Part shown: one piece after another, positions 1 to 49,940 of the stretch
How the letters are laid out: the number at the start of each line of letters is the position of its first letter
Numbering within the stretch: the first letter of the stretch is position 1
DNA from: a virus
Length of the DNA stretch: 49,940 nucleotides
Direction: 5' to 3' (one strand)
Virus record (IMG/VR): IMGVR_UViG_3300047550_005036
Location: 1 to 49,940 of that record
Notes under the pieces: generated by a model
What the model was told of the DNA's origin: nothing
The model's database searches: none
What the model saw: only the letters and a program-made list of their open reading frames with translations
Made by a program: the position numbers and the translations under genes

Positions 1-19
1 GTGTGACACTAAAAAAGGC

Positions 20-68
20 GGCACAAGGACACAAATCCTTTGCCGCCTTTATGCTTATAATGACTGCA
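20..68 (+). promoter_or_regulatory. Box/hairpin/-10 start cassette for the 84-248 gene
   Basis: GGCACAA box starts at 20, a perfect -10 TATAAT lies at 56-61, then six bases and an inferred start at A68 in AGTTCACAC. The box sits inside a strong hairpin (AAAGGCGGCA...TGCCGCCTTT, about 15 pairs with one bulge) that could also terminate transcription from upstream. No good -35 hexamer is visible. The leader to the ATG is 16 bases. Confidence 0.6.
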
Positions 69-83
69 GTTCACACAACTCTC

Positions 84-248
84 ATGGAACTGAACATCAA
101 CCGCACTGATTTCTCTGCTCTGGAGACCATTGCAACGGTTTTGAAGGTTTATAACAACAACTTTCCAAATCTTGATGAAGGTGAGAACGCTCTTTGGGCG
201 ATTGCTATGATTAAGCATGAGGTGGAGCAGACTGGTAGGACAGTTTGA
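84..248 (+). CDS. Small acidic hypothetical protein (54 aa)
   Basis: I do not recognise this protein. The start is placed at ATG 84 because it lies 16 bases after the inferred transcript start at A68; an in-frame ATG at 3 would translate through the upstream hairpin and promoter. The product starts MELNINRTDFSALET and is probably helical and slightly acidic, with no Cys pair, signal peptide or membrane segment. It is the first of a row of single-gene units, each behind its own promoter cassette, which suggests an early host-takeover type gene; that role is inference from context only. Confidence 0.55.
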   Translation: MELNINRTDFSALETIATVLKVYNNNFPNLDEGENALWAIAMIKHEVEQTGRTV

Positions 249-253
249 TCACT

Positions 254-302
254 GGCACAAGGGGTCTTGTGTTCTCATGAGATCCCTGATACATTTCATT
301 TG
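254..302 (+). promoter_or_regulatory. Box/hairpin/-10 start cassette for the 318-542 gene
   Basis: GGCACAA box at 254, hairpin 261-286 (10 pairs, 6-base loop), -35-like TTGTGT 267-272, 17-base spacer, -10-like TACATT 290-295, six bases, inferred start G302 in GTTCCTG. The hairpin differs from the copies at 563, 1072 and 1314 at several stem positions, yet every pair is kept, including an A-U to U-A swap. Confidence 0.6.
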
Positions 303-317
303 TTCCTGAGAACTCTC

Positions 318-542
318 ATGCTTTACGCAACCACTTCAAGTGTTCATGATTACTCTGGGCACATCAATCAAGATTCGTTGACAATCAATCTCAACAAATA
401 CTATTACGAAGTCACCGAAATCCAAGCAGATAGTGATGAACTTGTGAAGTGTTGTGGTATTCTGGGTAGAAAACTCCCCGACTGCCGAGTTTATACTTTT
501 CTTGGTAGCAATGCTCAAGAAATTGCAAAGAACTGGAAGTGA
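318..542 (+). CDS. Hypothetical protein (74 aa)
   Basis: Unrecognised small soluble protein. ATG 318 is chosen because it lies 16 bases after the inferred transcript start; the in-frame ATG at 267 lies inside the promoter hairpin. The product has paired cysteines (KCCGILGRKLPDC) in its middle, which could be structural, and a mixed strand/helix pattern. Its leader (TTCATTTGTTCCTGAGAA) is nearly identical to that of the 1129 gene. No operon partner: the stop is followed directly by the next start cassette. Confidence 0.6.
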   Translation: MLYATTSSVHDYSGHINQDSLTINLNKYYYEVTEIQADSDELVKCCGILGRKLPDCRVYTFLGSNAQEIAKNWK

Positions 543-551
543 CACTTTAGA

Positions 552-612
552 AACTGGCACAAGGGGTCTTGAGGTTCTTCAGGATCCCTGCCATACTTAC
601 ATCGTTCACCAC
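552..612 (+). repeat. Intergenic promoter-hairpin repeat, copy 1 (copies at 1062-1107 and 1303-1363)
   Basis: Bases 552-612 are identical to 1303-1363 over 61 bases, and share 44 bases with 1064-1107. The shared part contains the GGCACAA box, the 26-base hairpin and the -35/-10 elements. Such exact copies between unrelated small genes could act as sites for homologous gain or loss of the gene between them. Confidence 0.85.
556..604 (+). promoter_or_regulatory. Box/hairpin/sigma70-like start cassette for the 621-1058 gene
   Basis: Box 556, hairpin 563-588, -35 TTGAGG 569-574, 17-base spacer, -10 CATACT 592-597, six bases, inferred start G604 in GTTCACC. The -35 hexamer lies inside the hairpin stem and loop, so the element could work as a terminator for the upstream gene when transcribed and as a promoter in the DNA. 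Confidence 0.7.
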
Positions 613-620
613 CATTTCTC

Positions 621-1058
621 ATGTCCTACACTCAGTTTGTTTGCACTTCCAAGTGTCAGGTTGCTGATGATTTCAACCTGGAAGAGTATTTCAAATCTCT
701 TGCAGATTTCATTGGTAATCATGTCGATGATCTCAGTGAGAGTATCACATGGTTGGCAGACATGGAGTATGATGATGTGATCACGGAGTTTGAAAAGTAT
801 GTGTGGCAGAATGGGAATGAAGTTCTCATTAACTGTGACACTGAAGAGGATAATCATGACACTGAACTCTGGGATTGGTTGAGTGATCAAATCCGCCAAG
901 ATGCCATGATTTCTAAGTTCATGACTATCAATTCCACCACAATTGATTCTCGGGATGGTGTCGATCCTTACCAGGCATTTGTAATGAAGGATGGCACACA
1001 GATTGGTCCTTCTGAGATCTCCAACATTGTGGAGCAGTATGTAAAGATGTCCAGTTGA
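621..1058 (+). CDS. Acidic hypothetical protein (145 aa)
   Basis: Not recognised. The protein is strongly acidic, rich in Asp, Glu and Trp (EYDDVITEFEKYVWQ; DTELWDWLSDQI), mostly helical in appearance, with no signal or membrane segment. ATG 621 lies 17 bases after the inferred transcript start and no purine-rich ribosome site precedes it. Strongly acidic small phage proteins are sometimes DNA mimics or host-enzyme inhibitors, but nothing here proves that. It is a single-gene unit between two copies of the promoter-hairpin repeat. Confidence 0.7.
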   Translation: MSYTQFVCTSKCQVADDFNLEEYFKSLADFIGNHVDDLSESITWLADMEYDDVITEFEKYVWQNGNEVLINCDTEEDNHDTELWDWLSDQIRQDAMISKFMTINSTTIDSRDGVDPYQAFVMKDGTQIGPSEISNIVEQYVKMSS

Positions 1059-1061
1059 ACA

Positions 1062-1107
1062 AGTGGCACAAGGGGTCTTGAGGTTCTTCAGGATCCCTGC
1101 CATACTT
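1062..1107 (+). repeat. Intergenic promoter-hairpin repeat, copy 2
   Basis: Identical to copy 1 over the 44 bases from the box to just past the -10; the leader after it differs and instead matches the leader of the 318 gene. Confidence 0.85.
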
Positions 1108-1113
1108 CATTTG
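1065..1113 (+). promoter_or_regulatory. Box/hairpin/sigma70-like start cassette for the 1129-1293 gene
   Basis: Box 1065, hairpin 1072-1097, -35 TTGAGG 1078-1083, 17-base spacer, -10 CATACT 1101-1106, six bases, inferred start G1113 in GTTCCTG. Confidence 0.7.
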
Positions 1114-1128
1114 TTCCTGAGAAATCTC

Positions 1129-1293
1129 ATGAAATTCTCATTCAACACCAAATTCTTCTACATTGGTTGGGATCTTATGAATACCTACCACATGGAAGAA
1201 CAGTTTGGCATCTCATTTGGTAACTATTACATTGGTTACTATTATGGGGATGGATGGTGTGCTGGTTTTCTTGATGCCAACGGGTGTCTGTGA
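1129..1293 (+). CDS. Aromatic-rich hypothetical peptide (54 aa)
   Basis: Unrecognised. The peptide is very rich in Tyr, Phe and Gly (FGNYYIGYYYGDGW), with Cys near the end, and looks like a compact beta-rich fold or a surface-binding peptide. ATG 1129 is 16 bases after the inferred start; an in-frame ATG at 1063 would be upstream of it. A 7-bp hairpin (GGGTGTC/GACACCC, 1282-1298) covers the stop codon. Single-gene unit; no function inferred. Confidence 0.55.
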   Translation: MKFSFNTKFFYIGWDLMNTYHMEEQFGISFGNYYIGYYYGDGWCAGFLDANGCL

Positions 1294-1302
1294 CACCCTG
1301 AC

Positions 1303-1363
1303 AACTGGCACAAGGGGTCTTGAGGTTCTTCAGGATCCCTGCCATACTTACATCGTTCACCAC
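1303..1363 (+). repeat. Intergenic promoter-hairpin repeat, copy 3
   Basis: 61-base exact match to 552-612, including the leader GTTCACCAC; divergence begins right before the coding sequence. Confidence 0.85.
1307..1355 (+). promoter_or_regulatory. Box/hairpin/sigma70-like start cassette for the 1373-1795 gene
   Basis: Box 1307, hairpin 1314-1339, -35 TTGAGG 1320-1325, 17-base spacer, -10 CATACT 1343-1348, six bases, inferred start G1355 in GTTCACC. Confidence 0.7.
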
Positions 1364-1372
1364 TCAAACACC

Positions 1373-1795
1373 ATGGGAACTCGCTCACGCATCGGCATTG
1401 AACTTCCTGACGGTTCTGTGCTCTCTGCCTATCATCACTGGGATGGTTATCCTGAGTGGTTGGGTCGTATTCTGAACACTCACTACAACACTAAAGAGAA
1501 AGCAGAAGAACTGATTGATGGTGGCGACATGTCTTGCTGCTGGACTAAGGAGCGTTGGTCTAATGATTTGCTAGACCGTCATAGGGAAGAATACGGTCCT
1601 CAATACTACTCTCAGCGTGGAGAAGATTGCCCTCCTCGTCTTGATCCGAGTGTAGAAATCTATCTGGAATACGGTGAAGAGTATGCCTATCTTTACACTC
1701 TGGACGGTGAATGGATTTGCTGGAATCGCCATCAGTTTGATGATAACAAATCGCCCGAACTTGTAGAGATTCCTTCTGCGGCACTGGCAGTCTGA
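1373..1795 (+). CDS. Conserved phage hypothetical protein of the MGTRSRIGI type (140 aa)
   Basis: The opening MGTRSRIGIELPDGSV followed by a HWDGYPEWLGRIL stretch is a pattern I recall from a widespread family of phage proteins of unknown function. The rest has GGDMSCCW and an aromatic acidic end (EYGEEYAYLYTLDGEW). ATG 1373 is 18 bases after the inferred transcript start; the longer in-frame opening from 1205 runs through the previous gene and the hairpin, so it is rejected. Soluble, single-gene unit. Family membership is from memory of the motif, not a search. Confidence 0.75.
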   Translation: MGTRSRIGIELPDGSVLSAYHHWDGYPEWLGRILNTHYNTKEKAEELIDGGDMSCCWTKERWSNDLLDRHREEYGPQYYSQRGEDCPPRLDPSVEIYLEYGEEYAYLYTLDGEWICWNRHQFDDNKSPELVEIPSAALAV

Positions 1796-1800
1796 GAACT

Positions 1801-1849
1801 GGCACAAGGGGCACCCAGGATCGCCTGTGATGCCCCTATACTGAACAAG
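1801..1849 (+). promoter_or_regulatory. Box/hairpin/-10 start cassette for the 1869-3020 gene cluster
   Basis: Box at 1801, two-part hairpin (GGGGCA 1808-1813 with TGCCCC 1831-1836, and CAGG 1816-1819 with CCTG 1824-1827), -10 TATACT 1837-1842, six bases, inferred start G1849 in GTCAACC. No -35 consensus. It heads the longest run of closely packed genes in this region. Confidence 0.65.
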
Positions 1850-1868
1850 TCAACCAATCACACCAATC

Positions 1869-2003
1869 ATGGACTTTGACACTGATTTCTGGTCTGAGAT
1901 TCAAGATTCTTCATGTGAAATCTTCGACATTCCTGAAATGAGGGATGAGGATGATGATGAACTCACCTGGAACGCATTTCTGAACTCTAACTGGGACTTC
2001 TGA
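1869..2003 (+). CDS. Acidic peptide (44 aa), first gene of a coupled cluster
   Basis: Reads MDFDTDFWSEIQ...NSNWDF and ends TGA at 2003; the last base is also the A of the next ATG (TGATG). Very acidic (RDEDDDEL). Unrecognised. It begins 20 bases after the inferred transcript start. Its stop/start overlap with the 2003 gene and the ATGA overlap that follows support real, translationally coupled genes rather than chance frames. Confidence 0.6.
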   Translation: MDFDTDFWSEIQDSSCEIFDIPEMRDEDDDELTWNAFLNSNWDF

Positions 2004-2131
2004 TGACTCCTGATACCTACACTTTCGCTGGTGACTCTGTGACAGTTCTTGGACTGGTCGGGGTCATCTCCACTGGCATCATTCTGGTGCTATGCTTCAC
2101 TCGTTACTTCAACTCACCACTCCGCAAATGA
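2003..2131 (+). CDS. Small single-pass membrane protein (42 aa)
   Basis: Sequence starts MTPDTYTFAGDSV, then a hydrophobic segment of about 20 residues (VTVLGLVGVISTGIILVLCF, residues 13-32), then a basic tail FTRYFNSPLRK. This suggests one membrane span with the C-terminus inside by the positive-inside rule. It overlaps the previous stop by one base and the next start by four (ATGA), so it is likely co-translated. Function unknown; small phage membrane proteins may act in lysis, superinfection exclusion or host modulation, but none of these is shown. Confidence 0.6.
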   Translation: MTPDTYTFAGDSVTVLGLVGVISTGIILVLCFTRYFNSPLRK

Positions 2132-2331
2132 AGTTTCAAGTCACCGAAATCGAGTTTGATTTTGAGATGGAGGATGACGAGTATCCTTCAGATGATTACC
2201 AACATGCACTCACAGAGGAAACCATTGGTCAAATCTGGGATGCAGAGGATGAGGATGATCTTGTAGAAGAGATCACCTGTGCCACAGGATGGTGCATCAA
2301 ATCCATTGATTACCGTCACATTCTGAACTGA
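2128..2331 (+). CDS. Acidic hypothetical protein (67 aa)
   Basis: Start ATG 2128 overlaps the stop of the membrane-protein gene (ATGA), which decides it over an in-frame ATG at 2092. Highly acidic (FDFEMEDDEYPSDDY; DAEDEDDLVEEI) with a C-terminal CATGWCIKSIDY. The WCIKSIDY ending is typical of small mixed alpha/beta phage proteins. Not recognised. Part of the 1869-3020 cluster. Confidence 0.65.
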   Translation: MKFQVTEIEFDFEMEDDEYPSDDYQHALTEETIGQIWDAEDEDDLVEEITCATGWCIKSIDYRHILN

Positions 2332-2351
2332 TTATGTACCGCAACTGAATC

Positions 2352-2543
2352 ATGACTAACTCCAAAGAGCAATGGATCAAAGACATGGCGAATAAGATTG
2401 ACATTCTTTCTGTCCGCGAACAAATCCAAGAGGATTTGATTTGTCTTCTAGCAACACAATTTGATGATGAGGGGCAAATGGATGAAGTCCAAAGAATTGC
2501 CTGTGACATTGTAGTTTCCAACTTCACCAAACTCCTCAAATGA
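2352..2543 (+). CDS. Helical hypothetical protein (63 aa)
   Basis: Unrecognised. Entirely helix-like (EQWIKDMANKIDIL, VREQIQEDLICLLATQ), acidic to neutral. It lies 20 bases after the previous stop and its stop overlaps the next start (ATGA at 2540), so it belongs to the same transcript. No purine-rich ribosome site is obvious. Confidence 0.6.
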   Translation: MTNSKEQWIKDMANKIDILSVREQIQEDLICLLATQFDDEGQMDEVQRIACDIVVSNFTKLLK

Positions 2544-2800
2544 CTAAAACGACCATCACTCTAGAACAGTTCCACAATCTTCTGGCAGATTCCTATGCTG
2601 TAAGTGTCAATGATACCCTCTACTTTGTGGGTTATGATACAGACGACAATCCCTACATTTCAGACAATGATGGGCATGATTATGTTGACCTCTCCACTGT
2701 AGATGGTGACATTGAAGTTCACCCTAACTATGTGTTCTTTCATGTGAATGGTGAACCTCTTCACATGGTTTTTCTCAACATTAAACCGCTTAATTTCTGA
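2540..2800 (+). CDS. Acidic beta-rich hypothetical protein (86 aa)
   Basis: Begins MTKTTITLEQFHNLLADSYA and is then strand-rich with an Asp-rich loop (GYDTDDNPYISDNDGHDYVDL). The DxDxxPYxSDNDGHD stretch could bind a cation, but this is only appearance. Four-base overlap with the upstream gene indicates translational coupling. Ends four bases before the 2805 start. Confidence 0.65.
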   Translation: MTKTTITLEQFHNLLADSYAVSVNDTLYFVGYDTDDNPYISDNDGHDYVDLSTVDGDIEVHPNYVFFHVNGEPLHMVFLNIKPLNF

Positions 2801-2804
2801 ACTC

Positions 2805-3020
2805 ATGACTCTCACTCCCGATCAAATCAATCAACTGATTGAGAATTATGCTGAGCGATGTGTAGATGACATGGATACCAAATGCCTCATGCAATTTGTG
2901 TATGATGCTATCGTGGAGAATCTTCAACACATGGGTGATGAAGAAATCCTAGATCAAATCGCATGTGTTTATGATGAAGAAACACTGCAAGAAATGATTG
3001 AGAGTGTGACGGGTCAGTAA
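2805..3020 (+). CDS. Acidic helical hypothetical protein (71 aa)
   Basis: Opening MTLTPDQINQLIENYAERCVDD; ATG 2805 chosen because it directly follows the preceding stop, whereas the in-frame ATG at 2748 would overlap that gene by more than 50 bases. Helix-rich with alternating acidic and hydrophobic residues. Last gene of the 1869-3020 cluster; the next start cassette begins right after the stop. Confidence 0.65.
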   Translation: MTLTPDQINQLIENYAERCVDDMDTKCLMQFVYDAIVENLQHMGDEEILDQIACVYDEETLQEMIESVTGQ

Positions 3021-3022
3021 GT

Positions 3023-3070
3023 GGCACACAAGGGTTGACGCCACCGCCAACCCGTGCCATGATACATACA
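3023..3070 (+). promoter_or_regulatory. Box/-35/-10 start cassette with long leader for the KTSC gene
   Basis: Box GGCACA at 3023, -35 TTGACG 3035-3040, 17-base spacer, -10 CATGAT 3058-3063, inferred start A3070 in ATCAACC. The -35 lies in a hairpin GGGTTG...CAACCC. Unlike the other cassettes, the leader is about 120 bases. Confidence 0.65.
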
Positions 3071-3190
3071 TCAACCGGGAAAGTGAGCGCCCTTAAAGAC
3101 TGCCAGATTCGACGGAATCTGTTTATTAAACCCGCCGCAACAGGGGAGGTAGCGGCACCCCACCCAACCTTTACTTTCTGTTTTTTCATT
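3071..3190 (+). other. Structured 5' leader of the KTSC gene
   Basis: The roughly 120-base leader holds a perfect hairpin AGATTC-gacg-GAATCT (3105-3120) and a second pairing GCCGC (3134-3138) with GCGGC (3152-3156) enclosing a purine-rich GGGGAGGT. It ends in a pyrimidine-rich stretch before ATG 3191. It matches no riboswitch class I can recognise. Confidence 0.4.
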
Positions 3191-3403
3191 ATGTTCAAGT
3201 TCCAATCCAGCGCCATCGAAAACATCACCGATGTGCAAGATGAGCAAGTGACCATCACCTTTGTGGGTGGTCGTAACTACACCTACAAGGTTGTCGATCC
3301 TTCTACTTTTGTGAATGATCTGAACACCGTCATCGAAAAGGATGATTCTGTGGGTCGTTTCATCAACTCCGCTATTCGTAGCGAGCAACTGCTGTCGGTC
3401 TGA
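3191..3403 (+). CDS. KTSC-domain protein (70 aa)
   Basis: The protein is essentially one KTSC-type domain: a Ser-containing opening (FQSSAIENI), two strands (EQVTITFVGGRNYTYKVV), a helix and the FINSAIRS end, which matches the family pattern of a short beta hairpin followed by a GxxFNxxIR-like close. The biochemical role of KTSC domains is not firmly known; they occur in phage and bacterial single-domain proteins and next to nucleic-acid enzymes. ATG 3191 follows a long leader and fits the domain start; the in-frame ATG at 3035 would place the promoter in the coding sequence. A terminator follows at once. Confidence 0.75.
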   Translation: MFKFQSSAIENITDVQDEQVTITFVGGRNYTYKVVDPSTFVNDLNTVIEKDDSVGRFINSAIRSEQLLSV

Positions 3404-3411
3404 TAGCATCT

Positions 3412-3440
3412 AGAGGGAGATTCTTCTCCCTCTTTCATTC
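3412..3440 (+). terminator. Rho-independent terminator after the KTSC gene
   Basis: Nine-base perfect stem AGAGGGAGA/TCTCCCTCT (3412-3420 with 3425-3433), loop TTCT, then a T-rich tail. Confidence 0.75.
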
Positions 3441-3458
3441 TCTTTCTTGGAGTGATTC

Positions 3459-3605
3459 ATGACCAAAGAACTTCTGATTTCTCAACTTCGTCTAGGTAAA
3501 GATGGGCATGGCATCCTTTCGATTCTTGATGCACTGTGTAATGGGATGGACAGTGGTGAATCTAGTGAAGATAATGTCCCCACACTAGACGAGATTGAGT
3601 TCTAA
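3459..3605 (+). CDS. Hypothetical protein (48 aa)
   Basis: Reads MTKELLISQLRLGKDGHGILS, then DALCNGMDSGE and an acidic end. One of the few genes in this region with a recognisable ribosome site (TTGGAG, 8 bases before the ATG). Helical N-terminal half. I have a weak impression of similar short proteins starting MTKELL in cyanophages but cannot confirm it. The C-terminal codons contain TAGACGAG, a variant of the TCGACGAG repeat that follows. Confidence 0.6.
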   Translation: MTKELLISQLRLGKDGHGILSILDALCNGMDSGESSEDNVPTLDEIEF

Positions 3606-3607
3606 AA

Positions 3608-3694
3608 CTCGACGAGATGTGCCACTTCATCTAGTGGCACATCATTCTCGACGAGACCTGCATCATCAACTAGATTATACACATCTCGACGAGG
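3608..3694 (+). repeat. Operator-like locus 1: three TCGACGAG elements around a perfect hairpin
   Basis: TCGACGAG occurs at 3609, 3648 and 3686 (spacing 39 and 38), the last two as the inverted repeat TCTCGACGAG(A/G). Between the first two is a perfect 11-bp hairpin (GATGTGCCACT 3616-3626 with AGTGGCACATC 3633-3643). TCATCAACTAGATT at 3662-3675 recurs at the second locus at 7685-7698. The last element lies 7 bases ahead of ATG 3701, fitting an operator over the transcript start or leader. Confidence 0.6.
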
Positions 3695-3700
3695 TTCAAC

Positions 3701-3889
3701 ATGAACACCGCTTTCGTCACACCAATCTCAAAAAAGGCAAAGAATCGTCTTGCCAATCTCATGGATGGCAACGATCAGTGTATTGTTGAACAAAACACTG
3801 GGAGGAATCTATTTCTCACATCCATGAATCGCAAATACCATTTTTGGGTTTCACTTGACAACGATGCCCACTGGATAGTAGACTTCTGA
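3701..3889 (+). CDS. Hypothetical protein (62 aa), probably conserved in cyanophages
   Basis: Sequence opens MNTAFVTPISKKAKNRLANL and ends NRKYHFWVSLDNDAHWIVDF; this compact alpha/beta layout with an aromatic C-terminus looks like a real folded protein, and similar endings are familiar from cyanophage small proteins (memory only). It lies directly behind the TCTCGACGAG repeat locus, so it may be controlled through those sites. No membrane segment. Confidence 0.65.
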   Translation: MNTAFVTPISKKAKNRLANLMDGNDQCIVEQNTGRNLFLTSMNRKYHFWVSLDNDAHWIVDF

Positions 3890-4160
3890 TACTGGAGGAA
3901 GGGGTTTGCCTCCCACTATAAGATAAAGTTACCCAGCGCGAAAGAGAACAGATAATCATAGCGTATTTGGAGTGGGTGATTCAAGGGATCGGGGTGGTGT
4001 CCGATCCTTTTTTCTTTTTTTTTATTATTATTATTTTTTGGCAGGTTCCGTGGCGATGTATTGTTCAGTAGGGATACCCTTCCCCCGTTGGTGCTTGTTG
4101 TTCTCATAAGATACAGAAGAACAACCCACCAAACCCCGATGCTGTGCCAGTTTGCTAGGT
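3890..4160 (+). other. Non-coding stretch with hairpins and a strong terminator
   Basis: No credible gene in 3890-4245. It holds a weak hairpin GGAGG/CCTCC (3894-3913), the terminator at 3986-4023, a TTATTATTATTA run, and a 7-bp hairpin TGTGCCA/TGGCACA (4143-4166) that overlaps the next cassette box. Because the terminator lies about 97 bases past the last stop codon, the segment 3890-3985 could be a long 3' end or a small RNA. Confidence 0.5.
3986..4023 (+). terminator. Strong Rho-independent terminator
   Basis: Perfect stem GGATCGG (3986-3992) / CCGATCC (4001-4007), 8-base loop, followed by a run of 16 bases that is all T except one C. Confidence 0.9.
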
Positions 4161-4210
4161 GGCACAATGGTGGTTGATCGGGTCGGTTCTGGGGCGGCAT
4201 ACTTCCACCA
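4161..4210 (+). promoter_or_regulatory. Box/-35/-10 start cassette for the 4246-4728 gene
   Basis: Box GGCACAA 4161, -35 TTGATC 4174-4179, 18-base spacer, -10 CATACT 4198-4203, six bases, inferred start A4210. The leader is 36 bases, longer than in most sister cassettes. Confidence 0.6.
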
Positions 4211-4245
4211 ACGGCGCACCACTGACGCCGACTCGCTTTCTCACC

Positions 4246-4728
4246 ATGGAAACCGTCACCATCACCAACAACGGCGCCACCATTCAGATGACCGGCACCT
4301 ATCCTGAGATCGCCAACTTCCTGATCGGTTTGAGTCAGGCAACGGTACAACAGTCTGCGCCAGTTGTTAACACCGAACCCGCAGAACTTGTACCCTTTAA
4401 GGATGTCGTTCTGGCGGAACTTACTCCTCATCTTGGTGCTCAACTTTCCAAGAAAGTTGTAGACCTTCTGGAGTATTGCCGCAAAGGTTATACCGACTTC
4501 GGACCCTTTGTTGCTGCTTACCGTTGGGTCGGGAATGACATTCAGAAGCGCCAACTTCTGAAGACTGTGAGTGCAATCTATCGCTACAAGTTCACTCCCA
4601 AAGAGTACACAAACTCCTATCAGTATTCTCTGCGGAGTGAGATCAAGTATGCTACAATCTGCCCCCATTGTGGTAGTATTGCCAGCACACTTGTGGACCG
4701 TCTGAAGTCTGAAGGTCTGTGGAAGTGA
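4246..4728 (+). CDS. Hypothetical protein with one CxxC pair (160 aa)
   Basis: Not recognised. N-terminus METVTITNNGATIQMTG is strand-like and followed by a helical segment (YPEIANFLIGLSQ), a variable Ala/Pro/Glu linker, then a helical domain with KVVDLLEYCRKGYTDFGPFVAAYRW, and a C-terminal ICPHCG pair that could be half of a zinc site or a redox motif. The start follows the inferred promoter and avoids an in-frame ATG at 4159 that precedes the transcript start. The next start cassette follows within 15 bases of the stop. Confidence 0.7.
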   Translation: METVTITNNGATIQMTGTYPEIANFLIGLSQATVQQSAPVVNTEPAELVPFKDVVLAELTPHLGAQLSKKVVDLLEYCRKGYTDFGPFVAAYRWVGNDIQKRQLLKTVSAIYRYKFTPKEYTNSYQYSLRSEIKYATICPHCGSIASTLVDRLKSEGLWK

Positions 4729-4741
4729 CAGTCTGACAACT

Positions 4742-4791
4742 GGCACAAGGGGACTCGCAAGGGTCCCCACCCTACCCTTAGGATGACCGCA
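4742..4791 (+). promoter_or_regulatory. Box/hairpin/-10 start cassette for the 4810-5481 gene
   Basis: Box 4742, hairpin GGGGAC 4749-4754 / GTCCCC 4763-4768, -10 TAGGAT 4779-4784, six bases, inferred start A4791 in AGTTCACC. The hairpin has a different sequence from those at 563-1339 but the same position. Confidence 0.65.
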
Positions 4792-4809
4792 GTTCACCAC
4801 ACCACTCCG

Positions 4810-5481
4810 ATGAACACCGCTCTCACCCTGATCTCCAGCAACGCCAAGACCGGACCCATTCCCACCAGCACCAGCGACCGTGCAACCTGCCCCACAACCT
4901 GCCCATTCTATGACAAAGGTTGCTACGCTAAGAGTGGCCCTCAGGCACTACACTGGCGCAAGGTTTCTAACGCTGAGCGCGGCGTAGATTGGCAGGAGTT
5001 CATTGCACAGATTCGTAAGATTCAGCGCGGGCAACTCTGGCGCCATAATGTGTCTGGCGATCTGCAGCACAACAACGGTAACATTGATTACCTGAAACTG
5101 CGTCAGTTGATTGATGCAAACAAGGGTCGCAAAGGTTTCACCTATTCGCATCACATTCTGAACGAGCATAACATCATCGCTCTGCAGAATGCGAACGGTT
5201 TAGGTTTCACCGTCAACGCATCTTGTGAATCGGTTGATGAAGCCGACCGTGTGATGACTCAGTATCAGATTCCCGCCGTTGCAGTTGTTCACTCTGAAGA
5301 AACCCGCCGATTCTTCACTACAACCAGTGGTCGCAAGGTGATCACTTGCCCCGCAACAATCCATGAGAATGTAACCTGCAGCACTTGCGGTTTGTGTCAG
5401 AAAGCGGATCGTGAGTTTGTGATAGCGTTCCCCGCACATGGCACCGCCAAAAAGACAGTCAATGAGATTGTGACAGTCTGA
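4810..5481 (+). CDS. Cys-rich Gp88/DUF7227-like phage protein (223 aa)
   Basis: Residues 1-45 contain SNAKTGPIP, then CPTTCPFYDKGCYAKSGP (Cys 27, 31, 38), and near residue 190 comes a second cluster CPATIHENVTCSTCGLC. This layout, with an N-terminal CPxxCPxxxxGCYAxxG and a C-terminal Cys cluster, matches what I know of the Gp88 and DUF7227 phage families, whose function is not established. The cysteines could ligate a metal or iron-sulfur centre (inference). ATG 4810 lies 19 bases after the inferred transcript start; the in-frame ATG at 4783 is upstream of it. Single-gene unit between two cassettes. Confidence 0.75.
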   Translation: MNTALTLISSNAKTGPIPTSTSDRATCPTTCPFYDKGCYAKSGPQALHWRKVSNAERGVDWQEFIAQIRKIQRGQLWRHNVSGDLQHNNGNIDYLKLRQLIDANKGRKGFTYSHHILNEHNIIALQNANGLGFTVNASCESVDEADRVMTQYQIPAVAVVHSEETRRFFTTTSGRKVITCPATIHENVTCSTCGLCQKADREFVIAFPAHGTAKKTVNEIVTV

Positions 5482-5486
5482 CAGGT

Positions 5487-5545
5487 GGCACAAGGGGGGA
5501 CTGAGATCCCCCCGAACCTGCCGCCGATGCTGTAGGATGAACAAG
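5487..5545 (+). promoter_or_regulatory. Box/hairpin/-10 start cassette for the 5563-5805 gene
   Basis: Box 5487, perfect 7-bp hairpin GGGGGGA/TCCCCCC (5494-5513), -10 TAGGAT 5533-5538, six bases, inferred start G5545 in GTCAACC. Here the box lies 46 rather than 36 bases before the -10, a shift of about one helical turn. Confidence 0.6.
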
Positions 5546-5562
5546 TCAACCACACCGCTCCC

Positions 5563-5805
5563 ATGATTCCTGATCCTTCCCAGGCAACCGCCATCCTGAA
5601 CCGTTGCGACTGCCACACCGTCGCCGCTGCTACTCTCCCGGTTTGGGAGCGTATTGTCAACGATCTCTCAGTTCCTCCAGACCTTTATGATAAAGTCGAG
5701 GATCTGATTGCGATTCTGGAATACATCGAAGGTTGGCAACCTTCGGATGCTGACATAATCGCCGCGAACAGTTGCGGAACAGCATGGCACGATGGTTGCC
5801 GCTGA
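5563..5805 (+). CDS. Hypothetical protein (80 aa)
   Basis: Unrecognised. Helix-rich (ATLPVWERIVNDL, YDKVEDLIAILEYIE) with Cys pairs at both ends (RCDCHTV and SCGTAWHDGC), which could form a metal site or disulfide. It starts 18 bases past its inferred transcript start and is followed closely by a Rho-independent terminator, so it looks like a complete one-gene unit. Confidence 0.7.
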   Translation: MIPDPSQATAILNRCDCHTVAAATLPVWERIVNDLSVPPDLYDKVEDLIAILEYIEGWQPSDADIIAANSCGTAWHDGCR

Positions 5806-5817
5806 TTGATTATACTT

Positions 5818-5843
5818 AAGGGGGGCAACTTCGCCCCTTTTTT
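5818..5843 (+). terminator. Rho-independent terminator
   Basis: Stem AAGGGGGGC / GCCCCTTTT with loop AACTTC, and a run of six T. Same general design as the terminators at 6689, 8656 and 9416. Confidence 0.85.
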
Positions 5844-5847
5844 GTAT

Positions 5848-5868
5848 ACTTTTTTTGTTAAAAAAAGT
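5848..5868. terminator. Perfect A/T hairpin (possible bidirectional terminator)
   Basis: ACTTTTTTT / AAAAAAAGT, nine perfect pairs with a three-base loop, directly after the preceding terminator. The T run can serve transcription from the left, and the A run becomes a T run for transcription from the right. Confidence 0.4.
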
Positions 5869-5988
5869 TTGCAGGGTCGGTGTCGATCATTGTCGTCTAC
5901 AGTGCTACCCCGCACCTCTGCTGATTGTCCCCATAGTCTACAGGCACCCCAGACCCATCCGACCGCCACAGTGGACAGTTCCACAAGT

Positions 5989-6036
5989 GGCACAACCTGG
6001 TGGCACAGCGTCCCGTTTGCCCCCATACTGGTATCA
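5989..6036 (+). promoter_or_regulatory. Box/-10 start cassette for the winged-helix gene
   Basis: GGCACA box at 5989 and again at 6002, -10 CATACT 6024-6029, six bases, inferred start A6036 in AGTTCACC. No strong hairpin here and no -35 consensus. The leader matches the 4810 gene's leader base for base up to the ATG. Confidence 0.65.
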
Positions 6037-6054
6037 GTTCACCACACCACTCCG

Positions 6055-6309
6055 ATGAACTTCTCCGCTCTCACCCGCATCGCCGTCCGCTCCTCCCTGA
6101 TTCAGAACGGTCCCCAGACCTGCAGCGACCTTGTGCGCGGCATGGGTCTGGACCCGAAGCGCCACAAGGGCACCATTCACGCCGTGATGGTCGATCTGGA
6201 GCGTGATGGCGTTCTGAGCGCCACCCGTGCTAAGAACGGCAAGCGTGATCTGTGGCGCATCGCCGTGATCCGCAAGCGGGACCGCCTGATCGCCGCCCTG
6301 ATCGGTTGA
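6055..6309 (+). CDS. Putative winged-helix DNA-binding protein (84 aa)
   Basis: After MNFSALTRIAV comes a helix-turn-helix-like stretch (SLIQNGPQTCSDLVRGMGL, then KGTIHAVMVDLERDGVL) and a basic beta-wing (SATRAKNGKRDLWRIAV). The arrangement of helix, LxRDGxL and then a basic wing is typical of small MarR-like or RepA-like winged helices. It could be the regulator of the shared promoter cassettes or of the TCGACGAG sites, but this is inference. ATG 6055 is 19 bases after the inferred start. The reading frame is unusually G+C-rich compared with late genes. A perfect 8-bp hairpin follows the stop. Confidence 0.65.
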   Translation: MNFSALTRIAVRSSLIQNGPQTCSDLVRGMGLDPKRHKGTIHAVMVDLERDGVLSATRAKNGKRDLWRIAVIRKRDRLIAALIG

Positions 6310-6316
6310 ACCCTAC

Positions 6317-6340
6317 AGGGGCGCTCTGCGCCCCTTCCTA
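6317..6340 (+). terminator. Hairpin between 6055 and 6343 genes
   Basis: Perfect stem AGGGGCGC / GCGCCCCT (6317-6324 with 6328-6335), three-base loop. Only a weak T tail follows, so partial termination or mRNA protection is possible. Confidence 0.6.
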
Positions 6341-6342
6341 CC

Positions 6343-6510
6343 ATGCTCAACGCTCTCACCCGTGCCCGCCATCCTTCCTACCACCGCGCCACCATGCTGC
6401 GCCTTCTGATCGCTGCTCTGCTGCTCTACTGGTTCTGGGAACCGATCCGCCCGATCCGCACTGTGACGGGTGAGGCACTGTCCACCGCCGCCCACATCAT
6501 TCGCCGCTGA
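6343..6510 (+). CDS. Small membrane protein (55 aa)
   Basis: Opens MLNALTRARHPSYHRA (basic), then a hydrophobic segment MLRLLIAALLLYWFW (residues 18-32), then EPIRPIRTVTGEAL and a helix to the end. One membrane span or a membrane anchor is likely. A second in-frame ATG at residue 18 begins exactly at the hydrophobic stretch, so two forms, as in dual-start phage holins, are conceivable; this is speculation. It sits 8 bases after the hairpin following the winged-helix gene, with which it probably shares a transcript. Confidence 0.55.
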   Translation: MLNALTRARHPSYHRATMLRLLIAALLLYWFWEPIRPIRTVTGEALSTAAHIIRR

Positions 6511-6515
6511 CCCTG

Positions 6516-6528
6516 TAGACTTCTATCA
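6516..6528 (+). promoter_or_regulatory. -10 and start element for the 6547-6681 gene
   Basis: -10 TAGACT 6516-6521, six bases, inferred start A6528 in AGTTCACC, ATG 19 bases on. The upstream box and hairpin of the other cassettes are missing because this element directly abuts the preceding gene. Confidence 0.5.
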
Positions 6529-6546
6529 GTTCACCACCACTGAACC

Positions 6547-6681
6547 ATGACCTACGCTTTCACTGACGATCTGCAGATTGAAGAGTACATCCCCACTGAG
6601 GATGATTGGGCATCCTATTATGAGGACGATCAGGCACTGGAAGCATACTCTCTGGAGTGTGCATTCGGTCCCGAAGAGTGA
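6547..6681 (+). CDS. Very acidic peptide (44 aa)
   Basis: Reads MTYAFTDDLQIEEYIPTEDD, then WASYYEDDQALEAYS and ends FGPEE. Highly acidic and aromatic with no basic residues. The composition resembles small phage inhibitors that bind basic host protein surfaces, but no homology is recognised. The start lies 19 bases past an AGTTCACC element, and a strong terminator follows 8 bases after the stop, so it reads as a real short gene. Confidence 0.6.
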   Translation: MTYAFTDDLQIEEYIPTEDDWASYYEDDQALEAYSLECAFGPEE

Positions 6682-6688
6682 TACAAAC

Positions 6689-6714
6689 AGGGGGGCAATT
6701 GCCTCCCTTTTTTT
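6689..6714 (+). terminator. Rho-independent terminator
   Basis: GGGGGGCAATTGCCTCCC followed by seven T. The arms pair with one G-T; a member of the C/A-loop terminator family of this region. Confidence 0.85.
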
Positions 6715-6816
6715 ATACCTAACTCCACCAAAAAAAGGTTCTACCTCCAGGCTAGCACGTCCCCCGGCCACCTGGTCAAGCCCCTGACCCATAAGCATTC
6801 CTGATCGTTCAACCCC

Positions 6817-6852
6817 TTGACTCTGGTGCCGTTTGCGCCCATACTGATCTCA
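6817..6852 (+). promoter_or_regulatory. Sigma70-like promoter for the 6873-7127 gene
   Basis: -35 TTGACT 6817-6822, exact 17-base spacer, -10 CATACT 6840-6845, six bases, inferred start A6852 in AGTTCACACC. This member has a good -35 but lacks the GGCACAA box and the hairpin, which supports the box or hairpin substituting for the -35 elsewhere. Confidence 0.75.
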
Positions 6853-6872
6853 GTTCACACCACACCACTCCG

Positions 6873-7127
6873 ATGAACTTCTCCGCTCTGACCTTCTCTG
6901 ATCACGGTGTCATCAAAGGTGCCACACATGCCCACCACATCTTTGAGAATGGTTGGGAGATTTCTGTAGTTGCGGGACCGAAGAATTGCGGTCTTCATGG
7001 TAACATCGACCACGATACCTTTGAGGTTGCTATCATCCGCCCCAATGGTAACATGTTGAAGGATGTTATCAACTGGCAGACTCCAGTTCAGATCACCACC
7101 ATGATGCGCCTGATTGCGATGCTGTGA
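6873..7127 (+). CDS. Hypothetical protein (84 aa)
   Basis: Starts MNFSALTFSDHGVIKG, sharing the first seven residues with the winged-helix protein at 6055, then GWEISVVAGPKNCG and DTFEVAIIRPNG, a strand-rich core, and a helical end. The shared opening codons continue the shared leader and point to duplication of a whole start module. ATG 6873 is 21 bases after the inferred start. Function unknown. Confidence 0.7.
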   Translation: MNFSALTFSDHGVIKGATHAHHIFENGWEISVVAGPKNCGLHGNIDHDTFEVAIIRPNGNMLKDVINWQTPVQITTMMRLIAML

Positions 7128-7140
7128 CAATCCGTTAAGT

Positions 7141-7190
7141 GTCACAAGGGGATCGGCAACGGTCCCCACCGATCCCTTAGACTTCTCTCA
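7141..7190 (+). promoter_or_regulatory. Box/alternative-hairpin/-10 start cassette for the 7210-7332 gene
   Basis: Box variant GTCACAA at 7141, -10 TAGACT 7178-7183, six bases, inferred start A7190 in AGTTCACACC. Two mutually exclusive hairpins are possible: GGGGA 7148-7152 with TCCCC 7163-7167, or GGGATCGG 7149-7156 with CCGATCCC 7169-7176. Confidence 0.6.
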
Positions 7191-7209
7191 GTTCACACCA
7201 CACCACTCT

Positions 7210-7332
7210 ATGACTCTGAACATCGCCTGCAGCATCGCCACCCGTCAGATCGTATGGGTCCGCAATGGTGCTAAGATTCAGTCTGGTTCCGCTCATGTAT
7301 GGGCGGCACTGGGTCGCAAAGGGCGCCTCTGA
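7210..7332 (+). CDS. Basic peptide (40 aa)
   Basis: Reads MTLNIACSIATRQIVWVRNG and ends WAALGRKGRL; basic and beta-like, unrecognised. Start 20 bases after the inferred transcript start. The in-frame upstream ATG at 7114 lies in the preceding gene and is rejected. The stop is followed by a TACAAT -10-like element for the next gene. Confidence 0.5.
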   Translation: MTLNIACSIATRQIVWVRNGAKIQSGSAHVWAALGRKGRL

Positions 7333-7337
7333 TCTGA

Positions 7338-7387
7338 TACAATACGGGAGGGTCCGGACGGACTCCTCCCCCCCCCCAATTATCATC
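7338..7387 (+). promoter_or_regulatory. -10-like element, hairpin and ten-C run ahead of the 7388 gene
   Basis: TACAAT at 7338-7343, then a hairpin between GGGAGG near 7346 and CCTCCC near 7365, then a run of ten C (7368-7377), 10 bases from the ATG. No -35 is evident. The C run is unusual for this genome. Confidence 0.4.
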
Positions 7388-7576
7388 ATGCAAACTATTC
7401 TCACCCCCCAAGAAATCGCCCAGTTGGTTACTACTGGAATGGTTGAATTGACCGATGATCTTATCATTCGCATGGAGCAATTCTGCGATCTTGTTGATGA
7501 GAAACTGTCCGAATCTTATGAGGATTCTGATTGGTACAATGATCCGAATTGCGTGATGTCAAAGCATCATTATTGA
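7388..7576 (+). CDS. Acidic hypothetical protein (62 aa)
   Basis: Opens MQTILTPQEIAQLVTTGMVE, helix-rich, acidic, ending NCVMSKHHY. Unrecognised. ATG 7388 is preferred because the in-frame ATG at 7265 runs through the preceding gene and the C run. It lies just upstream of the three TCTCGACGAGA tandem repeats. Confidence 0.6.
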   Translation: MQTILTPQEIAQLVTTGMVELTDDLIIRMEQFCDLVDEKLSESYEDSDWYNDPNCVMSKHHY

Positions 7577-7591
7577 TCTAGTCTAGATTAC

Positions 7592-7681
7592 ATCTCGACG
7601 AGATCGCACATCATTCATACAATCTCGACGAGATCGCACATCATTCATACAATCTCGACGAGATCGCACATCATTCAATAC
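7592..7681 (+). repeat. Operator-like locus 2: three tandem 30-bp repeats with ATCTCGACGAGAT
   Basis: The inverted repeat ATCTCGACGAGAT starts at 7592, 7622 and 7652, a strict 30-bp period, with identical CGCACATCATTCA in each unit. Upstream lies the palindrome ATCTAGTCTAGAT (7577-7589) and downstream TCATCAACTAGATT (7685-7698), the same 14 bases found at locus 1 (3662-3675). The period is about three helical turns, placing all inverted repeats on one face of the DNA. Both loci end shortly before a gene start. Confidence 0.75.
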
Positions 7682-7700
7682 ACATTCATCAACTAGATTC

Positions 7701-7865
7701 ATGCACAATAATCAACAACAAATCAATTCAATTAGTTTCACAATTAAATACCAAACTCCATACAATTCTTGTGAATGGAGAACACAATCATTCACATCAT
7801 TGGAGGAAGCACAAAGAATGGTAACATTCTACAGGTCTTGTGGAAGTCCTGCAGAGTTAGTATAA
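7701..7865 (+). CDS. Hypothetical protein (54 aa)
   Basis: Reads MHNNQQQINSISFTIKYQTP and ends MVTFYRSCGSPAELV. The pattern of a strand, EWRTQSFTSLEEAQRMV helix, and SCGSPAEL end looks like a small folded protein and resembles cyanophage small proteins I have seen (memory only). The frame starts right behind the TCTCGACGAGA tandem repeats, suggesting regulation through them. Its last 24 coding bases are part of the outer left arm of the large inverted repeat. Confidence 0.65.
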   Translation: MHNNQQQINSISFTIKYQTPYNSCEWRTQSFTSLEEAQRMVTFYRSCGSPAELV

Positions 7866-8025
7866 AGAATAGAATGAAGAATAAAGAATGAAAGTATAAA
7901 GAACTAACTCAGGATTGAATGTAATTTATTGTCAGTGGTGTGGTTTATTCTTTACATTCAGTCCTGTCTTAGTTCTTTATACTTTACACTGGTTGAGTTC
8001 TTTATACAAACTCTGCCAGGATTCC
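7842..8025. repeat. Large nested inverted repeat (about 184 bp)
   Basis: Inner arms 7891-7924 and 7952-7985 are 34 bases each, differing at three positions (one would be a G-T pair), around a 27-base centre. Outer arms 7842-7869 and 7998-8025 are 28 bases, matching except for one substitution and two compensating one-base indels. The outer left arm includes the end of the 7701 gene. Possible roles: a transcript barrier, a cruciform or replication site, or a remnant of inverted duplication. Confidence 0.8.
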
Positions 8026-8071
8026 CCTCTCCTCCCGCCCTCCAGCGTAGGTATGGGTGCCCTGTGGTTCT

Positions 8072-8162
8072 GTATCGGTTGCTACAGTTTGGCGGATTCG
8101 ACCCATAAGCGTTGCTGATAAGATGAGTTTGCCGTTTGGTATCGGTTGCTACCGTTTGGGGG
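8072..8162 (+). repeat. Imperfect 24-base direct repeat
   Basis: Copies 8072-8095 and 8139-8162 share GTATCGGTTGCTAC, then GTTTGG and GG, with two mismatches. The 67-base period lies in non-coding DNA. Confidence 0.65.
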
Positions 8163-8320
8163 TTGCGGGATCGGATGCTGGCGGTTACAGTGAGCGGAGC
8201 GAACCTTGAAAACCGAATAGCAGGATCGGGCGGTGCCGAAGGCATCGCGGGCGATGGGTCGGGCGGGTTCTACCGTCGCGCCGATTCTGCTGTTTCATAA
8301 CTTAAGTTTCGCCATTTAGT

Positions 8321-8331
8321 TACACTTTCAC
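8321..8331 (+). promoter_or_regulatory. TACACTTTCAC start motif of the 8338 gene
   Basis: TACACTTTCAC ends 6 bases before ATG 8338. The same motif precedes ATG 8711 and ATG 8934. If TACACT is a -10, the transcript would start within about 5 bases of the ATG, nearly leaderless. Confidence 0.4.
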
Positions 8332-8337
8332 AGTCCC

Positions 8338-8646
8338 ATGACTATCCTTGTCGGACAAGTTGAAACTCTCATGCCTGAACTTTTGCAGGCAATGAGTGAT
8401 GCAGACGCTGCTAAAAAGCGCGTTGATGATCTCAAAGCGCAAATGATTGCGCTGATTGAAGAACCTCAAACGGTCAAAACTTGCTGGGGTTCGGTTACGC
8501 TCAACAACGGAAGGCGCACTGTCAAAGTAACTGACAAGGCGCTAAATGCTCAGATTACACTACTTAAAGAGAATGGAATCTCCGAAGGTAAGTGTCAAGA
8601 ATCGGTGAGCGATCCGTTCATCACGGTCCGCAAGTTGGACCGCTGA
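8338..8646 (+). CDS. Coiled-coil hypothetical protein (102 aa)
   Basis: N-terminal half is helical and likely coiled coil (residues 8-42, with SDADAAKKRVDDLKAQMIAL), followed by a strand-rich part (WGSVTLNNGRRTVKVTD) and a second helix, ending ITVRKLDR. The layout of coiled coil then small beta domain recalls phage Gp157-like proteins, but I see no decisive motif. Preceded by TACACTTTCAC and followed by a perfect terminator, so it is its own unit. Confidence 0.7.
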   Translation: MTILVGQVETLMPELLQAMSDADAAKKRVDDLKAQMIALIEEPQTVKTCWGSVTLNNGRRTVKVTDKALNAQITLLKENGISEGKCQESVSDPFITVRKLDR

Positions 8647-8655
8647 GTTACACTT

Positions 8656-8682
8656 AGGGAGGCACAATCGCCTCCCTATTCT
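8656..8682 (+). terminator. Rho-independent terminator
   Basis: Perfect 8-bp stem AGGGAGGC / GCCTCCCT (8656-8663 with 8670-8677), loop ACAATC, then ATTCTTT. Confidence 0.8.
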
Positions 8683-8696
8683 TTCCACTTTCACCC

Positions 8697-8710
8697 TACA
8701 CTTTCACGCC
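8697..8710 (+). promoter_or_regulatory. TACACTTTCACGCC start motif of the 8711 gene
   Basis: Directly abuts ATG 8711; identical to the 14 bases before ATG 8934. A degenerate tandem copy (CCACTTTCACC) lies just upstream. Confidence 0.4.
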
Positions 8711-8896
8711 ATGATGACACTTTCTCTCTGCGATGAGCGTATAGTTTATGAAGCAATCTTCCGCCATGTTGAACACTTAGCGGAACAGAATTGGGGCAGT
8801 TCCGATTCTATTCTGGCAGCAAAAGTTGCCGCCGATTGCTTCCCTAAACTCGGGTATCCTGTGCCCCATTGGATCGCTGTTCTGGCACAATCCTGA
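8711..8896 (+). CDS. Hypothetical protein (61 aa)
   Basis: Reads MMTLSLCDERIVYEAIFRHV, then helices up to VPHWIAVLAQS. Helical, soluble, unrecognised. Starts with a tandem ATGATG; either Met could be used. Abuts the TACACTTTCACGCC motif, with no Shine-Dalgarno. Confidence 0.6.
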   Translation: MMTLSLCDERIVYEAIFRHVEHLAEQNWGSSDSILAAKVAADCFPKLGYPVPHWIAVLAQS

Positions 8897-8905
8897 TCAG
8901 TTAGT

Positions 8906-8933
8906 TACACTTTCACCCCTACACTTTCACGCC
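8906..8933 (+). promoter_or_regulatory. Tandem TACACTTTCAC motifs before a 14-codon open frame
   Basis: TACACTTTCACCCC at 8906 and TACACTTTCACGCC at 8920, a 14-base period, then ATG 8934. Confidence 0.45.
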
Positions 8934-8978
8934 ATGGGGAGACAATCCTCCCCCTTTCTTTTCACAAACCACACCTAA
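8934..8978 (+). other. Possible leader peptide or gene remnant (14 codons)
   Basis: ATG 8934 follows exactly the same 14-base motif as ATG 8711 but opens only 14 codons (MGRQSSPFLFTNHT). The frame runs through the terminator hairpin at 8936-8953. It may be a regulatory short open frame for the 8989 gene, or the scar of a lost gene. Confidence 0.3.
8936..8960 (+). terminator. Rho-independent terminator
   Basis: GGGGAG / CTCCCC (8936-8941 with 8948-8953), loop ACAATC as in the terminator at 8656, then a T-rich tail. Confidence 0.7.
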
Positions 8979-8988
8979 GGTAAGCATC

Positions 8989-9408
8989 ATGCGCCATCCC
9001 ATCATCCGCCACAACGCCCGCCCCGCCTATTCTTTCGCTGGCATCGTTAACGCAATCGAGGAAGCACAGAATCGGGGACTGAAACGCATCACGATGCGTT
9101 TCGCAGACTTTATCGTCAAACCCTCCAAGTATCAGGGCAAGATGTATGTTTTCTCCCACGATAAAGAGATCAATCAGTGGGGAACTCTCTCCAACATTTA
9201 TCTGGGTTGGATCACTGCAACTGAGACCAATCTGGGTGAGGTTGCACTCATTCAGCGTGTGCAATCCGTCGCCGCTGATCCTTACGCCGCTGCTAAACTC
9301 TATGGGCAGAAGACAGGGAACTGCTCATGTTGCGGTCGTGAGCTAACCAATGCCCTTTCAATCGAACTGGGGATTGGTCCTATCTGCAGGGAGAAGTTCG
9401 GACTCTAA
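8989..9408 (+). CDS. DUF6011-type zinc-binding protein (139 aa)
   Basis: The C-terminus (residues 108-139) has GNCSCCGRELTNALS and then GIGPICREKFGL, the CxxCGRxLxxxxSxxxGxGPxCxxK pattern of DUF6011, a small probable zinc-binding domain common in phage proteins. The first 100 residues form an alpha/beta region (YSFAGIVNAIEEAQ; ITMRFADFIVKP; WGTLSNIYLGWI). Such proteins are thought to bind nucleic acid, but this is not shown. A fair ribosome site (AAGGTAAG) lies 6 bases before the ATG. It is the last gene of the G+C-rich region. Confidence 0.75.
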   Translation: MRHPIIRHNARPAYSFAGIVNAIEEAQNRGLKRITMRFADFIVKPSKYQGKMYVFSHDKEINQWGTLSNIYLGWITATETNLGEVALIQRVQSVAADPYAAAKLYGQKTGNCSCCGRELTNALSIELGIGPICREKFGL

Positions 9409-9415
9409 GGTATAC

Positions 9416-9443
9416 CGGGGGAGGCGCAATCCTCCCCCCTTTC
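9416..9443 (+). terminator. Rho-independent terminator after the DUF6011 gene
   Basis: GGGGGAGG / CCTCCCCC (9417-9424 with 9431-9438), loop CGCAAT, then a T-rich stretch. Confidence 0.75.
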
Positions 9444-9445
9444 TA

Positions 9446-9509
9446 TTCGTTCGTGATCGACAGTTAGGTATACTCTGCCGCCTCATTCGTTCGTTCGTGT
9501 TTGACAGTT
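9446..9509 (+). repeat. Direct repeat TTCGTTCGTG...GACAGTT
   Basis: TTCGTTCGTGATCGACAGTT (9446-9465) recurs as TTCGTTCGTGTTTGACAGTT at about 9490-9509. The second copy carries TTGACA (9501-9506), and a TATATC lies 20 bases after it, too far for a standard promoter; TATACT at 9468-9473 follows the first copy. Confidence 0.6.
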
Positions 9510-9539
9510 GTTGTGCGGTGCGGCGGTATATCTAGCGGA

Positions 9540-9648
9540 TCCATGGTCGGATATAAAAACCCAACACTACCCTAACCTACAAAGTGTTACCCAAGGGCAC
9601 TAAAAATATAAAAATTCATATATAAAATTAAAGTTTATATACACTCAG
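9540..9648 (+). other. Junction from G+C-rich to A+T-rich DNA
   Basis: Base composition changes abruptly between the G+C-rich sequence ending near 9540 and the A+T-rich stretch from about 9600 on. Contains an AACACT/AGTGTT pairing (9563-9588) and an A+T-rich run directly before ATG 9649. No tRNA or integrase is visible at the junction. Confidence 0.6.
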
Positions 9649-9822
9649 ATGAAAAAAAATTCCGGAAATATTTTTGAGTCCATAGAAGTCGATCCAATTA
9701 CTGGGAATTACTATATTAAAATCCCCGAGCAGATCATGAACGAACTCTCATGGTACGAGGACACACAAATCTCATTTAATCTTGAAGGAAACGAAGTTGT
9801 TCTATCAGAAAGAACTTATTGA
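9649..9822 (+). CDS. Putative AbrB/SpoVT-like small protein (57 aa)
   Basis: Reads MKKNSGNIFESIEVDPITGN, then YYIKIPEQIMNELSWYEDTQ, ISFNLEGNEVVLSE. This matches the usual AbrB/SpoVT pattern (strand, IPxxIxxxLxxxxxDxIxFxxxGxxVxL), a DNA-binding fold of antitoxins and transition-state regulators. No toxin gene is adjacent, so a stand-alone regulator is more likely than an addiction module. The stop TGA lies within the TTGACA of the next promoter. Call is from motif pattern only. Confidence 0.6.
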   Translation: MKKNSGNIFESIEVDPITGNYYIKIPEQIMNELSWYEDTQISFNLEGNEVVLSERTY

Positions 9823-9847
9823 CATCATATAGATAATACTGTATGAT
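9819..9847 (+). promoter_or_regulatory. Near-consensus sigma70 promoter
   Basis: TTGACA (9819-9824), exactly 17 bases, then TATGAT (9842-9847). The -35 overlaps the stop codon of the AbrB-like gene. The best host-type promoter in the window; it drives the glycosyltransferase gene and probably those after it. Confidence 0.85.
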
Positions 9848-9869
9848 ACTGATGTAATCACAATCTATT

Positions 9870-10625
9870 ATGGCTAAAGGATTTACTGTAAAGGCAAAAG
9901 CGCCGACTTCAACCCAAGAACCAGAATGGGACTACGAAGCGGCAAAAGAAATGGTAAGAGGAAAATCCGTGGTATTCTGTTTACCCGGAAGAGGAGTTTC
10001 GTATACTTATTTAAAGAGTTTTGTACAACTTTGCTTTGACTTGGTGCAGGCTGGCGCCAGTATCCAAATTTCGCAAGATTATTCATCAATGGTTAATTTT
10101 GCAAGATGTAAGTGTCTGGGTGCAAATGTTCTCAGAGGACCAGACCAAATTCCCTGGGACGGAAAACTCCAATATGATTGGCAACTTTGGATCGATTCGG
10201 ATATTGTTTTTAATACCGAAAAGTTCTGGCAACTGGTTCTCATGGAAAAAGATATTGCCGCAGGTTGGTATGCCACCGAAGACGGACATACAACCTCGGT
10301 CGCCCACTGGTTGGACGAAGATGACTTCCGTGGAAATGGTGGTGTCATGAATCACGAAACAATTGAAAGTATCTCAAAGCGCCGCAAACCATTTACCGTG
10401 GACTACACCGGATTTGGATGGGTACTAATTAAGAATGGTGTCTTTGAGCATCCAGAAATGAAGTATCCATGGTTTGCGCCAAAAATGCAAGTTTTTGAAT
10501 CAGGACAGGTTCAGGACATGTGTGGAGAAGATGTATCATTCTGCCTGGATGCAAAGGAAGCAGGATTTGAAATTTGGTGTGACCCTCGTATTAGAGTTGG
10601 TCACGAAAAGTCAAGAATCATTTGA
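9870..10625 (+). CDS. GT-A type glycosyltransferase (251 aa)
   Basis: Predicted nucleotide-sugar transferase. Residues 32-60 form a first beta-alpha unit (KSVVFCLPGRGVSYTYLKS), WIDSDIVF at 107-114 has the DxD motif (Asp109, Asp111) that binds the metal and sugar nucleotide, and CGEDVSFC at 218-225 gives the acidic pair typical of the catalytic base region; His245 near the end may be a metal ligand. Length fits a minimal GT-A domain without membrane anchor. The substrate is unknown; phage enzymes of this class modify DNA, virion proteins or host glycans. Expressed from its own strong promoter. Confidence 0.75.
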   Translation: MAKGFTVKAKAPTSTQEPEWDYEAAKEMVRGKSVVFCLPGRGVSYTYLKSFVQLCFDLVQAGASIQISQDYSSMVNFARCKCLGANVLRGPDQIPWDGKLQYDWQLWIDSDIVFNTEKFWQLVLMEKDIAAGWYATEDGHTTSVAHWLDEDDFRGNGGVMNHETIESISKRRKPFTVDYTGFGWVLIKNGVFEHPEMKYPWFAPKMQVFESGQVQDMCGEDVSFCLDAKEAGFEIWCDPRIRVGHEKSRII

Positions 10626-10630
10626 TATAA

Positions 10631-10819
10631 ATGGCGGACTCATACAATATTTTTCATAGAGGAGAACTAGTTCATACCAATCTCACCGAAGAAGAATATT
10701 TCAATATTATGGAGGACCTGTCAATAGAATTCTATCAGACAGGTTCTCCAAGACCAGAAGATCTTAAAACTGAAGTTATCGGAGTAAATTATGGCAAAAT
10801 CGAAAGTCGGACTGAATAA
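10631..10819 (+). CDS. Hypothetical protein (62 aa)
   Basis: Reads MADSYNIFHRGELVHTNLTE, then EEYFNIMEDLSIEFYQTG and a C-terminal SPRPEDLKTEVIG. The layout (short strand pair, helix, TGSPRPEDL) suggests a small folded protein; I have an impression of cyanophage relatives but cannot confirm it. Starts 6 bases after the glycosyltransferase stop, so it is probably cotranscribed. Its last 29 bases overlap the next gene in a different frame. Confidence 0.65.
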   Translation: MADSYNIFHRGELVHTNLTEEEYFNIMEDLSIEFYQTGSPRPEDLKTEVIGVNYGKIESRTE

Positions 10820-10937
10820 GAGTTCTTATATTCCGGGTCCTCCTAAGAAGTCTCGTCAAGGAGATGGTGGAGGAACCAAGTATGCCGCCTCTTCTCGCAA
10901 TGGGGCACGAAAGAAGTATAGGGGACAAGGAAAATAA
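10791..10937 (+). CDS. Small basic protein (48 aa), conserved-looking in cyanomyoviruses
   Basis: Reads MAKSKVGLNKSSYIPGPPKK, then SRQGDGGGTKYAASSRNGAR, ending KKYRGQGK. Very basic, Gly/Ser/Lys/Arg rich, likely disordered until bound, as nucleic-acid or virion-internal proteins often are. The motif SRQGxGxxTKYxxxSRN with KKYRGQG is one I associate with a short protein found widely in T4-like cyanophages; function unknown. It overlaps the upstream gene by 29 bases, and the next ATG follows its stop by one base. Confidence 0.7.
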   Translation: MAKSKVGLNKSSYIPGPPKKSRQGDGGGTKYAASSRNGARKKYRGQGK

Positions 10938-10938
10938 T

Positions 10939-11538
10939 ATGTACCTTTTAGATGGTAATGATGAATGGAAAAATATTCATCATGACGATCTATGGATATA
11001 TAATAAACTATTTCTAAGTCGGGTTTTGGGATATAATTGTGGTCCAGTTGGGACCACTGTTCCCAAACCCGACTTTTATATTGTTCGACCATCATTCAAT
11101 TTATTGGGAATGGGAAGAGAATCTCGTATAGAATACATTGAACACCATACGGATCACTTTCATCCAGCGGAATTTTGGTGTGAACTATTTCGTGGAGACC
11201 ACATTAGTGTTGATTTTTACCAAAAAAAGTCAAAATTAGTTGTTTTGGGTGAAAAAGACCCCGAGGACCCACTTTATAAATGGAAAAAATGGACTAAAAT
11301 TGACCTGGAAATTGATTTTCCCAGTATTTTGTCCCAACTGAAGGGAAATTATGACTGGATCAACTGTGAATTTATTGGAAATCGCCTAATTGAGGTTCAT
11401 TTTCGACAAAATCCAGACTTTCGATACGAAAATAATGTGGCAATACCAGTTTGGAACGATGAAGAGGTTAAGGATTTGAAAGAATATAGGTTTATAAGTG
11501 ATGAAGATTACCGAAGAAGGGGATTTTACATCAAATAA
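10939..11538 (+). CDS. Hypothetical protein (199 aa)
   Basis: Not recognised. Starts MYLLDGNDEWKNIHHDDLWI; ATG 10939 chosen because it follows the small basic gene directly, whereas the in-frame ATG at 10864 would overlap it by 74 bases. Residues about 27-100 have PKPDFYIVRPSFNLLGMG, EHHTDHFHPAEFWC and FRGDHISVDFY. The His/Asp-rich HHTDHFHPAEFWCELF suggests a metal-dependent or ligand-binding fold. C-terminus is strand-rich with charged loops. No signal or membrane segment. Confidence 0.7.
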   Translation: MYLLDGNDEWKNIHHDDLWIYNKLFLSRVLGYNCGPVGTTVPKPDFYIVRPSFNLLGMGRESRIEYIEHHTDHFHPAEFWCELFRGDHISVDFYQKKSKLVVLGEKDPEDPLYKWKKWTKIDLEIDFPSILSQLKGNYDWINCEFIGNRLIEVHFRQNPDFRYENNVAIPVWNDEEVKDLKEYRFISDEDYRRRGFYIK

Positions 11539-11541
11539 ATA
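11534..11541 (+). promoter_or_regulatory. T4-type late promoter octamer (AATAAATA) before speD
   Basis: AATAAATA overlaps the end of the preceding gene and lies 36 bases before the speD ATG. In T4-like phages this element is read by the late sigma factor gp55 with the sliding clamp. Confidence 0.45.
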
Positions 11542-11577
11542 TTTTTTTTACTAATATTGATCTTGAACAAGTTTTCA

Positions 11578-11904
11578 ATGGGAAAACATCTACTATTAGA
11601 AGTATATAATGTAGATTTTTCACTTATCAATGATATAAATTCACTTCAAAATGTCATGATTAAAGGAATTAATCGTGCAAAAATGACAATTTTGAATGTT
11701 TTTTCTCATTGTTTTATTCCTCAGGGGTGTACGATTGTAATTGCACTTTCCGAAAGTCATGTTTCTTGTCATACATGGCCTGAAAATAAATGTTTGGCAA
11801 TTGATGTTTACACTTGTGGTGATGGAAATCCTCGTTTAATAGCACTGGAACTTCTAAAATACCTGAATTCTGAAGATTATAGTATAAGAGAAATTTTTCG
11901 TTAA
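11578..11904 (+). CDS. speD: S-adenosylmethionine decarboxylase proenzyme
   Basis: Converts S-adenosylmethionine to its decarboxylated form, the aminopropyl donor for spermidine; an auxiliary metabolic gene known from cyanomyoviruses. The cleavage and active-site block is ALSESHVSCHTWPEN: self-cleavage between Glu59 and Ser60 would make the pyruvoyl group on Ser60, with His65 and Cys80 (DVYTCGDG) in the same spacing as the catalytic His and Cys of the Thermotoga type enzyme. Length 108 aa fits that short class rather than the longer E. coli form. ATG 11578 opens the conserved MGKHLLLEVYN; a TTG seven codons upstream is less likely. Confidence 0.93.
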   Translation: MGKHLLLEVYNVDFSLINDINSLQNVMIKGINRAKMTILNVFSHCFIPQGCTIVIALSESHVSCHTWPENKCLAIDVYTCGDGNPRLIALELLKYLNSEDYSIREIFR

Positions 11905-11940
11905 ATAATTATACGGAGATAGCAACCTCCATTATAAAAG

Positions 11941-11965
11941 TTCTGTTTTATTTTTTAAAACAGGA
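11941..11965 (+). promoter_or_regulatory. Hairpin that overlaps the ribosome site of the 11972 gene
   Basis: TTCTGTTTTA (11941-11950) pairs with TAAAACAGGA (11956-11965), ten pairs with one G-T and a 5-base loop. The right arm contains most of the AGGAG ribosome site, so the folded RNA should reduce translation unless transcription starts inside or after the left arm. Confidence 0.6.
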
Positions 11966-11971
11966 GCTAAA

Positions 11972-12220
11972 ATGTCAAATTTACCCGTTGATAGAGACTC
12001 AGAATACATGTACAATATGTGGGGAACAAAAAGATTAGTCACTGACTATGACAATTCCTCACCAAAAAGAGTAATTCAAGAAGTTATGCATGATTTGGCA
12101 CCAAAACACAATTTAAAACAACAAGTTGAACTTCATGAAAGAATTAGAAATGATGATGACTACGATGACTGGGAATATGGGACAGAACCAATTTATGATT
12201 CTTCATGGATAAATAAGTAA
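11972..12220 (+). CDS. Acidic hypothetical protein (82 aa)
   Basis: Reads MSNLPVDRDSEYMYNMWGTK, then KRVIQEVMHDLAPKHNLKQQ, and ends DSSWINK. Strong AGGAG ribosome site 5 bases before the ATG, but held in a hairpin. Acidic tail (RNDDDYDDWEYG). Position directly before gp25 suggests a virion or assembly role, though I do not recognise a domain. The stop region contains the late octamer for gp25. Confidence 0.65.
   Translation: MSNLPVDRDSEYMYNMWGTKRLVTDYDNSSPKRVIQEVMHDLAPKHNLKQQVELHERIRNDDDYDDWEYGTEPIYDSSWINK
12208..12215 (+). promoter_or_regulatory. T4-type late promoter octamer (GATAAATA) before gp25
   Basis: GATAAATA within the last codons of the upstream gene, 21 bases before the gp25 ATG. 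Fits the NATAAATA late consensus. Confidence 0.65.
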
Positions 12221-12235
12221 AGAATAGTATGTTCA

Positions 12236-12637
12236 ATGCCGATAACCAGGATATCAAGATCATTTAAGGATATTAGTTTATCATTTGAACCTCATCCTGT
12301 GACAAAGGATTTACCAAGTTTAATTAATGAAAGAGCGATTATTCGTTCAATACGAAATTTAGTGCAAACTATTCCAACAGAAAGATTTTTTAATTCTACA
12401 ATTGGTTCAAATGTTAGGGCACTGCTCTTTGATTTTGTGGATTATGCACTATCTTCTGAAATTGAAACTCAAATTTTATCAACAATTAATAATTACGAAC
12501 CAAGAGTTAATAATGTGAAAGTTCAGGTAGATCCAATTCCAGACTTAAATGAATTTGAGGTAACCGTAACATTTGATATCATTGGACAAGAAATTCCAAC
12601 ACAGCAATTTTCATTCATATTAGAGGCAACAAGATAA
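12236..12637 (+). CDS. 25: Baseplate wedge subunit gp25
   Basis: Small wedge protein (133 aa; T4 gp25 is 132) that joins gp6 and gp53 in the inner baseplate and helps start sheath assembly; same family as the lysozyme-like W protein of P2. The signature is NLVQTIPTERFFNSTIGSN followed by LLFDFVDYAL, then the C-terminal strands (EFEVTVTFDIIGQEIP). Directly followed by gp6 after two bases, as in T4-like phages. First gene of the baseplate operon, with a late octamer upstream. Confidence 0.9.
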   Translation: MPITRISRSFKDISLSFEPHPVTKDLPSLINERAIIRSIRNLVQTIPTERFFNSTIGSNVRALLFDFVDYALSSEIETQILSTINNYEPRVNNVKVQVDPIPDLNEFEVTVTFDIIGQEIPTQQFSFILEATR

Positions 12638-12638
12638 A

Positions 12639-14561
12639 ATGCCTTTTACAAAGTTCGCCAATTTAGATTTTGATCAAATAAAGACCTCGATCAAAGATTA
12701 TCTTCGTGCAAATTCAAATTTCACGGATTTTGACTTTGAGGGGTCTAATTTTTCAATATTGATTGATACACTAGCTTACAATACTTATATTACTGCATTT
12801 AACTCCAACATGGTTGTTAATGAGTCTTTTTTAGACTCGGCAACAATTAGAGAAAATGTGGTTTCTTTGGCAAGAAATATTGGATATGTCCCCAGTTCAA
12901 GAACTTCATCCACGGCAATAGTATCATTCACCGCCCAACCTAAAAACTCAACAAAAACTTTAACTTTACAATCAGGACTAGTTTGCACCGGTTCTTCTGA
13001 TAATACGAATTATGTGTTTTCTGTTCCAGATAATATTACGGCAACCGTAATTAATGGCACCGCAACATTTAGTAATATTCAAATTAAAGAAGGAACTTTT
13101 CTTAAAAGGCAGTTTGTTGTTGATGGATCTTTAGATCAAAGATTTATTTTAGATAATCCATTCATAGACGCAGAAACAATAAGAGTTTATGTAAAAGGAG
13201 TAAGTGATACTGGACTTGGTAGATTATATAATAGAGTAGATAATATTTTTAATATTGATTCCACTTCAGAAATTTATTTAATTCAGGAAGTAAAAGACGA
13301 AACATATGAACTTCTTTTTGGTGATAACATATTTGGAAAGAAACTTGAAAATCAATCAGTAGTTACTGTTTCTTATATTGTTACTGACGGAAAACTTGGT
13401 AATGGTGCAAATTCATTTACCTTTGCCGGTACATTTAAAAATGAAAATGATGCTACAGTAGTTGCAACAATATCACCCATTACTACAATAGAAGGATCTA
13501 AAAATGGATCAGATATTGAAACTATAGATTCAATTAAAAATTATGCACCAAGACTCTATGAATCTCAGTATAGAGCAGTTACATCTAGAGATTATGAGGC
13601 AATTATAAAATCTAAAATTTACAAGAATGCAGAATCCATTTCTATTATTGGTGGCGAAGAATTAAATCCACCTCAGTTTGGAAAGGTTTTAATTAGTATT
13701 AAACCTAAAAATGGAATTTATATTTCTGACTTTGATAAGCAAAATATTAAAAATAGATTAAAGCAATATTCGGTTTCTGGTATTAATCCAGAAATTGTCG
13801 ATCTTAAGATTCTATATGTTGAACTAGATTCATCAATATATTATAATTATTCATTAGTAGAAACTCCAGATGATTTAAAAACAAAAATAATTTCAAACTT
13901 AAACCAATATTCACAATCATCTCAATTAAATTCATTTGGAGGTAGATTTAAGTATAGTAAGGTTTTACAAGTAATTGATAATACCGATGCATCCATAACT
14001 TCAAACATTACAAAGATTAGAATCCGTAGAGATTTGAAGGCACTTATTAATTCGGATACTCAATATGAAATTTGTTTTGGAAATAAATTTCATATAAATT
14101 CGTCCGGTAAAAATATAAAGACAACTGGATTTAAAATAAAGGGAGAACTTGACACTGTTTTCATTACCGATACGCCAAATTCAGATCTTAAGACTGGTAC
14201 ACTTGCAATTGTAAAAGAAGTACCAGTTTTAGTAGATACGGATGAATCCCCAGAACTTAAAACATCAGTTGTAGTACAATCTGCTGGAACAGTTGATTAT
14301 GAAAATGGAGAAATTAAATTAGGATCTGTTAATATAACATCTACAGTATTAGAAAATGATATTATTGAAATTCAGGCATTTCCAGAATCCAATGATATCA
14401 TAGGATTAAATGATCTTTATCTGTCTTTTGACATTTCAAAGAGTACAATAAATATGATTAAAGATGTGATTGCATCTGGAGATGATACATCAGGAACGGT
14501 ATTTTCATCTAAAGATTATTATAGGTCAAGTTATTCAAACGGAGAATTAAAGAGGTTGTGA
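12639..14561 (+). CDS. 6: Baseplate wedge subunit gp6
   Basis: Structural wedge protein that forms the inner ring linking wedges in the contractile baseplate; 640 aa against about 660 in T4. The N-terminal FDQIKTSIKDYLRANSNFTD with DTLAYNTYITAFNSNMVVNE and SARNIGYVPSSRTSS type motif is the usual gp6 opening (substrate-like J-domain of baseplates), and ESQYRAVTSRDYEAIIKSKI near residue 310 is the second conserved block. Lies two bases after gp25 and one base before the giant gp7-position gene, so translation is likely coupled. Confidence 0.9.
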   Translation: MPFTKFANLDFDQIKTSIKDYLRANSNFTDFDFEGSNFSILIDTLAYNTYITAFNSNMVVNESFLDSATIRENVVSLARNIGYVPSSRTSSTAIVSFTAQPKNSTKTLTLQSGLVCTGSSDNTNYVFSVPDNITATVINGTATFSNIQIKEGTFLKRQFVVDGSLDQRFILDNPFIDAETIRVYVKGVSDTGLGRLYNRVDNIFNIDSTSEIYLIQEVKDETYELLFGDNIFGKKLENQSVVTVSYIVTDGKLGNGANSFTFAGTFKNENDATVVATISPITTIEGSKNGSDIETIDSIKNYAPRLYESQYRAVTSRDYEAIIKSKIYKNAESISIIGGEELNPPQFGKVLISIKPKNGIYISDFDKQNIKNRLKQYSVSGINPEIVDLKILYVELDSSIYYNYSLVETPDDLKTKIISNLNQYSQSSQLNSFGGRFKYSKVLQVIDNTDASITSNITKIRIRRDLKALINSDTQYEICFGNKFHINSSGKNIKTTGFKIKGELDTVFITDTPNSDLKTGTLAIVKEVPVLVDTDESPELKTSVVVQSAGTVDYENGEIKLGSVNITSTVLENDIIEIQAFPESNDIIGLNDLYLSFDISKSTINMIKDVIASGDDTSGTVFSSKDYYRSSYSNGELKRL

Positions 14562-14562
14562 T

Positions 14563-17500
14563 ATGATACAAACTGGTTTTGAATCAAGAGTTAAAGTACA
14601 ACAAATAATTGAAAGTCAACTTCCAGAATTTGTATTAGATGAAAGTCCTAAGACTGCAGAATTTTTAAAGCAGTATTATATTTCACAAGAATATCAGAGT
14701 GGAACAGTTGATATTGCAGAAAATCTTGACCAATATTTAAAACTTGATAATTTTACACCAGAAGTGGTTGTTGGATATACTGGACTTTCAACAAATATTT
14801 CATCATCAGTTGGTATCATTACAGTCACATCAACAAAAGGATTTCCACAGAAATATGGACTTTTAAAGATTGATGATGAAATTATCACATACACCGGAAT
14901 AACAACAAATACTTTTACTGGTTGTATTAGAGGATTTTCTGGAATTACGAGTTATCATCAGGATTTAGACTCTGAAGAACTTATTTTTTCATCTTCATCT
15001 GCAGAATCACATACATCCTCATCAAAAGTTCAAAATTTAAGTTCACTCTTTTTACAAGAATTCTATAAAAAAATTAAGTATTCATTGACTCCTGGTCTAG
15101 AAAATCTTAATTTTGTTCCAAATTTAAATGTTGGTAACTTTATAAAAGAAGCAAAAACACTATATCAGTCAAAAGGAACTAATGAATCATTTAGAATTTT
15201 ATTTAATGTTCTTTTTGGAGAAACTCCAAAAGTAATTGATTTGGAACAATTTTTAATTAAACCATCTTCTGCATCATATTTGAGAAGAAAGGTTATAGTT
15301 GTTGAAGCACTATCTGGAGATCCATTAAAACTTAAAGGACAAACAATATTTAAAAAAGATGATGTAAATACTACTGCATCAGTATCTGAAGTAGAATTAA
15401 TTGGAAGAGGTGGTAAAGATTACTATAAACTTCTTGTTTTTATTGGATATGATGATGCATTTTCAACAATTACCGGTAAATTTGAAATCACGGGTAACAC
15501 TAAAAATACAAAAATTGTAAGTATTGGAAGTTCGGTAATTACTGTTGATTCCACAATTGGATTTCCAAAATCTGGTACTTTATACTATAATGATTATAAA
15601 ATTACCTATACAGATAAATCTATTAATCAATTTTTTGGATGTTCTGGAATTATTACACAAATTCCTCTTTCATCTTTGCTTGTATCAGGAGAAACCTATT
15701 ATGGTTATGAAGATGGAGATGAAACACAGAAAGTTGAATTTAGAATTAATGGAGTTTTATCATCATATGATTCATCTAATGATTCTGTAATTTTTGAAGA
15801 GGGTGATTTTATAGGAGTTCAAAATATAGGTGAAAATATTAACATCTCGGAAACAACTCCTTCATATAAAGAAATATTTGCAAGTAGTTGGAAATATAAC
15901 ACTTCTTTTAATTTTGCATCTTCATCATTTGTACCTTTAGAATATGATAAAATTACATGTGATGTTCAAAATGTATATAATGAAAACGATGGGTACATGT
16001 ATGTTGCATCAAATTCATTACCATCCTATGAGATTACAAAAAATATTTTTTCATATAATGCTACTGGGGTTTCTGATCAAAATATAAACAATGGTTTATA
16101 TTCTAAAATTGTTTTTTCACAAAAAATTTCTTTTTTAACTGGAAGTGAAGTTTATTATCAACCATCTGGGCAACCAATATCTGGATTAAGTGAAGGAGTA
16201 TACTATGTTGAGGTTTTTTATCCAGATGTATTGAATCAACCAAATCGTAGTGATATTAGATTATATCTTTCTAGTTCTGTAATAGGAACTGTAAATTATG
16301 TCGAATTTGGTGATTTGACACCAGGAACTCACAATTTTATTTTAAGATCTCAAAAAGAAGGTATTATTTCTCCTCAAAAAATATTAAGAAAGTTTCCACT
16401 ATCAGTTAATATTGGAGATGGTCAATCTGAAAAAACAAAAACTGGTGGAATTGGTTTACTAATTAATGGTGTAGAAATAGCAAGTTATAAATCTGATGAT
16501 AAAGTATATTATGGACCTATTAAAAAAGTAAATGTATTATCTGGAGGAAAGGAATATGATGTAATAAATCCACCAGGTGTTTTTGTTTCTACCGGAAGTG
16601 CTAAACTTCAACCTGTTGTAAAAGGTTCTGTCAAGAAAATTTACATAGAACCTCAGAATTTTGATGTTGATATTGTAGTAACAGCATCTCTTACTGGAGC
16701 AAATGGTAAAGGTGCATCTCTTGAACCAGTTGTTAAAAGAAGAAGAAGAGAAATTGTATTTGATTCAAGACTTCTTGAATATGGTGGTGGTGTAGATGCC
16801 ATTAATGAAACTATTACTTTTAAAGATAATCATGGATTAATAGATGGTGAACCAATAACATATCGACCAGGTAATAATCCGGAACTAGGAATCGGACCAT
16901 TTAAAGGATCAAATTTTAATTCTGGAAACACTTTAACTAAAGAAGGAGTATATTATACAAAATATATTAGCGACAAAACAATACAATTATATGAGTCTAT
17001 TGCAGATTTTAATTCCGGAATCAATACTGTAGGATTTACTACAATTGGAACTTCGGGAGTGCAAAAATTTGCCACATCTCCAAAAAATACTTTGGCAGAA
17101 ATTAAAGTATTAAATGAGGGAGAAGGATATACTAATAGAAAATTAATAGTTTCTGCATCTGGAATTTCAACAACAAATCACACTATCTCTTTTAATAATC
17201 ATGGTTTTAATAGTGGAGAATTAGTTGTCTACGATTACCAATCCTCACCAATTAGCGGTCTTTCAACTTCTAATCAATATTATGTAATTAAATTAGATGA
17301 TAATACTTTTAGATTATCTAATGCCGGAATTGGAGGAACATCAAAAATTGATTATGATAGGAATAGATATGTTCGATTAAATTCTACTGGTATAGGATAT
17401 CAAATTTTTAATTATCCCAAAATTAATGTAGATATAAGTTATTCTTCTGTGGGTTTAGGGAGTACTCAATTTAAAGGAACAATATCTGCCACACCAATTG

Positions 17501-20500
17501 TTAGAGGAAAAATTGAAGATATTTTTGTATATGAAAATGGGTCAGACTACGGATCTACAATATTAAATTATCACAAAAAACCACAAATTCAAATAAAGAC
17601 TGGAACTGGTGCCCAATTAGCACCCATTATATCGAATGGTTCTATAAAAGACATTATTGTTCAGTATACTGGATCTGAGTACTATTCCGAACCTAACATA
17701 GAAGTTAGTGGATCTGGTTCTGGAGCAATTTTAAAACCAATATTAAGTAATAACAAAATAGTTGATGTAATTATTATTAATCCTGGTGCAGGATATTCAT
17801 ATGCAGATACAATAATTAAAGTTACATCAACAGGAAAAAATGCTATATTAGATCCTGAAATTAGATCTCTAACAGTAAATAATAATAAATTATACAATAC
17901 AGTAGGAAGTAATAAAGATTTTACTGATGAAATTATAAAATCATCATACAATAATTTACAGTATAGTATTTGTGAGTATTCTGGATTAGTTCAAACTGAA
18001 TTTGGAGATACTGCGGTTACACATTCACCAATCATAGGTTGGGCATATGATGGAAATCCAATTTATGGATCATATGGATATTCTGATCCAAAGAATAAAA
18101 ATTCACAACTTAAAAGATTAAAATCCGGTTATTCATTAAATATCAGTAATATTGAAAATAGACCATCAGAATTCCCAGAAGGATTTTTTATTGAAGATTA
18201 TAAGTTTACAAATTCTGGGGATTTAGATCAATGTAATGGTAGATTTTGCTTTACAAAAGAATTCCCAAATGGGGTTTATGCGTACTTTGCAACTTCAACT
18301 GTCAATAGTAATAATTTTATTGTTGGTAGTTTTCCATATTTTATTGGAGATGAATATAGATCAAAATTTGTAAAGGATAATCAAAGTCTAAATCAGACAT
18401 TTGATTTCAATAATTCAAATTTAATCAGAAATACTCATCCATATATTTCAGATCCTGAATATAGTACATATGATTTTACACAATCCATCAATCAAGTTTC
18501 AGTAGTAGAATCTATTTCCTCTGGATCTATTGAAGATATTGAAATAATTGATGCTGGAATTGATTATAAAATTGGAGACAGTTTAGAGGTTGATGAAAGT
18601 AATTCTGGAGGGGGTGGATTATTAGCAGAAGTATCTGAAATTAAAGGTAAAGAAATTGTAAATTTACAGACTTCAGTAAAAACTTATGATAATTCTGTGT
18701 TTACCTGGGAAGATAAAGATAGAATTAGGGTAACTATTTTACCATCACATGAGTTAAGAAATTCAGATTATGTAAATATTTCTGGATTTACAACATCTCT
18801 CAGTTTTTTAAATGGATATCATAAGGTTGGTGTATCTTCTTTTAGTTCTTTATTAGTAAATAATTTACCATCTTCAGGAATTGTAACTGATATTTATGTT
18901 TTAAATATACCAGAAAATGTTTCTATAGGTAGTTCCATAAAAATTGGACTAGAAACTTTAAAAGTTTTAAATATTTTTAATGATATATTAAGAGTTGTTA
19001 GAGGTAATGTGTCACTTTCACATACTTCAACAACACCAGTATATTTTACTCCAAATTCATTTACAATAGATAAATCTTCAGATTACTTTGATTCTTCAAT
19101 AAATGATATTGTATATTTTAATCCAAAATATTCAATAGGAGTAGGTACAACTTCTGGTATAGGAATTGCGGTAACAAATAATATTGGAATTCAAACAAAT
19201 AACATAATTTCAATTCCTACACAATCAATTTATTTACCAAATCATCCATTTAAGACCAATCAAGAATTAATTTTAAAAAGACCACAATCTACTTCTGTAA
19301 TTTCTGTAGCTCAAACTTCGGGAAGTTCTCCATTTAACTTATTAGTTACAGATACTCAAAAAGTATATGCTATTCGCAAATCTGTAGATTATATTGGTAT
19401 TGTAACTCAAATTGGGTTAACAACATCTACTAATGGATTATATTTTATCACTAATGGATCAGATAATTATCAATATTCATTAGAATCTAATTATAATCAA
19501 ATTAAAGGTAATGTAGAAAATATTTCTACATTGGTAACTCTTTCAACTTCACATCAACTGAGTGTAAATGATACAATTAGTTTAAATGTTAAACCAAATC
19601 TTTCGGTTGGTATTGGAACATCTACATCAATTAAAGTAATTAGAGATAATCTTTTAAATTATATCCTGATTAATCCTATATCATTCAATTCTTCAGGAAT
19701 TAACACATCTACTAATGAAATTACTTCATCAAAACATAACTTAAAAACTGGAGATAAAGTTAAATACACCGCTAATGTAGTTGCATCAGGTTTAAGTACA
19801 GATTTTTATTATGTTTATAAAGTTGACGATAATAGAATTAAATTATGTGAAACTTATAATGATTCAATTATTTCTCCACCAAATACAATAGTAATAAAAA
19901 GCACCGGAGGATCAAATCAAAAAATTTACTTAGTAAATCCACAAATAAAAGTAATAAAAAACAACAATCTTGTATTTGATTTAACAGATTCTTCTTTAGT
20001 TGGGTATCAGTTTAAATTATTTTATGATAATAAGTTTAAAGATGAATTTGTTTCAGTCGGAAATACAAATTCATTTTCTATCGTTAGTACAGGTACGATT
20101 GGAGTTTCAACAAATGCATCTATTAGTTTAATTTATGATGATCAAATACCTTTCCCACTTTTCTATTCACTAGAAAAATCTGGATACATTAGTACATCAG
20201 ATAAAACTGTAAAGAATTATTCGGAAATTACTTTTATTGATAGTAATTATCATGGGTCGCATAAAGTTTTTGGAATTGGAACTACTACATTTCTATTATC
20301 ACTTTCAAAATCTCCAGAAAAAACTTCATATAGACAAAATGAATGTAATGAATTAAACTATGTTACAACTTCAACTTCTGATTCCGGATCAGTATCAAAG
20401 ATTAGAATTATTTCTCCAGGATATAATTTTAAAAAATTACCAATTTTTTCTAAAATCAATTCCCAAAAGGGTAAAAATTGTAATATCAATTTAAAGTCAA

Positions 20501-23500
20501 ATAGCATAGGAAAAATAATTGAACTTAAAATTACAGATGAAGGATTTGATTATTCTTCAGATAAAACACTAAAACCAAAATCTAAAAATGATTTTAAAAA
20601 TTTAGATGGATATTTTAATGTTAATTTTTCAACAACAAAAAATATTGGATGGTCCGATAATATTGGTAAATTAAGTGAAGATACACAAGTACTTCCTGAC
20701 AATGATTATTATCAAAATCTTTCATATACTGTAAAAAGTTCACAAGAATGGAGTACTATTGTAAGTCCAGTAAATGGACTTCTTCATACAGCAGGTCTTA
20801 AAAACTTTTCAGACACCGAAATTATTAATAATTCTAATCTTGAAATAACTTCTAGCGAATACTCAGTTTATCTTTTTGACCTAATAAACGAAAATCGTGT
20901 TGATACAATTAATAATTTCGATCTTGTTAAGGATGTTAGTGTTGGTATTGATACATCTGAATATTTAAGATTTAAGAGCAAAAGATTTACTGATTATATT
21001 CAATGTAGAACTAATAGGGTTTTAGAAATTGATGATATCAGTTCTAAATTTGCTAAATCTGAAGAATCATCAATTTCTAATCCATATTTATTAGTTGAAC
21101 TAATTGCACCGTCCAGAAAATATGAAAAATATCTTGTTCAAATGACAAATAATGATTTTTCAAAAGTTCAGTTTACTGAGTTGATTATTTTAACCGATGA
21201 GGATGATATTTATACTCTAGAGAAAGGATCAATATCAAGTGGATTTACATCAGAAACTGGATATGATCCTAACTTAGGAAATCTTTATGGTTATAAAGAC
21301 GAATTAAAAAATACTTATTTAAGGTTTGAACCATTATTAGATGTTTATAATACTAGTTACAATATCAAATACTTAAATACAGCATTTAAAAATTTTACTA
21401 CTGGTATTGGATCCACATCAATTGGATTTATTACAATGACCGGTGTTACAACAACGGTTTCTTATGGATCAACCTGTACATTAGTTAGAAATTTATCTTC
21501 AGATATAAAATCAATATATTCTGAAATTAATATACTTAATAATGATACAAAACAAATGAACTATATTGAGATTTTCTTAGATCATGACGGTACAAATACA
21601 AATTTATCTGAGTTTTATTTCGATACTAGTAATGAAGAAACAAGTTCAAATTTCATAGGATCTTTTGGAGCTTCTATTTCTGGAGGAATTCTTGAATTTA
21701 ATTATACTAATAATACCAATAATTCTGTAACCATTAGATCTAAAAATATTGGATTTGGTACAACTGATATTGGGGAGGGAATTTATAGATTTAAATCAGT
21801 TAATCAACCAGATGGTTCAGAAAGATCTGTAAATTATTCATCATTATATTCAAATGTATCATCCGCATCTACTGTTGTAGATTTTGATAGAGATTATTTT
21901 AGTTCTGTCAAATCCATAATTAGAATTGGAATTGGACAAACAAGTGCATTACATCAAGTAATGATGATTTCTGATTCCACTAATGTTTATGTAACTCAAT
22001 ATCCTTTCCTTTCAGTAGGAAGTACTTCTGGAATTGGAACTTTTGGCGCAGAGATAGAAGGATCAACAGCATCATTAAAATTTTATCCAGATGACAATAT
22101 ATCTGGAGATTTTGAAATATTAAGTTTCAATCAAATTTTTTATAAAGAAAATGATTTTAATATACCACTTGAATTGAGTTATGGAAATATTGGAGAATCA
22201 ATGAAAGTTAATAAGTATTTTGCTTTAAATGATCCTGAACTTAACAAACTTGATTTTGACTTATTCTATAAGGATGTTCCTATTTTTTCTAAGTCTTTTG
22301 ATCCATCAAATTCAAATATTTTAAATTTATCCACCGGAGAGTTTAATATTCCACATTTCTTTAGTACTGGTGAAGAATTAATTTATAAACCAAATTCAAC
22401 TTTTGTTGGGGTTGCAGCTTCTGCAATGAGAATACAATCAACACTTAATCATGTTGGTGTAATTACTGATATATTACCATCAAAAGTTTATGCCTATCGT
22501 GTTTCATCAGATAAATTTAAAATCTCAACAAGAAAAGACTATGCACTGTCTGGAATCTGTGTTACATTTACTTCTGTAGGTTCTGGAAATGCACATGAGT
22601 TTGAAATGTTCAAGAAAAATGAAAAGACTATCATAACAATTGATAATGTAATTCAATCACCATTAGCATATTCATTATTAAATTATACCGTAGATAATGG
22701 AGGTTCTATTGATTCTTCGGCAACTATTTTTGGTCTAAGTGGAATATCATCTATTAAAATTGGGGATATTTTGAAAGTTGATAATGAATATATGAGAATA
22801 GAAAATCTTGGTTTAGGTACATCCTATGCTGGTCCAATAACTTTTAGTGGTAATATACCTTTGGTTGAGGTTAAAAGAAGTTTTGTGGGTTCTTCTGCAA
22901 CATCACATTCTAATTCAAGTGTTGCTTCAATTTATAGAGGTTCTTACAATATTTTTGGTAATAAAATTTATTTTACAGAACCTCCAGATGGTAGTTTAGA
23001 AGATCAAGTAGGAGTAGATATTGATAATTTATTGGAATATAGATCATCATTTAATGGTAGAGTTTTTCTTAAAAGTGATTATGAAGAAAACACAGTTTAT
23101 GATGATATTTCTGAGAATTTTACCGGAATTGGAAAAACATTTACATTAACTGTTGGCGGAATCAATACCGTTGGATTAGGAACTAGTGGTGGAAATGGAA
23201 TTGTAATTATCAATGGAGTTTACCAAACACCAACAACAGAAAATAACCCAGATAATAACTTTAGAATTGTAGAAAATGCAGGTATTAGTAGTATCATATT
23301 CTCTGGTATCCGTACAGAAACTGGCGTAGGTAATTTTATATCGGATTTTGATGTTAATATGAATCAATTACCACGAGGTGGTTTAATTGTTTCTCTTGGA
23401 TCTACTCCAGGACTAGGATATGCTCCTTTAGTTGGTGCTTCTGTAACTGCTGTAGTTTCTGGTGGTGTAATTACTTCTATTGGAATTGGAACATCTGGAA

Positions 23501-25425
23501 ATTGGGGTTCTGGTTATCGCTCCCCAGTCTCTATTGCAGTAACAGATTCTACTGGTTCTTCCGCCGTTATTTCTGCCAATGTTGGTGCTGGTGGAACATT
23601 ATCTTTTACCGTTTCAAACGGTGGAAGTAACTATACTAATCCATCTATTATAATTTCACCACCAAACTATGAAAATCTTCCAGTCATCGGAGTTTCAAGA
23701 TTGGGTATTGGTTTGACAACAGATACTGGATATGATTTATTACTAAATGTTGAAGTTGGTGCAAGTTCAACTACTGGCATAGGTTCAACTTTATTTGAAG
23801 TAACAGACTTTAAAATTACAAGATCTGGATATGGATTTAAAAAAGGTGATGTAATCAAACCTATTGGATTAGTTACTGCATATGGACTAGATAATCCTCT
23901 GCAAGAGTTTGAATTAACAATTTTAGATACCTTTAATGATTCTTTCTCCGCATGGCAATTTGGCAAATTAGATTACATCGATTCAATCAAAAATTTACAA
24001 AATGGTAGTAGAACTGTATTTCCACTTATTTACAATTCGCAATTATTGAGTTTTGAAAAGAGTGATCCTGATATTGATTTTGATTCATTATTAATTATAT
24101 TCATTAACGGAATATTGCAAAAACCTGGTGCCGCATATCAATTTGATGGAGGAACATCATTTACATTCAGTGAAGCTCCAGAAGAAAGTGATGATGTAGA
24201 CATATTTTTCTACAGAGGTACTGATGTGGATAGTCAAATTTTTAATATTACTGAAACAATTAAACCTGGTGACAGTGTTCAAGTCTTTAAATCAAATCAA
24301 TATTTACAAAATACAATTACTCAGGATAAAAGAATTGTAGTAGATATAACAACATCAGATACACTTCAAACTGAACTTTATAATTTGCAGGGAATAGATA
24401 TTGAAAATTATAAACCAGTTAATTGGACTAAACAAAAAAATGATCTCATTATCAATAATCAAATTATTTCAAAATCAAGAGATTCGATAGAGTCTCAGGT
24501 TTATCCTACAGCAAAGATTATTAAGGATTTAAATTCCAATGATACTGAAATTTATGTTGAAAATGTAGAATTATTTAATTATGAAAATGAATTGATTCCT
24601 CAATTTAATGCATTAATTGTTTCTGGTACAAATGATCCAGTTTCTGCCGCAGTTACTGCAGTTATTTCAAGTGCTGGAACTGTACAATCTTTAGTTATTA
24701 ATAGTCCTGGAAGTGGATATGTAGGAGCATCGATAGATGCAAAAATATCTGCCCCCTCTAAAATTGGCGTAGGAATTGGATTTACTGCAACAGCAACCAT
24801 TTCTATAGTTAATGGATCTTTAAATACTCCAATTGTAATTACAAATCCAGGACTTGGTTACACTTTTTCTGCTCCTCCTCAAGTAATTATACCATTACCC
24901 GATCCAGTTTATGAAAATATATTAGACATAACATCAATATCTGGTTCTTATGGAAATATAATAGGAATTGCATCAACATCCGGAATTGGAACTTCTCTTG
25001 CAATTAAATTTACTATAGATCCATCAGTATCACCATTTAATAATTGGTCAGTAGGTCAACCAATTTACATATTTGATACAAAAGTCGGACAAGGAGTAAC
25101 TTCAATTTATTCTTTAGATAATCAAGTAGTTGGAGTTGGAACAATTTTCTTAGATAATATTTACAATATTAGTGCATTCAATGCTTCTGTTGGAATTATT
25201 ACTTGCAATGTTCTTTCAAATTCTTATCTTGTTGGAATAGCAACAACTGGATCTTCAATAGGTAAATTCTCTTGGGGTAAATTAAGTGGATTCTCAAGAT
25301 CATCTTCTCCAATATCAATAGGAGTTTCTGGATATATTGTTGATTCTGGGTTATCGACATTCCCAACAATTCAAAGAAGAGGTTATGGACTAAGAGGAAT
25401 TGGTCCAATTAAAAAAGAGATTTAA
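14563..25425 (+). CDS. Giant baseplate wedge protein in the gp7 position (3620 aa)
   Basis: By order it takes the place of T4 gp7, the wedge scaffold protein of 1032 aa, but is about 3.5 times as long. The first 200 residues resemble cyanophage wedge proteins (ESQLPEFVLDESPKTAEFLK), with KIDDEIITYTG near 102. A YHYH-like domain lies near residues 1150-1270: IIGWAYDGNPIYGSYGYSD, then CNGRFCFTKEFPNGVYAYF. Many [NS]PGxGY or GGxxY repeats occur near 1060-1075, 2985-3045 and 3380-3435, and a second KIDDE-like module (LKVDNEYMRIENLG) near 2738. Gly/Ser/Ile/Asn-rich beta structure throughout, no signal or membrane segment. It probably forms the wedge body plus peripheral receptor-facing arms; the arm role is inference. 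No frameshift over 10.8 kb. Confidence 0.8.
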   Translation: MIQTGFESRVKVQQIIESQLPEFVLDESPKTAEFLKQYYISQEYQSGTVDIAENLDQYLKLDNFTPEVVVGYTGLSTNISSSVGIITVTSTKGFPQKYGLLKIDDEIITYTGITTNTFTGCIRGFSGITSYHQDLDSEELIFSSSSAESHTSSSKVQNLSSLFLQEFYKKIKYSLTPGLENLNFVPNLNVGNFIKEAKTLYQSKGTNESFRILFNVLFGETPKVIDLEQFLIKPSSASYLRRKVIVVEALSGDPLKLKGQTIFKKDDVNTTASVSEVELIGRGGKDYYKLLVFIGYDDAFSTITGKFEITGNTKNTKIVSIGSSVITVDSTIGFPKSGTLYYNDYKITYTDKSINQFFGCSGIITQIPLSSLLVSGETYYGYEDGDETQKVEFRINGVLSSYDSSNDSVIFEEGDFIGVQNIGENINISETTPSYKEIFASSWKYNTSFNFASSSFVPLEYDKITCDVQNVYNENDGYMYVASNSLPSYEITKNIFSYNATGVSDQNINNGLYSKIVFSQKISFLTGSEVYYQPSGQPISGLSEGVYYVEVFYPDVLNQPNRSDIRLYLSSSVIGTVNYVEFGDLTPGTHNFILRSQKEGIISPQKILRKFPLSVNIGDGQSEKTKTGGIGLLINGVEIASYKSDDKVYYGPIKKVNVLSGGKEYDVINPPGVFVSTGSAKLQPVVKGSVKKIYIEPQNFDVDIVVTASLTGANGKGASLEPVVKRRRREIVFDSRLLEYGGGVDAINETITFKDNHGLIDGEPITYRPGNNPELGIGPFKGSNFNSGNTLTKEGVYYTKYISDKTIQLYESIADFNSGINTVGFTTIGTSGVQKFATSPKNTLAEIKVLNEGEGYTNRKLIVSASGISTTNHTISFNNHGFNSGELVVYDYQSSPISGLSTSNQYYVIKLDDNTFRLSNAGIGGTSKIDYDRNRYVRLNSTGIGYQIFNYPKINVDISYSSVGLGSTQFKGTISATPIVRGKIEDIFVYENGSDYGSTILNYHKKPQIQIKTGTGAQLAPIISNGSIKDIIVQYTGSEYYSEPNIEVSGSGSGAILKPILSNNKIVDVIIINPGAGYSYADTIIKVTSTGKNAILDPEIRSLTVNNNKLYNTVGSNKDFTDEIIKSSYNNLQYSICEYSGLVQTEFGDTAVTHSPIIGWAYDGNPIYGSYGYSDPKNKNSQLKRLKSGYSLNISNIENRPSEFPEGFFIEDYKFTNSGDLDQCNGRFCFTKEFPNGVYAYFATSTVNSNNFIVGSFPYFIGDEYRSKFVKDNQSLNQTFDFNNSNLIRNTHPYISDPEYSTYDFTQSINQVSVVESISSGSIEDIEIIDAGIDYKIGDSLEVDESNSGGGGLLAEVSEIKGKEIVNLQTSVKTYDNSVFTWEDKDRIRVTILPSHELRNSDYVNISGFTTSLSFLNGYHKVGVSSFSSLLVNNLPSSGIVTDIYVLNIPENVSIGSSIKIGLETLKVLNIFNDILRVVRGNVSLSHTSTTPVYFTPNSFTIDKSSDYFDSSINDIVYFNPKYSIGVGTTSGIGIAVTNNIGIQTNNIISIPTQSIYLPNHPFKTNQELILKRPQSTSVISVAQTSGSSPFNLLVTDTQKVYAIRKSVDYIGIVTQIGLTTSTNGLYFITNGSDNYQYSLESNYNQIKGNVENISTLVTLSTSHQLSVNDTISLNVKPNLSVGIGTSTSIKVIRDNLLNYILINPISFNSSGINTSTNEITSSKHNLKTGDKVKYTANVVASGLSTDFYYVYKVDDNRIKLCETYNDSIISPPNTIVIKSTGGSNQKIYLVNPQIKVIKNNNLVFDLTDSSLVGYQFKLFYDNKFKDEFVSVGNTNSFSIVSTGTIGVSTNASISLIYDDQIPFPLFYSLEKSGYISTSDKTVKNYSEITFIDSNYHGSHKVFGIGTTTFLLSLSKSPEKTSYRQNECNELNYVTTSTSDSGSVSKIRIISPGYNFKKLPIFSKINSQKGKNCNINLKSNSIGKIIELKITDEGFDYSSDKTLKPKSKNDFKNLDGYFNVNFSTTKNIGWSDNIGKLSEDTQVLPDNDYYQNLSYTVKSSQEWSTIVSPVNGLLHTAGLKNFSDTEIINNSNLEITSSEYSVYLFDLINENRVDTINNFDLVKDVSVGIDTSEYLRFKSKRFTDYIQCRTNRVLEIDDISSKFAKSEESSISNPYLLVELIAPSRKYEKYLVQMTNNDFSKVQFTELIILTDEDDIYTLEKGSISSGFTSETGYDPNLGNLYGYKDELKNTYLRFEPLLDVYNTSYNIKYLNTAFKNFTTGIGSTSIGFITMTGVTTTVSYGSTCTLVRNLSSDIKSIYSEINILNNDTKQMNYIEIFLDHDGTNTNLSEFYFDTSNEETSSNFIGSFGASISGGILEFNYTNNTNNSVTIRSKNIGFGTTDIGEGIYRFKSVNQPDGSERSVNYSSLYSNVSSASTVVDFDRDYFSSVKSIIRIGIGQTSALHQVMMISDSTNVYVTQYPFLSVGSTSGIGTFGAEIEGSTASLKFYPDDNISGDFEILSFNQIFYKENDFNIPLELSYGNIGESMKVNKYFALNDPELNKLDFDLFYKDVPIFSKSFDPSNSNILNLSTGEFNIPHFFSTGEELIYKPNSTFVGVAASAMRIQSTLNHVGVITDILPSKVYAYRVSSDKFKISTRKDYALSGICVTFTSVGSGNAHEFEMFKKNEKTIITIDNVIQSPLAYSLLNYTVDNGGSIDSSATIFGLSGISSIKIGDILKVDNEYMRIENLGLGTSYAGPITFSGNIPLVEVKRSFVGSSATSHSNSSVASIYRGSYNIFGNKIYFTEPPDGSLEDQVGVDIDNLLEYRSSFNGRVFLKSDYEENTVYDDISENFTGIGKTFTLTVGGINTVGLGTSGGNGIVIINGVYQTPTTENNPDNNFRIVENAGISSIIFSGIRTETGVGNFISDFDVNMNQLPRGGLIVSLGSTPGLGYAPLVGASVTAVVSGGVITSIGIGTSGNWGSGYRSPVSIAVTDSTGSSAVISANVGAGGTLSFTVSNGGSNYTNPSIIISPPNYENLPVIGVSRLGIGLTTDTGYDLLLNVEVGASSTTGIGSTLFEVTDFKITRSGYGFKKGDVIKPIGLVTAYGLDNPLQEFELTILDTFNDSFSAWQFGKLDYIDSIKNLQNGSRTVFPLIYNSQLLSFEKSDPDIDFDSLLIIFINGILQKPGAAYQFDGGTSFTFSEAPEESDDVDIFFYRGTDVDSQIFNITETIKPGDSVQVFKSNQYLQNTITQDKRIVVDITTSDTLQTELYNLQGIDIENYKPVNWTKQKNDLIINNQIISKSRDSIESQVYPTAKIIKDLNSNDTEIYVENVELFNYENELIPQFNALIVSGTNDPVSAAVTAVISSAGTVQSLVINSPGSGYVGASIDAKISAPSKIGVGIGFTATATISIVNGSLNTPIVITNPGLGYTFSAPPQVIIPLPDPVYENILDITSISGSYGNIIGIASTSGIGTSLAIKFTIDPSVSPFNNWSVGQPIYIFDTKVGQGVTSIYSLDNQVVGVGTIFLDNIYNISAFNASVGIITCNVLSNSYLVGIATTGSSIGKFSWGKLSGFSRSSSPISIGVSGYIVDSGLSTFPTIQRRGYGLRGIGPIKKEI

Positions 25426-25430
25426 CCAAT

Positions 25431-25438
25431 TATAAATA
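25431..25438 (+). promoter_or_regulatory. T4-type late promoter octamer (TATAAATA) before gp8
   Basis: Perfect TATAAATA right after the gp7-position stop, 19 bases before the gp8 ATG. Confidence 0.85.
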
Positions 25439-25457
25439 CAAAAAAACCTATATTCAA

Positions 25458-27032
25458 ATGTCTGCAATTGTAACAGATCAATTTAGAATACTTAATGCAA
25501 ATAATTTTATAAATTCTGTTAAGGATTCTACAAATTCTTATTATGTTTTTGTTGGTCTCCCAAATCCGGCTCCTTCTACAGTTGGATTTGGGAGAACTGA
25601 TAACTGGGATACAAATACACCAAATCCTACAGATAATATTGATTATTTAAATCATTATGGATCAACAATTTTATTTGGAAAAAAAGTTTCAAGTGCAAAT
25701 ATAAGAAGAGTAATTAGAAAAATAAATTGGGTTTCTGGACAAAAATATGAGATGTACAGACCTGATTATAGTGTAGTAAATCTATCTCCAGTTACAGGTT
25801 CATTGAGACTTTATGATGCAAATTATTATGTAATAAATTCAGATTACAGAGTGTATATTTGTATTGATAATGGTTCAAGTGGGTTAAATCCAACTGGTAA
25901 TGCATCTCAAGTTGAACCAACATTCACAGATTTGGAACCCGCAAGATCTTCTGATGGATATACATGGAAATATCTTTATACTATTTCTCCAAGTGATATT
26001 ATTAAATTTGATTCTACAGAATATATTACATTACCAAATGATTGGGAATTTTCAACAGACTCTCAAATTTCTGCAATTAGAGATAACGGAAATTCTTCTA
26101 TAAACGGAAATCAAATTAAAAAAGTTTATATACAAAATCCAGGATTAGGATATCCGGCGACTACAGATGGTCCATTAAATTGTGATTTAGTTGGTGATGG
26201 TTCGGGAGGAACAGTTTCTGTTACTATTGATACATCAAGTAAAATAACTGATGTTATAGTAACTTCTGGTGGAAAAGATTATACTTATGCTTTAGTTGAT
26301 TTAACTACTGGATCTAATCCAGGAATTTATGCGGAATTAATTCCAATTATACCCCCATCTAAAGGTCATGGATTTGATCTTTATAAGGAATTGGGTGCAG
26401 ATAAAGTTTTAATCTATGCTAGATTTGATGATTCGACAAAAGATTTCCCAGTCGATACTAAATTTGCTCAAATTGGAATTATAAAAAATCCAACTGTATA
26501 TGATTCTACTGGAATTAATACATCTGTTTATACTCAATCAGAGTTTTCTTCAGTTTATGCCATGAGGTTTGATGGTAGTATCATTGGATCTCCTTCAGTT
26601 GGGGATGTAATAAAACAAAATGTTACTGGAGGTACTGCATATGGTTATGTTGTTTCATATGATTCCGATACAAAAGTTTTAAAATACATACAAGATCGCT
26701 CTCTCTATTTTGGAGGAGGGGGATATTCATCTTATGTAGATTTTGTTGGTATGTCATCATTCTTTAACTCAAATAATACTAAATTATCATTTGAGTCCGG
26801 TAAGTCAGTTTCTAATGAAGCAGGTTCATTTTCTGCTACTATCGGATCTTTTACTGGAATTAGTACAACAATTTCCAATAAAATTATAGGTCTTGGAGTT
26901 AGTTTTCAAAATGGATTAGCAAATCCAGAAATAAATAATAAGTCTGGAGACATAATTTACATTGATAATAGATCCATAATTGAAAGAAATTCTAGACAAA
27001 AAGAAGACATTAAAATTATCCTGGAATTTTAA
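25458..27032 (+). CDS. 8: Baseplate wedge subunit gp8
   Basis: Dimeric wedge protein in T4 (334 aa); here 524 aa. The N-terminus (TDQFRILNANNFINSV, then YYVFVGLPNPAPS) and DGYTWKYLYTISPSDIIKF near residue 170 are the family hallmarks in T4-like phages. The extra length is C-terminal: a NPGLGYPATTDGP / SGGKDYTYA repeat pair (about 228-290) of the same kind as in the gp7-position protein, and a GDVIKQNVTGGTAYGYVV module. Followed after three bases by the 2324-residue protein; late octamer upstream. Confidence 0.85.
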   Translation: MSAIVTDQFRILNANNFINSVKDSTNSYYVFVGLPNPAPSTVGFGRTDNWDTNTPNPTDNIDYLNHYGSTILFGKKVSSANIRRVIRKINWVSGQKYEMYRPDYSVVNLSPVTGSLRLYDANYYVINSDYRVYICIDNGSSGLNPTGNASQVEPTFTDLEPARSSDGYTWKYLYTISPSDIIKFDSTEYITLPNDWEFSTDSQISAIRDNGNSSINGNQIKKVYIQNPGLGYPATTDGPLNCDLVGDGSGGTVSVTIDTSSKITDVIVTSGGKDYTYALVDLTTGSNPGIYAELIPIIPPSKGHGFDLYKELGADKVLIYARFDDSTKDFPVDTKFAQIGIIKNPTVYDSTGINTSVYTQSEFSSVYAMRFDGSIIGSPSVGDVIKQNVTGGTAYGYVVSYDSDTKVLKYIQDRSLYFGGGGYSSYVDFVGMSSFFNSNNTKLSFESGKSVSNEAGSFSATIGSFTGISTTISNKIIGLGVSFQNGLANPEINNKSGDIIYIDNRSIIERNSRQKEDIKIILEF

Positions 27033-27035
27033 AAA

Positions 27036-30000
27036 ATGGCCCAAAAAACTAATCTAAATGTAAGTCCATATTTTGATGATTTTTCGCAGAAAGACCAGGG
27101 TGCGAAAGATAAAAATTATTATAAGGTATTATTTAAACCTGGTTCACCTATACAGGCAAGAGAAGTAAATACTCTCCAATCAATACTTCAAAATCAAATA
27201 GAATCCTTTGGTAGCCATATTTTCAAAGAAGGATCTGTTGTAATTCCAGGAGGTGTAACTTATGATAATAATTTTTATGCAGTAAAGTTAAACTTAACTC
27301 AATACAATGTATATGTAACTTCATATTTAAAAACTTTTATTGGTAAAAAAATTGCAGGGCAAATATCTGGAATTACTGCTATTATACAGCATGTCGAATT
27401 CCCAGGTTCGGAAGTAGAATATCCAACAATTTATGTAAAATATATTGATTCTGATTCAAATCTTGAAATTAATCAATTTCAAGATAATGAAGAATTATAT
27501 GCATTTGAAGATGTTGTTTATGGGAATACTACTATAGTATCTGGAACTCCATTTTCAACAACAATTTCATCAGATGCATCATCAATAGGATCTGCAGTAT
27601 CAATTAGTGAAGGAATTTATTTTATCAGAGGCACATTTGTTAAAGTTGAAAAGCAAACAATAGTTTTAGATTATTATACAAATACTCCATCATATAGAGT
27701 TGGATTAAGAGTAAATGAACAAATAATAACCGCAAAGGATGATTCATTCTTATATGATAATGCAAAGGGTTTTACCAACTATGCTGCACCAGGTGCGGAT
27801 AGATTAAAAATATCTTTATCTTTAACTAAAAAACTTTTATCTGATAGCAATGATACTGATTTTGTTGAATTAGTACAAGTTAAAGAAGGTGCAATTAAAA
27901 AATTAGAAACAAAATCAAATTATTCAATAATAAAAGATTATCTTGCACAAAGAACTTATGATGAATCTGGAAATTATGTTGTAACTCCATTTCAGTTTTC
28001 ATTAAATAATTCTTTAAATAACAGACTTGGTAATGATGGATTATTTTTTGATACTGAAAAAACTGAAAAAGGAAATACACCTTCTGATGATTTAATGTGT
28101 ATAAAATTCTCTCCAGGGAAAGCTTATGTCAGAGGTTACGACATAGAAAAAACTGGTGTAGAAATAATTGATGTAGAAAAACCTAGAACAACACAAACAG
28201 AATCTAATGTAAATATTCCGTTTGAAATGGGAAATTTACTTAGGATTAATAATGTAAGTGGAGCACCAAAACAAAGAGAGATTGTTTCTTTACAAAATCA
28301 AGTAAAAAATAGTAATACTGTTGCGGCAGGTACAACTATTGGATCTGCAAGAGTTTACGATTTTAGATTAACAGATTCTGCATACACTGGAAATTCTACA
28401 AATTGGGATTTATATTTGTTTGATGTTCAGACATATACAGTCTTAACTTTAAATAAATCATTATCATCCACAGAACTTCCTGTAACATCCTTTGTCAAGG
28501 GTATGAGCAGTGGTGCAAGTGGATATGCCGCATTTTCTGGATCTGGAACTTCAATAACTTTAAGACAAACATCTGGAACATTTATTGTTGGTGAACAAAT
28601 TCAAATTAATGGGTCTGAAAAATATAGTAGAACAATACAATCTATTGTTCCATATGGCATTAGTGATGTGAAATCAGTATTTCAATCTCAACCTACTGGA
28701 TTTACCACAGCATTTGTGGGAACTGCACAAACATCTAAAATCTTAAATGAAGAAAAAGGATTTTTATATGCACAATTAACTGCCAATAATATTTCCTCTG
28801 TAAATTTAAATTCATCTACAATAACTTTTTCTGCTCAGTCAAATACCAATTTTACACCAATTTCAGGTCAATTAACTGTTGATACTACTAATTTTAATCT
28901 TGGTATAAATTCAACAACTGCAAAATTTGAAGCATTTGATGAAGAGAGATATTCAATTTTTTATTCTGATGGTACAGTAGAAAAATTAACTTCAGATAAG
29001 GTTTCAATCAATCCTTCATTAAATCAGGTTACATTTTCAAGCATATCAAACAAACAAATATCATCAATTAATGCTACTTTTGTAAAACTTGGAATACAGA
29101 GCAAAATTAAACAATACAATAGATCAAAGACAATTAACATATCGTTATCTAAAAATCCACAGTCTGGAATTGGTGAAAATACATCTATCAATGATGGATT
29201 AGTGTATAATGAATTTTATGGGTTAAGAGTTCAAGATGAAGAGATTTGTTTAAATTATCCGGATGTTATTGATATAATTGCCGTATATGAATCTTTAGAT
29301 ATTAATCCACCTATTTTAGATTCACTTTCATTTAGTTCTGTGGCAAATGTTGATAATAATGCAATTATAGGTGAAAATATTATAGGATCTAAGAGTAATG
29401 CAATTGCAAGAGTAGTAAGTAAACCTTCTGCGAATACACTTGGTATAGTTTATTTAAATTCTAGTAAATTTATAATTGGTGAAAATATTAAATTTGAAGA
29501 ATCAAATATTTTAACATCGTTATCATCAATTACTCTTGGTAGTTATAGAAATGTAACTTATAAATTTGATTTAGATAAAGGTCAAAAGGAACAATATTAT
29601 GATTATTCAAGACTAATTAGAAAATCGGGAGAAAAATCTCCATCAAGACAACTTTTAGTAATATTCGATTATTATTCGGTTCCAGCGTCAGATACGGGAG
29701 ATGTTTTTACTGTAAATAGTTATGAGCAAAAACTATTTACAGATAAAATACCAACCATTGGAAAAAATAATATAAGATCTTCAGATACTTTAGATTTTAG
29801 ACCAAGAGTCTCTATATTTACCGGAAATTCATCTTCACCATTTGATTTTTCATCGCGTAATTTTTCAACAGAACCAAAGTTAATTGTTTCTTCAAATGAA
29901 AGTTCTTTAGTTGGTTATGATTTTTACCTGGGAAGAATTGATAAATTATATCTCGATAAATTGGGAGTATTTACTGTAATTAGAGGAACTCCATCAGTAA

Positions 30001-33000
30001 GTCCTAAAGAACCAAATAATCCTGATGAGATGATGGAAATAGCAACAATTACCTTACCACCATATCTCTATAATCCAAAAGACTGTCGAGTATCTTTGGT
30101 TGACAATAGAAGATATACTATGAGAGATATTGGAAAAATTGAAGATCGCGTAGAAAATTTAGAACTAGTAACATCTTTATCGTTACTAGAACTTAGTACA
30201 CAAACATTACAAATACAAGATGCTCAGGGATTAAATAGATTTAAAACTGGTTTTTTTGTAGATGATTTTAAAAATACAAACCTTATTGATCTTAGTAGGG
30301 CAAAGATATCAGTAAGTGGAGTTGGAGACGAATTAATTACTGAAATTAATAGAAATAGTTTAAATCTTAAACCAGTTTCATTTGCAGAAATATCTGATAA
30401 TGATTTAGATTTATCCACTAATTTTACATTATTTGACCCAAATGCACAAAAAACAGGAGATGCTATTACCTTAAAATATGATTCTATTGATTGGATTAAG
30501 CAAACATTTGCCACAAGGACTGAGAATGTAAATCCATTTAATATTATTTCATATGGTGGTTCAATATCATTAAGTCCATCCAGAGATAATTGGGTGAGAT
30601 CAATTAGATTAAATGATATAACAGTCAATCAAACTAATGAAGTATGGTTAACAACAACTAGAAGAGTTGCAGGTGCTGTTGCAGGAAGACAAACATCTGT
30701 AAGTACTGTTGGAACTCAAACTACCTCACAGACTGTTGATAGATTAGTTGCCAGTGGTGTAGAGCTTTATATGAGGTCTAGAAATACTGGATTTAGTGCA
30801 GTTAACTTAAAACCTCTTACTAGAGTTTATCAATTTCTAGATGGAAATAGTGGAGTTGATTTTATTCCAAAATTAGTTGAAATTGCATCAGATTTATCTT
30901 TACAAAATTATGGTTCTTCAGGTTCTTTCCAAGTTGGTGAAACTGTAAAAGGTATTGGAAATGGTGCTCAAATAACATTTAGGGTTGCAAAGTCTAACCA
31001 TAAAGAAGGTCCATTCAATAACCCATCTGTAACTTATACAGCAAATCCATATCAAATAAGTGAATCTATTCCAGAAGAATATAGTCCATCATCAAAAACT
31101 ATAAATGTTGATATAGAGTCACTTTGCACAGAAGCTCAAGGTCTGTATTCGGGATTCTTAACTGTTGGTATGAAGTTAGTTGGTCAGACAAGTGGTGCAG
31201 TTGCATATGTAAAAGATTTAAGATTAGTTACAGATTTTAATGGTTTTGTTTCTGGTGCATTTTACTTGAGAGATCCAAATAGTGTTCCTCCACCATCTGT
31301 AAGAATTGCAACTGGTTCTAAAGTTTATAAGATATCATCAAGTTCATCAAATCAAACCCCACTTCCAGGAAGTATTTCAATTTCTTCTGCAGAAACCGTA
31401 TATAATGCAGAAGGTACTTGGGAACAAAGACAAAGGACAATAACTACAACAACTACTATTACTAGATTACAGACAACTACAATCACAAGAGTTGCCCAGA
31501 GGCACGATCCTCTTGCACAATCATTTAGTGTTGGTGAATTTGGCGAATCTGCAGATGGAAATGTTCCAAATGAAGATATAAATGGAGCATATTTGACAGC
31601 AGTTGATTTATTTTTTGCTAGAAAAGATTCAAATAATGCTCCATTAAGAGTTGAGGTTAGGACAGTTGAACTAGGTACACCAACATTAATTATATTAGGT
31701 AAACCAGTTACATTAAATCCAAGTCAAATAAATGTATCCGCTAATGCCTCTGTTGCAACTAAAGTAACATTTAATGAACCCATTTATCTTGCACCAGGTT
31801 TAGAGTATTCTATTGTTCTCCTTTCACCACAAAGTGATCAATATGAAGTTTGGATTGCGGAGATGGGGGAAAAGACTATAGAGACTGCAAATCTTCCAGA
31901 TTCGCAAGCTGTAAGATACACAAGACAATTTGCTATTGGTAGTCTCTTCAAATCTCAAAATGGTTCTATTTGGACAGCGAATCAATATCAAGATTTAAAA
32001 TTTAAACTTTATAAAGCAAATTTCACTTCAAAATCTGCTAGTGTATTATTCCATAATCCAACATTAGACCAAAGTAATGGATATGTTCCAATTTTAGATC
32101 AAAATCCAATTAATATTTTACCAAGAAAATATATTCTTGGCATTACCACAATTTCTGATTCGGGAATAATTGGAATTTTAACTGCTGGAAGAAAAATTTC
32201 TTCCCAGACTCCCACATATTCCGGTAGTTATGGATATATTGAAAGTACGGGAAGTGCTGTCAGTACTATTGGAATTAGTTCTGGAGGAATAAATTATTCA
32301 ACATCTTCTTCTGTGGAAACTTTCAATATTACCGGTAAAGGATCAGGGTTAACTTTAAATATTACATCATCTTCTGGTCAAATAACTGCGGCTACACTTG
32401 AAAGTTCTGGACATGGTTATGCACCGGGTGATGTAATTGGAATAGTTACTGCATCAACTTCTTCCAAATCTGGAAAAAATGCGACCATTACAATTGATAC
32501 TATTAATGGTCTTGATACCATATATCTTACCAATGTTCAAGGATCTTCATTCTATAATGTTGGTATTTGTACCTTAGTTTACTACGACAACTCCGGAAAT
32601 CCAATTGGACTTGCATCTACAAGTGTTTTATCCAGATCTGCTCCTTTTGATGGTCTATATTCTGGAAATTATTTTGGAGTTAAGCACTATCATCATGGAA
32701 TGTATGCCAAAAATAATAAATTAAAACTATTTAATGTTGATTCTGATATACAACCAACAACTTTATCAATACCACTATCTTCATCTGATACGACAATAAG
32801 TGTTGCATCTACATCTAATTTTGGAATTTTTGAAGGTCTTAATGTATTCAATTCCAATACTGCTGGATATATAAAAATTGATGATGAGATTATAAAATAT
32901 GAGTCTGTTGGCCAAAGTCAGTTGTTAACACTAACTAGAGGAATAGATTCAACAATACCAACTAGTCATGATTTAAATTCATTAGTTTACAAATATGAAC

Positions 33001-34010
33001 TTGGTGGTGTTTCATTAAGAAGAATTAACACAACTCATGATATTAGTGATACTGGAATTGATATAGATGAACATTATATAGAATTTGATAGATCTTTAAA
33101 TGGTATCGACAGAAGTTCTGATAATTCTCCTACTGGAATTCCACAACTTTCATTCAATACTGAACAAATATGCGGTGGAACAGAAGTTAAATCAACAAAA
33201 AATATTCAATTCAATACAATAGTACCTCATGTTGCATTAATAACTCCAAGTTCGGCAACTTCAGCAAGTGGAGAAATTAAAACTGTTAGTGGAACAAGTG
33301 TAAGTGGTAATGAAATTTCTTTCTTAGATCAGGGATATGAACCAATTCAATTTGAAGAAGAAAATATATTAAGTACAACTAGAATAGTTTGTTCTGATGT
33401 GAATGAAGAGACTTATTTGACTGCTATGCCAAGAAGTAAGTCGTTTACATTAAAAGTAGATATTGATACAACTGATTCTAATGTATCTCCAATAATTTTC
33501 TGGAAGGATTGTGCTGCAGAATTTAGAAGTAATAGATTGAATAAACCTGTTTCAGATTATATTAATGATAGTAGATCTAACAGTATTAATAATGATCCAC
33601 ATGCTTCTATTTACATTTCAAATACTGTTCGTCTTGCACAACCAGCAACATCTCTTAAGGTTATAATAAGCGCATACAGACATTCTTCTGCTGACTTTAG
33701 AGTTCTTTACAGTTTGATTAGACCTGATTCTAGTGAAATTGAACAATCATTTGAACTATTCCCAGGATATAATAATTTAACAATAGATAATAACAATGAT
33801 GGATACTTAGACACTGTTGATATTTCTAAAAATAGTGGACTACCAAATACATTTGTTCCAGCAAGTTTAGATGATCAATTTTTAGATTATGAATTTACTG
33901 CAAATAATCTTGGATCATTTACCGGTTACACAATTAAAATAGTTATGTCTGGAACTGATCAGGCAAAATCTCCAAGATTTAAAGATTTAAGGAGTATTGC
34001 ATTAGCATGA
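27036..34010 (+). CDS. Large baseplate/tail structural protein, DUF4815-like (2324 aa)
   Basis: The N-terminus (YFDDFSQKDQGAKDKNYYKV, then PIQAREVNTLQSILQNQIES) is the DUF4815 opening familiar from cyanomyovirus virion proteins. A conserved central block RHDPLAQSFSV lies near residue 1490, followed by a beta domain (VDLFFARKDSNNAPLRVEVR; YEVWIAEMGEKT). Modules shared with its neighbours follow: a SGHGYAPGDVIGIV repeat near 1790, and KIDDEIIKYESVG near 1946. It occupies the place of T4 genes 9-12 and wac, which are absent, so it may combine fibre attachment and short-fibre functions (inference). No membrane or signal segment. Confidence 0.8.
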   Translation: MAQKTNLNVSPYFDDFSQKDQGAKDKNYYKVLFKPGSPIQAREVNTLQSILQNQIESFGSHIFKEGSVVIPGGVTYDNNFYAVKLNLTQYNVYVTSYLKTFIGKKIAGQISGITAIIQHVEFPGSEVEYPTIYVKYIDSDSNLEINQFQDNEELYAFEDVVYGNTTIVSGTPFSTTISSDASSIGSAVSISEGIYFIRGTFVKVEKQTIVLDYYTNTPSYRVGLRVNEQIITAKDDSFLYDNAKGFTNYAAPGADRLKISLSLTKKLLSDSNDTDFVELVQVKEGAIKKLETKSNYSIIKDYLAQRTYDESGNYVVTPFQFSLNNSLNNRLGNDGLFFDTEKTEKGNTPSDDLMCIKFSPGKAYVRGYDIEKTGVEIIDVEKPRTTQTESNVNIPFEMGNLLRINNVSGAPKQREIVSLQNQVKNSNTVAAGTTIGSARVYDFRLTDSAYTGNSTNWDLYLFDVQTYTVLTLNKSLSSTELPVTSFVKGMSSGASGYAAFSGSGTSITLRQTSGTFIVGEQIQINGSEKYSRTIQSIVPYGISDVKSVFQSQPTGFTTAFVGTAQTSKILNEEKGFLYAQLTANNISSVNLNSSTITFSAQSNTNFTPISGQLTVDTTNFNLGINSTTAKFEAFDEERYSIFYSDGTVEKLTSDKVSINPSLNQVTFSSISNKQISSINATFVKLGIQSKIKQYNRSKTINISLSKNPQSGIGENTSINDGLVYNEFYGLRVQDEEICLNYPDVIDIIAVYESLDINPPILDSLSFSSVANVDNNAIIGENIIGSKSNAIARVVSKPSANTLGIVYLNSSKFIIGENIKFEESNILTSLSSITLGSYRNVTYKFDLDKGQKEQYYDYSRLIRKSGEKSPSRQLLVIFDYYSVPASDTGDVFTVNSYEQKLFTDKIPTIGKNNIRSSDTLDFRPRVSIFTGNSSSPFDFSSRNFSTEPKLIVSSNESSLVGYDFYLGRIDKLYLDKLGVFTVIRGTPSVSPKEPNNPDEMMEIATITLPPYLYNPKDCRVSLVDNRRYTMRDIGKIEDRVENLELVTSLSLLELSTQTLQIQDAQGLNRFKTGFFVDDFKNTNLIDLSRAKISVSGVGDELITEINRNSLNLKPVSFAEISDNDLDLSTNFTLFDPNAQKTGDAITLKYDSIDWIKQTFATRTENVNPFNIISYGGSISLSPSRDNWVRSIRLNDITVNQTNEVWLTTTRRVAGAVAGRQTSVSTVGTQTTSQTVDRLVASGVELYMRSRNTGFSAVNLKPLTRVYQFLDGNSGVDFIPKLVEIASDLSLQNYGSSGSFQVGETVKGIGNGAQITFRVAKSNHKEGPFNNPSVTYTANPYQISESIPEEYSPSSKTINVDIESLCTEAQGLYSGFLTVGMKLVGQTSGAVAYVKDLRLVTDFNGFVSGAFYLRDPNSVPPPSVRIATGSKVYKISSSSSNQTPLPGSISISSAETVYNAEGTWEQRQRTITTTTTITRLQTTTITRVAQRHDPLAQSFSVGEFGESADGNVPNEDINGAYLTAVDLFFARKDSNNAPLRVEVRTVELGTPTLIILGKPVTLNPSQINVSANASVATKVTFNEPIYLAPGLEYSIVLLSPQSDQYEVWIAEMGEKTIETANLPDSQAVRYTRQFAIGSLFKSQNGSIWTANQYQDLKFKLYKANFTSKSASVLFHNPTLDQSNGYVPILDQNPINILPRKYILGITTISDSGIIGILTAGRKISSQTPTYSGSYGYIESTGSAVSTIGISSGGINYSTSSSVETFNITGKGSGLTLNITSSSGQITAATLESSGHGYAPGDVIGIVTASTSSKSGKNATITIDTINGLDTIYLTNVQGSSFYNVGICTLVYYDNSGNPIGLASTSVLSRSAPFDGLYSGNYFGVKHYHHGMYAKNNKLKLFNVDSDIQPTTLSIPLSSSDTTISVASTSNFGIFEGLNVFNSNTAGYIKIDDEIIKYESVGQSQLLTLTRGIDSTIPTSHDLNSLVYKYELGGVSLRRINTTHDISDTGIDIDEHYIEFDRSLNGIDRSSDNSPTGIPQLSFNTEQICGGTEVKSTKNIQFNTIVPHVALITPSSATSASGEIKTVSGTSVSGNEISFLDQGYEPIQFEEENILSTTRIVCSDVNEETYLTAMPRSKSFTLKVDIDTTDSNVSPIIFWKDCAAEFRSNRLNKPVSDYINDSRSNSINNDPHASIYISNTVRLAQPATSLKVIISAYRHSSADFRVLYSLIRPDSSEIEQSFELFPGYNNLTIDNNNDGYLDTVDISKNSGLPNTFVPASLDDQFLDYEFTANNLGSFTGYTIKIVMSGTDQAKSPRFKDLRSIALA

Positions 34011-34207
34011 TTCCAGTAGAAGGTCATCCAAATTTATATCGTGATGAAAAAACAGGTGCTATAATAAACTGCGATAACGAATCATATAATCAGTATATGA
34101 TTAGTGTTAATAACAGAAAAAAACAACAATTGGAGATAGAAAACATTAAAAAAGATATTGATGAAATTAAAACTTTATTGAGGGAATTTTTAAATGGATC
34201 CAAATAA
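34007..34207 (+). CDS. Small coiled-coil protein (66 aa)
   Basis: MIPVEGHPNLYRDEKTGAII opens a short domain, followed by a charged coiled coil (KKQQLEIENIKKDIDEIKTL). The VEGHPNLYRDExxGAIIN opening is a pattern I recall from T4-like cyanophages, function unknown. It overlaps the end of the large structural gene by four bases (ATGA) and the next gene by 14, suggesting tight coupling to late protein synthesis. Confidence 0.75.
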   Translation: MIPVEGHPNLYRDEKTGAIINCDNESYNQYMISVNNRKKQQLEIENIKKDIDEIKTLLREFLNGSK

Positions 34208-34370
34208 AATAGAATTAAAAAGTATTGATAAAATGTTTGAATATGAAAAACACTCAAGAATAATTGATGAATTAAGTACAAATGAACTAAAAATATTTGC
34301 AAAACTTTATTGCAAAATGTATTTAATGCAACAAGAAACAATCTCATCTCTTGGGAAAATCGATTTATAA
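34194..34370 (+). CDS. Small helical protein (58 aa)
   Basis: Reads MDPNKIELKSIDKMFEYEKH, then SRIIDELSTNELKIFAKLYC, ending SSLGKIDL. All helical, with DELSTNELKIFAKLYCKMYL as a likely amphipathic core. Starts 14 bases before the previous stop. The region TTTATAA at its end forms the late octamer for the next gene. Unrecognised, but the reading frame fits exactly between two late genes. Confidence 0.65.
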   Translation: MDPNKIELKSIDKMFEYEKHSRIIDELSTNELKIFAKLYCKMYLMQQETISSLGKIDL

Positions 34371-34373
34371 ATA
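34366..34373 (+). promoter_or_regulatory. T4-type late promoter octamer (TATAAATA)
   Basis: Perfect TATAAATA overlapping the preceding stop codon, 23 bases before ATG 34396. Confidence 0.85.
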
Positions 34374-34395
34374 TATTGTAGTGAATATTAGGTAG

Positions 34396-34743
34396 ATGGC
34401 AGCCTCATATGTAAGTAATATTGTAATTAATTCGGGTTCTAGTTTTAGTCAATCCTATGAGTTAGTAGCGTCTGATACAAATGAAGAATTAAATTTAAAT
34501 GGATACACTATAACCTCGCAGTTGAGAAAATATTCTGGAAGTTTAAATGCCGTTAGTTTTGCTACTACTGCAATTTTACCATTATCATCTGGAAGTATTA
34601 GAATTTCATTAACTGCTGAAGAAACTACAAACTTGAAACCCGGAAGATATGTTTATGATGTTATATTAACTAAAAATCAAGATGGTACTAAAACCAGAGT
34701 TATTGAGGGCATGGTGTTAGTGAGTGAAGGGGTTACTAGATAA
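34396..34743 (+). CDS. Virion structural protein, BppU-N-like (115 aa)
   Basis: A single beta-sandwich-like domain: VINSGSSFSQSYELVASDTN, then GYTITSQLRKYSGSL, and a helix-turn LTAEETTNLKPGRYVYDVIL with a final strand pair. This pattern (a stretch of potentially typed modifier, LTxxxTxxLxPGxYxYD) is typical of small phage proteins annotated as virion structural or BppU N-terminal like. Located just before the neck genes behind a perfect late octamer; a neck or tail accessory role is inferred. Confidence 0.7.
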   Translation: MAASYVSNIVINSGSSFSQSYELVASDTNEELNLNGYTITSQLRKYSGSLNAVSFATTAILPLSSGSIRISLTAEETTNLKPGRYVYDVILTKNQDGTKTRVIEGMVLVSEGVTR

Positions 34744-34772
34744 TAATTTGCTTTTTAAAAGGAGTCCGTTTA

Positions 34773-35615
34773 ATGTCAAAGCCTACAAGTAGACAAGAAT
34801 TAATTGATTACTGCTTAAGAAGGTTAGGATCTCCTATATTAGAAATCAATTTAGCAGATGAACAAATTGATGACTTAGTTGATGACACACTGCAATATTT
34901 TAATGAGAGGCACTTTGACGGTGTGGAAAGAATGTATTTAAAATATAAAATTACAGAAGCTGATTTAAATAGAGGTAAAGCAAAAAGTCCAAATGGAGTA
35001 GGAGTTGTTACTACTACTGGAAATAGTAACATATCTGGAATAGGATCAACTAGTTTCAATTTTTATGAAAATTCAAATTTTATTCAAGTTCCAGATTCAA
35101 TTATAGGAATTGAAAAGATATTTAAATTTGATACTAGTTCAATTTCTGGTGGTATGTGGAGCATAAAATATCAACTATTTTTAAATGATTTATATTATTT
35201 TAATTCTGTAGAACTTTTACAATATGCAATGGTAAAGTCTTATTTGGAAGACATTGATTTTTTACTTTCAACGGACAAACAGATTAGATTTAATAAAAGG
35301 CAAAATAGACTATATTTGGATATCGATTGGAACGCAAAGTCTAAAGATACATTTATTGTAATAGATTGTTATAGGATACTAGACCCAAATGATTTCACTA
35401 AAGTATATAATGATAGTTTTGTAAAAAAATACTTAACTGCTTTAATGAAACGACAGTGGGGACAGAATTTAATTAAGTTTAGGGGTGTTAAACTTCCTGG
35501 TGGAATTGAGTTGAATGGTAGGGAATTATATGAGGATGGAGAAAAAGAAATAGAGGATATTAAACAGAGAATGGCTCTAGAATATGAACTTCCACCATAC
35601 GACTTTATCGGATAA
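34773..35615 (+). CDS. 13: Neck protein gp13
   Basis: Head completion protein that closes the portal vertex with gp14 after DNA packaging and lets the tail attach; 280 aa against 309 in T4. The opening TSRQELIDYCLRRLGSPILE with NLADEQIDDLVDDTLQYFNE is the hallmark of gp13 in cyanomyoviruses; WNAKSKDTFIVIDCYRILDP and LTALMKRQWGQNLIKF are further conserved blocks. A strong AGGAG ribosome site precedes it. The stop overlaps gp14's start (TAATG). Confidence 0.9.
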   Translation: MSKPTSRQELIDYCLRRLGSPILEINLADEQIDDLVDDTLQYFNERHFDGVERMYLKYKITEADLNRGKAKSPNGVGVVTTTGNSNISGIGSTSFNFYENSNFIQVPDSIIGIEKIFKFDTSSISGGMWSIKYQLFLNDLYYFNSVELLQYAMVKSYLEDIDFLLSTDKQIRFNKRQNRLYLDIDWNAKSKDTFIVIDCYRILDPNDFTKVYNDSFVKKYLTALMKRQWGQNLIKFRGVKLPGGIELNGRELYEDGEKEIEDIKQRMALEYELPPYDFIG

Positions 35616-37006
35616 TGGCACTTAATCCTTTTTTTCTACAAGGTTCCCCAAGTGAACAGAGACTTGTTCAGGAGTTAATAAATGAGCAATTAAAAATCTA
35701 TGGAGTAGAAGTAGTTTATATTCCAAGAAAATTTGTAAGAAAAGAAACAATAATAAGAGAAATAACTTCTTCAAAATTTGATGACAATTTTTCTATAGAA
35801 GCTTATGTTAACAATTATGATGGATATACTGGACAAGGTGACATATTATCAAAATTTGGTGTTACTTTAAAGGATGAATTAAGTCTAATTATATCAAGAG
35901 AAAGATTTGAGGACTTTATATCTCCATTTTTGGAAACCATGAATGATGAGGAAATTGAACTATCAACCAGACCAAGAGAAGGCGATATAATATATTTTCC
36001 TCTTGGAAGAAGAATATTTGAGGTAAAATTTGTTGAGCACGAGAATCCATTCTATCAATTAGGAAAACTTTTCGTTTATGAATTAAAATGTGAATTATTT
36101 GAATATGAGGATGAAATGGGAGGATGGAATAATATTAATACTACCGTAGAAGAAATTGATTCTACCCTAGAAGATCAAGGTTATATCACCACTCTTAAAC
36201 TTATATCTATTGGACAACAAGCAGTTGGATATGCAAACACTGTTACTGGATATGTAAGAAAAATATTTTTAAATAATGATGGATATAACTATACATCTAT
36301 TCCATCGGTAGTTATTTCGCCAGCACCATTTGGGGGACAGACGGCAACTGCATCTGCAACAATCAAAGAAAAAAATGGAGCATATTCTATTGATAAAATT
36401 TATATTACCAATCCTGGTGCTGGATATACAGAAACACCTACAGTTACGATAACTGGTGTGGGTGTTGGCGCTGCGGCAACATGCCTATTAGTTACAGATT
36501 CTGTTGGAATTGGGACTGTAGAAATATTAGTAGCAGGTAGTGGATACCCAGTTGCACCACTAGTAACATTTTCTTCGCCAATTTCTGGTTTTGGTACTGC
36601 AATTGGTGAATCTTTAATTAATAATTTAAATTCAGTAGATCAAATTTTAATTTCTGACGCTGGAATTGGATATTCTTTAAGTCCCACAGTAACTATTTCA
36701 CCACCACCAATCTTTACTGGTATTGGTACTTTCACTAATAATGAAATTGTGACTGGATCCATTTCTGGTGCAACTGCAAGAGTGAAATCTTGGGATAAAA
36801 CCGAAAATATACTTAGGGTTGGAACTACTAATGGATCATTTATTCCATCAGATATCATAGTTGGATCATCTTCATCTGCAACATATAGTGTTAACTATAT
36901 AGTTAATGCTAAATTTGAAGATAAATATGAGGATAACGATCAAATTGAAGAAGAAGCAGATTCAATTCTAGATTTTTCAGAAAAAAATCCTTTCGGTAAT
37001 TACTAA
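35615..37006 (+). CDS. 14: Neck protein gp14, enlarged by beta repeats
   Basis: Head completion protein partnering gp13. T4 gp14 is 256 aa; here 463. Residues 1-185 are the conserved part (MALNPFFLQGSPSEQRLVQE; IYGVEVVYIPRKFVRKETII; QLGKLFVYELKCELFEYEDE). Residues 220-365 are an insertion with four repeats of the type GxGYxxxPxVxI, at 223-236, 266-280, 308-320 and 348-363, followed by IVTGSISGATARV. The conserved acidic end EEEADSILDFSEKNPFG closes the protein. The repeats match those in the gp7-position protein and gp8. Translationally coupled on both sides by TAATG overlaps. Confidence 0.9.
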   Translation: MALNPFFLQGSPSEQRLVQELINEQLKIYGVEVVYIPRKFVRKETIIREITSSKFDDNFSIEAYVNNYDGYTGQGDILSKFGVTLKDELSLIISRERFEDFISPFLETMNDEEIELSTRPREGDIIYFPLGRRIFEVKFVEHENPFYQLGKLFVYELKCELFEYEDEMGGWNNINTTVEEIDSTLEDQGYITTLKLISIGQQAVGYANTVTGYVRKIFLNNDGYNYTSIPSVVISPAPFGGQTATASATIKEKNGAYSIDKIYITNPGAGYTETPTVTITGVGVGAAATCLLVTDSVGIGTVEILVAGSGYPVAPLVTFSSPISGFGTAIGESLINNLNSVDQILISDAGIGYSLSPTVTISPPPIFTGIGTFTNNEIVTGSISGATARVKSWDKTENILRVGTTNGSFIPSDIIVGSSSSATYSVNYIVNAKFEDKYEDNDQIEEEADSILDFSEKNPFGNY

Positions 37007-37803
37007 TGCTAGGAACTTATTTTTATCACCAAATAATTAGAAAAACAACTATTGCATTTGGAACTCTATTTAATAAAATATACATTAAACATTTAGATGA
37101 AAATGATGATACTTATAATGAAATAAGAGTTCCTTTAGCATATGGACCAATACAAAAGTTTTTAGCTAGGATTGAGCAACAACCGGATTTAAACAAACCT
37201 ATAGCAATTACGCTACCGAGATTATCATTTGAAATGACTTCAATTCAATATGATCCTGCAAGAAAGGCAAGTGTTACTCAAACATTTAAAGCTACAGATG
37301 GAACTAATTTAAAAAAGGTTTTTTTACCTGTTCCATATAACATTGGATTTCAATTAAATTTAATATCAAAATTGCAGGATGATGCATTACAAGTCACTGA
37401 ACAAATTTTACCATTTTTTCAACCATCATTTAATTTAACTATCGATCTACTTGATTCTATAGGAGAAAAAAGAGACATACCAATTGTTTTAGATAGTGTT
37501 ACCTTTACGGATGACTATGAAGGAGACTTTTCAACCAGAAGAGTTTTAATATATACATTTAACTTTACTGCAAAAACATACTTATTTGGTCCAATTTCTG
37601 ATACTACCGATGGTCTTATTAGAAAGGTACAAGTTGATTACTATACCGGAACTGACAGAACTACTGCAAAAAGAGAAATGCGGTATACAGTTGTCCCAGA
37701 TCCAATTGATGCTAATCCTGATGATGATTATGGATTTACAGAATCACTTGAAATGTTCTTTGATGGTAAACAGTACAGTCCAACTCAACAAACTGATATT
37801 TAA
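37006..37803 (+). CDS. 15: Tail completion and sheath terminator gp15
   Basis: In T4 the gp15 hexamer caps the tail tube and sheath and connects to the neck; 265 aa here against 272. Conserved opening MLGTYFYHQIIRKTTIAFGT, the IRVPLAYGPIQKFLARI block, and the C-terminal DPIDANPDDDYGFTES. Lies between gp14 and gp16 in the standard T4 order; start overlaps the gp14 stop by one base. Confidence 0.92.
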   Translation: MLGTYFYHQIIRKTTIAFGTLFNKIYIKHLDENDDTYNEIRVPLAYGPIQKFLARIEQQPDLNKPIAITLPRLSFEMTSIQYDPARKASVTQTFKATDGTNLKKVFLPVPYNIGFQLNLISKLQDDALQVTEQILPFFQPSFNLTIDLLDSIGEKRDIPIVLDSVTFTDDYEGDFSTRRVLIYTFNFTAKTYLFGPISDTTDGLIRKVQVDYYTGTDRTTAKREMRYTVVPDPIDANPDDDYGFTESLEMFFDGKQYSPTQQTDI

Positions 37804-37809
37804 AATCAT

Positions 37810-38217
37810 ATGCAAAATTCTTTATCCAATAATTTCGACGATGAAAGTGGAAATATAGTTGAAGTAGATTCAAAATCTAACATTACAGATTTAAGAGATG
37901 GTGATATTAAAAAAGATTATGAGTATACTCGCGCAAATTTATATTCTTTAATTGAAAAGGGTCAGGAAGCAATTGATGGAATTATGGAAATTGCTGGAGA
38001 GGGAGGAAGTCCCAGAGCATATGAGGTTGCTGGTCAATTGATTAAAAGTGTTGCGGACACAACTGATAAACTTATAGATCTTCAAAAAAAATTAAAGGAT
38101 GTCGAAGAGGATAAAGTAAAAACAACAACTAATGTGACAAATAATGCCGTATTTTTTGGTTCAACCACAGAACTTTCTAAGTTATTAAAACAAGGTTTTC
38201 TAAATAATAAAGAGTAA
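37810..38217 (+). CDS. 16: Terminase small subunit gp16
   Basis: DNA recognition subunit that starts packaging with gp17; 135 aa against 164 in T4. Helical coiled-coil core (YSLIEKGQEAIDGIMEIAGE; YEVAGQLIKSVADTTDKLID) and the C-terminal NAVFFGSTTELSKLLKQ, typical of this family in T4-like phages. gp17 does not follow directly: three other genes lie between. Confidence 0.88.
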   Translation: MQNSLSNNFDDESGNIVEVDSKSNITDLRDGDIKKDYEYTRANLYSLIEKGQEAIDGIMEIAGEGGSPRAYEVAGQLIKSVADTTDKLIDLQKKLKDVEEDKVKTTTNVTNNAVFFGSTTELSKLLKQGFLNNKE

Positions 38218-38229
38218 TTACTTATTGTT

Positions 38230-39999
38230 GTGCATAAAATAAAATCTCATAAATCAGTTGAAGAAATTGCAAAGAAGCATCGTCTTGAAGTTTCTTTTGT
38301 AGCAAATCAACTTAAGATGGGAATTCCTATTGAGCATGAGCACACAAAAGATAAAGATCTTGCAACTGATATTGCTCTTCAACATTTAGATGAAATACCA
38401 GATTATTATACTCGTTTGAAAAAAATGGAATCTTCTGCAAAAAAACATCATAAAAAATTTAAAGATGTGAAGGAAGAAATTGATGTTTTAGATGAAAGTA
38501 GAAGAGATAATAAGAGATCGGGAGATCCTGATTATTCTCTTCGTGATTGGTTTAAAGGTGGTGGTTGGATACAAGTATCCGGAAAATATAAGGGCAAACC
38601 GTGCGCTAAACAACCTGGACAAAAAACAAAACCATTTTGTCGTGATGCGGATGATGCTGCCGCGATGAGTACTGCAGAGAAAAAAAGTAGAACTGCAAAA
38701 AAACGCAAAGAAGATCCAAATCCAAATAGAAGAGGTAAAGCAAAAATGGTTAGAGAAGAAACTTGTCCAATATGTGAATATGATCCTTGCCAATGTTTAG
38801 AAAGTTCTATCAATGAAAAGAAAGATGCATGTTACAGTAAAGTAAAATCCAGATATAAAGTTTGGCCTAGTGCATATGCGTCTGGAGCACTTGTCAAGTG
38901 CCGTAAAGTTGGTGCAGATAATTGGGGAACAAAATCAGAGGCATGTTGGGATGGATATAAACAAGAAGGTATGAAAAAGAAAGGTAAAAAAATTGTTCCA
39001 AATTGTGTACCAGCAAATGAGGGATTAGAAATGATCAGATATTGTCCAAAGTGTAAAAAAGATGAGACTCGTTCGCAATGTAAATATGGTCCAAATTTTT
39101 GGGATATGTATTCTTTACCGAGTATTTTAGGTAAAGATTATGACCCAAATACTCCTCATCCTGGAAATTTTCCAGAATCTTATGATCACGAACATTCAAT
39201 GGCAAGATCAGAACTCTCAACTATTGCTTCTGCAGTAAAGAGACTTAAAAAGAAAATGAAGGGGGAAGGTAATATTGAAGCATGGGTACAATCAAAAATT
39301 ACTAAGGCAGCAGATTATCTAGATAGTGCAGCAGATTATGTTGATAGTGGTGAGATGAAAGAGCAAGTTGCAGACACTGATTCTATGTCAGATAAAAAAC
39401 CATTTGACATAGCAGTTAAAAAAATTATGGATAGAAAAGATAAATTCACTCCTAAACAAAGAATTATGCTTCTTAAACAAGCAGGAAAACTTAGGGAAGT
39501 TGATGAGCAAATGCTTCCACCAATTAATCCACAAAAACACAAAGAAGCACAAAGAACACAAAAACTTTATAATAAAGGTTCTAGTACAGATAATCCAAAT
39601 GAAAAAGAAATTTTCTTAAAAAGAACTGGACCACAATTGCCACTTGCTAAAAGAACATCTACTGTTCAAGTTGCACACTATGAACCAGAAAATGATTTAG
39701 TTGAGTATTCAAATTGGAGATCAGATTTTGGACTATCCGAAGACTGGCAAAAAGTCAATCGCCAAGATAAAACAGATGGTTTAAGTCAGGCAGCAGTAAA
39801 TGCATATCGACGCGAAAATCCAGGTTCAAAACTTCAAACAGCAGTAACCGAAAAAAATCCAAAAGGTAAGAGAGCAGATCGCCGTTCAAATTTTTGTAGT
39901 CGTATGTCTGGAATGAAGGACAAACTCACTTCTGCAAAAACTGCAAGAGATCCAGATTCAAGAATTAATAAAGCACTTCGTCGTTGGAACTGTAACTAA
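38230..39999 (+). CDS. Mosaic protein with DUF5661 and Cys/Lys-rich domains (589 aa)
   Basis: Residues 1-70 match DUF5661 (IAKKHRLEVSFVANQLKMGI, then EHTKDKDLATDIALQHL, PDYYTRLKKME). Around 97-170 lies SLRDWFKGGGWIQVSGKYKG with a Lys-rich DUF5872-like tail (KKRKEDPNPNRRGKAKMV). Then come Cys motifs CPICEYDPCQC, CYSKVKSRYKVWPSAYASGA, and YCPKCKKDETRSQC. The C-terminus has SRMSGMKDKLTSAKTARDPD and ALRRWNC. Very basic overall; each block occurs as a separate element in cyanophage proteins (memory). Position between gp16 and gp17 suggests a DNA-binding head-internal or packaging-related protein. GTG start at 38230; no ATG in frame until residue 37. Confidence 0.7.
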   Translation: MHKIKSHKSVEEIAKKHRLEVSFVANQLKMGIPIEHEHTKDKDLATDIALQHLDEIPDYYTRLKKMESSAKKHHKKFKDVKEEIDVLDESRRDNKRSGDPDYSLRDWFKGGGWIQVSGKYKGKPCAKQPGQKTKPFCRDADDAAAMSTAEKKSRTAKKRKEDPNPNRRGKAKMVREETCPICEYDPCQCLESSINEKKDACYSKVKSRYKVWPSAYASGALVKCRKVGADNWGTKSEACWDGYKQEGMKKKGKKIVPNCVPANEGLEMIRYCPKCKKDETRSQCKYGPNFWDMYSLPSILGKDYDPNTPHPGNFPESYDHEHSMARSELSTIASAVKRLKKKMKGEGNIEAWVQSKITKAADYLDSAADYVDSGEMKEQVADTDSMSDKKPFDIAVKKIMDRKDKFTPKQRIMLLKQAGKLREVDEQMLPPINPQKHKEAQRTQKLYNKGSSTDNPNEKEIFLKRTGPQLPLAKRTSTVQVAHYEPENDLVEYSNWRSDFGLSEDWQKVNRQDKTDGLSQAAVNAYRRENPGSKLQTAVTEKNPKGKRADRRSNFCSRMSGMKDKLTSAKTARDPDSRINKALRRWNCN

Positions 40000-40000
40000 A

Positions 40001-40309
40001 ATGAAATCTTTTCAACAGTTTATTTCAGAGAGTATCAATATTGCTGGAGATTTCAATGGAAATCTCTATATGAATGCATCACAATCAGAAGTTACTAAAG
40101 AATCTTTTCTTGCTGATGTAGTTTGGCAGGGAAGATTATATCGTATGGAAGTTGAAGGTAAAATGATGAATAAGAACGAACTTGCTGAGCAACTTCAAAG
40201 AGAATACCCTGGGGCAATTGTTCATAATGTTTATCCAATTACTGAAAATTCATTAATAGTTAAAAACGCACAAAGATATAGACCAGAAAGATTATCTTGG
40301 AGTGATTGA
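40001..40309 (+). CDS. Small protein with T4-like capsid-targeting N-terminus (102 aa)
   Basis: The first residues MKSFQQFISES closely follow the capsid-targeting sequence of T4 internal head proteins (MKTYQEFIAEA in IPIII), which is removed by the gp21 protease after (L/I)xE. Here FISE before Ser would be the cut. The remainder is an alpha/beta unit (FLADVVWQGRLYRMEVEG; LAEQLQREYPGAIVHNVYPI). Starts one base after the preceding stop. It may be an ejected internal head protein; this is inference from the N-terminus and late location. Confidence 0.65.
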   Translation: MKSFQQFISESINIAGDFNGNLYMNASQSEVTKESFLADVVWQGRLYRMEVEGKMMNKNELAEQLQREYPGAIVHNVYPITENSLIVKNAQRYRPERLSWSD

Positions 40310-40312
40310 TTC

Positions 40313-41650
40313 ATGGCACAATTTAATAAAAATGAACAGGACTTTCTGAATCAAGAAAGAACCCTCTTTGAAGTTTATATGAGGGCTAATAAGTATGGGG
40401 AAATCTATGAAGATCTTGGGCAAGGATTTTCTGGAGATGCTTTTGGGAGACTAAGATCATCAAGTCCTTATACCCTTGGGGACTATAAGCATCTTTATTC
40501 TATTGATCCTGATTTTACAGATGTGAAGGTGGGAACTGGAGCAACGGTCACTTTTGATGCAAATCAGGCAGCAGCAATTTTAAGTTCTGGAATTAGTACT
40601 GATGGATACTGCATTCATCAAACAAAGAGATATCATCACTATATGCCTGGCAAATCGCAGGTGATTTATTCAACATTTAATTTTGGTACGGCACAGCAAA
40701 ATGTCTACAAGAGAACTGGATATTTTGATGATAGGGATGGAATTTTCTTTGAGCAGGCACCAGACGGAACTTTAAGTTTTGTAATTAGATCTTATGTAAC
40801 TGGTATTGCTTCAGATAGAAGAGTTACTCAATCAGAATGGAATAAAGATACTCTGGACGGAAATGGACCTTCTGGTTTCAATTTAGATATTACCAAAACT
40901 CAATTATTCATGACAGATTTTGAGTGGTTAGGGGTTGGCAGAGTTCGTTGTGGATTTAGTATAGACGGATATAATATCGTTGCTCACGAATTTTATAATT
41001 CAAATCACCTTCCAACAGTGTATATGTCTAATCCAAACCTCCCAGTAAGGTGTGAGGTTAGAAATACTGGAACACAAGTAGGTGCTGGAGGATCTTTCAT
41101 TCAGATTTGTTCTACTGTAATGAGTGAAGGTGGATATACAGAGTCTGGTAGGGAATTTTCACATACAACAAATCTTAGAACTGTTGGGATTGGCACTACT
41201 GTTCCAATTATTGCAATTAGACTTAAAAACTCATTCAAGGGATATCCAAATAGAGCAACTGTAAAACTTGAAGATGTTACAGTGTTTAGTAATGGAGGAA
41301 ATGTAAAATATGAAGTTGTGAAACTGAGAAGTTCTGTTGGAATTAATACAACAGGAACTTGGGTTTCTGAAAATACCGAATCAGTTGTCGAATTTAATGA
41401 AAGTGCAACTGGTATTAGTAACACATATTTTGAAGATTTTATGGGTGGATATGCTGCCGGAGAAAGTCAAAACGCACAAAAACCATCGGCAACAACTACT
41501 GATGCCCAATCAGGACCAACTTCAAAGAAAAATTTCTTATCTCAAAATTATGATTCTACAGATTCAGAAATTTTTTCAGTTCGTGTAAGTAATATAAGTG
41601 ACACCAGTACTAATGTTGGAGTTTCTATAAGATGGAGGGAGATTTATTAA
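40313..41650 (+). CDS. Virion structural protein (445 aa)
   Basis: Beta-rich throughout; opening NKNEQDFLNQERTLFEVYMR with DAFGRLRSSSPYTLGDYKHL, then HQTKRYHHYMPGKSQVIYST and FEWLGVGRVRCGFSIDG. The SSPYTLGDxKHxY and YxPGKSQ blocks are typical of structural proteins annotated in cyanomyoviruses and other phages without a firm name (possibly decoration or fibre). A Thr/Ser/Gln-rich linker near residue 385 precedes the last domain. Four bases separate it from gp17. Confidence 0.7.
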   Translation: MAQFNKNEQDFLNQERTLFEVYMRANKYGEIYEDLGQGFSGDAFGRLRSSSPYTLGDYKHLYSIDPDFTDVKVGTGATVTFDANQAAAILSSGISTDGYCIHQTKRYHHYMPGKSQVIYSTFNFGTAQQNVYKRTGYFDDRDGIFFEQAPDGTLSFVIRSYVTGIASDRRVTQSEWNKDTLDGNGPSGFNLDITKTQLFMTDFEWLGVGRVRCGFSIDGYNIVAHEFYNSNHLPTVYMSNPNLPVRCEVRNTGTQVGAGGSFIQICSTVMSEGGYTESGREFSHTTNLRTVGIGTTVPIIAIRLKNSFKGYPNRATVKLEDVTVFSNGGNVKYEVVKLRSSVGINTTGTWVSENTESVVEFNESATGISNTYFEDFMGGYAAGESQNAQKPSATTTDAQSGPTSKKNFLSQNYDSTDSEIFSVRVSNISDTSTNVGVSIRWREIY

Positions 41651-41653
41651 ATT

Positions 41654-43303
41654 ATGAGTGATAATGTTTACTTAGGTAATCCTTTATTAAAAAAGGCAAA
41701 TACTCCTATAGAATTTACACAAGAACAAATTATTGAATTTGTTAAATGTAAAAATGATCCTGTATATTTTGCAAAAAATTATGTCCAAATCGTAACTCTT
41801 GATCATGGTCTTCAGTTATTTAAACCATATCATTTCCAAGAAAAATTAATTTCAAACTTCCATCATCACAGATTTAATATCTGTAAGATGCCTAGACAGA
41901 CAGGTAAATCCACTACTGTGGTTTCGTATCTTCTACATTATGCAATTTTTAATGATAATGTCAATATTGCAATTCTTGCAAACAAAGCATCTACTGCTAG
42001 GGATCTTTTATCAAGATTGCAAACTGCGTATGAAAATCTCCCCAAATGGTTACAGCAGGGCATTCTTGCCTGGAACAAAGGATCTATGGAGTTAGAGAAC
42101 GGATCAAAGATTCTAGCTGCCTCTACGTCAGCATCTGCAGTTCGTGGTGGATCATATAATATCATCTTCTTAGATGAATTTGCGTTTATTCCAAATCATA
42201 TTGCAGACCAATTCTTTGCTTCAGTATATCCAACTATTTCTTCTGGACAAAGTACTAAGGTTATTATAGTTTCTACTCCATATGGAATGAATCATTTCTA
42301 TAGGATGTGGCACGACGCAGAACGAGGAATGAACGAATATGTTCCTACCGAAGTTCATTGGTCAGAAGTTCCTGGACGAGACTCTAAATGGAAAGCACAG
42401 ACTATTGCCAATACTTCTGAGCAGCAATTCAAAGTTGAGTTCGAATGCGAATTTTTAGGATCGGTAGATACCTTAATTGCTCCAAGTAAGTTGAAAAGTT
42501 TAGTGTATGATAATCCAATTAAGCAAAATAAAGGGTTGGATGTTTATGAAGAATCAAAGAAGGAACACGATTATGTAATTACAGTTGACGTTGCGAGAGG
42601 AGTCGGAAATGATTACTCAGCATTTGTAGTATTTGATATCACAACTTTTCCACATAGAATAGTCGCAAAATATAGAAATAATGAAATTAAGCCTATGATA
42701 TTCCCTTCAATTATATACGATGTTGCTAAAGCATATAATAGTGCATTTATTTTATGTGAGGTCAATGATGTAGGGGATCAAGTAGCAGCAATCATTCAAT
42801 ATGATCTAGAGTATCAGAATCTTCTTATGTGTTCTATGCGAGGTAGAGCAGGTCAGATAGTAGGACAAGGATTCTCTGGAAAGAAAACTCAACTTGGGTT
42901 AAAGATGTCAAAGACGGTGAAAAAAGTTGGATGCTTAAATCTAAAAACAATGATTGAAGAGGATAAATTGATCTTCAATGATTATGAAATTATTAGTGAG
43001 TTGACAACTTTCATTCAAAAACACAATTCGTTTGAAGCAGAAGATGGTTGTAATGACGACTTAGCAATGTGCTTAGTCATTTATGCCTGGTTAGTTGCTC
43101 AGGATTATTTTAAGGAACTGACTGATCAAGATGTAAGAAAGAGATTATATCAAGAACAAAAAGAACAAATTGATCAAGATATGGCACCGTTTGGATTTAT
43201 TTTAACCGGAATTGATGACGAGAAAGAATTTATCGATAAAGACGGAGATATATGGCATGTAGATGAGTATGGAGATAGGTCATATATGTGGGAGTATAGA
43301 TAA
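41654..43303 (+). CDS. 17: Terminase large subunit gp17
   Basis: Packaging motor: ATPase plus headful nuclease docked on the portal. Walker A is PRQTGKST (residues 80-87), Walker B IIFLDE (170-175, catalytic Glu175), coupling motif STP (207-209). The nuclease domain starts about 300 with TVDVARG (Asp312) and has a second acidic cluster in DGCNDDLAMCL. 549 aa against 610 in T4, with all core motifs intact. No intron or intein seen. Starts MSDNVYLGNPLLKKANTPIE, typical of cyanophage gp17. Confidence 0.96.
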   Translation: MSDNVYLGNPLLKKANTPIEFTQEQIIEFVKCKNDPVYFAKNYVQIVTLDHGLQLFKPYHFQEKLISNFHHHRFNICKMPRQTGKSTTVVSYLLHYAIFNDNVNIAILANKASTARDLLSRLQTAYENLPKWLQQGILAWNKGSMELENGSKILAASTSASAVRGGSYNIIFLDEFAFIPNHIADQFFASVYPTISSGQSTKVIIVSTPYGMNHFYRMWHDAERGMNEYVPTEVHWSEVPGRDSKWKAQTIANTSEQQFKVEFECEFLGSVDTLIAPSKLKSLVYDNPIKQNKGLDVYEESKKEHDYVITVDVARGVGNDYSAFVVFDITTFPHRIVAKYRNNEIKPMIFPSIIYDVAKAYNSAFILCEVNDVGDQVAAIIQYDLEYQNLLMCSMRGRAGQIVGQGFSGKKTQLGLKMSKTVKKVGCLNLKTMIEEDKLIFNDYEIISELTTFIQKHNSFEAEDGCNDDLAMCLVIYAWLVAQDYFKELTDQDVRKRLYQEQKEQIDQDMAPFGFILTGIDDEKEFIDKDGDIWHVDEYGDRSYMWEYR

Positions 43304-43314
43304 AAGGGCAAATT

Positions 43315-43322
43315 TATAAATA
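43315..43322 (+). promoter_or_regulatory. T4-type late promoter octamer (TATAAATA) before gp18
   Basis: Perfect TATAAATA 38 bases before the gp18 ATG; a GAGGAG ribosome site follows. Confidence 0.9.
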
Positions 43323-43359
43323 CTTTTAGATAAAAAATGAAGCAGTTAGAGGAGTCAAA

Positions 43360-45489
43360 ATGGCTTTAAGCTTATCATCTCCAGGAATTACAATTAGAGA
43401 AGTAGATTTAACTAGAGGTTCGGTTAATCCCACTTCCCAGTTAGCAGCAGGAATTGCAGCACCATTTTCCAGAGGTCCAGTAGACGAAGTAATCACTATA
43501 ACATCAGAAAGAGATTTATTGGACGTTTTTGGTCCGCCTTCAATGACTGATTACCATTACGAGTATTGGTATTCAGCATCTAACTTTATGTCATATGGTG
43601 GAAGTTTAAGAGTTGTAAGAGCAGATTCTACTAACTTAAAGAATGCGAATGCAGGAATTTCAACAACTGGGACAATCGATTTAAAATTAAAAAATTATGA
43701 AGATTATCAAAACTCAGTCTCATCTGGTTATTATTGGGCAGCAAGAAATCCAGGATATTGGGCAGATGGTCTTAAAATATGCGTAATTGATAATTTTGCG
43801 GATCAAGTCGTTTCAGTTGCTAGTACTTCTGGAGTATCAGTCGGATATGGGGTGACCCAAACAGTGACTGGAGGATATTTAAAGGGGATTATTTCTGGTA
43901 TTGGAAATTCTGAATTTTATGTAAAAGTAGTTAGCAAAGTTCTTTCTGGAACGGAGACCGATCAAGAGTATACAGAAAGAGGAATTTATGAGTTTAAATC
44001 ATCAACATCTCTAACTGTTGTAAATAACTCTGGAGTTGGAGTAGCAACAACAACACCAACTTCAATTTCCGATTGGTATAATCAACAGTATATTTTAAAT
44101 ACTGCAAATGGAGACAGACAAACTGTACTTTGGAAATCAGTTGCTCCAAAACCAAGAACTAATCAATATGTTTCCAGCAGAAATGGAAGTAACGATGCCC
44201 TTCACGTTGTAATTGTTGACAATGCTAAAGCATCTCCAGTTTCTGGAACTCCTCAAGAAATTCTAGAAGTCTTTAGAAATCTTTCTAAGGCAACAGATAC
44301 TGTAATTTCTCCTTCTGAGCAGGTATATTACAAGGATTACATTTCATTAAATTCTAGATACATCTTTGCTGGAGACGTATTAGGGTCTGATGCTTATTGG
44401 GGAATAACCGAAGTTTCTTCTAATTTCACTTCTGGATTCACTACATCTTCACCGTCATTAGGAGTTTGGGGAACATCATCAGTTGATACTGATTTCAATT
44501 CAGTTGGCAATGTTTCATTTGTTCTTTCAGGAGGAAAGGATTATTCTACTGCTCCTAACCAAGAAACTAACGTTGGAGGATACACTTTACAATTATCAGA
44601 TTTATCCTCGGCAATTGATAGATTGGCAAATAGAGTTGAATCAGATATTGCATATATTATACAGGGAAGTGCTTCCGGTTCTATTGAGTTTGAGCAAGCA
44701 AGAGCATCTTATCTGATAGCAGCTGCTGAGGAAAGAAAGGATTGTTTAGCATTCATTTCTCCATATAGAGCAGCAACCGTCAATGTTGCCAGTGAGGCAA
44801 CTAAACTTGCAAATGTGTTGGCATTCTTTACTCCATTGACTTCTTCTTCGTATGCAGTGTTTGACTCCGGATACCAATACATTTACGATAGATTTAACAA
44901 GCAATATGTCTATATTCCTTGTTCTGCAGATATTGCTGGTGTTGCAGTAAGAACTGATATTAATCAATATCCTTGGTACTCTCCTGCAGGAAAGACAAGA
45001 GGAACTCTTAAGAACGTTATAAAACTGTCGTACAATCCAGATCAAGATGCTCGTGATCAACTTTATTCAAATAGAGTTAATCCAGTAATCACATATCCTG
45101 GATCTGGTTCTGTATTATTTGGAGATAAGACCGCACTTTCATACACTTCTGCATTCGACAGAATTAACGTAAGAAAACTGTTCATTGCTATTGAAAATGC
45201 AATTAGAAGTGCTGCAGATGCTCAACTCTTCGAATTTAACGATGCTGCAACTAGAGGAAACTTTATCAACATTGTTGAACCATACCTCAGAGAGGTTCAG
45301 GCAAAACGAGGAATTAGTGACTTCCTATTAGTGTGTGATGAGTCAAATAATACCCCAGCAGTGATAGATAGAAATGAATTCGTTGCCGATATCTATGTAA
45401 AACCTGCTCGTTCTATCAACTTTATTGGACTGACATTCATTGCTACGAGGACTGGGGTTTCCTTTGAAAGCGTAGTAGGAACATTCTAA
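43360..45489 (+). CDS. 18: Contractile tail sheath protein gp18
   Basis: Forms the contractile sheath around the tube; 709 aa against 659 in T4. The N-terminus SSPGITIREVDLTRGSVNPT followed by AAPFSRGPVDEVITI is the sheath-family signature, and the C-terminal INVRKLFIAIENAIRSAADA, then GVSFESVVGTF, is the conserved sheath domain used in contraction. The middle domain (Gly/Ser-rich) is variable and surface-facing. Good ribosome site and a perfect late octamer indicate high late expression. Confidence 0.96.
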   Translation: MALSLSSPGITIREVDLTRGSVNPTSQLAAGIAAPFSRGPVDEVITITSERDLLDVFGPPSMTDYHYEYWYSASNFMSYGGSLRVVRADSTNLKNANAGISTTGTIDLKLKNYEDYQNSVSSGYYWAARNPGYWADGLKICVIDNFADQVVSVASTSGVSVGYGVTQTVTGGYLKGIISGIGNSEFYVKVVSKVLSGTETDQEYTERGIYEFKSSTSLTVVNNSGVGVATTTPTSISDWYNQQYILNTANGDRQTVLWKSVAPKPRTNQYVSSRNGSNDALHVVIVDNAKASPVSGTPQEILEVFRNLSKATDTVISPSEQVYYKDYISLNSRYIFAGDVLGSDAYWGITEVSSNFTSGFTTSSPSLGVWGTSSVDTDFNSVGNVSFVLSGGKDYSTAPNQETNVGGYTLQLSDLSSAIDRLANRVESDIAYIIQGSASGSIEFEQARASYLIAAAEERKDCLAFISPYRAATVNVASEATKLANVLAFFTPLTSSSYAVFDSGYQYIYDRFNKQYVYIPCSADIAGVAVRTDINQYPWYSPAGKTRGTLKNVIKLSYNPDQDARDQLYSNRVNPVITYPGSGSVLFGDKTALSYTSAFDRINVRKLFIAIENAIRSAADAQLFEFNDAATRGNFINIVEPYLREVQAKRGISDFLLVCDESNNTPAVIDRNEFVADIYVKPARSINFIGLTFIATRTGVSFESVVGTF

Positions 45490-45490
45490 T

Positions 45491-45497
45491 CTAAATA
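45491..45497 (+). promoter_or_regulatory. CTAAATA late-promoter-like element before gp19
   Basis: CTAAATA lies directly after the gp18 stop, 12 bases before the gp19 ATG. The late variant CTAAATA is repeated before gp20. Confidence 0.55.
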
Positions 45498-45509
45498 GGA
45501 GAAAAAACA

Positions 45510-46166
45510 ATGGCAACCGGAAACAACATCAGATTTCAAGATAGAACGATTAGCAAATTTAAATCCCAAATGATTGGGGGTGGTGCTAGAAGCAATTTAT
45601 TTGAAGTAAACTTTGGAGATTCCCCAGCATCTAACTTTAATTTCCCTGGAGATATTGGTTCGGTAACTTCTGATGATAGCATGTTAATAAAATCTGCGGC
45701 ATTACCAGCATCAACTATTGCAGAAATTCCAGTTCCTTTTAGAGGAAGAACTCTGAAAATTGCCGGAGATAGAACATTCGATGTCTGGACAATTACCGTA
45801 ATAAATGATGAAAACTTTAAGTGGAGAAATATTTTTGAGAGATGGATGAACTTCATCACTAAAGTATCTGATGGCAGTGGATCAAACGTAACTACTGGAC
45901 CAGATGGATATCAAATAAATGCGATTGTTTCTCAACTATCAAGAGGTCCTGTGGGGGCACTGAATGTTAGAGGTGAGCAGAATGATACTGCTATCAAAAT
46001 TCTACGACAGTATAAGTTATTTGGAATATTCCCAACTAATGTTTCTCAAATTGACGTATCATATAATAATGAAAATGAAATCGAAGAATTTTCAGTAGAT
46101 CTTCAAGTTCAGTGGTTTGAAGCATATGATGGAAGTGGTTCAGTCAACGATAATTCCATCGTCTAA
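45510..46166 (+). CDS. 19: Tail tube protein gp19
   Basis: Makes the inner DNA-conducting tube inside the sheath; 218 aa against 163 in T4. Pattern includes GARSNLFEVNFGD near the start, the tube-fold core IPVPFRGRTLKIAGDRTFD and WTITVINDENFKWRNIFERW, and a late LFGIFPTNVSQIDVSYNNEN before the acidic end. Order gp18-gp19-gp20 is as in T4. Good AGGAG ribosome site. Confidence 0.94.
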   Translation: MATGNNIRFQDRTISKFKSQMIGGGARSNLFEVNFGDSPASNFNFPGDIGSVTSDDSMLIKSAALPASTIAEIPVPFRGRTLKIAGDRTFDVWTITVINDENFKWRNIFERWMNFITKVSDGSGSNVTTGPDGYQINAIVSQLSRGPVGALNVRGEQNDTAIKILRQYKLFGIFPTNVSQIDVSYNNENEIEEFSVDLQVQWFEAYDGSGSVNDNSIV

Positions 46167-46169
46167 ATA
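46163..46169 (+). promoter_or_regulatory. CTAAATA late-promoter-like element before gp20
   Basis: CTAAATA overlapping the gp19 stop, 22 bases before the gp20 ATG. Confidence 0.55.
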
Positions 46170-46191
46170 GTAGAAAGTTTAGAATTATAAT

Positions 46192-47859
46192 ATGGCAAAA
46201 TTATTTGGGTTCTCTATTGAGGACGACAATAAATTATCTAAGAATACAGTTTCCCCCGTCCCAGAAAACAATGAGGACGGGGTTGACTATTATTTGACTA
46301 GTGGATTTTATGGTCAATATGTAGATATTGAAGGAGTATATCGGAATGAATATGATTTAGTCAAACGATATCGTGAAATGGCACTGCATCCAGAATGTGA
46401 TAGTGCTATTGAGAATGTTGTAAACGAAGCTATTGTAAGTGATTTAAATGATTCTCCGGTTGAAATTGAACTAAGCAATTTAAATGCTAGTGATGGACTA
46501 AAGAAGATCATAAGAGAAGAATTCAAATATATTAAAGATCTATTAAATTTCGACAAGAAGGCGCACGAAATATTTAAAAATTGGTATGTTGATGGAAGAC
46601 TCATATACCATAAAGTTATCGATTTAAAAAATCCTCATGAAGGCATTAAAGATATAAGATATATTGATGCACTAAAGACGAGATTCGTTCGTCAACAAAA
46701 ACAAAAAAATAAAAATATAAATTTAGGTGGAAACTATTTAAACGATATTGATCCTAATAATTTGTCTACATTTATTGCCCCAGAAATTGATGAATTTTTT
46801 ATATATTATCCACAAGGAACTGTTCAAAAAGTTGGATCAACTAATAAAGGAATTAAAATTGCAAAAGATGCAATTACTTATGTAACCTCTGGATTAGTAG
46901 ATCGAAATAGACAACTTACATTATCATATCTACATAAAGCAATTAAGTCACTCAATCAACTTAGAATGATTGAAGATGCTTTGGTGATTTATAGACTTTC
47001 GAGAGCACCTGAAAGAAGAATCTTCTATATTGATGTGGGCAACCTTCCTAAAGTAAAGGCAGAGCAATATCTTAGAGATGTTATGAACAGGTATCGTAAC
47101 AAACTAGTATATGATGCCAACACTGGTGAGATGCGTGATGATAAGAAGTTTATGAGCATGATGGAAGACTTTTGGCTTCCTAGACGAGAAGGTGGAAGGG
47201 GAACAGAAATCACGACTCTTCCTGGAGGTCAGAACTTAGGTGAACTTACCGACGTTCAATATTTCCAAAAGAAACTCTTTAGGTCATTAAACGTTCCAGA
47301 ATCTAGAACTGCCTCCGATGGTGGATTTAACCTAGGACGTTCATCAGAGATTCTCAGAGATGAATTGATGTTTGGTAAATTTGTGGGAAGATTAAGAAAG
47401 AGATTTAGTAATCTTTTCCACGATATGCTAAAAACTCAGTTAATCCTAAAGAATATTGTAACACCAGAAGATTGGGAATTAATGAGTGACCATATTCAAT
47501 ATGATTATCTGTATGATGGTCACTTCTCAGAACTGAAAGATACTGAGTTGATGAATGAAAGACTGAATCTTATGGTCGCAATTCAACCATATATTGGAAC
47601 GTATTATTCTCAAGATTATGTAAGACGTAAGATCTTACGTCAAACCGACCAAGAGATTGTTGATGAAGATCAGTTAATCAAGAAAGAGATCGAAGATGGT
47701 GCATATCCAGATCCAAAATTAGTTCCTCCATTAGGACCAGATGGGCAACCTATAATGCCAGGTGCTGGTGGACAAATGATGGGACAAGTTCCAATGGAAC
47801 CTAATCTTGATGCGAGTTCTTCAGTGACTAAAATGAATAGCAAAGCAGCAGAAATATAA
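46192..47859 (+). CDS. 20: Portal vertex protein gp20
   Basis: Dodecameric portal through which DNA enters and leaves; also the initiator of prohead assembly. 555 aa against 524 in T4. Conserved stretches include DYYLTSGFYGQYVDIEG, MALHPECDSAIENVVNEAIV, RAPERRIFYIDVGNLPKVKA and FWLPRREGGRGTEITTLPGG, the last part used in the standard cyanophage g20 marker region. The C-terminal Pro/Gly/Met-rich tail is typical of cyanophage gp20. Confidence 0.96.
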   Translation: MAKLFGFSIEDDNKLSKNTVSPVPENNEDGVDYYLTSGFYGQYVDIEGVYRNEYDLVKRYREMALHPECDSAIENVVNEAIVSDLNDSPVEIELSNLNASDGLKKIIREEFKYIKDLLNFDKKAHEIFKNWYVDGRLIYHKVIDLKNPHEGIKDIRYIDALKTRFVRQQKQKNKNINLGGNYLNDIDPNNLSTFIAPEIDEFFIYYPQGTVQKVGSTNKGIKIAKDAITYVTSGLVDRNRQLTLSYLHKAIKSLNQLRMIEDALVIYRLSRAPERRIFYIDVGNLPKVKAEQYLRDVMNRYRNKLVYDANTGEMRDDKKFMSMMEDFWLPRREGGRGTEITTLPGGQNLGELTDVQYFQKKLFRSLNVPESRTASDGGFNLGRSSEILRDELMFGKFVGRLRKRFSNLFHDMLKTQLILKNIVTPEDWELMSDHIQYDYLYDGHFSELKDTELMNERLNLMVAIQPYIGTYYSQDYVRRKILRQTDQEIVDEDQLIKKEIEDGAYPDPKLVPPLGPDGQPIMPGAGGQMMGQVPMEPNLDASSSVTKMNSKAAEI

Positions 47860-47862
47860 ATA
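47855..47862 (+). promoter_or_regulatory. T4-type late promoter octamer (TATAAATA) after gp20
   Basis: Perfect TATAAATA overlapping the gp20 stop codon, 25 bases before ATG 47887. Confidence 0.85.
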
Positions 47863-47886
47863 GTTTTATTAAATCAAAATAAAGTT

Positions 47887-48048
47887 ATGACTGGAACCAA
47901 TGAATTGATGGATATGATGCTAAGTGGGGAGTCTGCTGAAAATATTTCAGATAAAATTAAAGAACTTCTTTATGCAAAGTCTGCGGATAATATCAGCAAT
48001 TTAACTCCAATAGTCGCAAAATCAATTTTTAGTCAAGAGGAAGAATAA
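47887..48048 (+). CDS. Prohead core protein gp67-like (53 aa)
   Basis: Reads MTGTNELMDMMLSGESAENI, then SDKIKELLYAKSADNISNLT, ending IFSQEEE. A short helical acidic protein between portal and protease, exactly where T4 has gp67, a core protein cut to small peptides by gp21. T4 gp67 is 80 aa, so the call rests on position and general character rather than clear identity. Its stop overlaps the next start (TAATG). Confidence 0.65.
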   Translation: MTGTNELMDMMLSGESAENISDKIKELLYAKSADNISNLTPIVAKSIFSQEEE

Positions 48049-48314
48049 TGCAAAGAACTAAAATTTTAGGGACTGAAGAAACTACAGGTGCAAGTGCTGG
48101 TGCTGCCACTAGCATTTCATACGCAACTTTAGTTAGGTTGTATAACAACCAATCTGGAATTGTTACAGTTGGCATTTCTTCCATTGTAGGAGCTGCGACA
48201 ACTTCATATTTTGCTATGCCAGCAGGGTCCGTAGAATTTATAGAAAAAGTTGCATCCCACGTAATTTGGACATCTTCGGCAATTAAAGCAAACAAAGTAG
48301 GATTTACAAATTAA
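48048..48314 (+). CDS. Small prohead-region protein (88 aa)
   Basis: Reads MQRTKILGTEETTGASAGAA, then ATLVRLYNNQSGIVTVGIS and MPAGSVEFIEKVASHVIWTS. Beta-rich, Ala/Ser/Thr-rich; resembles small structural proteins of cyanophages lying in this slot. T4 has gp68 here, but the composition (beta rather than helical core) does not fit gp68. Coupled to the gp67-like gene by a one-base overlap and 4 bases from gp21. Confidence 0.65.
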   Translation: MQRTKILGTEETTGASAGAATSISYATLVRLYNNQSGIVTVGISSIVGAATTSYFAMPAGSVEFIEKVASHVIWTSSAIKANKVGFTN

Positions 48315-48318
48315 TCTC

Positions 48319-48969
48319 ATGAAATTAATCACAGAAGAAATCGAATCAGTACAAATTATTACTGAAGAAAAAGACGGAGTAAAAACTCTTTATATTCAAG
48401 GTCCATTTCTTCAAGCAGAAGTGACTAATAGAAATGGGAGAAATTACCCTCTTACAATTTTGGAAAGAGAAGTGAAGAGATATAATGATTCATTTATCCA
48501 AAAAGGAAGAGCACTTGGAGAACTTGGACATCCAGATGGTCCAACCGTTAATTTGGATAGAGTTTCTCATATGATCACTTCTCTTCACAGAGAAGGTAAT
48601 AATTTTATAGGAAAAGCAAAACTGCTGGATACTCCTATGGGAAATATTGCCAAATCTCTTCTTGGTGAGGGAGTAACCCTTGGGGTTTCGTCAAGAGGAA
48701 TTGGTTCCCTGGTAGAGAGAAATGGCATTAAGTATGTAGGTGAAGACTTTATGCTTTCAACTGCTGCTGATATTGTTGCCGATCCATCTGCACCTGATGC
48801 ATTTGTTCAGGGAATTATGGAAGGAAAAGAATGGGTATGGGAAGGTGGTGTTCTGAAGGAAATGAATGCCCAAAGAACCAAGCAAACCATAGAAAAACTT
48901 TCTAGAGGAAAGAGACTGAGCGAGCAGAATAAATTGAAACTCCTTGGAATGTATCTCTCAAATCTATAA
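48319..48969 (+). CDS. 21: Prohead core protease gp21
   Basis: Serine protease of the S77 type that degrades scaffold and trims capsid proteins at (L/I)xE sites during maturation; 216 aa against 212 in T4. His71 in GELGHPDGPTVNLDRVSHMI and the Ser in GVSSRGIG (124 or 125) are the catalytic residues by family pattern, with TAADIVADPSAPDAFV as the third conserved block. Intact, full length. Located between the core proteins and gp22 scaffold. Confidence 0.94.
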   Translation: MKLITEEIESVQIITEEKDGVKTLYIQGPFLQAEVTNRNGRNYPLTILEREVKRYNDSFIQKGRALGELGHPDGPTVNLDRVSHMITSLHREGNNFIGKAKLLDTPMGNIAKSLLGEGVTLGVSSRGIGSLVERNGIKYVGEDFMLSTAADIVADPSAPDAFVQGIMEGKEWVWEGGVLKEMNAQRTKQTIEKLSRGKRLSEQNKLKLLGMYLSNL

Positions 48970-48971
48970 TT

Positions 48972-48979
48972 TATAAATA
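48972..48979 (+). promoter_or_regulatory. T4-type late promoter octamer (TATAAATA) before gp22
   Basis: Perfect TATAAATA 45 bases before the gp22 ATG. Confidence 0.85.
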
Positions 48980-49023
48980 AATATAGAATAAATTAATAAC
49001 AAGATTTTATTCGGAGAATAAAA

Positions 49024-49940
49024 ATGAGTGTCGGTAACGATTTACAAGAAATGGAAGTATCTACTAAAAAATCCACCACTGCAGTTAACAAGAACGCAAA
49101 GCCTGCTGAAGGAATGCCAAAAGGCACCATTCCAGGTGAAGGTCTCAATAACTCAGTAGAAGATCTAGGAGGTCCTACTCCTCAGAATTCAAGACCTACT
49201 GATGAGTCTAACAAACTAAAGACTCCTGCAAAATCTCTTTCCAGAGTTAGCAATGTGGTAAACAAGGGAGCAAAAGCACCCGACCCAATGCCACACGCAA
49301 ATAAGTCTGCAATGAGTTATGAGGAGACTGAACTTGATGATGAAGAAATTATCTCCGAAGAAGAAGATCTTGAGGATCAAGTAGTCGAGGAAGAGACTGA
49401 AGAGGAAGAACTAATTTCATTATCAGATAGACTGGATGAAATTATTCACGAGAAAATTGACTATTCAGATGACATCGATGCCTTAATGGAAGGTGAGGAG
49501 TTATCTGAAGAGTTTATGAATAAGGCAGCAGTAATTTTTGAAGCTGCAATTAAGAATAAACTCATTCAAGTAATTGAGGCATACGACGAAGAGTATGCAG
49601 CAAGACTTGTAGAGGAAGTTTCCGCAATCAGAGATGAATTAACTGAAAGAGTTGATTCATACCTGGAGTATGTTTCTGAAGAGTGGTTAGTTGAAAACGC
49701 ACTTCAAGTAGAAACCGGAATCAAAACACAATTAACCGAGTCCTTTATGTCAAGTCTTAAAGGACTTTTTGAAGAACATTATGTAGAAATCCCTGAAGAG
49801 AAATATGATGTATTAGAAGGAATGGTCGAAAGACTAGATGAAATGGAGGAAAAACTCAACGAACAAATCGAAAGAAATGTTCAGTTAAATAGAAGACTTA
49901 GTGAAGCAGTAAGTGACACAATTTTAAATGATGTTTCTGA
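49024..49940 (+). CDS. 22: Prohead scaffolding protein gp22 (partial, 3' end outside window)
   Basis: Main scaffold of the prohead core, degraded by gp21 on maturation. The first 305 codons are visible, open to the window edge. N-terminal 90 residues are low-complexity and basic/Pro-rich, followed by a strongly acidic stretch (DDEEIISEEEDLEDQVVEEE) and a long helical coiled-coil region. The helical, acidic nature and its place directly after gp21 support the call; gp23 major capsid would be expected next. Good CGGAG ribosome site. Confidence 0.88.
   Translation, partial: MSVGNDLQEMEVSTKKSTTAVNKNAKPAEGMPKGTIPGEGLNNSVEDLGGPTPQNSRPTDESNKLKTPAKSLSRVSNVVNKGAKAPDPMPHANKSAMSYEETELDDEEIISEEEDLEDQVVEEETEEEELISLSDRLDEIIHEKIDYSDDIDALMEGEELSEEFMNKAAVIFEAAIKNKLIQVIEAYDEEYAARLVEEVSAIRDELTERVDSYLEYVSEEWLVENALQVETGIKTQLTESFMSSLKGLFEEHYVEIPEEKYDVLEGMVERLDEMEEKLNEQIERNVQLNRRLSEAVSDTILNDVS

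Follow-up and report, generated by a model that had tools for sequence, protein, structure and literature searches.

A palindromic element at a fixed distance from sigma70-type −10 hexamers in small-gene cassettes of T4-like cyanophages

T4-like cyanophages are among the most abundant phages, and the locus described here raises the question of how they control early genes without MotA or AsiA. The window (the whole stretch of viral DNA analysed, a record of 49,940 bp) derives from a T4-like cyanophage, that is, a freshwater T4 relative infecting cyanobacteria. Over its first 8 kb the nearest annotated relative is S-SRM01 (Kyanoviridae), from a Singapore reservoir. A series of small plus-strand genes, most of them with no assigned function, is located there upstream of the large virion genes. 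Nearly every one of these small genes is preceded by the same palindrome/−10 unit, often with a hairpin (Table 1). An earlier note on this DNA had proposed that the units represent a phage promoter class in which a GGCACAA box replaces the −35 element. Judging from the nucleotide patterns described below, we consider it probable that the cassettes are operator-terminator-promoter units, at which a dimeric regulator together with the host sigma70 polymerase fires small, hypervariable and probably early genes.

Thirteen cassettes were identified in the window, including the unit with a palindrome at 3618-3641 (cassette 8). The earlier note contained neither this cassette nor the palindrome, the hairpin and the stop-codon overlap described below. 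All box and −10 coordinates that it listed are correct, and the distance from box to −10 is 35-37 bp in all of the listed cassettes except the one with its box at 5487 (46 bp). The canonical promoter at 6817 (TTGACT-17-CATACT), already said to lack the box, lacks the whole palindrome. GGCACAA occurs 13 times on the plus strand of the window and not once on the minus strand; ten of these occurrences belong to previously listed cassettes, and those at 8661, 8884, and 40315 are not cassettes. Box variants are found at 3023 (GGCACAC) and 7141 (GTCACAA). Cassettes 3, 4, and 5 have a box-hairpin-minus-10 core in common. The leader of cassette 9 is conserved, that of cassette 7 is long and structured-looking, and the gene following cassette 5 belongs to the T4-GC 66 family. 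An Rfam search of window positions 1-12000 returned just two matches, both below threshold and chance-like.

Table 1. Palindrome/−10 cassettes and one palindrome-less promoter (window coordinates).
Feature	Span	Strand	Palindrome	Other elements	−10 hexamer	ATG
Cassette 1	2-83	+	2-25	box 20; terminator-like hairpin ~14-50	TATAAT 56-61	84
Cassette 2	236-317	+	236-259	hairpin; TTGTGT at 17 bp	TACATT 290-295	318
Cassette 3	538-620	+	538-561	hairpin 555-593; TTGAGG at 17 bp	CATACT 592-597	621
Cassette 4	1047-1128	+	1047-1070	hairpin; TTGAGG	CATACT 1101-1106	1129
Cassette 5	1289-1372	+	1289-1312, TGTGACA N10 TGGCACA	hairpin	CATACT 1343-1348	1373
Cassette 6	1783-1868	+	1783-1806	GGGGCA..TGCCCC hairpin	TATACT 1837-1842	1869
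Cassette 7	3005-3190	+	3005-3028	hairpin; TTGACG at 17 bp	CATGAT 3058-3063	3191
Cassette 8	3618-3700	+	3618-3641, TGTGCCACTTCATCTAGTGGCACA		TAGATT 3671-3676	3701
Cassette 9	4143-4245	+	4143-4166, TGTGCCA N10 TGGCACA	TTGATC at 18 bp	CATACT 4198-4203	4246
Cassette 10	4724-4809	+	4724-4747	GGGGAC..GTCCCC hairpin	TAGGAT 4779-4784	4810
Cassette 11	5469-5562	+	5469-5492	strong hairpin; spacing 46	TAGGAT 5533-5538	5563
Cassette 12	5971-6054	+	5971-5994	second box 6002	CATACT 6024-6029	6055
Palindrome-less canonical promoter	6817-6872	+		TTGACT 6817-6822, 17 bp	CATACT 6840-6845	6873
Cassette 13	7123-7209	+	7123-7146, perfect arms, TGTGACA N10 TGTCACA	hairpin	TAGACT 7178-7183	7210

The GGCACAA box makes up the right arm of a 24-bp imperfect palindrome (consensus TGTGNCASTTNNNNAASTGNCACA), which extends 18 bp upstream beyond the box. 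For the consensus, sites were collected by the right arm only from 33 IMG/VR contigs, S-SRM01, and the window; a left arm, TGTGACA(G/C)T, nevertheless emerges about 17 bp before the right one, its columns reaching up to 1.75 bits. Five exact matches to TGTGNCA-N10-TGNCACA were found in the window, compared with 0.00 in 100 dinucleotide shuffles. The palindrome of cassette 8 is a perfect site and has a counterpart in S-SRM01 at 88175. Relative to the predicted transcription start, the element is centred at about −54 and spans about −66 to −43. A scan of viral contigs with TGTGACA-N10-TGGCACA was set aside, as chance is expected to yield many of its matches.

The −10 hexamer starts 34-37 bp from the box in both freshwater and marine phages. 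Plotted against distance from the box, TA...T hexamers peak at 34-37 bp (59 at 35 bp, about 5 at most other positions), and in the other phages the −10 is at 34-36 bp in most cassettes. The 46-bp gap at 5487 was read previously as one additional helical turn, and it fits that reading: the long spacing is also present in two relatives (L030 and L028), at 45-46 bp, as expected if a bound protein must stay on the same face of the helix. Downstream, a purine is found 12 nt from the −10 start in 98% of freshwater cassettes and a T at +13 in 77%, so these two positions of the proposed RGTTCACC motif are conserved, while the remainder is variable. From the predicted start to the ATG there are mostly 10-29 nt.

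The proposal that the box replaces the −35 could be retained only in part. Of the two sigma70 hexamers, the TANNNT −10 is strongly conserved, and many of the −35 elements are weak or absent. However, the box is one half of a palindrome, and downstream of it a TTG with a spacing of exactly 17 bp occurs in a minority of cassettes (32% of the freshwater ones, n = 187; about 10% of the others, marine, n = 70), compared with about 1% at most neighbouring offsets. This enrichment suggests that the −35 is degenerate, with the box lying upstream of it and not taking its place. That most cassettes lack a good −35 was likewise an overstatement, as six window cassettes (boxes at 254, 556, 1065, 1307, 3023, and 4161) carry TTG-type elements 17-18 bp from the −10: TTGTGT, TTGAGG (in three of them), TTGACG, and TTGATC. 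No anticorrelation between left-arm strength and −35 quality was detected (Spearman 0.09, P=0.25). Since some cassettes possess a near-canonical −35, the operator may tune these promoters rather than be essential to them.

When the RNA between box and −10 was folded, z<−2 was obtained for 44% of the freshwater set and 26% of the others (marine). Where present, the GC hairpin sits between the box and the −10; it is not universal. A T tract accompanies some of these hairpins, which look like true terminators. An upstream open reading frame could be detected for 150 freshwater cassettes; in 110 of them its stop codon lies 5-16 nt before the box, within the palindrome, so that the operator and the 3′ end of the preceding coding sequence overlap.

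The palindrome with a −10 at 34-37 bp was found in S-SRM01, Syn9, S-PM2, P-SSM2, P-TIM40, P-HM2, Bellamy, DSL-LC03, and 33 IMG/VR contigs. With up to three mismatches tolerated, nine Kyanoviridae genomes yielded 73 forward sites (3-17 per genome) and 4 sites for a reversed-pattern control; forward and control counts were 17/0 in S-SRM01, 13/0 in P-SSM2, and 12/0 in S-PM2. At the same tolerance no forward match was detected in T4, Ma-LMM01, or P-SSP7, and there was a single reverse match, in T4. The absence from Ma-LMM01 agrees with the paper on that phage, in which only sigma70-like promoters were described. S-PM2 has 14 palindrome cassettes, and those of P-TIM40 are concentrated at 48.9-55 kb, upstream of clustered small genes. 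Cassette orientation matches that of the downstream gene: a minus-strand gene block of P-HM2 has minus-oriented cassettes. One palindrome of P-HM2 (39292-39315) has a −10 on either side. The presence of the cassette across T4-like cyanophages indicates that it is real and widespread. The same element with the same spacing precedes genes throughout this group far beyond chance, so the earlier idea of a class of phage promoters marked by an element at a set upstream distance, to be looked for in related cyanophages, is borne out. Together with the fixed −10 spacing, the placement of the purine and the ATG, and the orientation, this spread leaves a promoter role as the only simple reading. The cassette allows the probable early gene set to be predicted in any cyanophage genome.

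The earlier note knew of no described cyanophage promoter of this kind, but a probable precedent has been reported. In 2016 Doron and colleagues reportedly found early genes of Syn9 and P-TIM40 to be controlled by a novel element whose conservation extends across T4-like cyanophages. Palindrome, 35-bp spacing, and −10 of the window type occur in both of these genomes, upstream of clustered small genes, and the window cassette is probably the same element. The freshwater cassettes go beyond it in that hairpins are frequent, near-identical copies recur in one genome, and stop codons are systematically overlapped. Our additions are the precise palindrome and its distance to the −10, the occurrence of the cassette in freshwater phages, its overlap with stop codons, the hairpin, and the association with gene indels. 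A second relative may be the PeSLs (promoter early stem-loops) of T4-like phages, which, in the work of Arbiol in 2010 and Comeau in 2014, are said to be cassettes of a stem-loop and an early promoter between small hypervariable genes. The window cassettes are PeSL-like in combining a stem-loop with an early-type promoter between genes, and gene indels at near-identical copies are a possible further parallel; unlike PeSLs, they possess an extra upstream palindrome, and their hairpin is not universal. In S-PM2, PeSLs were judged too sparse to matter (PMC4503421); a stem loop listed there for S-PM2 (11369-11391) is enclosed by the palindrome cassette at 11347.

Two further systems share the general layout. 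T4 middle promoters, which depend on a MotA box and AsiA, likewise have a sigma70 −10, a weak −35, and an activator-type box upstream. The MotA box, however, is non-palindromic and centred at −30, and neither MotA nor AsiA was found in the nine Kyanoviridae examined, although the T4 positive control was found. Cyanobacterial class I/II activator promoters (NtcA and CRP type) also place a dimer operator upstream of a sigma70 −10. The CRP site is TGTGA-N6-TCACA. The NtcA site is GTA-N8-TAC, and the Pho box is CTTA-N7-CTTA (PMC3037559). Half-site sequence and spacing of the cassette differ from the NtcA and CRP types, its consensus columns fit neither the NtcA nor the Pho-box signature, and a corresponding host regulon was not found in 201 Cyanobiaceae genomes.

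In the model that we favour, a dimeric DNA-binding regulator would bind the 24-bp palindrome centred near −54 and, once bound, would help a host sigma70-type RNA polymerase to initiate where the −10 (about −12 to −7) is good but the −35 weak or missing. The purine about 12 nt past the −10 start would be the first base transcribed, giving a short leader, usually of 10-29 nt. In many cassettes the GC hairpin between operator and −10 may end or cap the transcript of the preceding gene, and the genes driven would be small, hypervariable, and probably early. Activation is preferred over repression because the palindrome lies outside the core promoter and keeps a constant helical position there. With its centre near −54, beyond the −10/−35 core, and its fixed phase (34-37 bp, and 45-46 bp one turn on), the element appears better suited to contact with polymerase than to steric block, and the −35 is poor in many cassettes. 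It is therefore unlikely that the palindrome is a shut-off operator, with sigma70 firing the promoters at infection and a regulator silencing them later, even though early promoters have to work when no phage protein has yet been made, an early activator is not known, repressors typically bind symmetric operators, and some cassettes have an acceptable −35. The version in the earlier note, with the box alone serving as a −35 substitute for an alternative or phage-modified sigma factor, would account for the box being the most conserved arm and for its fixed distance to the −10. We regard it as very improbable, since at about −48 to −42 the box is beyond the reach of sigma region 4 at −35, TTG is independently enriched at its own exact spacing, and conservation continues into the left arm. 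The inverted repeats could also act mainly as RNA, terminating or stabilising the 3′ end of the upstream mRNA, with only an incidental association with the −10; hairpin enrichment, T-tracts in some cassettes, and the location right after stop codons would suit such a role. Yet about half of the freshwater and most of the marine cassettes have no significant hairpin and keep palindrome and spacing, and the two arms are usually mismatched at the RNA level (GTGACA/TGGCAC), which makes this explanation scarcely credible.

If the cassettes operate as activated promoters, the regulator could be encoded by phage or host. A host protein exploited by the phages would account for immediate early activity, and exact palindromes in bacterial genomes are found disproportionately in cyanobacteria and Acidobacteria; those examined elsewhere in bacteria are in unrelated contexts. 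On the other hand, the 201 Cyanobiaceae genomes contained 46 palindrome sites compared with 23 for the reversed control, with no clear regulon, and site density at the same stringency was about 0.1 per Mb there and about 24 per Mb in phages. The host sites inspected had no gene context in common. The hypothesis of a host regulon was rejected for lack of clear enrichment or common context in these genomes, and a host regulator at the palindrome seems unlikely. On the phage side, a Pfam scan of nine conserved Kyanoviridae proteins that T4 and Ma-LMM01 lack detected no recognisable transcription factor or DNA-binding domain. The 24-bp palindrome, at a fixed 35-36 bp from the −10, offers a direct bait for the regulator.

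We tentatively suggest, as a possibility, that a cyanophage-wide regulator, neither MotA nor AsiA and with no visible host regulon, binds the palindrome, and that operator-terminator-promoter cassettes with near-identical copies are recombination points at which single genes are swapped, a counterpart of the PeSLs. The cassettes offer a testable link between promoter units and rapid gene turnover. Fifteen upstream genes have differing downstream neighbours among contigs, with the switch at the cassette; they were matched by a short C-terminal stretch, and a few of the groupings may be due to chance. At cassettes, 73% of pairs had different downstream neighbours; the figure was 44% at long non-cassette gaps and 64% at short ones. 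The pairs are not independent, and this wider count is only suggestive. Within the window, the gene between cassettes 2 and 3 (ATG 318) is missing from L016 and L040, and that between cassettes 4 and 5 (1129-1293) is missing from L016, L040, and L030. In these single-gene indels the break falls inside near-identical cassette sequence.

Many of the proteins encoded upstream of the cassettes, in the window and in loci L009-L041 compared with it, terminate in V-T-V/P/A/L. Read as codons, the left arm of the palindrome gives GTG ACA GTN TGA, the end of the upstream ORF; the shared protein ending thus arises because the putative operator encodes the stop. In P-HM2 the operator is located between divergent genes and is flanked on both sides by -10 elements at 36 bp, making it a probable bidirectional promoter. 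A conserved copy of the cassette palindrome was also observed in six loci beside ATATAATGTTAGCGTTATATAACAT instead of a standard promoter.

Exact copies of the palindrome were detected in bacteria as well: six in one acidobacterial MAG (Pyrinomonadaceae), several close to gene starts, and others near purH in two Nostocales (loci L172 and L210). Possibly, an unrelated bacterial regulator that shares this specificity uses them as its operator.

Some cassettes are followed by a longer leader, in which a short stem precedes an AAAGAC-like motif (e.g., GGGAAAGTGAGCGCCCTTAAAGAC). It is possibly a structured RNA; the window copy had no match in Rfam. In one gene family the leader AACGGCGCACCACTGACGCCG is conserved 3' of the cassette and, judging from its sequence, can form a GGCG/CGCC hairpin.

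The window also carries a long inverted repeat, GTATAAAGAACTAACTCAGGATTGAATG ... CATTCAGTCCTGTCTTAGTTCTTTATAC; its weak Rfam match to a miRNA is surely due to chance. Besides the cassette there is a second, separate family of repeats, made up of near-tandem copies of another palindrome, TCTCGACGAGA(T).

Positions of the features discussed (L, compared loci)
Feature	Positions
Operator between divergent genes	P-HM2 GU075905 (in L417) 39292-39315
Palindrome copy adjoining ATATAATGTTAGCGTTATATAACAT	L010 3666-, L014 138, L015 645, L019 5313-, L025 7785, L034 563
Exact palindromes, Pyrinomonadaceae MAG	L171, L180, L188, L200, L216, L219
Longer leader, stem and AAAGAC-like motif	window 3064-3190
Similar leaders	L010 (258-), L018 (12041-), L027 (2709), L029 (5392)
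Conserved leader AACGGCGCACCACTGACGCCG	window 4201-4245; L011 6555, L030 3719, L034 4230, L039 3584, S-SRM01 88.7 kb
Long inverted repeat	window 7890-7985
TCTCGACGAGA(T) palindromes	window 3601-3690, 7580-7690
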